IMG/VR virus record: IMGVR_UViG_3300020057_000120
Span: 1 to 29,507 of that record
DNA length: 29,507 nt
Origin: a virus
Direction: 5' to 3' (one strand)
In this document: positions 1 to 29,507 of the stretch, one piece after another
How the letters are laid out: each line of letters starts with the position of its first letter
Numbering within the stretch: the first letter of the stretch is position 1
Notes under the pieces: generated by a model
What the model was told of the DNA's origin: nothing
Databases searched by the model: none
Seen by the model: the letters and a program-made list of their open reading frames with translations, nothing else
Made by a program: the position numbers and the translations under genes

Positions 1-1926
1 GAAGGCTTTCGCGATCTCGCCCATCGTGAGAAGTTCGAGGCGGCGGTTCTCACGGATCGTGAGCAACGCTTTCTCGTCAGTAGGCATGTGGAGCAAGTCC
101 ACGATCTCGGCACCAGCGTCTTCATCCATGCCGAGGCGGTGGATGCGGTCTTCAAGCTGAATGCGGTACTGGGGTTTGTAGCTGTTCGACCAGATGACGA
201 TGCGGCAGGCTTCGATCAACGTCAGACCCATACCGCCCGACTCGGGGTGACACACGAACGAGACCTTGCGGTTCTCGTCCAGGTTGGCCCAGTAATCGAG
301 TGCGTCCACGCCACGCAACGTCTTTGTCTCTTCGCCATCGCGATAGAAGACGTGGAAGCCACGGCCATCGCAGCGAACGACAGTCCAGTCTTGTTCCAAG
401 CAGATGCGGACGCAGCGATCGACAGAGCCAGTGAAACCGGCCGCGATGACAATGCGGCCACGCTTCTCCATGTTTTGGAGTTCCGCGATTAGCGCCGGCT
501 CTTTCGGGCACGGGACTTCCCGAGCTTCACGTTTCGTCTTGTCCACGATCTGGGCACCGTCGCAACGGTGGCACGTCACCAACTGCTCTTTCAAGTTGGC
601 CACGATTTCCGGGTCGAGCATGTCGATCGCGCGGAACACCCGCTCTGCGTCGGACGGGTCAAACCACTCTTTCACTTCGCCCGTACCGTCACAGGTTGGG
701 CACGTAATGGTCCCGTTGCTCTTCTCGCGATACTGGAAGCCGTCGCTCAATTCCCGCAGCAGAGTCATCGCCGTCACGGCGTTGACCGAACTGTGCACGA
801 GAGCCTGGGCCACCCGCAGCGTGGCAGGTGACGGTTTGCAGTAGACCTTCCTGTACGTCTTCTCGGGGAGGTTCAGGATCGACTTCGAGCGGACGCTCAC
901 GAGACCTTTCAAGCGGTCGTACAGGTCTGCAACTTCGTTGACGCTCTGCGCGAACGTGTGGTACTCGGTATCGTTGCGATTGTGCGGCCCGTCATCTTGG
1001 TATTCACCGCAGGTGGCACACTTGTTCTCGTCGTCTTTCCAGCCGATCAATTCGTTGTGGATGCCACCCGTGACAAACTCGCGACGGGCCAGGAACGCCA
1101 GCCGAGCTTTGAACGCCTTTTCCGACCCTTCCTTCAAGAAGCCGGGGAACGCGATCTCGCACTGCGACCACCAATCCACGGGCGTCTTCGGGCTCGGCGT
1201 GCCAGACATCAGCAGGACGAAGCCTTCATAGCCGTACTTGGCCCGAATGTGATCGGCCAGGAATTGGGCGGCACGACTGCGCTTGGCGTCAGCCGTTTTG
1301 AGCCACGATGATTCGTCGAAGATCACACCATGCGGAATGGGGGTGTCTTTGGTCCACTCGTTCATCTTGCGAGTGAGGGCCTCGTAGGTCATCACGTCGA
1401 CGGCGATGCTCGGGTCCAGCTTCCACTTCTTGAATTCGCGGGTGATGGCGGCGCACACCTTCTTCGGTGCGACGTACCACCAATCGTTGTGGCCAGATCG
1501 CTCGATGACTTCGATCGAGATCAGCGTCTTGCCCAGACCCATGCCTGCCGCTTCGATACCGAAGTGCGTCGTCAACCAATGGTCCACGTCTTCCTTCTGG
1601 TAGTCTGTCAGCGGGCGGGTGTACTCGTGCTTCTTGTCTTCCTGGTCGAACCACGAGTAAACTTCATCACCACGTTCCAGGAAGGCGAGTTGGAACCGGT
1701 TGCGGAAGCTGTCCGCGACCGACCAAATCTTGCGGGGCTCGTCATCGAAGCCATGCCACTTCGAGCCGCCCATCGACTTGATCTCGTCTTTCAACGAGAA
1801 CGGCGACGTAAGGAACTCGATGCGTCCCTTCGTGAAACACAGCCGGACTGGTTCCAAGAGGGCACGGCCTTTCTTGGAATAGACCCGGAACTTCGTTGAT
1901 ACGAATGTGTCTTCGGTGGTGGTCAT
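1..1926 (-). CDS. SNF2-family (SF2) DNA helicase, C-terminus cut by window edge
   Basis: This frame is open for 642 codons and runs off the left edge without a stop. It encodes an ATP-dependent SF2 helicase/translocase expected to remodel or unwind phage DNA. Visible motifs are Q-like LTDYQ (106-110), Walker A GMGLGKT (128-134), a DEAH-equivalent FDES (203-206), SGTP motif III (241-244), motif V SGGMGLT (563-569) and motif VI QLEDRIHR (590-597). Three CxxC pairs lie between the RecA lobes (303-306, 409-412, 452-455); two of them are DnaJ-like (CPTCDG, CHRCDG), suggesting bound zinc. The first 90 residues, with the GGSKWHGF segment, loosely resemble the HARP region of SMARCAL1-type helicases (inference). 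The ATG overlaps the upstream stop as ATGA, so translation is probably coupled. The family call is secure; the exact role (repair, fork remodelling, replication) is not. Confidence 0.95.
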   Translation of the reverse strand, partial: MTTTEDTFVSTKFRVYSKKGRALLEPVRLCFTKGRIEFLTSPFSLKDEIKSMGGSKWHGFDDEPRKIWSVADSFRNRFQLAFLERGDEVYSWFDQEDKKHEYTRPLTDYQKEDVDHWLTTHFGIEAAGMGLGKTLISIEVIERSGHNDWWYVAPKKVCAAITREFKKWKLDPSIAVDVMTYEALTRKMNEWTKDTPIPHGVIFDESSWLKTADAKRSRAAQFLADHIRAKYGYEGFVLLMSGTPSPKTPVDWWSQCEIAFPGFLKEGSEKAFKARLAFLARREFVTGGIHNELIGWKDDENKCATCGEYQDDGPHNRNDTEYHTFAQSVNEVADLYDRLKGLVSVRSKSILNLPEKTYRKVYCKPSPATLRVAQALVHSSVNAVTAMTLLRELSDGFQYREKSNGTITCPTCDGTGEVKEWFDPSDAERVFRAIDMLDPEIVANLKEQLVTCHRCDGAQIVDKTKREAREVPCPKEPALIAELQNMEKRGRIVIAAGFTGSVDRCVRICLEQDWTVVRCDGRGFHVFYRDGEETKTLRGVDALDYWANLDENRKVSFVCHPESGGMGLTLIEACRIVIWSNSYKPQYRIQLEDRIHRLGMDEDAGAEIVDLLHMPTDEKALLTIRENRRLELLTMGEIAKAF

Positions 1927-2441
1927 CGTTTATCTTCGAGATAGAAGAGGCGTGAGTCGGAGGCGGCGGGCTTGCGTTTACAGTCACCCCACACGTTCAG
2001 GCCGGTGCCCTCGAACAGCGTCAGAATCTTGCAGTAGCAAGCTTGGACTGTTCCCTCGCGGCGTGAGCCCGAGATCACAGCGACTCGCCATTGAGCGAGC
2101 GTGCCGGTGACAACGAGCAAGTCGATACCGCGTGATGTGGTTTCCGTGTGGACGAACGGCATACCCACAGCGGCTTCAAGGATGCTGAGGATGTCGCGGT
2201 CGTCGGCGGCGATCAGGACACTGAACGAAACGTGGGTGAGAAGGGCGGGCGGTAGGCTGTGTGCGGCGTTCTTGTCGGACAGCGATTCAAGACACGAGAT
2301 GAACTTCTCGGCATCACACATCTTCCGGTGGCTGGCGTCACTCTTAGCGGCCGGGCTGTAGCCCAGAGCTTCGTGTGTCACCGCCAGGAACGCCGTGAAG
2401 TTCACTGCGGGTTGTTGGATCAGGACGGCATCGACGCGCAT
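1923..2441 (-). CDS. Unknown phage protein, possibly a degenerate ThyX-like protein
   Basis: A 172-residue protein in the early minus-strand operon; its TGA overlaps the helicase ATG by 4 bases. I do not recognise it with certainty. It has ThyX-like pieces: a helix followed by HSLPPALLTHVSFSVLI (about 82-98), placed like the ThyX stretch in which a substrate-site histidine region precedes the flavin-binding core, then FVHTETT (about 116-122) and LAQWRVAV (about 134-141), recalling the ThyX segment around its conserved tryptophan. The signature RHRxxSxNxxSxRY of active ThyX is absent. It is therefore either a divergent non-catalytic relative or an unrelated protein with chance similarity. The start lies 38 bases after the upstream stop and its ribosome-binding site is weak. 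Confidence 0.8.
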   Translation of the reverse strand: MRVDAVLIQQPAVNFTAFLAVTHEALGYSPAAKSDASHRKMCDAEKFISCLESLSDKNAAHSLPPALLTHVSFSVLIAADDRDILSILEAAVGMPFVHTETTSRGIDLLVVTGTLAQWRVAVISGSRREGTVQACYCKILTLFEGTGLNVWGDCKRKPAASDSRLFYLEDKR

Positions 2442-2479
2442 TGGTAGACGGGACTTCGGAGAGGATGTAGCCAGGACGG

Positions 2480-3055
2480 CTACTTGGAGGGTTCGTCTTC
2501 CGCGACAAAACTCGGCTTGGCCTTGCTCTCGCGGTCGGCGAAATACTTGCGACAGTAGGGATTGATGTACGTGACGGGACCGCCGCCGTTGTCATTCAGA
2601 TCGGGGTAGGTCTGCGTGTACGAGTAGGAACTCGATGACGACTCCGTGCTGATACGGTTGCCTTGGCCACCAGACTGTCCGCCGTAGTTGGGGAACACAT
2701 GGTTGCCGTAGCCCAGGTATCCGCCGTAGCCACCCATACCGCCTGCCCCGTAGCCGCCGCCGAATTGCTGCGTGGCACTGGACGACGAGCCGGACCGGTC
2801 TTTGGTCGCGAGCGGGCCGCGCTCGGCCAGATACGCCTTGTGACGTTTGGCAGCGTTGAGTTCATTGGCCTTGTTTCGTTTGACGGCCATCTCGCCGAAC
2901 TCTTGATCGGTCATCTTGGCCGGCGACTTCTTAAACGTGACTTCCGGTGCGGGGATTGCGTCCGACACGGTGACGCCGTTGCTCAGCTTCCATTCCTTGG
3001 CGGCAAGCACCGAGGGGAGCAACAAGAGCAGAGCGGTAGCTAGGATGAACTTCAT
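2480..3055 (-). CDS. Secreted glycine/serine-rich protein with signal peptide
   Basis: A 191-residue protein that starts with a textbook Sec signal peptide: Met-Lys, a leucine-rich core (residues 4-15) and a VLA-A cleavage region near 18-19. No cysteine follows the cleavage point, so it is not a lipoprotein. The mature part has a charged Lys/Glu stretch (about 45-85), a Gly/Tyr-rich low-complexity segment (about 98-132, many GGYG units), a Ser/Tyr run (about 138-150), and a C-terminal segment holding its only cysteine (YCRKYF). Such composition suits an extracytoplasmic, possibly aggregating or wall-associated protein. No catalytic motif is visible. It sits between a conserved phage protein and the ThyX-like gene in a DNA-metabolism operon, an unusual place for an exported product. 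Function unknown; superinfection exclusion or envelope modification are guesses. Confidence 0.85.
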   Translation of the reverse strand: MKFILATALLLLLPSVLAAKEWKLSNGVTVSDAIPAPEVTFKKSPAKMTDQEFGEMAVKRNKANELNAAKRHKAYLAERGPLATKDRSGSSSSATQQFGGGYGAGGMGGYGGYLGYGNHVFPNYGGQSGGQGNRISTESSSSSYSYTQTYPDLNDNGGGPVTYINPYCRKYFADRESKAKPSFVAEDEPSK

Positions 3056-3086
3056 GGATGGTGCTCGCTAGGTGGGAGAGAAGATA

Positions 3087-3114
3087 CTCGGGGCGGCGTT
3101 TCCACCGCCCCGAG
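3087..3114 (-). terminator. Hairpin terminator candidate inside the early minus operon
   Basis: Perfect 10-bp GC-rich stem (3087-3096 pairing with 3105-3114) with an 8-base loop. Reading the minus strand, it follows the stop at 3186 and is followed by a pyrimidine-rich but weak T stretch (TATCTTCTCTC). It lies between the conserved phage gene and the secreted-protein gene, so it would reduce rather than fully stop read-through. Confidence 0.6.
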
Positions 3115-3185
3115 CTTGCGATTGTGATTGCAGCAGCACGTGCAACTATTACTATTACGCTGCTCGGTGCGTTTTGTGTACCGGA

Positions 3186-3935
3186 TTACCGCTTGCGCCC
3201 GGTTTTCTGCGTCGTCTCTTCGGCAACGGGTGCCGTTTCGACTTCGCTCGTGGCTTCCCGGAACTTCTTGATCTCTTTCAAGATCACGTCGTTGGCCGGC
3301 AGCTTCGTGAACGGGCTGGACGATGGCTTCACAACCGGCACCCACCACGAGAACTTTTCCTTCTTGATGAACTTCGACGTGAGGGTCATCGGGACGGCGA
3401 CACCGGGAACACGTCCCTCCATGTCAACACCGTCCGCGATGTACTTGTCGATGTCCGTCTGCGTCAACGGCAAGTTCGGGAACATCTTCTGGGCTTCCGG
3501 GCGGTGCGTCGGGGCACCGAGGAAGTATTCCAGCGGGCGACCTGTCTTCCGCTCGTAGAGCAAGAAGCTCGGGCCGACTTGGCAACCCGAATCCTTGACT
3601 TCCGACTTCGCCCAGATGCGCTTGAACTCGTCGGTGCTCGCGTCGTAGACGGTGATGACGGGCTTGTCGCTCATGTCGATCGCCTTTGTGCGGCGCGACA
3701 CAGCGAGAATCTCGACAGTATCGCCGAGGTTGATGACTTCACCACCGGAGAGCGGGATGAAGTAATGGCCCGGCTGGACCAACACCTTACCGTCGTCGTC
3801 CGTCTTGCCCTTGCTGGACAATTGCAGGCGACCCAGGAAGTCCGCGCCTTTGGACAGATCAGCGAAATCCTGATCTGCGCCAACCGATGTGGACGGGAGT
3901 TGCGACATATCGAGGGGAATTAAACCGTTGGACAT
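3186..3935 (-). CDS. Conserved phage protein of unknown function
   Basis: A 249-residue soluble protein with no signal peptide or membrane segment. Distinct blocks are DFLGRLQL (about 32-39), a GHYFIPL segment (about 57-63), INLGDTVEILAVSRRTKAID (about 68-87), VYDASTDEFKRI (about 97-108), KDSGCQVGPSFLLYE (about 114-128) and FLGAPTHRPEAQ (about 137-148). The block order matches, from memory, a protein family common in phages and metagenomic viral contigs that has no assigned biochemical role and is often found among DNA-metabolism genes. The C-terminus (about 225-249) is a charged tail rich in Glu, Thr and Lys and probably disordered. The ATG has an AAGG ribosome-binding site 8 bases upstream. 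It lies just downstream of the ParB-like gene, after a leader carrying a short tandem repeat. A single-strand DNA-binding accessory role is only a guess. Confidence 0.85.
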   Translation of the reverse strand: MSNGLIPLDMSQLPSTSVGADQDFADLSKGADFLGRLQLSSKGKTDDDGKVLVQPGHYFIPLSGGEVINLGDTVEILAVSRRTKAIDMSDKPVITVYDASTDEFKRIWAKSEVKDSGCQVGPSFLLYERKTGRPLEYFLGAPTHRPEAQKMFPNLPLTQTDIDKYIADGVDMEGRVPGVAVPMTLTSKFIKKEKFSWWVPVVKPSSSPFTKLPANDVILKEIKKFREATSEVETAPVAEETTQKTGRKR

Positions 3936-3946
3936 TTGATTTACCT

Positions 3947-3967
3947 TGAGAAGTGAGAAGTGAGAAG
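3947..3967. repeat. Three tandem 7-bp TGAGAAG repeats
   Basis: Three perfect head-to-tail copies of TGAGAAG, followed by a near copy TGAGTTG, lie in the 60-bp spacer between the ParB-like gene and the gene at 3186-3935. On the minus strand they form a CTTCTCA array a few bases before the ribosome-binding site. The shared TGAG core recalls the larger array at 5002-5045. Confidence 0.75.
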
Positions 3968-3995
3968 TGAGTTGTTTGCTTGTGCTGACGGTATT

Positions 3996-4916
3996 TTAAG
4001 TTGCGCCCCCTTCTGCTAGTAGTTCGGTGAGTTCACCGGCTTTGCGATGTATTGCTGCTGCGTTCTTTCGTTGTTGTTCCACACTGTCGGGGTCGAGATT
4101 AAGCGTCCAGTTGAGGGCGATCATCGCGCCCTCAAGTGCCGTCTTCGCTTTCGCTTTGACAATCAGCGTCGGCAGGATGGCACGGTCGTTGAGTTCCTTG
4201 ATGACGTGTTTGATCCCCCGCTGGTGTGGCTGTGGGGAGAATGGAAAGTCGTTGAAGTGTTTGTCGAGCTTACCCTGCCGAACCTCTTCCATCCGACGCT
4301 TGATAATGGCGGCGGCTAGGGCGTTGAACTCGGGAGGCGATAGGGTCTTGGCGGGTTCGATCAGTTGTTCGCGTAGCGTAGGTGATTGCACCTTGGCGAG
4401 CATGTAAGCAGACATGAGCGGGATGTCCCCGCGATCCACCATCTTCTGAACCTTCGCACTGAGCGATAACAGGTCCAGTTGTTCACTCACCCACTGCGGG
4501 GCCTTATTCACGAAAGCCGCGATCTCGCGGACGGTCGTGCCAGGACGCATGGCTTGCAGTCGTTTCAGTTGCCTCGCGAACTCGGTCTTCGTTGTTTCCT
4601 TGCGGACAGCGTTCTCCCTAATCTGGCACGCAAGAACGTCTTCGTCGGTCAGGTCGTACTTTGTAACGGCCGCTATGGTGGGCAGCTTCAAGACTCTGTG
4701 GATGTCAGTGCGATGCAGCCCCGCGACGACTTCCCTTTTGCCAGGGGCACGATCGCCGGCCGGCCGCAAGCAGACGGGCGTAATTAGTCCGAACCGCTCG
4801 ATAGAGTCGAGCATCGTGACGTACTCGATGGACTCACGATCGATGTACCGAAGTAGGAACTTCGGATCGATGATCTCGTCCAGCGGCACATACCCGATTT
4901 CTTCTTTGCGATCCAC
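3996..4916 (-). CDS. ParB/Spo0J-family DNA-binding protein
   Basis: ParB-like protein, 306 residues from the GTG at 4916. The N-terminal ParB/sulfiredoxin-fold domain includes IGYVPLDEI, SIERFGLITPVCLRP and REVVAGLHRTDIHRVLKLP, where AGLHR matches the GxxR nucleotide-binding motif (GERR in canonical ParB). RENAVR corresponds to the ENLQR box. A helix-turn-helix follows (VREIAAFVNKAPQWVSEQLDLL), then a helical linker and C-terminal helix. The frame extends upstream to a TTG at 5000, but that extension is encoded inside the 39-bp element also found before the primase gene, and the GTG puts the protein start right at the conserved domain, with GAGG 10 bases upstream. Expected roles are genome partition, transcription control or replication initiation. 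The adjacent repeat region is the natural candidate target. Family call strong; start moderately sure. Confidence 0.9.
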   Translation of the reverse strand: MDRKEEIGYVPLDEIIDPKFLLRYIDRESIEYVTMLDSIERFGLITPVCLRPAGDRAPGKREVVAGLHRTDIHRVLKLPTIAAVTKYDLTDEDVLACQIRENAVRKETTKTEFARQLKRLQAMRPGTTVREIAAFVNKAPQWVSEQLDLLSLSAKVQKMVDRGDIPLMSAYMLAKVQSPTLREQLIEPAKTLSPPEFNALAAAIIKRRMEEVRQGKLDKHFNDFPFSPQPHQRGIKHVIKELNDRAILPTLIVKAKAKTALEGAMIALNWTLNLDPDSVEQQRKNAAAIHRKAGELTELLAEGGAT

Positions 4917-4941
4917 ACTGCGTCTGCCTCGTATGTTTCTT

Positions 4942-4980
4942 GACACTGATACTATTGTGCCGTTCTGTGTTAATTTTCCG
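4942..4980 (-). promoter_or_regulatory. 39-bp shared element, leftward copy (promoter/operator candidate)
   Basis: Reads on the minus strand as CGGAAAA, 12 variable bases, then GGCACAATAGTATCAGTGTC. The same layout with identical spacing occurs on the plus strand at 5223-5261, upstream of the primase. Each copy precedes one of the two divergent operons, which supports a promoter or common operator. It does not fit a simple sigma-70 -35/-10 pair, so a phage-specific activator or repressor is possible. It lies 26 bases before the GTG chosen for the ParB-like gene. Confidence 0.6.
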
Positions 4981-5001
4981 TTTGTGCCAAAAGTTAGCAA
5001 A

Positions 5002-5045
5002 TGAGTGAGTGAGTGAGTGAGTGAGTGAGTGAGTGAGTGAGTGAG
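5002..5045. repeat. Eleven tandem TGAG repeats
   Basis: Eleven perfect copies of TGAG. Together with the complementary-type array at 5114-5137 it could fold into an imperfect hairpin, or act as a paired set of binding sites. The position beside a ParB-like gene suggests iteron or centromere use (inference). Such tetranucleotide tracts also change length easily by slippage. Confidence 0.95.
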
Positions 5046-5113
5046 TTATCAGTTCTGCCCGTTCTCGCTATAGAAAGGAATCAAAGGAGTGATAGGTATA
5101 TATGATTGAATTG

Positions 5114-5137
5114 ACTCACTCACTAACTCACTCACTC
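5114..5137. repeat. Opposite-sense ACTC/CTCA array
   Basis: Two blocks of ACTCACTCACT type separated by one extra A, i.e. TGAG units on the opposite strand. It faces the 11-copy TGAG tract about 70 bases to the left across an AT-rich stretch, so the region is an inverted arrangement of the same short unit. Confidence 0.85.
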
Positions 5138-5222
5138 TTAGACCTAAGTCTATGCCGCATTTAGGCTTATGTGGACGGTCCGATTGTAGGGCCGACTAAC
5201 TGGATCACTTCCCCGAGCTTCA

Positions 5223-5261
5223 CGGAAAAATTGGGCGGTTTGGCAGAATAGTATCGGTGTG
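5223..5261 (+). promoter_or_regulatory. 39-bp shared element, rightward copy (promoter/operator candidate)
   Basis: CGGAAAA, 12 variable bases, then GGCAGAATAGTATCGGTGTG. It matches the leftward copy at 4942-4980 at 17 of 20 bases in the right block, with identical spacing. It ends about 52 bases before the ATG chosen for the primase-helicase. Conservation of two separated blocks, with divergence between them, looks like protein recognition rather than coding constraint. Confidence 0.6.
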
Positions 5262-5313
5262 GAAAGATCGCCTTTTAGCACCGTCAAGCTGCCAAGATTC
5301 TCGCAGGCACCGC

Positions 5314-8025
5314 ATGAAAGTAAGTAACTCGATCAAAGCCTTTCTCGAAGCGAAGAGAGATCAACTGGTCCACCCGGACTTGTTGGACTTCTTCCTCGCG
5401 AACTTCCCCGGCCTGGAAACCCAGGTGATGGTTGCGGCGGGTAAGGGCCAGCCAGTGCAGGGACGCCGTTCGACATACACGGACGGCCTGAATGAGTGGT
5501 GGCAGATTCGTATCCCCAAGCAGGCGGACAGTGATCCGTTCTGGGGCGAATACGATTTGAAGTGGCCACTTGAGCTTCACTGTGTATCGATCGGCTCTAC
5601 TGGCTGGCATTGGCAGAATCGACGTTCACTCTATGTGGGCTTCGATTTCGATGCCATCGCGGGTCACGCTGAGGGCGTCGGTATCAAAGACGAGAAGCTC
5701 GCCGAAGTCCGCGATGCCGCGTGTGCGTTGCCGTGGGTTCGGGTACGCCGGTCAACAAGCGGCTCGGGTATCCATCTCTATGTGTTCTTCGACAAAGGCG
5801 GTGTCGCCACGGAGAATCACACGGAGCACGCCGCCCTTGCCCGATACATACTCGGGTTGATGTCGGCTGAGGTCGGGTTCAACTTTGCCTCACAGATCGA
5901 TGCGTGCGGCGGCAATATGTGGTGCTGGGCGAAGAAGACCAGCCTTGAGAATCGCGGCTTCGAGAATATCAAGACCGACGAATTCCAATTCTTCCCGGCC
6001 GACAAAGTGCCCGACAGCTGGCGGGACCATATCGATGTCATCACCCGAAAGCGGGCGAAGACACGGGTGGGCAACGTCGAGCCGGGCAACATCGACATCT
6101 TCGAGGCTCTCACCAGCGCTCACCGCGTAGTGCCGTTGGAAGAGGCCCACAAGAACCAAATGGACGAGATTGAGCAGGCGGGGTTCGCGGTGCAGTGGGT
6201 GAGCGATCACCACATGCTGCAAACGCATACCCGTGGCTTCGCCTATCTCATGGAGAACCACAAGGAAGAAATGGGTCTGCAAGGCGGCTTTGAAACAAAC
6301 TCCAAGGGTGCCAACCCTGGTGAGGCCAACTGTTTTGCGTTCCCAGGTGACGGCGGTAGCTGGAAGATTTACCGTTTCTCGCCCGGCATCTCGGAAGCCA
6401 GGACGTGGGAACAAGACGGCCAGGGGTACACCACCTGCTGGTTCAATCGCAAGCCCAATCTAAAGGCAGCCGCGCGGGCCACGGGTGGTCGCGACTTGAA
6501 AAGCGGTGGCTATGAATTCGACAGTCTTGAGAAAGCGGCCAAGGTCGCTGAGGCTCTCGGCCAAACAATCCAGGTCGAAGATCAACTCAAGCACCGCAAG
6601 GCTGTCGTAAGTAAAAGCAAAGATGGCCGCTTGACCATCGAAGTCGCGAAGGAAGCCGGCGACGTTCAGATGGGGGATTGGAACAACAGTGACAAGAAGA
6701 ATGCCTGGACCCAGGTGTTCGACATTCCGACTGAGCCCTTGCAAGAAGAAATCACGAGCTACGATGATAAGATTCGTTGTCTCACAACACCCGACACTCA
6801 GCCGGCCGGCTGGGCCACACGAAGCAAGCGGGGCGAGTGGTTACGCAAGACGGCTTCCAGCGTGAAGATGATCTTGCAACGCCACGGCAACGCAAAGCCC
6901 GACGCCGAGATTCTGATGGGCGCGGCCGAAGACGACCCGTGGAAGCTGGTGGCCGAGCCGTTCAAGCCCGAGTACCCCGGCGACCGACAGTGGAATCTCA
7001 ATGCCCCGCAACTGGTGTATGCTCCGGTGCCTCGTGGCGTGGAGTACGAGCACCCGACTTGGGACTTGATGCTGAGTCACTTGGGCAAAGACTTAGACCC
7101 GTACCTCCGCGAGTTGGAGTGGGCGCAGAAGTGCAACATTCTGACGGGCGGCGATTATTTGACGGCATGGTACGCTGCGATCATTCGCGACCCGCTGCTG
7201 CGGCTGCCCTACCTATTCTTCTTTGGTGACGAGAACAACGGCAAGAGTTCGTACTGGGAAGCGTTCCAGCTTCTTGTCACAGGCGGCGTCGTCAAGGCTG
7301 ATCGCTCGCTGACAAGTCAGAACGACTTCAACGGCGAGTTGGTCGGGGCGATCATGTGCGTTGTGGAAGAGAAGAACATCTCCAAGGCAGACGGCGCAGC
7401 GGCGAAGATCAAGGATGCTGTGACGACACTCACGCTGTCTATTCGCAGGATGCGGCAGGACACTTACCAGATCGTGAACATGACGCACTGGTGTCAGTTT
7501 GCGAACAATCAAGACGCCTTGATGGTGCCGCCCGGATCAACTCGCATCACCGTGATCTACGTCACCAATTTCGCGAAGGAAATCCCGAAGGATGAATTGC
7601 ACGCGCGCCTCAAGGCCGAAGCCCCTGCGTTCATGCGGACACTGATTGACTTCCAACTACCGCCCGTCACTGGTCGGCTCGCGTTGCCCATCGTCGAAAC
7701 TCGCCACAAGGAACGCTCGGAAGAATTGAGCCGCTCGTTGCTTGAAACTTTCGTCCGCGAGGAAACGCATTTTGTTGTTGGCGAGAAGTCGGTCACATTC
7801 GCCGAGTTCTTTCAGAAGTTTAACGAGTGGTTGCCAGAAGACGAACGCTACCTTTGGACAAAGCATCGGGTTAGTAAAAGTCTGCCTATGAACCACCCCA
7901 GCGGTAAGGCGGGCGGCGGCGGTAAGCTTCACATCGGCAACCTTAGCTGGGAGGCGAAAGCGCCCGAGGCTGGTGCCCAGCTTCTGATCGTGAAAGAAAG
8001 GAAGCTCGTACCCGAGAATGGCTAA
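5314..8025 (+). CDS. Primase-helicase: AEP primase domain fused to SF3 helicase
   Basis: A 903-residue replication protein that should prime and unwind phage DNA. The N-terminal half shows archaeo-eukaryotic primase motifs: VGFDFDAI with the metal-binding DxD (D111, D113), and SGSGIHLYVFFD (about 149-160) with the sGxGxH nucleotide-binding signature. The C-terminal half is an SF3 AAA+ helicase: Walker A GDENNGKS (638-645), Walker B ending in VVEEKN (E685-E686) and motif C WCQFANNQ (N731/N732). PPGSTRITVIYVTNF just beyond is where the SF3 arginine finger would sit. The frame is open back to a GTG at 5257, but that codon falls inside the 39-bp regulatory element; the ATG at 5314 has AGG 7 bases upstream. 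Size and architecture match AEP-SF3 replicases of phages and plasmids. First gene of the overlapped plus-strand operon. Confidence 0.95.
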   Translation: MKVSNSIKAFLEAKRDQLVHPDLLDFFLANFPGLETQVMVAAGKGQPVQGRRSTYTDGLNEWWQIRIPKQADSDPFWGEYDLKWPLELHCVSIGSTGWHWQNRRSLYVGFDFDAIAGHAEGVGIKDEKLAEVRDAACALPWVRVRRSTSGSGIHLYVFFDKGGVATENHTEHAALARYILGLMSAEVGFNFASQIDACGGNMWCWAKKTSLENRGFENIKTDEFQFFPADKVPDSWRDHIDVITRKRAKTRVGNVEPGNIDIFEALTSAHRVVPLEEAHKNQMDEIEQAGFAVQWVSDHHMLQTHTRGFAYLMENHKEEMGLQGGFETNSKGANPGEANCFAFPGDGGSWKIYRFSPGISEARTWEQDGQGYTTCWFNRKPNLKAAARATGGRDLKSGGYEFDSLEKAAKVAEALGQTIQVEDQLKHRKAVVSKSKDGRLTIEVAKEAGDVQMGDWNNSDKKNAWTQVFDIPTEPLQEEITSYDDKIRCLTTPDTQPAGWATRSKRGEWLRKTASSVKMILQRHGNAKPDAEILMGAAEDDPWKLVAEPFKPEYPGDRQWNLNAPQLVYAPVPRGVEYEHPTWDLMLSHLGKDLDPYLRELEWAQKCNILTGGDYLTAWYAAIIRDPLLRLPYLFFFGDENNGKSSYWEAFQLLVTGGVVKADRSLTSQNDFNGELVGAIMCVVEEKNISKADGAAAKIKDAVTTLTLSIRRMRQDTYQIVNMTHWCQFANNQDALMVPPGSTRITVIYVTNFAKEIPKDELHARLKAEAPAFMRTLIDFQLPPVTGRLALPIVETRHKERSEELSRSLLETFVREETHFVVGEKSVTFAEFFQKFNEWLPEDERYLWTKHRVSKSLPMNHPSGKAGGGGKLHIGNLSWEAKAPEAGAQLLIVKERKLVPENG

Positions 8026-8263
8026 ACATATCCCACTGAACGGACCAGCAATACTACTCGTGACACCCATAACGCTGACCATGCTTCAAACCTGCGTGGG
8101 TGGCTTTATCAAATTCATCGAACTGCCCACGGGTGACTACATGGTCGTCAACGAGGCTAGCGAACAACTTGCCCCTTTCAACTCGTCTGCGTCATCGCTC
8201 GCCGGCAAGGCCGGCCCCATCTACGGTGACGCCGTGCTTTGTGAACCATCGGAGCTTGCATGA
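8018..8263 (+). CDS. Small DUF3846-like protein
   Basis: An 81-residue protein overlapping the primase stop by 8 bases and the kinase start by 4 (ATGA). The central part, LQTCVGGFIKFIELPTGDYM then VVNEASEQLAPFNSSASSL, followed by a closing PIYGDAVL block, matches the layout I recall for DUF3846: VGG, a hydrophobic strand, VNEE, a short N-containing loop, then G-D-V. DUF3846 is widespread in phages and plasmids as a single small domain of unknown function, often in replication operons. No signal peptide or membrane segment of full length. Domain assignment is by eye. Confidence 0.8.
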   Translation: MAKHIPLNGPAILLVTPITLTMLQTCVGGFIKFIELPTGDYMVVNEASEQLAPFNSSASSLAGKAGPIYGDAVLCEPSELA

Positions 8264-9060
8264 AAATCTTTGGCCTTGGACACTACTCCCGTACAGGAAA
8301 GGATACCTTTGGCAATTCCCTCGTGGCCTCCCTCGGCGAATACAAGCCATCGTTGCGTGCCGCGAAGAAGTCATTCGCTTGGAAGCTCAAGCAGATCGCA
8401 TTCGAGCTTTACGCTTGGGACGGTCTGCGGGAGCCCGAGTTCTACGAGACACTCGAAGGCGCGAAGTTCCGCGACATCCCCCTGCCGACCATCGGAAAAA
8501 CGCCCGTGCAAATCTGGGTGGACCTCGGCACGCCGGCTGTCCGGGAGAACGTCTACGAGAACACCTGGATCGATTACCTGTTGAAGTCGAAGAACGATCT
8601 CGACGTGCTTATCATCCCGGACGTTCGCTTCGCGAACGAGATTGCCGCGATCCGCGAGCTTGGCGGCACGCTGATTAAAGTCGTGCGGCCGGGCTATGGT
8701 CCCCGCAAGACGGTCGCCGATCGTGCGCTGGTTGGCTACAAGGGTTGGGACTATGTGATCGGTGAGTCGGGCGACATCAACGACCTGCGCCGCTGGGCGT
8801 CCCGCTTCGCTCACAGCATCATCACCAGTACGCCCCTCTGGCAAACCGAAGCTTCCAGAGAAGCCGCCTACCGGGTCGAAGTCGTTGAACCGTGGACGCC
8901 GCCGCTAGCCGACAAGGGGACGCTCAAGCTGGACCGGGCCACGGCCACGGTGCTTATGGGCATCCTTGACCGGGTGGAATCCGGCGACACGGTTGCCGAC
9001 ACGGTTGCCGACACGGTTTACGAGCAGCTTGAACAAGCCTTTCCGCAACAGGCCACATGA
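8260..9060 (+). CDS. Deoxynucleoside monophosphate kinase
   Basis: A 266-residue P-loop kinase expected to phosphorylate dNMPs to dNDPs for phage DNA synthesis. The N-terminus MKIFGLGHYSRTGKDT gives the GLGHxxRxGKDT loop typical of phage dNMP kinases (G7-T16). IIPDVRFANEIAAIRELGG (about 127-145) matches the family's D-x-R-F-xNE segment that lines the substrate site, and VVRPG follows as the next strand. The central region includes the Gln-Trp-type acceptor-site helices (TPVQIWVDLGTPAVREN). The C-terminal 40 residues are an extension with a DTVADTVADTV repeat (about 243-253), encoded by three 12-bp tandem units. It overlaps both neighbours by ATGA. Confident call. Confidence 0.92.
   Translation: MKIFGLGHYSRTGKDTFGNSLVASLGEYKPSLRAAKKSFAWKLKQIAFELYAWDGLREPEFYETLEGAKFRDIPLPTIGKTPVQIWVDLGTPAVRENVYENTWIDYLLKSKNDLDVLIIPDVRFANEIAAIRELGGTLIKVVRPGYGPRKTVADRALVGYKGWDYVIGESGDINDLRRWASRFAHSIITSTPLWQTEASREAAYRVEVVEPWTPPLADKGTLKLDRATATVLMGILDRVESGDTVADTVADTVYEQLEQAFPQQAT
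8985..9020. repeat. Three 12-bp tandem repeats inside the dNMP kinase gene
   Basis: Three head-to-tail units of CGACACGGTTGC; the last differs at its two final bases. They encode the DTVA repeat near the kinase C-terminus, outside the catalytic core, and look like recent slippage duplication. Confidence 0.9.
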
Positions 9061-9272
9061 ACAACGCAGCATCCTCATTATTCGCAGGTGCGGTGGTGGA
9101 CTTCATGCTTCACCTGATGAACCGCCCAGACCCGATGATCTGCGGGGCCAACTATCCTCGCGACAAGATCGTCGCGGAGTTCGAGATCTGGGCCAAGAGA
9201 CGCAAGCTCAACACGACGTACCTCAACATAGCTGACTGGACATCCCTCTGTGATGAGGGCCGACTGCAATGA
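9057..9272 (+). CDS. Small hypothetical protein
   Basis: A 71-residue protein locked between the kinase and exonuclease genes by ATGA overlaps at both ends, which is the main evidence that it is expressed. It begins with a small-residue/hydrophobic helix (MNNAASSLFAGAVVDFML), followed by NYPRDKIVAEFEIWAKRRKLN, which looks like a basic helical segment, and ends TSLCDEGRL. The layout (loop, helix, basic helix) could be a small winged-helix or helix-turn-helix nucleic-acid binder, but no family is recognised. Confidence 0.75.
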   Translation: MNNAASSLFAGAVVDFMLHLMNRPDPMICGANYPRDKIVAEFEIWAKRRKLNTTYLNIADWTSLCDEGRLQ

Positions 9273-9889
9273 CACGTACCTTCTCCGCCATGCCTCACCT
9301 GAACGGGAACCTGATGGTCGCCGTGGACGTGGAAACCACCGGTTCCCGGCCGGGGTTCCACGAGATCGTCCAGATTGCCGTGGTGCCTCTGAACTCGGAC
9401 ATCCGGCCCCTGGAAGGGGTCAGGCCCTTCTACACGAACGTCAGGCCGCTCTACCCGGAAAGGGCCGAGAAGAGAGCCTTGGGCATCCACGGGCTCAACC
9501 TGGACGATCTGGTGGCCCGTGCGGCGGACCCAGATCAGGTGGCCGAAATGCTGGTCAACTGGTTCGAGCGGCTGGACATGCCGATGGAGCGGAATCTAGT
9601 TCCGCTGGCCCACAACTGGGCATTCGAGAGCAGCTTCTTGAAAGCATGGCTCGGGGTGCCTCTGGCCGACAAGGTTTTCCATAGCCACGCACGCGACGGA
9701 ATGCTGACTGCGCTGCACATGAACGACAAGGCCGTCTTCAAAGGCGAGAAGGCCCCATTCAATCACGTTGGCCTCACGAAACTGTGTAAATACTTCGGCG
9801 TGGTCAACAGCAAAGAACACGATGCGTTTGCCGACTGTATTGCCGAAGCCGAAGTCTACCGCTGCCTTGTAATGATGGACATGATATGA
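9269..9889 (+). CDS. DnaQ-like 3'-5' exonuclease (DEDDh type)
   Basis: A 206-residue RNase H-fold exonuclease. Exo I is VAVDVETTG with D20 and E22; Exo II is LAHNWAFESSFL (113-124); Exo III is EHDAFADCIAEAEVY with H184 and D189. The histidine five residues before the aspartate marks the DEDDh subgroup, as in DNA polymerase III epsilon. The second-motif aspartate of the usual HNxxFD is glutamate here (E120), a conservative but notable change at a metal ligand. The likely role is proofreading or end trimming during phage replication. No polymerase is visible in this window, so it may work with a host or distant phage polymerase. Overlaps neighbours by ATGA on both sides. Confidence 0.9.
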   Translation: MTRTFSAMPHLNGNLMVAVDVETTGSRPGFHEIVQIAVVPLNSDIRPLEGVRPFYTNVRPLYPERAEKRALGIHGLNLDDLVARAADPDQVAEMLVNWFERLDMPMERNLVPLAHNWAFESSFLKAWLGVPLADKVFHSHARDGMLTALHMNDKAVFKGEKAPFNHVGLTKLCKYFGVVNSKEHDAFADCIAEAEVYRCLVMMDMI

Positions 9890-10329
9890 GCCCAGATTGT
9901 GACCCCTGCCCGGATGTGGGCAACTACAACGAAGTCATGCGGGGCAACGACCACTTAAAGTTCACGCTCCCCGTTGTGTACTTCCACCCACCGCAAGTCG
10001 GCAACGTGTTCAAGGCTCTCGATCTCACGCTGCTCCGTTACGAGGGCCGCGAGTTCGAGCGGCCAACGATCAACGACGACGGCAGCATTGAGTACCAGCG
10101 TCAAGACGGGGCGATCCCGGACGAGATCGACGGCTTCCAGAGAGACCCAGAGAACGCCTTCCGATTCGTGCCCATGTGGGAGTCCTGCAAGCTGCGGGCG
10201 CTCGGCACACGCGCGAAGGAAAACGGCTGCATCGATATTGCCGCCGCCTGCAACAACCCAGAAGCAAAACAGTTCGGTCGTCCAGTGAAGTGCGTCGAGT
10301 GTCAGGTATGCCCGGTCCGCAAACAATAA
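9886..10329 (+). CDS. Hypothetical protein with cysteine-rich ends
   Basis: A 147-residue protein, last gene of the overlapped replication operon (ATGA overlap with the exonuclease; terminator 3 bases after its stop). Cysteines cluster at both ends: CDPCPD near residues 5-10, and C-terminal CNN and CVECQVCPVRKQ, suggesting a metal-binding site such as a zinc finger or iron-sulfur ligand set. The middle includes KFTLPVVYFHPPQVGNVFKALDLTLL and an acidic loop. No signal peptide or membrane helix. I do not recognise a family. Confidence 0.8.
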   Translation: MSPDCDPCPDVGNYNEVMRGNDHLKFTLPVVYFHPPQVGNVFKALDLTLLRYEGREFERPTINDDGSIEYQRQDGAIPDEIDGFQRDPENAFRFVPMWESCKLRALGTRAKENGCIDIAAACNNPEAKQFGRPVKCVECQVCPVRKQ

Positions 10330-10331
10330 AA

Positions 10332-10355
10332 GCCCAGGTGTATGAACACCTGGGC
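10332..10355 (+). terminator. Strong intrinsic terminator after the replication operon
   Basis: Perfect 10-bp stem (10332-10341 with 10346-10355) and a 4-base loop, starting 3 bases after the stop at 10329 and followed by CTTT. A run of A before the left arm gives a T tract on the minus strand, so it may also stop read-through coming leftwards from the late block. Confidence 0.85.
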
Positions 10356-10374
10356 CTTTGGAAAGGTTCGATAG

Positions 10375-10944
10375 ATGGCAGTTAAGAAAGAGAACATCGA
10401 CCGCTTCTTTGACTATGACGTGATGCTGGATAGCCGCATCGTTATGATTGCCGACTCGTCTGACGAAGGCGTGGACAATCTCATGGCGAACCGCTTTATC
10501 AAAGCGATCACCATCCTCGAACAGTCGAACACCAACCCGATCCGCGTCATCCTCAAGAGCCTCGGTGGCTGCATCTATAACGGTGCTGCCATGTACGACG
10601 CCATCTCAAACTCCCCTTGCCACGTCTCGATGGAAGTGTATGGGGCCGCGATGTCGATGGGTGCCGAGTTACTACAGTCCGCCGACGAACGCATCATGCA
10701 GCCCAGCGCTTTGCTGATGCTGCATGATGGAACATTCGGGGCGGACGGTGCACCACGCACCTTTGAGAATTGGGCCGCAGTATCTAAGAAGCTGCGGCAG
10801 AGGATGTACGCGATCTTCGCTAAGCGAAGCGGCAAGACCGTCAAGTTTTGGGAGAAGATGTGTGCGAGCGATTTCATCCTGGATGCTGAGGGAGCCCTCA
10901 AGCACGGATTGATCGATCGCATTGCGCAACCGCCAGCAGGTTAG
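10375..10944 (+). CDS. ClpP-like serine protease (S14 family)
   Basis: A 189-residue ClpP-fold protease. The triad aligns as Ser94 in YGAAMSMGAELL, His117 in LMLHDG and Asp166 in ASDFILDAEGALKHGLID, the positions of the ClpP Ser-His-Asp. SLGGCIYNGAAMYDAI (62-77) is the oxyanion/NSPGG-equivalent block. AAAGG lies 8 bases before the ATG. In many phages such proteins are prohead proteases, but this one is at the end of the replication strand, next to tail genes and far from the capsid gene (25602-27017), and the capsid/scaffold pair is of a P22-like type that need not be cleaved. It may instead process a tail protein or act on host targets. Its stop overlaps that of the convergent tail-hub gene. 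Confidence 0.92.
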   Translation: MAVKKENIDRFFDYDVMLDSRIVMIADSSDEGVDNLMANRFIKAITILEQSNTNPIRVILKSLGGCIYNGAAMYDAISNSPCHVSMEVYGAAMSMGAELLQSADERIMQPSALLMLHDGTFGADGAPRTFENWAAVSKKLRQRMYAIFAKRSGKTVKFWEKMCASDFILDAEGALKHGLIDRIAQPPAG

Positions 10945-13739
10945 AGTGTGGACGACCCACCGCCCTCCCCATCTTCCGTCTCTTTCAAGAACGCCGAACC
11001 TGCGAGGAAACGCTTCTTGTCGGTATCCCACGCGAAGTGGAATATCGCATTGCGATCCGAAATGTCTGGATCGTAGAATCGCTGCGTCTTGATGTTGATA
11101 GCACCGCTCGCTGACTTGATCTCCGCAATTTGCGGAATGAATGGCGCTTGCTGATAGTTCAACTTGAGATTGGGATTCGGGTTCTTAGAACCATTCACCG
11201 TGCCGAACACAGTTGTCCCGAAGATGGACTGCGGGAAGAACAGGTCGTCTTTGAGGAAGTTGGAACCGCCGCCCGACCCATTCAGGTAGAGCACGTTCGG
11301 ACCGCCGACGAACACATTACCCGTACCTGTCAAGCTAATCAGCTTCCAGTACACGGTGTTGTTCGGCAGGTTGCCAGTCGTTCGCTGGATGCAGCAGTAG
11401 GACTCACCGTTGAGCAGCACGGCATCGTTCACAGCGTAGGCCGTGGCGTTGTCGTACTGGCCTCGGAACAGCAGGGACTTCCCGGCCACACCAATGACGC
11501 CAGTGTAGCCAATCGGCAACTGCTTGCTGGTTGGCTGAGCATCGTCGCCCACGAACTCCAATTCCTGGGCGGCTGGCCAGAACCACGGGTACTGTGTCAT
11601 CTCGCCCGCTCTTACGGGCACAAGACACTCGAAGTCAATTGTGTTGTCGGCCGAGTTGTAGTTGGCCTTCTCCACCATTGCTTTAATCGGACCCGACGCC
11701 ACATAGGCAGGGAGGTCCAGCAGCACCGTGTCGAACGTCTCAAGGTTCAGTTTCGTGAGATACGTTTTGAACCTGATTCGCTTCCATGTGTTTGCTTTGC
11801 GGATCATCCAGAACGTGGCACCATGAAGCACCACGTCGGGCTGGTTGAAAAGCGAGAAGTCGAAGTCGTCAGCCTTCGTACCGTACTTCGCGATGTTGTG
11901 ACGCAGGATCGTGTGCTCGGGAGTCTCGTCCGCCCACGACAGACGCCACTCAATAGTGAGCTTCGTCACGATGTCTTCGGTCGGCGTAAGCGCGACTTCG
12001 ACACTCTTGTTCGCGATGTCCGACACAGTGATCGTGTCGTCCGCGTCCGGCTCTTCGGCCAAATACTTGAGCTTGAACTCTCCGTTGTCGATCCACACAG
12101 CACAGCGGGCCGCGAAGGCAATCCGCTTAATCACGTCGATCGTGTTCTCGCGTTCAAGGAACGCAGTGTTCATGGGGAACTGTTCGAGCTTTGTTTCCAC
12201 GGCGTCGAACGTGGTCGTGTCATGCGTGAGGCTGGTCCATCGTTGGATGATGTATTCCAGAATGTCCACGGTATTCGGGCCGATTGTAGACTCGAACGTG
12301 ACGAACACGTCATCCGACCAGCCTTGATCGACCAGGGTAGACAGCGGCCGGTTCATCACGACTTCCACCGCCGTTACCGGCCCGTAGTTCGTGGTGCGAA
12401 CTGTGTACTGATCGGGCGGCACGTTAATGAGCCGCTTGTCACCGTCGAGCGTCTTCCACGCCTTCACGGCTAGGACGGTGCCCGGAGTAATGCTTACGAT
12501 GTAAGTGATAGGCTCGTCGGAGTCCATCACCACACGCGAACCAGCATCGGCCCAAAAGTGCTGGGCGATCTGATCGGGCTGCGTGCTGTTCTGCGAATCA
12601 GTGCAAACGAAGAAGCCGGTGCTCTCGACGGTTGTTCCGTCCGGCATGTCGATCGATTCATGGAAATTGTTGTTGCCTGTGGATGGTTGCTGGTTGCAGG
12701 CGTCAGACGCTATGGCCCCGACGATACCCTCTACTTTGTCATCATTGTCCACATGCTTACGACTGCTGATGTGGAAGCCATCGGCCCTCGCAATTCCAGT
12801 GAACAAGCCACCGTTGATGTTCAGGCGGATCGTGGTGTTCTGCGGAAAGTCTTCTAGGCCAAGGATGGGCAGTGGGTTGGACCCAAGCCCAGTGTCGTTG
12901 GCGTTGTCGAGCACGTTCTGCCGCTGTTGCAAGGCACATCCTTGCTGCAACTGATAGCTGAACACGGCGGTCGACGATTGTGCACGCATGTCATTGGCTT
13001 GTGCTTGCATCTCGTCGGCGCGCTTGCTGTCTTTCGCCGCCCGCCACGCAACACCAGCAATATCCAGAAGCGAGATTCGGATCGAGGCCAAGCCTAACTG
13101 CTGACCCAGGCCGCAATTCGATTGCCCAAGATCAGCGCCCTTCTGCTCAGCCGCGCCAGACACAATACCAACGCCCGCCAACGTCGTTCCCGACACGGCG
13201 GGCTTTACTTGTAGGGCCGGTACGTCAAGCGCCTTGCCAAAGATCACCGGCCAGGGTTTGCCGATCAGCGCTTTGGGAATGAAGTCGAAGTCACCTTCCT
13301 CGGCCGAGAAGCCGAACTCGTTGTCTTCTAACTGAGCTTCGACTTGGACCGAGACGGTGCGGTCGCCTTCCGACCAGATGATGGGGCTCTTGAGCTTTCC
13401 TTGGAACAAGAGGAACTTGTCGGAGAGGTCCAACCCGTCGAAGAACTGGTATACAGAAACGGGGCGTTGCTGGACATCATTTGTGTCGAGAATGGCTTTG
13501 ATAGTTCCGTCTGTGTCATCGAGCGTCACCGCGATCTGTTGGGAGTTGCTGGAATCAATGTTGATGATATTGTCGAACTCACCAACCTCAAGGATGCGAC
13601 CTTTGATGCTGCCGATGGTACGGTCAGCATACGAGATAGGATGACCGTTGCCAGCCCAGTCGATCTCGATAATGAAAATAGGCTCGACGCCTTTCTTCTG
13701 CGCGAGCTTCGTCAAAGCGTCTACCGAAATGCTTCTCAT
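10941..13739 (-). CDS. Large tail hub / baseplate protein with CBM5/12-like module
   Basis: A 932-residue structural protein, last gene of the late block. The N-terminus (MRSISVDALTKLAQKKGVEPIFIIEIDWAG) and residues to about 180, with repeated beta strands and IAVTLDDTDGTIKAILDT, resemble tail hub proteins of siphoviruses (gp27/Tal-like domains). Residues about 210-270 form an Ala/Gln-rich helical stretch. The middle (about 480-700) is mixed alpha/beta with YIIQRWTSL, as in tail-tip hubs. Residues about 758-800 (FRGQYDNATAYAVNDAVLLN through YCCIQRTTGNLPNNTVYW) match a CBM5/12-type carbohydrate-binding module, which suggests binding to surface glycans. It starts within the stop of the upstream gene (4-base overlap). 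Hub role inferred from position after the distal-tail-like genes, size and N-terminal style. Confidence 0.85.
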   Translation of the reverse strand: MRSISVDALTKLAQKKGVEPIFIIEIDWAGNGHPISYADRTIGSIKGRILEVGEFDNIINIDSSNSQQIAVTLDDTDGTIKAILDTNDVQQRPVSVYQFFDGLDLSDKFLLFQGKLKSPIIWSEGDRTVSVQVEAQLEDNEFGFSAEEGDFDFIPKALIGKPWPVIFGKALDVPALQVKPAVSGTTLAGVGIVSGAAEQKGADLGQSNCGLGQQLGLASIRISLLDIAGVAWRAAKDSKRADEMQAQANDMRAQSSTAVFSYQLQQGCALQQRQNVLDNANDTGLGSNPLPILGLEDFPQNTTIRLNINGGLFTGIARADGFHISSRKHVDNDDKVEGIVGAIASDACNQQPSTGNNNFHESIDMPDGTTVESTGFFVCTDSQNSTQPDQIAQHFWADAGSRVVMDSDEPITYIVSITPGTVLAVKAWKTLDGDKRLINVPPDQYTVRTTNYGPVTAVEVVMNRPLSTLVDQGWSDDVFVTFESTIGPNTVDILEYIIQRWTSLTHDTTTFDAVETKLEQFPMNTAFLERENTIDVIKRIAFAARCAVWIDNGEFKLKYLAEEPDADDTITVSDIANKSVEVALTPTEDIVTKLTIEWRLSWADETPEHTILRHNIAKYGTKADDFDFSLFNQPDVVLHGATFWMIRKANTWKRIRFKTYLTKLNLETFDTVLLDLPAYVASGPIKAMVEKANYNSADNTIDFECLVPVRAGEMTQYPWFWPAAQELEFVGDDAQPTSKQLPIGYTGVIGVAGKSLLFRGQYDNATAYAVNDAVLLNGESYCCIQRTTGNLPNNTVYWKLISLTGTGNVFVGGPNVLYLNGSGGGSNFLKDDLFFPQSIFGTTVFGTVNGSKNPNPNLKLNYQQAPFIPQIAEIKSASGAINIKTQRFYDPDISDRNAIFHFAWDTDKKRFLAGSAFLKETEDGEGGGSSTL

Positions 13740-14122
13740 TGTTCAACTCCCTCGAATTCGAGTTCGACAGTGTTGGTCTCGCCACGGGGCCAACCTTGTA
13801 CGGCCGGGCCAGCTTTACGCTCACCCTTGATCTCGAACGGATTGTTTGTGAAGTGACCCAACCAAACTCGCCCGTTGTGGTCGGTCACTGTGATGGTGGC
13901 TGCGAAGTATGAATACAGGAACGCCCGAAGTTCGAGCGCTTTATTACGTGTCAGCAGAAACGTCCACTGCATCTTCCGCCGCCCACCCTTACGCTTGATG
14001 TAGGTGTACAGCGTGCCGTCCGTTGCATGGTAGGGACGAACTTCCGCAGTCAGCGATTCTTGATCGCTGAACTGCGGGTTCGGTAGTTGCGTGGTTGTCT
14101 GGAAGGCAGTTAGCTCGATCAT
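13736..14122 (-). CDS. Distal-tail-like protein
   Basis: A 128-residue beta-rich protein, overlapping the genes on both sides by 4 bases. Its second half (NKALELRAFLYSYFAATITV, then DHNGRVWLGHFTNNPFEI and the closing LEFEG) has the same framework as the C-terminal domain of the neighbouring 619-residue protein: a helix, a strand ending D-x-x-x-R-x-W-x-G, TN, and a final F/LEFEG. That framework resembles the ring-forming domain of phage distal tail proteins. It probably joins the tail tube to the hub encoded next. Confidence 0.8.
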   Translation of the reverse strand: MIELTAFQTTTQLPNPQFSDQESLTAEVRPYHATDGTLYTYIKRKGGRRKMQWTFLLTRNKALELRAFLYSYFAATITVTDHNGRVWLGHFTNNPFEIKGERKAGPAVQGWPRGETNTVELEFEGVEQ

Positions 14123-15978
14123 GTTTCCCTTGCCCCTTCAAACTCGAAGCTCGCGGTGAATGAGTTTCGTCGATCTTCGACAATTGGGTCTTGGGGATTT
14201 GTAATCACGCCTTTCCAGGCACGGTGCTCCCAATCGATCAACCTGATCTCTTGGCCCAGATGTGCGTCCATGAAGGTCAGCAGCGCGTAGGCTTCTTCCT
14301 TCGTGAGCACCGAGAATTGCAGGACCAGTGTTTCGACCTTCGGCCAGATGGTGTCCGCGAAGATGACCAGCGTGCCGCCTCGCGTCTCGCGATTGATCCG
14401 GTCGAACGCCAGACGGTTGAGGTCGCCCAAGTTGGGCGCTCGCAGGACTAGTTCGTCCGTGGCCATACTGGTTGACGGAAAGATCAGCCGGAACCCAGTA
14501 AGCTCTGAGGCTGCCGGCAGAGTGCTCGGCGGCGGGGTCGGAGCGTCGGGGTCTGTGGTCGAACCAATGAGCGGTTCGTAGTTGCACAGATCGGGGCTGC
14601 TGGTCTTGAACCGGACCGTTTCCGTGATCGTGATCGTACTGCTGGCAGACACCGACCGAGACAGCAGAGCCGAAGCAACGCTATCGAGTGCTAGATTGAC
14701 TTCGGCCGGGATACCGGTCTGAGCCGAGGCACTGGCGGTCATGGCCAACGTGTTGCTGGCATCGGCCGTCTGATTGACGATGGCTTCGACCGACATTGAC
14801 AGCGTGTTGTCAGCATCAGCGGCGATGGCGTCAGCCCGAAGGATGTAGCCATTCGCATTCTGTGAATTCAAGTCCAGCCAGGACTGAACATTCTGCGTAG
14901 TCTGGAAGCTGGCGACTGTCGCCGTCGAGTCGAGACCGCTCAAGATGACCGTAATCATCGAGAAGGTATCGTAGTCGAATTGCGTGGTCGTCTCGACCAG
15001 CGGCGTTGTGACCGACAAGTACCACGGCCGGATGACGGCGATGGTTTGTCCAAACGTCAGGGTACTCGTTGCTTGTGGGAACTTCTGGTTACTGGTCGCT
15101 AGCTGGTCGAATGCTAACGTACTGATGGCCGATACGCTGGTCGATCGAAACACAATAGCTGACGTGGATAGCGTCAGATTGTGGGCGAGTGTGCGGTAGT
15201 AGATACCGCGTTCGGCCAGATCGGTAAACGTCAGCGTGTTTTCCGCCTCAACAGGTGTCGAGCGGAAAACGCCAGCGATAACAGATAGGGTGAGGTTGTG
15301 GACAATCGCCGGCTGCAACGGCGCGTAGTGGCCCGCCGTGGCGACCGGTGTGAAGATTAGGTCAGACGACAGAACATGGGATGTGCGAAACGGGCACTCC
15401 GCATTGGCTTGAAGCCCATCAAGAGTGTTCTCGGCTTCGTTGGTCGTGCGAAAGTTGGAAACGGCAAGCGCATCCATCTCCAATGTGGAGATGGAGTCGG
15501 GGCTAAGGTACTCGACCGAAGCTGTGGCCGACAGCGTATTGAACAGCGTGCTCGCTGGACAGAACGTGCGGAACGTGGCCTCGGCAAACGCCAATGGCGA
15601 AAGCTGAGACTCAGCCGGAACATTGTTGCGGAACGTCGCCACAGCAGTAGCGATGAACTCCGGGGCTTCCGATTCGGCTTGCACCGCGTTGATGAAGACG
15701 ACGGTGGCGATTTGCGTGATGTCGAAGTCACCAGTGATCGCCGGGCAGTTGTTGCGAAACGTCGGAGTCGCCGTGGACGACATTGTGAGATCGCTGGCGA
15801 CCGAGCGATTGTAGTTCACGTTTGTCGCTGTCGCTTCCACCGACATCGTTAGGTCATTGGAACACGGATGCACCGTGTTGACGATGACCTCGATGTAGAA
15901 CTGCGTGAGGAAGACGTTGCCGTCACCCTCCATCAGCACTTCCACATATTCTTGTGTTACACGAACGGTCATGGCCAT
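14119..15978 (-). CDS. Tail-tip protein: short beta-repeat array plus distal-tail-like domain
   Basis: A 619-residue protein. The N-terminus holds two copies of a VTQxYVEV-type motif (about 6-15 and 23-32) that I recall from other phage tail proteins. Residues about 41-320 are around 13 degenerate tandem repeats of 19-23 residues (pattern: small-residue, N/S-x-L-T-h-S, Ala, T/V, aromatic-R). About four more copies lie at 388-459 after a non-repeat segment. A proline linker (TPPPSTLP, about 478) leads to a C-terminal domain (about 505-619) related to the 128-residue protein encoded next. The repeats look like a beta solenoid or filament. The stop overlaps the next start by 4 bases. ATGs at 15978 and 15972 are both possible; the second has better spacing (9) to AAGG. 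Confidence 0.85.
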   Translation of the reverse strand: MAMTVRVTQEYVEVLMEGDGNVFLTQFYIEVIVNTVHPCSNDLTMSVEATATNVNYNRSVASDLTMSSTATPTFRNNCPAITGDFDITQIATVVFINAVQAESEAPEFIATAVATFRNNVPAESQLSPLAFAEATFRTFCPASTLFNTLSATASVEYLSPDSISTLEMDALAVSNFRTTNEAENTLDGLQANAECPFRTSHVLSSDLIFTPVATAGHYAPLQPAIVHNLTLSVIAGVFRSTPVEAENTLTFTDLAERGIYYRTLAHNLTLSTSAIVFRSTSVSAISTLAFDQLATSNQKFPQATSTLTFGQTIAVIRPWYLSVTTPLVETTTQFDYDTFSMITVILSGLDSTATVASFQTTQNVQSWLDLNSQNANGYILRADAIAADADNTLSMSVEAIVNQTADASNTLAMTASASAQTGIPAEVNLALDSVASALLSRSVSASSTITITETVRFKTSSPDLCNYEPLIGSTTDPDAPTPPPSTLPAASELTGFRLIFPSTSMATDELVLRAPNLGDLNRLAFDRINRETRGGTLVIFADTIWPKVETLVLQFSVLTKEEAYALLTFMDAHLGQEIRLIDWEHRAWKGVITNPQDPIVEDRRNSFTASFEFEGARET

Positions 15979-15988
15979 CTACCTTCGA

Positions 15989-17008
15989 TTAAGCGTCGAT
16001 CTGGAAGCCAAACTGCGCAGCGTCCACTTCTGAGGGAGTCCAGGCCGCTGTAGTGTCGGGGTTCACCGCGAAGATGGACCACTTGTTTACATAGGTGGTG
16101 CCGCCCACGGGGACCGTCGTGCCAGAGCCGGTTGTCAAACTAGACTTGGCCTTGAGCGTAATATCGAACGGTGTGGCGTCGGATTCTCGGCAGACCGCAT
16201 TCACGGCCACCGCATGAACCAGACCGGTCTCGCCCATTGAGGCGAAGTCGTAGAGGTCTTTGTTCGTGTCGCCGGCATCAACATACGTGCTGTCGCCGTC
16301 CGGTTCTGTGTCATCGACCATCGCGTAGTTATCACTACCCGTGCTCGGCGTGGCGTCTACGGAGTTGTCTGCGTCCGGGAAGACGGTCTTGATCTTCCAG
16401 TCCAGTAGGAACGTCGAATCGTTTCGGATGTAGATGTCGTCAAAGGCCCCGTAAGCCGAAGTCGAACCCGTCGCACCGAAGCGAACGGCGTTGTAGTAGA
16501 CATTGCTGTTGGCCACGGTGTTCTGGCTGGTGTCCGATAGGACGGTTGTGCCGCCCAGCTTCAACGTGTAGGTGCCAGTGCTGGCATTAGTGAAGACGTG
16601 GAATTCGATTGCCTTCCACACACCTGTCGTGATACCGAGGCCGCTGGTCGTCTGTAACAGCGACGCGCCTTTGTACACAGCAAGCTCGCCGCCAGAGGTC
16701 AGGCGGACGTTCATACCTTCGTTCGAGTCTTCGTATAAGGCAATGATCTTCTGGTTGGCGTCCGTCATGTTCGTGGGGTTGAACGCCACGCCGATCAGGG
16801 TGTCAACATTGTTGCCCAAGTTCGGGGTGTTGACGTAGCGGTTTTGATTTGGGACAAATGCCCGACCAGCAATACGGCCAGTCGTCAATGCGAAGGCCGG
16901 GCCTGGATCAGATAAGCTACCCCATTTGCGAAGGAGGTATATGCCAAGATTTGTCCCTGTCGGCGACGTACCATAGGCATCGAAGCCCTCCGTGAAGATG
17001 ATTGCCAT
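15989..17008 (-). CDS. Virion protein with LamG/concanavalin-like fold
   Basis: A 339-residue beta-rich protein. The N-terminal two thirds (IIFTEGFDAYG, RKWGSL, GRIAGRAF, a GVAF strand, then WKAIEFHVFTN and a GAFDDIYIRN closing strand) follow the jelly-roll pattern of LamG/concanavalin-like modules seen in phage tail and decoration proteins. The C-terminal part (about 225-339) is a second beta domain ending AQFGFQIDA. The frame extends upstream to a GTG at 17053, but that part lies in the terminator hairpin at 17020-17062 and codes for a Phe run; ATG 17008 has GGAG 8 bases upstream. Probable role: tail-surface protein or adhesin that binds host glycans. Confidence 0.85.
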   Translation of the reverse strand: MAIIFTEGFDAYGTSPTGTNLGIYLLRKWGSLSDPGPAFALTTGRIAGRAFVPNQNRYVNTPNLGNNVDTLIGVAFNPTNMTDANQKIIALYEDSNEGMNVRLTSGGELAVYKGASLLQTTSGLGITTGVWKAIEFHVFTNASTGTYTLKLGGTTVLSDTSQNTVANSNVYYNAVRFGATGSTSAYGAFDDIYIRNDSTFLLDWKIKTVFPDADNSVDATPSTGSDNYAMVDDTEPDGDSTYVDAGDTNKDLYDFASMGETGLVHAVAVNAVCRESDATPFDITLKAKSSLTTGSGTTVPVGGTTYVNKWSIFAVNPDTTAAWTPSEVDAAQFGFQIDA

Positions 17009-17019
17009 GAGCGCACTCC

Positions 17020-17062
17020 AAAAGAAAAACGTCCGGGCGGGGCATAAACCCACACCCGGACG
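17020..17062 (-). terminator. Intrinsic terminator after the gene at 17098-17739
   Basis: Eight-bp GC-rich stem (17055-17062 with 17030-17037), extended by partly paired inner bases, followed on the minus strand by TTTTTCTTTT. It lies between two virion genes, so it should reduce expression of the tail-tip genes downstream. It overlaps the region an over-long start for the next gene would use, which helps fix that start at 17008. Confidence 0.85.
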
Positions 17063-17097
17063 CTGGCGAGGGAGACCGGAGTAGAACCGTCGTGCGA

Positions 17098-17739
17098 TTA
17101 GGCGTTGGTGTTGACGGTGTAAGTCACTTTGAGTTGATCGCCACCCGTGACCACCACGTCGCCGCCCGAGAAGAGGGCTGTGGCCCAGAGGATGTTGCCC
17201 GAGAGGGTGTGATCGCTCTTCGTGGCGGCGTTCGTGCCGCCCGCGAGGAACAGACCTTTGACCGTACCAGCGCCCGTCAGGTCGAACACGACCACCGAGC
17301 TATTCGTGATGGCTTGACCGCTGGCAGCGCCTTCGGTCCACTCGGGACGAGTGACGGCCGAGTCGGCGTTGGCCGGATCGGTGTAGCTGGCAAACTCGTC
17401 CCAGCCGTTGCCGGCCTGATCGATATTGTCGTAGGTGTCCGCAGCCGCCAGGGCGGTATAGCCCGTGCCCGAGATCAGGCCGAGGTTCCACGTTGCCTTG
17501 GCCGTCCCGCCGTTGAACATGACATTCAGCAAGAAGTTCTTGCCTTCGTTGGTCACGCCGTTGGGGAACTGGCGCTCGTCGATACGCTTGCCACCCCGCC
17601 AGTGCTCAACCTTGAAGTAACCTTTGAGGCCAATCAAAGAAGGCGTGACGAGTTCTTTCGCGGCGGGGGTCACGATGCCTCGGCCGGCCCCGCAAACCAA
17701 TTCGGCACCTGCGGAGTGTAAGATGTTCAGACTGTTCAT
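17098..17739 (-). CDS. Virion structural protein, probable tail
   Basis: A 213-residue protein between the tape measure gene and a terminator. After an N-terminal segment with two cysteines (ELVCGAGRG; only C16 clear), the block GVTNEGKNFLLNVMFNGG (about 60-78) with WNLGLISGTGYTAL and a DTY motif recalls a phage domain found in several tail or minor structural proteins. The rest is Gly/Thr/Ala-rich beta structure ending VTYTVNTNA. The ATG at 17739 has AAAGG 5 bases upstream. High abundance is suggested by its own strong terminator. It may be a decoration or tail-tip component; not assigned further. Confidence 0.8.
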   Translation of the reverse strand: MNSLNILHSAGAELVCGAGRGIVTPAAKELVTPSLIGLKGYFKVEHWRGGKRIDERQFPNGVTNEGKNFLLNVMFNGGTAKATWNLGLISGTGYTALAAADTYDNIDQAGNGWDEFASYTDPANADSAVTRPEWTEGAASGQAITNSSVVVFDLTGAGTVKGLFLAGGTNAATKSDHTLSGNILWATALFSGGDVVVTGGDQLKVTYTVNTNA

Positions 17740-17804
17740 GGGAGCCTTTCGTTGGCCGAGAATTGGCCGAAGAGAAGAAGAGAGTCGAGACCGGCTACGT
17801 GCCG

Positions 17805-20783
17805 TTACGACTTGAAGCGGATATTGCCACGCCGAATTTCTTGGCGTAGCGCTCGACCAATTTCGCGGCCGTTGATCTTGCTGGGATCGCTGGACTTGAT
17901 GGTCACGTTGACATCACCGACGTTGGTGGTGCTGCCACCATTCTGCCGAAACACGGGAGCGTGTCCGGCATTGATGGCTTGAAGTTGCGAGAAGAACTTG
18001 TTGCTCGAACGCGGGTTGATGACTGTCTCACCACGCGCTAGCATGGCGGGGACTGTATCGATACCACGGCCACCTGCGGCGAAGAACGAAGGCCGTCCGC
18101 CAAAAGCCTGATTCGCCGTGGGTCCGCCACCGAGAATTGGCACCTTGATGGCTGACGATGCCGAGGCTGCCGCCTGTAACGCTTGAGCCATGACGGCAGC
18201 GGCCTGGGCGTTGGCCTGCATCGGAGTCTGCAAGGTCTCGATCGTGGCATGGAGCGTCGTGGCCGGGCCGGTGGCATTGCCCAAGGCTCGGGCCAGGGGC
18301 GATGCGTCGATCTTCCCTAACGCACCCGAGAGATCGGTCTCTAACTTGCTGACCGCACCGTCCGTGCGGATTTGAAGATCGAGTACCTTGTCTTTCGAGA
18401 CACCTTGCTCCAACAAAGCACCCAAGGCACCTTGTCGTGCGGCTGCTTGAGCTTTCAACGCTTCCGGCGAAAGCTGCTGACCGTTCTTGTCGAAGATGCT
18501 GCTGTTTGCAGCGAGGGTCTTTGTCGCAGCCTGGATGATCGCGAGCGATTGCTGTTGCTTGGCTCGCTGTTGTTCCAGTTGCGGCAGCCGTGAGGCCGAG
18601 ATCGAAGCCAGTTGCTTCTCAGAGTTGACCTGTAGGTCCGTCAACTCTTTCAGTTGCCGGGCCGCGAATAGCGCACCGCGACGATCACCGGCAGATTCAG
18701 CTAGTTGCTTAGCCTCTTCGCCCGTGGCCTGGGCCGTCTCAAAGGCGGCTCTCGCCCGCTCGACGCCCGACACGCTACCGGTCCGGGCAGCAGTCGCCAG
18801 ATCGGTAGCTGCCTTGCTCGCTAAGTCCTGGGCACGCTTAATCAACGCGAACGACTTTTGTGAGTCGTCCAGGTTTGATTGGCCCAGTCGCGTATCGAAG
18901 TCACGCCGATCTTGTCGGGCAGTAAGTCCGGCAACCTTAGCGCCGCTCGTCTTGATAAGGTTCTTCGCGAGATTGATCTGTTGCGTGAGTTGGGTGATCT
19001 TACCCTTCTCGACGTTGATGATCGCGTTCGCAGAGGTTCGTGCCTCGGCCAGCAATTCTTTGTTGCGAGCTTTGAACTGATCGATCTCAGCAAAACGAAT
19101 CTTGTTGAGTTCTTCTTGCGCCTTACCTTCGGCAGCAGCCTGGGCCTTCTGCACGGTCTCTCGCTTCTTGCCGATGATGTCAAGTTGACGCTGACGTATT
19201 TCGAGTTCGGAGATGATCTTGCCACCGGACTCACCGATGGTAAGGTCTTTGCCGAACAGCGCTTGCAGGTTTTCCCAGGCGATGCCGAATGCTGTTACGC
19301 GAGGTTGGGCACGCAGAATGCTGCCCGTTGTATCCAGGACAGCCACCGTAAAGTCACGGAGAACCGCAGCGGTATCCAATCCTGTGTTCCCGATCGTGAC
19401 GAAGCCGTCGCCGATCGGGATCATCGTGACCTTGAGTTGATTCCACTTCTTCGTCAGTTGCTCGGCGTCGTTGGCCATAACCTGCTGAGCGCGCTCAGAG
19501 TTTAGGCGGCTCGTTACTCCGTCGATCTGACGCAAGGCGTCGGCGTACTTCTCGGCATTCGTACCACCTAACGACAGCACGCCGAGTAGAGCCCGCTGGT
19601 TGTTGAAAAGCTCGGCCGTGCCGGCTGTGGTGCCATCGGTTTGTTCCAACAGGAACTTCAACGCACCGCCCAACCCTCGGGTCTTGACAAGTTGTTCAGC
19701 GCTGGCGATACCATTCGCACGAAACACCCGAGTCAATTCATCGGAGGGCTTTACTAACCCGGTCAGAGTTCCGCGAATCTGGGTGAACGCTTGGGCGTAA
19801 GGAACACCAGCATTCGTCAGAGCAGCCACCGACGATAACAATTCAGCCTGGGACACACCGAGCGTATTACCCAGTGTGGCGACCGTACCGAAATTGCTCG
19901 CAAGCTCTTCGCCGCGAATCGTACCTAACCGGATGGTTTCGTTGAACTGGCTGGCCAGTCGGTCAGCTTGATCTACACCTTGACCATAGGCATTCAAGCC
20001 ACCAGCGAGCCCTCTTACGCTCGCATCCATTGTCGTCAGCGCGCCCTTCGAGAACTCAGCCGCCGTCGTCATAAATTGGAGGTCTTGTGCCGTCTTGAGA
20101 ATCTGAGCGCTTAAAGCTTCATACGTGCCCTTCGCCACATCGGGCAGAGGAATGTTGAAGTCAGACGAAATGCGCTGTAGGTTGCTCCCAAGTTCGCTAC
20201 GGTTGCCGAAAATCTTGTCGGTGTCGATCGACTGGATTTCTGCTAGCTGCTTCTGGAACGCAATCGACGCCTGGATCGATTCCTCGATACCTTGGCGGAT
20301 AGCCCGGAAGCCAGAGACGATGGTTTGGGTGAACACGATCCGAGACAACAGCTTGAAGCTGGTAGTCAACCGACCGTTGGCACCTGTGACTTGATCGGCA
20401 GCATTGGTCGTGTGCTTGCTGATGCGGACAATGGCATCGCCCACGCGCACGGAAGCCGTGCGGGCGGCATCGCCAGTCACCAAGAAGCTCTTCGCTACCT
20501 GGGCCGCAGCCGTGGCGGCAGCACCAGCGTCGGCCGAGATGTTGCGGCCGAGACCGCCAGCGGACGCGACCTTGGCCAGAGCCGCCGCAGCTTCATTGCT
20601 GCGTTGGGCCAACTGGATCATCGCGGAGACCGTCTTGCCGGCCTCTTTGTTGAACGTGCCGAAGTTGTTCGCGGACCCACGCAGGCCGTTCTCAAGGGCT
20701 GCGAGTGCGTCGTCAAGCTGCTTCAATGCAGTAAGTGCTTGACTTGCATCGAACCCGAGTGTTTGTTTTATTTCCTCAGCCAT
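17805..20783 (-). CDS. Tail tape measure protein
   Basis: At 992 residues this is the longest gene of the window. It has an N-terminal coiled-coil (about 10-75), a hydrophobic patch LLSRIVFTQTIVSGFRAI (about 148-165) and a TP901-type core: QKQLAEIQSIDTDKIF, then YEALSAQI, GALTTMDASVRGLAGGLNAY and RGEELASNFGTVATLGNTLG. A long Ala/Gln/Lys helical section (about 540-830) follows. The C-terminus carries GIDTVPAMLARGETVINPRS (about 905-925), a motif common at the end of tape measure proteins. Tape measures fix tail length at roughly 0.15 nm per residue (known for siphophages), so about 150 nm is expected here if the protein is not processed. Confidence 0.95.
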   Translation of the reverse strand: MAEEIKQTLGFDASQALTALKQLDDALAALENGLRGSANNFGTFNKEAGKTVSAMIQLAQRSNEAAAALAKVASAGGLGRNISADAGAAATAAAQVAKSFLVTGDAARTASVRVGDAIVRISKHTTNAADQVTGANGRLTTSFKLLSRIVFTQTIVSGFRAIRQGIEESIQASIAFQKQLAEIQSIDTDKIFGNRSELGSNLQRISSDFNIPLPDVAKGTYEALSAQILKTAQDLQFMTTAAEFSKGALTTMDASVRGLAGGLNAYGQGVDQADRLASQFNETIRLGTIRGEELASNFGTVATLGNTLGVSQAELLSSVAALTNAGVPYAQAFTQIRGTLTGLVKPSDELTRVFRANGIASAEQLVKTRGLGGALKFLLEQTDGTTAGTAELFNNQRALLGVLSLGGTNAEKYADALRQIDGVTSRLNSERAQQVMANDAEQLTKKWNQLKVTMIPIGDGFVTIGNTGLDTAAVLRDFTVAVLDTTGSILRAQPRVTAFGIAWENLQALFGKDLTIGESGGKIISELEIRQRQLDIIGKKRETVQKAQAAAEGKAQEELNKIRFAEIDQFKARNKELLAEARTSANAIINVEKGKITQLTQQINLAKNLIKTSGAKVAGLTARQDRRDFDTRLGQSNLDDSQKSFALIKRAQDLASKAATDLATAARTGSVSGVERARAAFETAQATGEEAKQLAESAGDRRGALFAARQLKELTDLQVNSEKQLASISASRLPQLEQQRAKQQQSLAIIQAATKTLAANSSIFDKNGQQLSPEALKAQAAARQGALGALLEQGVSKDKVLDLQIRTDGAVSKLETDLSGALGKIDASPLARALGNATGPATTLHATIETLQTPMQANAQAAAVMAQALQAAASASSAIKVPILGGGPTANQAFGGRPSFFAAGGRGIDTVPAMLARGETVINPRSSNKFFSQLQAINAGHAPVFRQNGGSTTNVGDVNVTIKSSDPSKINGREIGRALRQEIRRGNIRFKS

Positions 20784-20854
20784 TAGACACTCTCTCTTCT
20801 TTCATGGCGTGCCGTCGCATGTTTTCTCTGGCAGTAAAAGTCACGGCTCGACAT

Positions 20855-21358
20855 TTATCCGACCTTGATCTTCGTCACGGTGTTGAACGGGTTGGGCAGG
20901 CGAGCATCGCCGGCCACCTTCTTGAAAGCCGCGCGCCCCTTCTGCTGGAAGTGGTAGGGGCCGGGGTCGTGGAGGAACGAGAACAACGTCGGATCGGGAT
21001 TCGTATTGGCGTTGTTGTATTCGTTCCAAATCAGGTGAGGCAGCGTGGTCTGGTAGAAGAACGAGAACTGCCCTTTGTCACGGTTTAGGATGAAGTCACC
21101 CTGTCCGTGGCTCAGTCCTAAGCCGACCCGATTCGGGGCCAGTCCAGCCTGAGAGATGTTCAGCGCGTATGAGATTCGCCGGGCCAGATGTAGGAACGTC
21201 GCGGCCGACGCACCGCTCCACTGTGGGATTTGTGCGGCGGTGGCGTCGAGCCAGTGAAACGCCGCCAAGGTCAAGACCTCAAGCAACTCGGTTTGCAACT
21301 GGTCTTTGAACTTGTCTAGGTCGATTCGAGGCGCACGGAATGTACCTTTGAATTTCAT
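20855..21358 (-). CDS. Minor tail protein, possibly HK97 gp10-like
   Basis: A 167-residue protein between the tail chaperone and the tape measure genes. The N-terminal helix (KFKDQLQTELLEVLTLAAFHWLDA) is followed by AAQIPQWSGASAATFLHLA, comparable to the helix-PxxTGxL step of HK97 gp10-like tail-completion proteins. Later segments (FSFFYQTTLPHLIWNEYNN and DPGPYHFQQKGRAAFKK) resemble the E-Y/G and closing helix of that fold. GTGAGG lies 8 bases before the ATG. Position supports a tail role; family assignment moderate. Confidence 0.75.
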   Translation of the reverse strand: MKFKGTFRAPRIDLDKFKDQLQTELLEVLTLAAFHWLDATAAQIPQWSGASAATFLHLARRISYALNISQAGLAPNRVGLGLSHGQGDFILNRDKGQFSFFYQTTLPHLIWNEYNNANTNPDPTLFSFLHDPGPYHFQQKGRAAFKKVAGDARLPNPFNTVTKIKVG

Positions 21359-21392
21359 GTCCGTGGCCTCACTTCATGGTCGAAACTCAGAC

Positions 21393-22114
21393 TTAGCGGT
21401 GCCTGCCTTTACTCTTCTTTGACGGAGCGGCGGGAGGGCCGGCCGAGCCAGAAGGCATCCGTGCCCCAGCTAGTTGAGCTTCCCGCTCGCTCTCGTCGTA
21501 ACTACATGTCTGATCGAAGGCGATCAGCTTTGCTTGGATGAAGGCACCGCAATCGTCCCATGACTCTTTCACGCCGGGAGGCTTTACTCCGAAGCGTTCA
21601 CAGGCTCGCCAGATGGCGTACTCGCCTGTTCGGTACTTGGGAAAGAGATGGGATTTTGCATCTGCGCCCGACCAGCTAGAAAATCCTCGCGCGCCCGTTG
21701 CAACTTGGCTTCGTTGAGGCCGTTGGCGTCAACGACGAGTTGCACGATGCGGTCGATTTCCGCGTCGGTGAACTGGGCGTTCGTCAGGTCATTGTTCCAG
21801 TTGTCCCATGTCTTGGGGTTGTCCAGGTTCACGGCGTCCCACTCGATGTTGCTGGGCTTCAACGAGAAGACGATCGTGTAGGCCGTCCGCTGTGCGGCGT
21901 GACTCGCAACGACGGATTGGTAGCCCTTGTCTTCGGGGTCAGGCACCCAACCTTGATTGGGCACCAGCTTGCCGGGCGGTGCCGGGAACGGGCACAGCTT
22001 GAAGAAGTCTTCCAGGTCAGCGGGCTCTGCCCAAAACGCAATCGGTCCATCTTCGCGCGGCAGCACCAGCAATTCTTTAGGCGGTGGTGTGACCGTTTTA
22101 CCGTTGATACGCAT
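21393..22114 (-). CDS. Tail assembly chaperone, made in short and -1 frameshifted long forms
   Basis: The upstream frame (22114-21584) codes for 176 residues with an acidic N-terminus and a helical middle (FTDAEIDRIVQLVVDANGLN). At 21638-21644 the zero-frame codons TTC CCA sit in a canonical slippery heptamer T TTC CCA. A -1 slip there joins residue 159 to 81 more residues that end at 21393 (starting KYRTGEYAIWRACERFGVKP). The extension frame is open just as far as needed, carries a conserved-looking WRACERFG/CGAFIQAK region and ends in a Lys/Arg-rich tail. The G and GT chaperones of lambda are made this way and help wrap the tape measure during tube assembly; position directly before the minor tail and tape measure genes fits. 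The ATG follows AGGAATAAACAA. Confidence 0.85.
21638..21644 (-). promoter_or_regulatory. -1 ribosomal frameshift site (TTTCCCA)
   Basis: XXXYYYZ heptamer T TTC CCA in the correct zero-frame phase, 52 bases before the zero-frame stop. After the slip the tRNAs would re-pair with TTT and CCC. I did not identify a clear downstream pseudoknot by eye. Confidence 0.8.
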
Positions 22115-22278
22115 TTGTTTATTCCTCGCCAGAGAAAGGTTGAAAGAAAAAGCTCTGCGGTCTCTACCGACCTTATGGTTTGGTCAGCTTCCCCGCTCAC
22201 GCACGAGCCATGCGGTGCTTTTCAGGATATGGGCGGCGGTCGTTGCCTTAGCAGGGCCTCACGCCAAAGCACGTAACC

Positions 22279-23301
22279 TTACGCGCGCTCGATGTCGGCC
22301 TCACTCACGTTGCACTTGCCTTTGGTGGCAATGGTTGCCGCGCTGAGATCGAATTCGAGAGAATCGCGTCGGAACATCGGGAACGTCGTCCGCTCCGTTT
22401 CGGCAGTGCCGCACGGAGGGTTGTGTTCGATCTCGATGTCAACGCAGTAGGGTTCACACTGGTCGTCCGAGGCGCTGAACCAACCACTCGCGCCACCGAT
22501 GCCTTTAATCGCATCGACAGCAGTGATTTCCTCAGCGGTGCCCGTCCGCACAAACTCATAGACGAATTCGAGGCTCACTTCGAGTGGGGCCTCGTCACCT
22601 TCGCGAACGGCGTCCAGGTTGCCCCGGTCGAGTTCGTACTCGTAGTTCTTCGTCTCGGTATAGGTCAGATTGCCGTTGCCGACTTTCACTTCCACCTGTT
22701 GAGGTAGGAGGGTGATGTTGTCGTTATTGGCAGGCAGATCGCCAGCGTCTAAAGCCGGGGTGAAGGTCAGTTCCCACGACACCGCGCCAGCGCGGAGCGT
22801 GGTCACACCCACCGTATCGCCACCGCCTGCCAAATCCACGTCGTCCGCAGTAAGCGTCGGCGTGCTGAGGTTGGCATAAGCACCCTTGATCTCGATGTGA
22901 TACGTGCCGGCAACCGGCAGTGTCACAAGAACGTCACCTGCGACCACGTTCGAGAGAGCCACAAGGGCTGCCTGGACGTTGACCGCTGTGTCGTTGTAAG
23001 GGATGCTGGCCGTGGTCTGGCCGTTGAAGGTGATAGTGAAGTTGCCGCTCGTGGCATCGACCACGACTGCGAACTTCTTGTTGGCCTTCTCGGCAGTCAC
23101 GACGAACACGGTGTCAGCCACCGTGGCAATCGTGAAGCGAGCGCCAACGGGGACTCGTGTGGTTGCGTTCGGCAAGCTTGCCAACGTGTCGATTTCCAAG
23201 GTGGTGTCGCCACCACCGGGAGAGCTTTCATCCACTTTTGCTGTGCCACCAAAACCGTCTTTGATACGGATCGTGGCATCGCGTAGTTCAATGCGTGCCA
23301 T
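22279..23301 (-). CDS. Tail-tube protein paralogue B with inserted domain
   Basis: A 340-residue paralogue of the neighbouring tail-tube protein (23339-24064). The N-terminus (MARIELRDATIRIKDG) and the C-terminal 150 residues (LPQQVEVKVGNGNLTYTETK onward) are nearly identical to it. Between them lies an insert of about 100 residues (about 70-175) with strand pattern GNFTITFNGQTTASIPYN, VQAALVALSNV, GDVLVTLPVAGTYHIEIKGA, and LTADDVDLAGG. This is a beta-sandwich-like module I recall from planctomycete and phage surface proteins. Four cysteines are shared with the paralogue (CEPYC, PPCG, KGKC). It is probably a decorated tube subunit or a second tube protein, since insertion of a surface domain into a tube gene is known for other phages. 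Confidence 0.9.
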   Translation of the reverse strand: MARIELRDATIRIKDGFGGTAKVDESSPGGGDTTLEIDTLASLPNATTRVPVGARFTIATVADTVFVVTAEKANKKFAVVVDATSGNFTITFNGQTTASIPYNDTAVNVQAALVALSNVVAGDVLVTLPVAGTYHIEIKGAYANLSTPTLTADDVDLAGGGDTVGVTTLRAGAVSWELTFTPALDAGDLPANNDNITLLPQQVEVKVGNGNLTYTETKNYEYELDRGNLDAVREGDEAPLEVSLEFVYEFVRTGTAEEITAVDAIKGIGGASGWFSASDDQCEPYCVDIEIEHNPPCGTAETERTTFPMFRRDSLEFDLSAATIATKGKCNVSEADIERA

Positions 23302-23338
23302 TGTTCTTTACTCGCAATTTGTCAGAGAGGTTGGTGGG

Positions 23339-24064
23339 TTACGACCGCGAGATGTCGGCCTCACTCACGTTGCACTTGCCCTTTGTGGCAATCGTCGCAG
23401 CGTTGAGGTCGAATTCGAGCGAGTCACGGCGGAACATCGGAAACGTGGTCGTTTCCGTTTGAGCAGTACCGCACGGCGGGTTGTGCTCGATTTCGAGATC
23501 GACGCAGTACGGCTCGCACAAGTCGGACGAAGAACTCACCCACTCGGACGCGCCGCCGCTGCCTTTGATGGCATCAACAGGTGTGATCTCTTCGCTCGTC
23601 CCAGTGCGGACAAACTCGTAGACGAATTCGAGACTGACTTCGAGCGGGGCTTCATCGCCCTCACGAACGGAGTCCAGGTTGCCCCGGTCGAGTTCGTACT
23701 CGTAGTTCTTCGTCTCGGTATACGTCAGGTTGCCGTTGCCGACTTTCACTTCAATCTGCTGGGGCAGGAAGGTGATGACGGCATCGTCGGCCACGCCGGC
23801 CGCAGTGACGGGCGTGAAGGTGATCGCGGTCGTCGGACTGGGTCCAGTACGGCCAGTGACCGTGTGGACAGGGAGGCCAGTTTCACCCGCGATGGTGAAT
23901 CGAGCCCCGATCGGAATTTGCGTGGTCAGTGTCGTGTTCAACGACACGGTATCAACACCCAAAGAAGTGTCGCCGGCCATGATGCTCATGTCATTGACAG
24001 CGGCGGTGCCCGCCAGTCCATCTTTGACACGGATCGTGGCATCGCGAAGTTCAATACGTGCCAT
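23339..24064 (-). CDS. Major tail-tube protein A
   Basis: A 241-residue tube-like protein. The core has the long beta pattern expected for a tail tube: EVKVGNGNLTYTETKNYEYE, EGDEAPLEVSLEFVYEFVR, and a closing FPMFRRDSLEFDLNAATIA. Cysteine pairs CEPYC, PPCG and KGKC near the C-terminus could form disulfides or bind metal. The frame reaches a GTG at 24133, but the intervening part is a Phe run from a GAA microsatellite; ATG 24064 with AGGG 9 bases upstream matches the paralogue's start exactly. It is preceded by the tail terminator gene and followed by its duplicate. Family call by context and fold pattern. Confidence 0.85.
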   Translation of the reverse strand: MARIELRDATIRVKDGLAGTAAVNDMSIMAGDTSLGVDTVSLNTTLTTQIPIGARFTIAGETGLPVHTVTGRTGPSPTTAITFTPVTAAGVADDAVITFLPQQIEVKVGNGNLTYTETKNYEYELDRGNLDSVREGDEAPLEVSLEFVYEFVRTGTSEEITPVDAIKGSGGASEWVSSSSDLCEPYCVDLEIEHNPPCGTAQTETTTFPMFRRDSLEFDLNAATIATKGKCNVSEADISRS

Positions 24065-24129
24065 GTGGGATTTCCCTTTGTTGTTGGATTCATGCCGGCA
24101 GAAGGCCGGGCAGAAGAAGAAGAAGAAGC

Positions 24130-24149
24130 CCACACATGACTGAGTGTGG
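24130..24149 (-). terminator. Weak hairpin, possible attenuator before tail-tube genes
   Basis: Six-bp stem (24130-24135 with 24144-24149) and 8-base loop, followed on the minus strand by a CTT repeat rather than a pure T run. It lies between the tail terminator gene and the tail-tube gene. Marginal. Confidence 0.3.
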
Positions 24150-24159
24150 TGTCAGCTAG

Positions 24160-24654
24160 TTACTGAGAAATTTCCATCTTGTATCGAGCATCGACGGCCG
24201 ACTGTTTCAGCCGGTCCGTCTTGTCGATCTGCCCGAAGTGGAACACGCGGACAGCATCGTTCTTGCCAGCACGAGGCGATAGGCACCCAATTTGCACGTC
24301 GGGGTCGTCAATTTCCTCGTCCTGACCGAACTTGAAGATCGGAATCAAGTCATCCATTGCCTCGTGAAAGAGGCCAAGGAACTTGTGCAACGAGTAGCCG
24401 TTCTTCTTGCCGTCCAAACGGCTTGAGAACAGTACGTTCACATCGACTGAGACTTCGTAGAACCCATGACTCAACTCTTGAGTGAAGGGTCCATTGATAC
24501 GAATCTCTGCACGGTCGGTCGCTGTGTTGAACGCCTCGTCGCGATCATCAAGACCTTCCACGATGATAGGAAGGCTTGCATCCGTCGCGACCTCTTTGAG
24601 ATAGTCGGCGACCGATGCGAAAATCCAGCGGGCCAAATGGGGACTAACAGGCAT
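24160..24654 (-). CDS. Tail terminator / tail completion protein
   Basis: A 164-residue protein directly before the tail-tube genes, the usual place of the tail terminator. An N-terminal helix (HLARWIFASVADYLKEVA) leads to beta strands with AEIRINGPFTQELSHGFYEVSVDVNVLFSSR (about 48-78), then a helix (LHKFLGLFHEAMDDLI), as in the alpha/beta fold of lambda gpU-like tail terminators. The C-terminal part adds a beta strand pair (FHFGQIDKTDRLKQSAVDAR). Good AAGGGGA ribosome-binding site 6 bases upstream. Assigned by position and fold pattern. Confidence 0.75.
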   Translation of the reverse strand: MPVSPHLARWIFASVADYLKEVATDASLPIIVEGLDDRDEAFNTATDRAEIRINGPFTQELSHGFYEVSVDVNVLFSSRLDGKKNGYSLHKFLGLFHEAMDDLIPIFKFGQDEEIDDPDVQIGCLSPRAGKNDAVRVFHFGQIDKTDRLKQSAVDARYKMEISQ

Positions 24655-24665
24655 GGTGAATCCCC

Positions 24666-25157
24666 TTATGGAGTCTCTGTCGAAGTGTCCGACAGGGTGA
24701 TGCTGGTCTTGGCACGTTTGTCGAAGATTTGTTCTGGGACTTCACCCAGTAAGGCTCTCGCGGCGATGATCCACCCGCCTAACTCAAAAGCCTCGAAGTG
24801 ATCGATTACGAACTTCTTGTGCTCGTGGACGATCCAGTCGTCTTTCGCCACAATCAAGTTCGGTACATCGCGCTGGTCGATGATGAAGACACAAGCGATG
24901 CTGTCGTATCCGCCGCCAGACACGAGGGACTTGTTCGCGGAGATCAGAGAGATTCCACGAATTTCTTTACGCGCGACATCGGCGGGGAGGATGACGGCGT
25001 GGTCGATTGTCAGCTTCGTCTTGTTGACGGTACGCTGACCAGTTTTGGCGTCCGATGAAACGGTCCCCTGCTTGTAGAAGTCAATGCGGCCACCGTACTC
25101 GCGCTTCATTTGATAGAAGGCAGCACGGTTTCGCTGTTGAACATTGCGGTTGACCAT
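24666..25157 (-). CDS. Head-closure or neck protein
   Basis: A 163-residue protein between the holin-like and tail terminator genes, 11 bases before the next start. It contains FYQMKREYGGRIDFYKQ, a TG-Q-R-T turn, DHAVILPADVARKEIRGISLISANKSL (about 52-78), GGGYDSIACVFIIDQRDVPNL and KDDWIVHEHKKFVIDHFE. This strand-rich layout with D-D-W-I and Y/F-V-I closing strands matches the style of head-closure/stopper proteins of siphoviruses. A strong terminator hairpin ends 17 bases before its start, so it is read by leak-through or from an unseen promoter. Confidence 0.75.
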   Translation of the reverse strand: MVNRNVQQRNRAAFYQMKREYGGRIDFYKQGTVSSDAKTGQRTVNKTKLTIDHAVILPADVARKEIRGISLISANKSLVSGGGYDSIACVFIIDQRDVPNLIVAKDDWIVHEHKKFVIDHFEAFELGGWIIAARALLGEVPEQIFDKRAKTSITLSDTSTETP

Positions 25158-25173
25158 TGGGGACGCCTGCGGG

Positions 25174-25207
25174 AAAAAAGCCCCTCGCAGCGCTTTGCTG
25201 CGCGGGG
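25174..25207 (-). terminator. Intrinsic terminator after the holin-like gene
   Basis: Eleven-bp stem with one mismatch (25181-25191 with 25197-25207), 5-base loop, followed on the minus strand by TTTTTT. It begins 8 bases after the stop of the gene at 25215-25520. Textbook layout. Confidence 0.9.
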
Positions 25208-25214
25208 ACGATTG

Positions 25215-25520
25215 TTATTCAGGTTTCGGCGGTTCGCTTGGACCTTCGGTTTTGCGTTGCCGCAACGTCTTCGTGAGAGATTTGCCTAACAGGGCACCCA
25301 ACTCACGCATCACCATCGCGTTCTCTCGCATTATCTGCGAGTTCTTCGAGATGACTTTTGCAGACCGCTCAACGAGCGGCATGATGATATGACGCATTTC
25401 GTCTTCGAGCTTCTCGATTCGGCTAGCCGAACGATCTTCTCGCTTCCAATCACGCCAGATGAAAAACAGAACGATGCCGGCCAGTGGGCCGAACTCGCGA
25501 AGTAGGCTCAAGAACTCCAT
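25215..25520 (-). CDS. Small membrane protein, candidate holin (BhlA/UviB-like topology)
   Basis: A 101-residue protein with one N-terminal membrane segment (about 8-24: REFGPLAGIVLFFIWRDWKRE) that ends in a charged collar. A helical, probably coiled-coil part follows (about 30-90: SRIEKLEDEMRHIIMPLVER and on), then a Pro/Glu tail. Single N-terminal membrane helix followed by basic and coiled-coil region is the topology of BhlA/UviB holin-like proteins. AAGGGG precedes the ATG. It is flanked by terminators on both sides, in the late block between capsid and tail genes, and no endolysin is visible nearby. A virion membrane or assembly role is the alternative. Confidence 0.7.
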   Translation of the reverse strand: MEFLSLLREFGPLAGIVLFFIWRDWKREDRSASRIEKLEDEMRHIIMPLVERSAKVISKNSQIMRENAMVMRELGALLGKSLTKTLRQRKTEGPSEPPKPE

Positions 25521-25539
25521 CGCTTTACACCCCTTAGAT

Positions 25540-25580
25540 AAAAAGAGGCACTCGCCCCGGATTGCTCCGAGGCGAGTACC
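25540..25580 (-). terminator. Intrinsic terminator after the major capsid gene
   Basis: Fourteen-position stem (25567-25580 with 25547-25560), 6-base loop, followed on the minus strand by TCTTTTTATC. The two non-Watson-Crick positions become G-U pairs only in the minus-strand RNA, which supports leftward transcription. It would cap the heavily used capsid transcript. Confidence 0.9.
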
Positions 25581-25601
25581 TTTGGGTTTGCAGCGTTGGG
25601 T

Positions 25602-27017
25602 TTAGCCCAAGAACGCGACGGCCTGATTGGCGTCGATCACTTCGACACCCGCGAGGATGTCCAAGTTGACGCGAGTACCACCCTTCACGGAGTCGTACTG
25701 CATCACGACACGCATACCGAGACCATCCCACGAGGCGTTGGCAGCGGCCACGCTGTTGCTGACCGGAGGCAGAGCCAACGGGCGGCTGATGAGCGCGATC
25801 GCGCTTCGGCGGAAGGCCAAGTTCATCGAACCTGCCGGGCCGGGGAACGCCTTGTCGTCATCCGACAACAGGACTTCCAGCGGGCGATCCAGCAAGACCT
25901 TTGTGGAGGTCGTACTGACGTTCTCGACTTCGATCACGGTGTAGACGTGACGGGTGCTCGTGCCGAAGGCAACCAACTGGCCGACCTGCGGACGCAGGCT
26001 GGCGGTGTGGCCGTCCAGGGTCACAAACTTGCTGTAGCCCACGGCGTAGGCACCGTTGACATCGCAAGCCTTGTACACGGTGATGACCGCGCTGGACAAC
26101 GTGGCGAACTTGTTCGCCTCGTGCAGCGTGACCGCATCGGTGTCGCCGCCGTTCAGCGTCTTGGCGGTGACGTAGGTGGGCTGGTCGTTACCAGCCACGG
26201 TGGCGTACTCGCCGATAATCACGTTGTAGCCCGTGATCGTGGTGGCCTGCGAACCCGAGCCACCCGCCGCGAGGGCGCTGGTCACGGTTCCCGTCGCCAC
26301 GGAGGCGGCGGACAGGTCGGCGTAGTTGGTGTTGTTGCCACGCAGGATGTCGAAGCCCAACAGATGGCCGAGGCGGGCAGTCGCGAGGGCGCTGCCGCCG
26401 TCACCACGCTCGTTGGCCTTCGTGAAGAGATCGGTCTTCAAGATGGCGGTTTCGCTGTAAGGCGAGACCACGATGTTGCGGCCGTCGTCCGCAGCCTTCT
26501 GGATGTTCATCAGTTGACGAACATCGAGAATGTAGTCGCGGGCGTTCGACGCGCTGAGGTTGTTCAGACGGCCGACGCGAGTGGTCGGGGTCTTCAAGAC
26601 CTCGTGGACGCGACCCAGGATGGCACGCTCGACCATGCGGGCGATGTTCTTCATCGACACCGGCATGTAGACGGGAATGAGTTCCTGGAACGAAATCGTC
26701 TGCTCACCGTCCTTGATGATGAACGAATCGTAGAACCACTGGTCCAGCGCGATGCGGACCGGGGTGGACGAGACATCCTTGGCCTCGTAGTCGTCGGCAT
26801 CCGTGCGCCGGCGACCCGAACGATCAACCGGTCGGCGGGTGTTGACCACATCGCCGAAGTTCTTGATCTCGTTCGAGAACTCTTTGTGGACGAGGTTGCC
26901 CATCACGAGTTCCTCGCTCAGCAGAGCGAGACCTTCACGCGCCCACAACTCGGGGACGTAGGCGTCGGTGTCGTTGGCAAAGCAGATCAGCGTTGCCGAA
27001 ATGTACATGGGATTCAT
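25602..27017 (-). CDS. Major capsid (coat) protein, P22-like
   Basis: A 471-residue coat protein forming the head shell. YISATLICFANDTDAYVPEL, then LLSEELVMGNLVHKEFSNEI and FGDVVNTRRP (about 5-60) match the N-terminus of P22-type coat proteins, followed by RIALDQWFYDSFIIKDGE. The middle (about 220-390) is a Gly/Ala/Thr-rich beta region that may be an inserted accessory domain, and the C-terminus is again HK97-fold-like (MNLAFRRSAIALISRPLALP, GLGMRVVMQYD, DILAGVEVID). The frame is open back to 27155, but ATG 27017 has AGGAAG 7 bases upstream and starts the conserved part. Scaffold gene upstream and terminator downstream fit. Confident. Confidence 0.92.
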   Translation of the reverse strand: MNPMYISATLICFANDTDAYVPELWAREGLALLSEELVMGNLVHKEFSNEIKNFGDVVNTRRPVDRSGRRRTDADDYEAKDVSSTPVRIALDQWFYDSFIIKDGEQTISFQELIPVYMPVSMKNIARMVERAILGRVHEVLKTPTTRVGRLNNLSASNARDYILDVRQLMNIQKAADDGRNIVVSPYSETAILKTDLFTKANERGDGGSALATARLGHLLGFDILRGNNTNYADLSAASVATGTVTSALAAGGSGSQATTITGYNVIIGEYATVAGNDQPTYVTAKTLNGGDTDAVTLHEANKFATLSSAVITVYKACDVNGAYAVGYSKFVTLDGHTASLRPQVGQLVAFGTSTRHVYTVIEVENVSTTSTKVLLDRPLEVLLSDDDKAFPGPAGSMNLAFRRSAIALISRPLALPPVSNSVAAANASWDGLGMRVVMQYDSVKGGTRVNLDILAGVEVIDANQAVAFLG

Positions 27018-27208
27018 GGGTTTCTTCCTAATGAGGGATTGAGGGCGGCGAATTTGCCATACAAAAATCTGAGGTTCACGTCGCAACACGCGACATGAAT
27101 GTGTGGCTAGAAAATGCCACCAGAGAGGCGACCCCGCAGAGAGGCGGGTTCTCATAAGAAGCCCGGTTTACGGCCGGTAACGGTTACCTTACGGCAACTC
27201 GGAAGAGT

Positions 27209-28018
27209 CTACTTGCGGGGCAGGCCCAACCGCTCGGGTTGTTCCTTCCGCAGACGCATGAATTCTTCCATCGACACTTTACCGGGGTCGATCTTCCCGG
27301 CTCCGCTGCCACCACCGACGCCGGACGTGCCGCCGACACCGCTGACAATATTGGATTTGAACAAACCGCCGTACTGGGTCGTCAAGGTCTTCATCTTCTT
27401 GACGGCATCTGCGGGGGTCATTTGCAGAATCTCGACCGCGCCGTCATCCGCGCGGATCGGAAAGTTGATCATCGGCTCTTCATCGACCATCTTCACCATG
27501 TCGTTCAACACGGTGACGATGATCTGGGGATTGAAGGCATCTTCGGCCACGGCGGCGTCCTGCAAGGATCGCTTCACCTTGGCGTCGATGTATTTGTGCT
27601 CGGCATCTTTCGCACGACGCTCGGCCTCGGCCAGCTTCGTGCTGTACTCGTCTTCCAGCTTCTTCTTCTCAAGACGGGCGTTTTCTTCCTTCGTCCGTAA
27701 CTGCTTGAGCATGTCTTCGCGAAGCTCTTCGGCCTTGTACCGATCGCCCTCCGCGAGGTTCTTGCTTGCGAGAAGCTCGTCCAGCTTCTTCTTGTTCTTT
27801 TCGGCTTCCTTGCGGCGCTCTTCGGCCAGCAACTTGTTCAGGTGGTCCTGCTGGTCGGTCGAGAATTCGACCTTCTTGCCGCCCTTGGCGGGCGCGGCGG
27901 GCGGGTCAGCGGGCGAGTCAGCGGGCGAGTCAGCGGGCGGGTCGCCGCCGAGGTTGAGAGCGTCTGCGAGGGCGTCGAAGCAAATCAACGAGATGTGCGA
28001 GAAAGATGTACGGTGCAT
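27209..28018 (-). CDS. Capsid assembly scaffold protein
   Basis: A 269-residue protein just before the capsid gene. It is dominated by a charged coiled-coil (about 55-150: DHLNKLLAEERRKEAEKNKK and on through KLEDEYSTKLAEAERRAKDAEH). An N-terminal Pro/Ala/Asp repeat (DPPADSPADSPADPPA, about 26-41) precedes it, and a C-terminal segment (about 240-269) with EEFMRLRKEQPERLGLPRK looks like a coat-binding helix. Gly-rich linker at 220-238. This is the composition and location of phage scaffolds. The frame extends to a GTG at 28024, but ATG 28018 has GGAG 5 bases upstream. Confidence 0.88.
   Translation of the reverse strand: MHRTSFSHISLICFDALADALNLGGDPPADSPADSPADPPAAPAKGGKKVEFSTDQQDHLNKLLAEERRKEAEKNKKKLDELLASKNLAEGDRYKAEELREDMLKQLRTKEENARLEKKKLEDEYSTKLAEAERRAKDAEHKYIDAKVKRSLQDAAVAEDAFNPQIIVTVLNDMVKMVDEEPMINFPIRADDGAVEILQMTPADAVKKMKTLTTQYGGLFKSNIVSGVGGTSGVGGGSGAGKIDPGKVSMEEFMRLRKEQPERLGLPRK
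27897..27944. repeat. Four 12-bp tandem repeats in the scaffold gene
   Basis: Four head-to-tail units of GCGGGCGRGTCR, coding on the minus strand for the D-[PS]-PA repeat of the scaffold N-terminus. Period is exactly 12, so the reading frame is kept if copy number changes. Confidence 0.9.
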
Positions 28019-28088
28019 AAACACTCCACAGTTCCTTTGATCCCCTATGTACGTTACGCCATCTCGGGTAGGGTTCCCTTGAAGGCAC

Positions 28089-28103
28089 CCAGCAGAATGC
28101 TGG
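28089..28103 (-). other. Short hairpin between connector and scaffold genes
   Basis: Perfect 6-bp stem CCAGCA/TGCTGG with a 3-base loop in the 99-bp spacer between the connector gene and the scaffold start. No T tract follows, so it is more likely an mRNA stem (stability or processing) than a terminator. Confidence 0.4.
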
Positions 28104-28117
28104 TTAAAGAGTGCGAA

Positions 28118-28639
28118 TTACGAAATTCGCTGTAGCTTCACGGCCTCGTCGTCACGCAGGAACGGGCGAATCAATCGCCACGCCATTGCATTCGGGATGC
28201 CGTTGACTATGTGTTCGATCGGCACCTGCGTTCGGTTGTACGTCGTTCGTACCGACGACAAACCGTTCGAGATGATGCCCAGGTTTTGCAATTCAAGCTC
28301 GGGGTCTACACCGTCGAGCAGAGAGTGGGCGATTTCGTACTGTGCTTGACGGATCGCATCCGGCACTTCTTCATCGGCCCCACGAGGGAACTCCAACGGC
28401 TGACTTGCCTCGGCTGCACGAATCGCATCCTCGTCAGCGTCGGGGCTAGCTTCCAGCAGTGCGAACACTGCTGCCTTTCGACCCTTGTAGTTCAAGGTGT
28501 CGATAATCAGTCGAGCAGCCAGCAGAGCTTTCGGGCGATCTTCGTCGCTGGCGTTCGTCCAAGCGGACTCGTGCAGGCGGTTGTCGAAGTACGTCTGGGC
28601 CTCTTCCAAGGTGCCGTAGTAGTCGTAGGTAATCGCCAT
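28118..28639 (-). CDS. Head-tail connector / adaptor protein (DnaT-like fold family)
   Basis: A 173-residue, mostly helical protein. AQTYFDNRLHESAWTNASDEDRPKALL (about 14-40) with ARLIIDTLNYKGRKA and the later PLEFPRG (about 81-87) matches the YFxxRLxxxxW-ALxxAtxxID-LxFPRG layout of phage head-tail adaptors annotated as DnaT-like or gp6-like. A helix with VPDAIRQAQYEIAHSLLDG follows, which is typical. Late ends with MAWRLIRPFLR. It begins 5 bases after the stop of the 29-residue ORF. Role: joins portal to tail. Good fit by pattern. Confidence 0.82.
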   Translation of the reverse strand: MAITYDYYGTLEEAQTYFDNRLHESAWTNASDEDRPKALLAARLIIDTLNYKGRKAAVFALLEASPDADEDAIRAAEASQPLEFPRGADEEVPDAIRQAQYEIAHSLLDGVDPELELQNLGIISNGLSSVRTTYNRTQVPIEHIVNGIPNAMAWRLIRPFLRDDEAVKLQRIS

Positions 28640-28644
28640 GAGCC

Positions 28645-28734
28645 TTAGCCCCTCTTCTTGTCTGACTCAGCAAACTCAGCCTTTAGGCTCTCGTAAAGAT
28701 CACGCTTTGCTCGGTCTCGATTTATGATAGGCAT
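28645..28734 (-). CDS. Tiny 29-residue ORF in the late operon
   Basis: Starts with ATG 28734, 13 bases after the fibre gene's stop, and ends 5 bases before the connector's start. The peptide is charged and helical (MPIINRDRAKRDLYESLKAE and a KKRG end). A GGA-containing ribosome-binding site lies about 7 bases upstream. Tight fit between two genes and a full open frame support expression, but it is too short to identify. It may be a leader for coupled translation of the connector. Confidence 0.55.
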   Translation of the reverse strand: MPIINRDRAKRDLYESLKAEFAESDKKRG

Positions 28735-28747
28735 GAAGATAATCCTA

Positions 28748-29507
28748 TTAGTCCGCTAGTAATGCGTATCGACCTATCTTGATCTGCCGGGCGGCATTGG
28801 TGAGTGTCGTGGCCGATATATCCCAATACATGAGAGTTGACGCATTGGGAATCGTTGTGGTGTGGGTCACAACAAGCACGTCGTTGATGTAAAAAATAAC
28901 ATCGGCGTTGGTGACTTCAATCCGCATCACATAGACGGTATCGACCGCGACGGCCACGGTAGTCGTTGTGACCTGTGGCGTACCGCTGGCATTGTCACTG
29001 ACACACCGCCAGAAAGCAGTACCGTCTGCGGCGGTGTCATAGCGAAAACCAGCATAGTGGACAGATGGAGTGGCGCTACTTTGCGGATTTCCGCTTGCCA
29101 GACTGACCCAAAAACGAACCGACGTGATCGTTGCGGGCGTCTTTATGCGGGTTACTGACAGTGTATTCCACTGTCGCCAGACGCCAGCGGAGGCGTTGTA
29201 AGTTACTCTGCAATGGTTTCCGCTGGTTGCACCAGATTGTAGGAGTGCAAAAGCACCTTCTGCTTCATTGGTGACACTACTTAGCCCGGTGAAAGTTGGA
29301 GTCGCTGCAAACCCGGATACTTGTCCGTTACCATCCGATCCAATAATATACTGGCGGAGATATTTTCTGGTCGCAATACCGGAGTCCGACCCCGTGGCTC
29401 CCGTGGCTCCCGTGGCTCCCGTGGCTCCCGTGGCACCCGTGGCTCCCGTGGCTCCCGTGGCTCCCGTGGCACCCGTGGCACCCGTGGCACCCGTGGCACC
29501 CATGTCG
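28748..29507 (-). CDS. Collagen-like phage fibre protein, N-terminus beyond the window
   Basis: The frame continues past the right edge; the ATG at 29503 is most likely an internal Met within a G-D-M collagen triplet, so the true start is outside. Twelve Gly-Ala-Thr triplets (29393-29500) form a collagen-like stalk. They are followed by a segment [15 protein letters not shown] and a globular C-terminal domain of about 200 residues with Trp/Phe-rich beta strands ([43 protein letters not shown]), resembling a lectin-like or LamG-like fibre tip. Likely trimeric host-binding fibre. Unusually it precedes the head genes rather than following the tail genes. Confidence 0.85.
29393..29500. repeat. 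Twelve 9-bp collagen repeats
   Basis: Twelve in-phase 9-bp units encoding Gly-Ala-Thr; only the third base of the glycine codon varies (GGT, GGA, GGG). Nearly perfect DNA repetition implies recent expansion. Confidence 0.95.

Follow-up and report, generated by a model that had tools for sequence, protein, structure and literature searches.

The intergenic space of about 394 bp (~4920–5313) between a leftward ParB-like gene and a rightward primase-helicase gene is probably, on sequence grounds, both a replication origin and a hub of divergent promoters, whose inner arrays would be an origin recognised by the primase-helicase. It is found in a 29.5-kb virus record, and this whole stretch of 29,507 nucleotides is called the window below. 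The ParB-like gene has a probable GTG start at 4919 and the primase-helicase a probable ATG start at 5314. From left to right the space consists of an outer element, (TGAG)11, an AT-rich spacer, a facing (ACTC)6 array and a second outer element (Table 1). The computed results are the architecture itself, the finding that some relatives keep it with other units, and third copies of the promoter elements. We infer replication from the region, and the protein that binds it, from facing arrays that recur with changed units, a conserved centre, DnaA boxes in one lineage, and a neighbouring gene of the SaPI5/NrS-1 kind.

Table 1. Positions of the intergenic features and of the two flanking genes in the window
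Feature	Position	Strand	Remarks
ParB-like protein, first gene of leftward operon	3996..4919	-	ParB_N fold plus HTH_ParB; GTG start probable
Outer element, leftward copy	4943..4981	-	72% identity to rightward copy; box layout and spacing as in L007/L243 elements
Iteron array (TGAG)11, GTGA on + strand	5002..5046	+	11.2 copies at 100% match; relatives have facing arrays of other units
AT-rich spacer between facing arrays, candidate melting region	5047..5113	.	37% GC
Facing iteron array (ACTC)6, GTGA on - strand	5114..5137	-	6 units, one variant base (ACTA)
Outer element, rightward copy	5222..5260	+	third copies 5′ of late operon in relatives; shared box layout
Primase-helicase	5314..8025	+	primase-like N-terminal part, SF3/D5-type helicase (DUF5906), predicted C-terminal segment

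A first-pass annotation of this DNA described eleven TGAG copies, a facing ACTC/CTCA array, an AT-rich middle and paired 39-bp elements, and all of these are confirmed at their coordinates. The two arrays are mutually complementary, with 24-bp arms that match at 96% and lie 67–87 bp apart. The inverted array scores 21, compared with 10 or less in shuffles and 14 or less in every other 400-bp stretch of the window. The spacer contrasts with the 57.5% GC of the window, and equally AT-rich 67-bp windows make up 0.2%. A search against Rfam gave no match, and a sigma-70 promoter scan showed nothing reaching consensus level. A ATATAGAAG-type motif adjoining the arrays was rejected, as it is not above shuffles. 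A hairpin RNA role for the arrays is set aside: both outward promoters have the arrays on their upstream side, and transcription from these promoters probably does not cover them.

Relatives were sought first with the SNF2-like gene from the left end of the window and next with an alignment of primases, and many loci show ParB-like and primase genes that diverge as in the window. After removal of duplicates the comparison set holds 92 distinct intergenic regions, the window included. Six of these (L017, L034, L077, L084, L177 and L181) lack a recognised ParB-like gene, and there the region is bounded by the primase and whichever conserved gene comes next. The loci are related by descent, so that counts are not independent. 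L077 displays five CTGAAA direct repeats with 11-bp spacing.

Six of six matches in a bacterial genome collection are in Planctomycetota MAGs. In one of the six, L243, the primase is 64% identical to that of the window; DUF1501, formyltransferase, MutY-like and rhomboid genes are found on the same 290-kb contig, as is a phage integrase ~20 kb from the primase. L243 therefore looks like an integrated prophage, and from it the window phage, which is tailed and probably temperate, is probably a phage of Planctomycetota. A DNA-level search of known phages gave short spurious matches only, and tblastn of a phage collection gave no primase relative. A relative of the window phage appears integrated in a Planctomycetota chromosome at ~198–256 kb of contig C76 of G044, with an integrase gene at one side.

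The array unit differs by genome. The unit of the window is GAGT, and facing arrays in the same place have the unit TAGG in L008, L010 and L011, TTAG in L016, TGAC in L200, L202 and L205, GAGTGGAT in L063 and L078, and 8-bp units in L012 and L022. Over 31 loci chosen by hand, with inner limits set by eye, the left and right inner halves match better within the same genome than between genomes (means 9.87 versus 6.70; permutation p = 2e-4). The match is individually significant in the window, L010, L011, L202, L205, L197, L063, L078 and a few others. When L007 and L243, the closest relatives, are compared, the centre is the most conserved block, with 0.82–0.90 versus 0.57–0.65 at the primase-side edge. 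Exact DnaA boxes occur at 0.215/kb in the intergenic regions versus 0.010/kb elsewhere in the loci, nearly all of them in L200, L202 and L205, where two to three exact boxes (TTATCCACA) are situated beside the facing arrays.

Several results weigh against an origin. The arrays are not universal: intergenic regions of 138–220 bp have none, that of L064 is only 59 bp long, and L007 and L243 contain only short degenerate TGAC-like units. The left/right match alone is not significant in L008, L012, L016 and L022. Units with GT do not point the same way in every clade; the idea that GTG priming is directed outward in all relatives was considered and rejected, as some clades are reversed. The DnaA boxes come essentially from one lineage, and the region of the window has no DnaA box. 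Conservation of the arrays and a turn in GC skew had been suggested as checks in the first-pass annotation. Conservation is found in part, as facing arrays with other units in several relatives, and fails in the short regions and the degenerate ones. The skew, computed for 17 contigs, does not place the locus consistently at a minimum or maximum; it lends the origin no support and speaks neither for nor against the earlier proposal.

The outer 39-bp elements belong to a functional layer other than that of the arrays. The two copies match at 28 of 39 positions and face outward; no third copy is found in the window, where the best further match is at chance level. An inverted pair above all 40 shuffles is present in 83 of the 92 regions, a count in which the top-scoring pair of the window is the array and not the outer pair, and in which a few loci have an iteron array or a very long inverted repeat as the top pair. 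Most of the pairs inspected are outward-facing and near gene starts, and relatives that lack a ParB-like gene keep the pair. The sequence is lineage-specific, yet nearly identical within one genome. One layout is common to the elements of the window, L007 and L243: a GAAAA box, ~13–15 bases, GGC or GCC, and a TATC-containing core. In distant relatives (L194, L197, L204, L210, L213 and others) AATCAAATCA / TGATTTGATT inverted repeats are found near both gene starts and are possibly operators.

A search of 20 contigs, two of them without a usable pair, showed clear third copies of the outer element in G010, G016, G028, G030 and G033 and weaker ones in G017 and G031. Six of the seven are directly upstream of a conserved gene of ~180–195 aa (in G030 this gene is cut by the piece end), and the G017 copy is upstream of an NlpC/P60-like gene; these family names are read from translations and are not database matches. 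In G016 the terminase large subunit is encoded within the same-strand gene run that follows the third copy. A Planctomycetota prophage close to the window provides an independent check: two copies of the element lie exactly in its intergenic region and a third, with 2 mismatches, ~54 bp upstream of the orthologous head gene of the late operon, and these are the three best matches across the 9.2-Mb genome. Copies are thus found directly 5′ of several operons and in the same orientation to the gene, the third copy being that of relatives. Because third copies precede the late operon in relatives and in the prophage, the 39-bp elements appear to be promoter/operator elements of three operons and not origin parts. 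The pair seen in the first-pass annotation is real, but it does not form one layer with the arrays, as had been assumed there. A third copy is expected at the late operon of the window phage, outside this window. The conserved three-operon promoter signature is useful for annotating Planctomycetota prophages.

The primase-helicase matches Pfam DUF5906 (5e-11), PHROG DNA primase (3.6e-20) and, by profile, the C-terminal region of the NrS-1 primase (7.7e-11). Its AlphaFold model has a pLDDT of 89.6, and the closest solved folds in Foldseek are NrS-1 CTR and SaPI5 PriRep1. A DFD motif suggests that the N-terminal part is an AEP. A C-terminal winged-helix-like segment (helix-helix-helix-strand-strand) is predicted by AlphaFold at ~829–874.

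In the proposed mechanism the outer elements, whose sequence is phage-specific, would drive transcription of the ParB operon to the left and of the primase operon to the right. The origin would consist of the two facing 4-bp-iteron arrays around the AT-rich core. The primase-helicase may assemble a ring on each array, probably by means of its C-terminal winged helix; the rings would melt the core, and the primase domain would start leading-strand primers outward in both directions. Ring assembly and core opening are proposed by analogy with SaPI Rep and PICI origins. In PICI origins an AT-rich region "always" lies between two sets of iterons (PMC6092414), and the iterons of SaPI Rep are bound by its C-terminal domain (PMC7581432). 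As in the window, the unit sequence is specific to each element (PMC6092414, PMC7581432), and the fold of the window primase-helicase matches SaPI5 PriRep1. The window likewise has two arrays around an AT-rich spacer, and its candidate initiator is an SF3/D5-type primase-helicase. However, the PICI origin is immediately 3′ of rep, whereas the window region is 5′ of the primase-helicase and between divergent operons. The window differs also in its 4-bp units in long perfect arrays, in the ParB-like gene on the other side, and in belonging to a tailed phage linked to Planctomycetota and not to a satellite. A similar layout in Planctomycetota-linked tailed phages would mean that origins of the PICI/SaPI type are also used by full phages, where the iteron units change fast from one genome to the next. 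It would also give a testable origin for phages of Planctomycetota, a phylum in which phage replication is seemingly little studied.

The NrS-1 primase-polymerase is the closest solved relative of the window's primase-helicase. Each strand of NrS-1 carries one of its two recognition sites (PMC7102993), and GTGA/GTGG are further motifs at which NrSPol primes (PMC8718748). In the window the two arrays read GTGA on opposite strands, each pointing the way that outward priming would require; GTG[AG] occurs 16 times outward versus once inward in the inner region, and the orientation of the GT unit is reversed in another clade. The arrays might be outward priming sites. The NrS-1 sites, however, are single 8-mers (TTTGGTTA), none of which is found in the window, and the units of relatives are often not GTG (TAGG, TGAC). 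A dual purpose of the arrays is rather unlikely: each 4-bp unit would bind one subunit of an SF3 ring on double-stranded DNA, and the melted GTGA repeats would be PrimPol template starts, one array per strand, with primers outward both ways. If true, iteron and primer start site would be one sequence, in a phage origin that is self-contained and bidirectional.

The Rep-binding element of AAV also consists of tandem tetranucleotides (GAGY motif), each binding one monomer of an SF3-helicase initiator (PMC2809752). It is a single array in a terminal repeat, whereas the window has two facing arrays around an AT-rich core. AAV Rep binds with its HUH nuclease domain, and the phage protein is not known to have one. 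The exact TTATCCACA boxes of L200, L202 and L205 beside the facing arrays recall a bacterial oriC, which the DnaA-box-free region of the window does not.

The ParB-like protein shows HTH_ParB above the Pfam cut-off and ParB_N just below it, a ParB-like PHROG match and a profile match to Spo0J (E = 1.7e-31). Its AlphaFold model (pLDDT 92.9) has Noc/ParB/KorB as best Foldseek matches, and as modelled it has a genuine ParB fold, with an HTH. The likeness to ParABS, KorB and VirB systems is that such a protein is encoded beside the region. Unlike ParABS, the GERR (CTP) box is degenerate, mostly VDGxxR across 47 relatives, the region of the window shows no conserved parS-like palindrome, and the presence of arrays does not follow that of ParB across relatives. 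The first-pass annotation had also seen no canonical parS palindrome, and none is found. In the primase leader of a sister clade a near-palindrome, GCGTGTAAACGC, is found, often in several copies per genome; it is carried by 18–23 of the 92 regions, e.g. L028, L032 and L005, and by contigs G010, G016 and G033, and a 10-mer of it is shared by 18 of 92 loci. It lies ~140–150 bp from the late promoter copy in G010, G030 and G033 and is absent from the two ParB-less contigs scanned (G017 and G041) and from the window-clade contigs scanned. GCGTGTAAACGC is a better candidate than the arrays for a site of the ParB-like protein, in the sister clade.

Binding of the ParB-like protein to the TGAG/ACTC arrays, as a centromere or an operator array for partition or autoregulation, would agree with the position of the arrays beside its gene and with its true ParB fold and HTH, and promoters are regulated by phage and plasmid relatives of ParB, KorB and VirB among them (PMC11790492, PMC10770331). 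It is unlikely all the same: array-free relatives with ParB are common, many of them with intergenic regions of 138–220 bp; the outer pair persists at loci without ParB, one of which has 11-bp repeats of its own; in the sister clade it is GCGTGTAAACGC, also near the late promoter, and not the arrays that goes with ParB; and ParA is recognised in none of the ten window proteins screened. To our knowledge, described ParB operators are palindromes and not 4-bp tandem repeats. The first-pass annotation had offered a phage origin or a centromere-like site for the ParB-like protein. The centromere is not supported, given the array-free ParB-positive relatives and GCGTGTAAACGC, while the recurring arrays, the conserved centre, the DnaA boxes and the kind of primase-helicase argue indirectly for the origin.

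Divergent promoter-like elements flank the region and many relatives are without arrays, as would be expected if the arrays were only regulator sites for the two divergent promoters and replication started elsewhere. This is improbable, since the facing arrays enclose an AT-rich core and sit between the two promoters, the late promoter copies showed no noticeable repeats of this kind, and DnaA boxes are found at the same place in one lineage. It is more improbable still that the TGAG array is a neutral microsatellite, a slippage product without function. Slippage can lengthen perfect short tandem repeats, the eleven perfect units exceed the tetranucleotide arrays of relatives, and clean arrays are missing in the closest relatives; but two facing arrays share one unit, the arrangement recurs with other units in relatives, and the window contains no other such inverted array. 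For the outer pair alone, and compatible with the origin, promoters of a phage-encoded single-subunit (T7-like) RNA polymerase may be considered. The cores are lineage-specific, identical within a genome, near operon starts, and often end in a TATAGG-like sequence. This is quite doubtful: PF00940 matches in none of 43 contigs, several of them longer than 75 kb (control genomes also gave no positive), no RNA polymerase is seen among the large open reading frames scanned in G016, and host polymerase with a phage regulator is simpler.

The origin with its divergent promoters is thus the preferred reading. Other repeats are found in the window. TGAGAAG is repeated 3.6 times at 3947–3971, just ahead of the 250-aa gene that comes after ParB. 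A 12-bp unit repeated 3.9 times at 27897–27943, inside a gene, codes for a PADS-like repeat, and twelve 9-bp repeats at 29391–29501, at the window edge, code for a GAT collagen-like stretch. The neighbouring genes at 22279–23301 and 23339–24133 have strongly similar C-terminal halves and appear to be a tandem duplication, probably of tail proteins.

Follow-up and report, generated by a model that had tools for sequence, protein, structure and literature searches.

Tandem plain and decorated tail-tube genes in an uncultured phage and the mixed tube they may form

The phage tail is usually pictured as a polymer of one tube protein, with frameshifting of the SPP1 type as the known way to mix decorated subunits into it. 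An uncultured phage, represented by the IMG/VR virus record IMGVR_UViG_3300020057_000120 (29,507 bases, the whole of which is called the window here), raises the question of whether two separate genes can reach the same outcome. A sequence-only reading of the window had proposed that two adjacent genes are duplicated tail-tube genes, one with an inserted domain, and had offered two functions for the pair, a tube of two mixed subunit types or a copy specialised for an end.

Gene pair, neighbours and predicted folds

The two genes, called A and B, and their main neighbours are as follows.

23339..24064, minus strand: gene A, plain tail-tube protein (P0001), 241 aa; model pLDDT 83.5; tube/Hcp fold Z 7.3-8.5
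22279..23301, minus strand: gene B, decorated tail-tube protein (P0002), 340 aa; model pLDDT 80.2
25602..27155, minus strand: P22-type major capsid protein (PF11651, E 2.1e-23; phrog_283, E 4.6e-47)
24160..24654, minus strand: conserved gene at the neck/tail-completion position upstream of A, placed by synteny; no Pfam or PHROG match
21584..22114, minus strand: conserved gene between tube and tape measure, at the tail assembly chaperone position by synteny; no credible family match
17805..20783, minus strand: tape measure protein, 992 aa (PF10145, E 3.1e-16; phrog_23013, E 3.3e-29)

A and B are each a complete open reading frame with its own start and stop, lie in the same orientation with A first, and are separated by 37 nt. 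The frame of A holds an earlier GTG, and the homologous start is the ATG at 24064. BLASTP aligns the two proteins at E = 6e-100, with 61% identity over 59 N-terminal residues and 83% over 163 C-terminal residues. The common start block claimed for the two proteins is real (15 of 16 residues identical over 1-16) and is followed by a stretch in which 21 of 43 residues match (17-59). The last 150 residues were described as nearly identical: 126 of 143 positions agree between A 99-241 and B 198-340, which is 88% at the protein level, and 80 of 429 core nucleotides are mismatched. Four cysteines occur in each copy as stated (183, 187, 198 and 231 in A; 282, 286, 297 and 330 in B), and the roughly 100 extra residues of the second protein amount to 99. 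Likeness of this kind marks A and B as tandem paralogues.

Along the minus strand, a head-tail adaptor-like gene (phrog_477, E 1.1e-14) is followed by an unassigned gene, the P22-type coat gene, three small genes at the neck position, A, B, two genes at the chaperone position and the tape measure gene. The related loci examined preserve this gene order, in which A and B are flanked by the neck genes on one side and lead towards the tape measure gene on the other. Neither these loci nor the window showed a sheath gene next to the tube genes, so the phage is likely a siphovirus. Elsewhere in the window there are two tail-fibre-like genes (10941-13739 and 28748-29503); one contains a CBM_5_12-like stretch that stays below threshold, and the other is collagen-like and runs into the edge of the record. 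The other half of the window encodes a ParB-like protein (3996-5000), a DNA primase (5257-8025), a deoxynucleoside monophosphate kinase (8260-9060) and an RNase T-type exonuclease (9269-9889).

Structures were predicted for both proteins, from 21 sequences in the case of A and with a pTM of 0.66 for B, and were compared with known folds. Among the 50 PDB entries listed by VIA-align for the model of A, 34 cover the entire split fold, composed of the N-terminal strands and residues 103-241 (Z 7.3-8.5), and all 34 are tail-tube, neck, baseplate, cap or Hcp-type proteins; the remaining 16 cover residues 16-104. This inner region is predicted to be an OB-like domain, matching the Mystique tail tube (9n71, Z 10.2, 73 residues, 1.9 Å), the T5 Dit protein pb9 (Z 8.1) and the I-domain of the P22 coat protein (Z 7.9). 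Most tube-fold Z values lie near 8, a level at which a merely common arrangement is possible. The best Foldseek match, the T1 tail tube, is modest (E 1.8e-4, TM 0.32), and a sequence search of the structure library with A found no credible PDB relative. The identification is thus drawn from the fold list and the gene order combined, which together support A and B as siphovirus tail-tube proteins, in line with the original proposal.

The same parts are found in the model of B, with one addition. Residues 73-173 match the Bxb1 tail tip cage protein gp23 (9d93_Ma) at Z 15.5 over 101 residues (1.7 Å, 36% identity), followed by the Bxb1 capsid C-terminus (Z 13.6), Patience gp22 (Z 12.5) and the Bxb1 tail tube (Z 11.8). 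A profile search with the insert agrees with the fold match (E 1.8e-28), and the beta-module suspected from the sequence is accordingly a real inserted domain of surface type. The model of B thus shows two levels of insertion, the OB-like domain in the tube fold and the Bxb1-type domain in the OB-like domain. The predicted parts, all on the minus strand, are:

24017..24064: A residues 1-16, strands at the N-terminal end of the tube fold, kept alike within genomes (paralogues 0.89 vs orthologues 0.71)
23759..24016: A residues 17-102, OB / P22-coat-I-domain-like insert in the tube fold, from the model; paralogue identity 0.37 (17-65)
23342..23758: A residues 103-241, core that forms the tube; homogenised with that of B
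23101..23253: B residues 17-67, N-terminal segment of the OB-like domain, which is interrupted in B, from alignment and model
22783..23085: B residues 73-173, surface/decoration domain of Bxb1 type inside the OB-like domain, from fold and profile matches
22699..22782: B residues 174-201, C-terminal segment of the OB-like domain, from alignment and model
22282..22698: B residues 202-340, core that forms the tube; homogenised with that of A

The OB-like module of the plain tube protein (23759-24016) resembles the I-domain region of P22-type coat proteins also in profile comparisons: phrog_283, the family to which the window phage's own coat protein (25602-27155) belongs, is hit at E <=0.1 by 9 of 21 plain copies.

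Relatives, copy number and repeated decoration

Scans of viral contigs with A, with B and with an alignment of plain copies returned 34, 11 and 80 loci, the 80 being the best of 199, so that the census leans to close relatives. A genome scan gave four loci, two of them with a tube core, in a Planctomycetota and an Anaerolinea MAG, and tblastn with A found no match among 50,697 phage records. L117 and L118, two prophage-like loci in bacterial genomes, have a single copy each. The 102 contig stretches comprise 38 with two tube cores, 57 with one and 7 with none. After loci above 95% core identity had been collapsed, and with at least 1.5 kb required on both sides for a single-copy call, 73 distinct loci remained (33 two-copy, 26 one-copy, 14 unresolved). 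A pairing that recurs in 33 of 73 distinct loci is not chance.

The pairwise tests used 31 of the 38 two-copy loci. Three were dropped as repeats (L027, L067 and L028, of L026, L063 and L029), three because the second core is cut by the contig end (L074, L080, L096), and L064, which is counted among the 33, was left out because its copies lie on opposite strands. The near-identical phages L007 and L047 both stand in the core tree, and L047 was withheld from the nearest-copy test at four-fold sites. Domain identities were compared in 18 loci with the window-type insert only (L054 left out), and the tree of the N-terminal block (N-block) holds 25 loci, the six with an insert near residue 30 having been omitted. 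The plain gene comes first in 23 of the 31 pairs and the decorated gene in 6; in the other two (L011, L021) neither copy has an inserted domain.

Some relatives depart from these arrangements. In L043 (3007-4089) the sole tube gene, between the usual neighbours, is a decorated one, which suggests that decorated subunits may suffice to form a tube. L075 (6520-8148) and L076 (6998-8626) each have a single 542-aa tube gene with a long C-terminal extension, without a PHROG match in L075. L033-L037 lack the tube core, and their relatedness (40% identity) is confined to residues 1-102 of A, the N-terminal module being attached to a different partner. Conversely, the distant matches in L122-L126, from genomes of the phylum of L117, cover nothing but parts of residues 100-243; the open frames concerned have 171-192 aa and are apparently tube cores without an OB-like domain.

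The position of the extra module was obtained by aligning mates within genomes, with gap placement approximate in several pairs (L041 and L108 most). It lies at about residue 59-80 in 19 loci, near residue 24-35 in six (L022-L025, L029, L113) and at 93-98 in two (L050, L078). L071 has an unrelated insert near residue 24-35, and L030 a repeated OB-like stretch in place of the module. The presence of the module at three different sites indicates that decorated copies arose repeatedly. In the N-block tree, the decorated copy of L078 has a plain-type block and groups with the plain copy of L063, a genome that keeps an old decorated type; this placement points to replacement of decorated partners over time.

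The same decoration domain occurs in many single-copy phages as a stand-alone protein (mostly ~200 aa) whose gene immediately precedes that of the head-tail adaptor (L085:1336-1938, L086:1916-2518, L084:1497-2096, and in L097-L099, L101, L102, L105, L109 and L116). By sequence, the domain seems to move between tube proteins and proteins of the head region. Three and four tandem copies of it are encoded at L060:1419-2627 and L089:70-1368, in phages that also carry a decorated tube gene.

Domain-limited concerted evolution of the paralogues

Trees of the two halves of the protein disagree about which copies belong together. On the core tree (31 loci), placing the plain/decorated label takes 26 changes against a shuffled mean of 20.3, and genome mates are exclusive sisters in 21 of 31 loci, with support of 100/99 for the pair of the window; cores are still grouped by type in L069, L072 and L095. 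In the N-block tree (25 loci, few columns), the label needs 6 changes against a shuffled mean of 16.3, and none of 500 shuffles was as low. Mean identities in the 18 window-type loci, given in the order within genome, plain with plain, decorated with decorated and across types, follow the same division:

residues 1-16: 0.89, 0.71, 0.71, 0.71
residues 17-65: 0.37, 0.57, 0.57, 0.37
residues 78-102: 0.46, 0.57, 0.59, 0.44
residues 103-241: 0.88, 0.63, 0.64, 0.63

The genome mate is closer than every same-type copy in 30 of 36 cases for the core and in 1 of 36 for residues 17-65. The switch is sharp and falls at residue 101-103, where the model re-enters the tube fold. The alignments therefore indicate that the tube parts stay alike within a genome while the OB-like parts group by type, with the boundary of this pattern at the boundary of the fold.

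Within the core, positions differ in 9.9% of pairs on average. Residues 108-142, including a predicted ring-to-ring hairpin (~119-138, assigned from strand order), differ in 1-4% of pairs, and residues 173-182 (window 23519-23548), the one core stretch without homogenisation, in 28-37%; here almost all plain copies have E174 and V176, two positions that vary freely among decorated copies. These numbers bear on the second function offered by the sequence-only reading, in which B would be an end-specific ring protein, forming a few decorated rings at the neck or tail tip of a tube otherwise made of A. Contractile tails commonly have special rings encoded by tandem tube-like genes, which counts for such a role, as does the difference between types at 173-182. 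However, a phage should not be able to do without an end ring, and 26 of the 59 resolved loci lack a second copy; the predicted hairpin is among the parts most alike; gene order is flipped in 6 of 31 loci; and L043 has the decorated gene only. An end-specific B is thus unlikely, and its obligatory form is specifically disfavoured by the single-gene loci and the lack of divergence at the hairpin.

How the cores are kept alike can be partly read from their nucleotides. L007 and L047 have identical decorated genes, and their plain genes differ at 16 nt, all within nt 387-504; at 16 of 16 the plain gene of L047 carries the base of the decorated copy. Judged from these sequences, the tract is gene conversion, barring a misassembly of a contig at that point. 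In 11 of 31 pairs, among them that of the window (51 nt against 22.4), mates share an identical run of improbable length (P<0.01). At 70-93% nucleotide identity, such runs occur in 11 of 30 pairs within genomes and in 6 of 160 between genomes (Fisher P 1.7e-6, the between-genome pairs not being independent). Where residues are identical, mates use the same codon more often than chance would give in 20 of 31 pairs, with no such excess in the other 11 (P<0.01).

Could selection for matched interfaces alone have kept the cores alike, with no recombination? L022 speaks for this, with cores that are 99% identical in amino acids and differ at 79 of 140 codons (84.2 expected), no more alike than shuffled codons, and so does the likeness of residues 1-16 and 103-241 on either side of an unlike OB domain. 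Yet the L047 tract, the long identical runs and the codon excess in 20 of 31 pairs call for recombination, or else duplication anew, in many pairs, and selection as the sole cause appears quite improbable. Recombination alone is not the whole explanation either, given the pairs without codon excess and the four-fold sites, at which the genome mate is the closest copy in 26 of 60 cases, against 50 of 60 at the protein level. Recombination and selection for matched surfaces both seem to act. A comparison of amino-acid with four-fold divergence hinted that paralogues are more constrained than orthologues; it was given no weight, its high-identity orthologue set being dominated by one clade.

The likeness of the cores could also reflect youth, that is, a recent or neutral duplication without function. 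Within-genome cores are 76-99% identical (same-strand pairs), as such an origin would have it, but 30 of 62 four-fold sites differ in the core of the window, OB-like domains of one type are common to distant genomes, the pair recurs across the distinct loci, and the codons of L022 are as unlike as shuffled ones. Recent duplication was rejected on the four-fold sites and the type-specific OB domains, and a functionless pair is scarcely credible.

A further possibility is that the two genes serve alternative rather than mixed tubes, through a condition-dependent choice or with the second copy as a spare swapped in by recombination. Natural loci with the plain gene only, with the decorated gene only (L043) and with both are compatible with this. 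In L010 and L048, moreover, a single gene is plain-like up to nt 512 and decorated-like after nt 303, and may be a recombination product of the pair, with natural deletion of the decorated copy. The 209-nt identical stretch involved is longer than the usual assembly k-mers, so these two genes may instead come from assembly collapse. With the genes of the pair 37 nt apart in the same orientation, with no switch element noticed in passing, and with homogenised cores that are better explained by shared rings, alternative tubes are doubtful, and decidedly improbable.

A proposed mixed tube and its known counterparts

Co-assembly of A and B into one mixed tube of plain and decorated subunits is the reading preferred here, at a probability of roughly 0.65, and it is the first of the two functions originally offered. 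Tube parts matched within a genome, with outer parts left free, are expected if both products share rings. The tube-forming fold common to A and B would allow either to fit any position in hexameric rings, A as the plain subunit and B with its Bxb1-type domain projecting from the tube, where that domain would most likely make weak contacts with the host surface. Recombination and selection would keep the tube surfaces of the two proteins interchangeable, and would thereby maintain a supply of plain and extended subunits. We infer that both proteins are in the virion and mix, with A outnumbering B, and that the added domain binds cell-surface glycans. Single-copy loci (26 of the 59 resolved) indicate that B is dispensable. 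Ribosome sites are stronger for the plain gene in 19 of 31 pairs, which is not a significant difference (P 0.075), a count in which several of the 62 starts are miscalled (both in L021 and L041, the plain one in L023 and L071). In a bolder form, plain and decorated subunits may alternate in a fixed manner within each ring.

The closest functional parallel is SPP1, in which gp17.1 and a frameshifted, FN3-extended gp17.1* are described as mixed 3:1 and a plain-only virion as viable (PMC8718954, PMC7666168). The comparison with SPP1, already drawn from the sequence, is apt for the outcome: plain and extended subunits have the same tube core (126 of 143 residues identical here; mean 0.88 in 18 loci), and plain-only phages exist among the relatives. 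It fails for the mechanism and for the position of the domain. SPP1 uses one gene and a frameshift, and its FN3 domain is a C-terminal extension; here there are two complete open reading frames, and the Bxb1-type insert is internal and nested (B 73-173). Unlike those of SPP1, the cores of two genes can drift and be re-matched.

Two related tube genes per genome, present here in 33 of 73 distinct loci, are also described for Gordonia cluster DJ, where two major tail protein genes, one with extra residues, are given for all 56 members (PMC12859696). Unlike A and B, the DJ pair has 43% identity, one intervening gene and C-terminal extra residues, and the authors' account, as far as the accessible text goes, proposes horizontal transfer and reports no within-genome homogenisation (PMC12859696). 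No Gordonia organism appears among the listed tblastn matches of B, and the DJ pair was compared by description only.

The insert of B is clearly similar in fold and sequence to the surface domains of mycobacteriophage Bxb1 (gp23 tail tip cage, capsid and gp19 tail tube), although those of the Bxb1 tail tube and capsid are C-terminal and that of B is internal. Ig-like domains of the Douge tail tube and capsid are reported to bind mycobacterial glycans (PMC13033339), and by analogy with them a surface or glycan-binding role may be inferred for the domain of B. The tubes of T5 (pb6) and lambda (gpV) likewise place an outward Ig-like domain on a tube fold (PMC8718954). In those phages, however, every subunit is decorated, and in T5 two tube domains are fused in one chain, whereas here one of two gene products carries the domain.

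In the open-licence papers searched, no account of homogenised tail-tube paralogues or of mixed tubes from two genes was found. A tube of plain plus extended subunits is known, and the form seen here, in which two genes evolve in concert over part of their domains and decoration has arisen repeatedly, appears to be undescribed in that literature. Whether the window typifies a widespread uncultured family with a two-gene copolymer tube, in which cores are re-matched, outer halves diverge, the boundary is set by the fold and decoration has been invented repeatedly, is evenly balanced in our judgement. Two genes appear to give the plain and decorated outcome of SPP1, and the natural variation provides a read-out of what must match for co-assembly (residues 1-16 and 103-241) and what is free (the OB-like domain and its insert). 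The locus thus offers a map for laboratory tests of mixed tubes and a case of domain-limited concerted evolution in a virus, and such a system would explain how tail decoration can diversify without loss of tube assembly.
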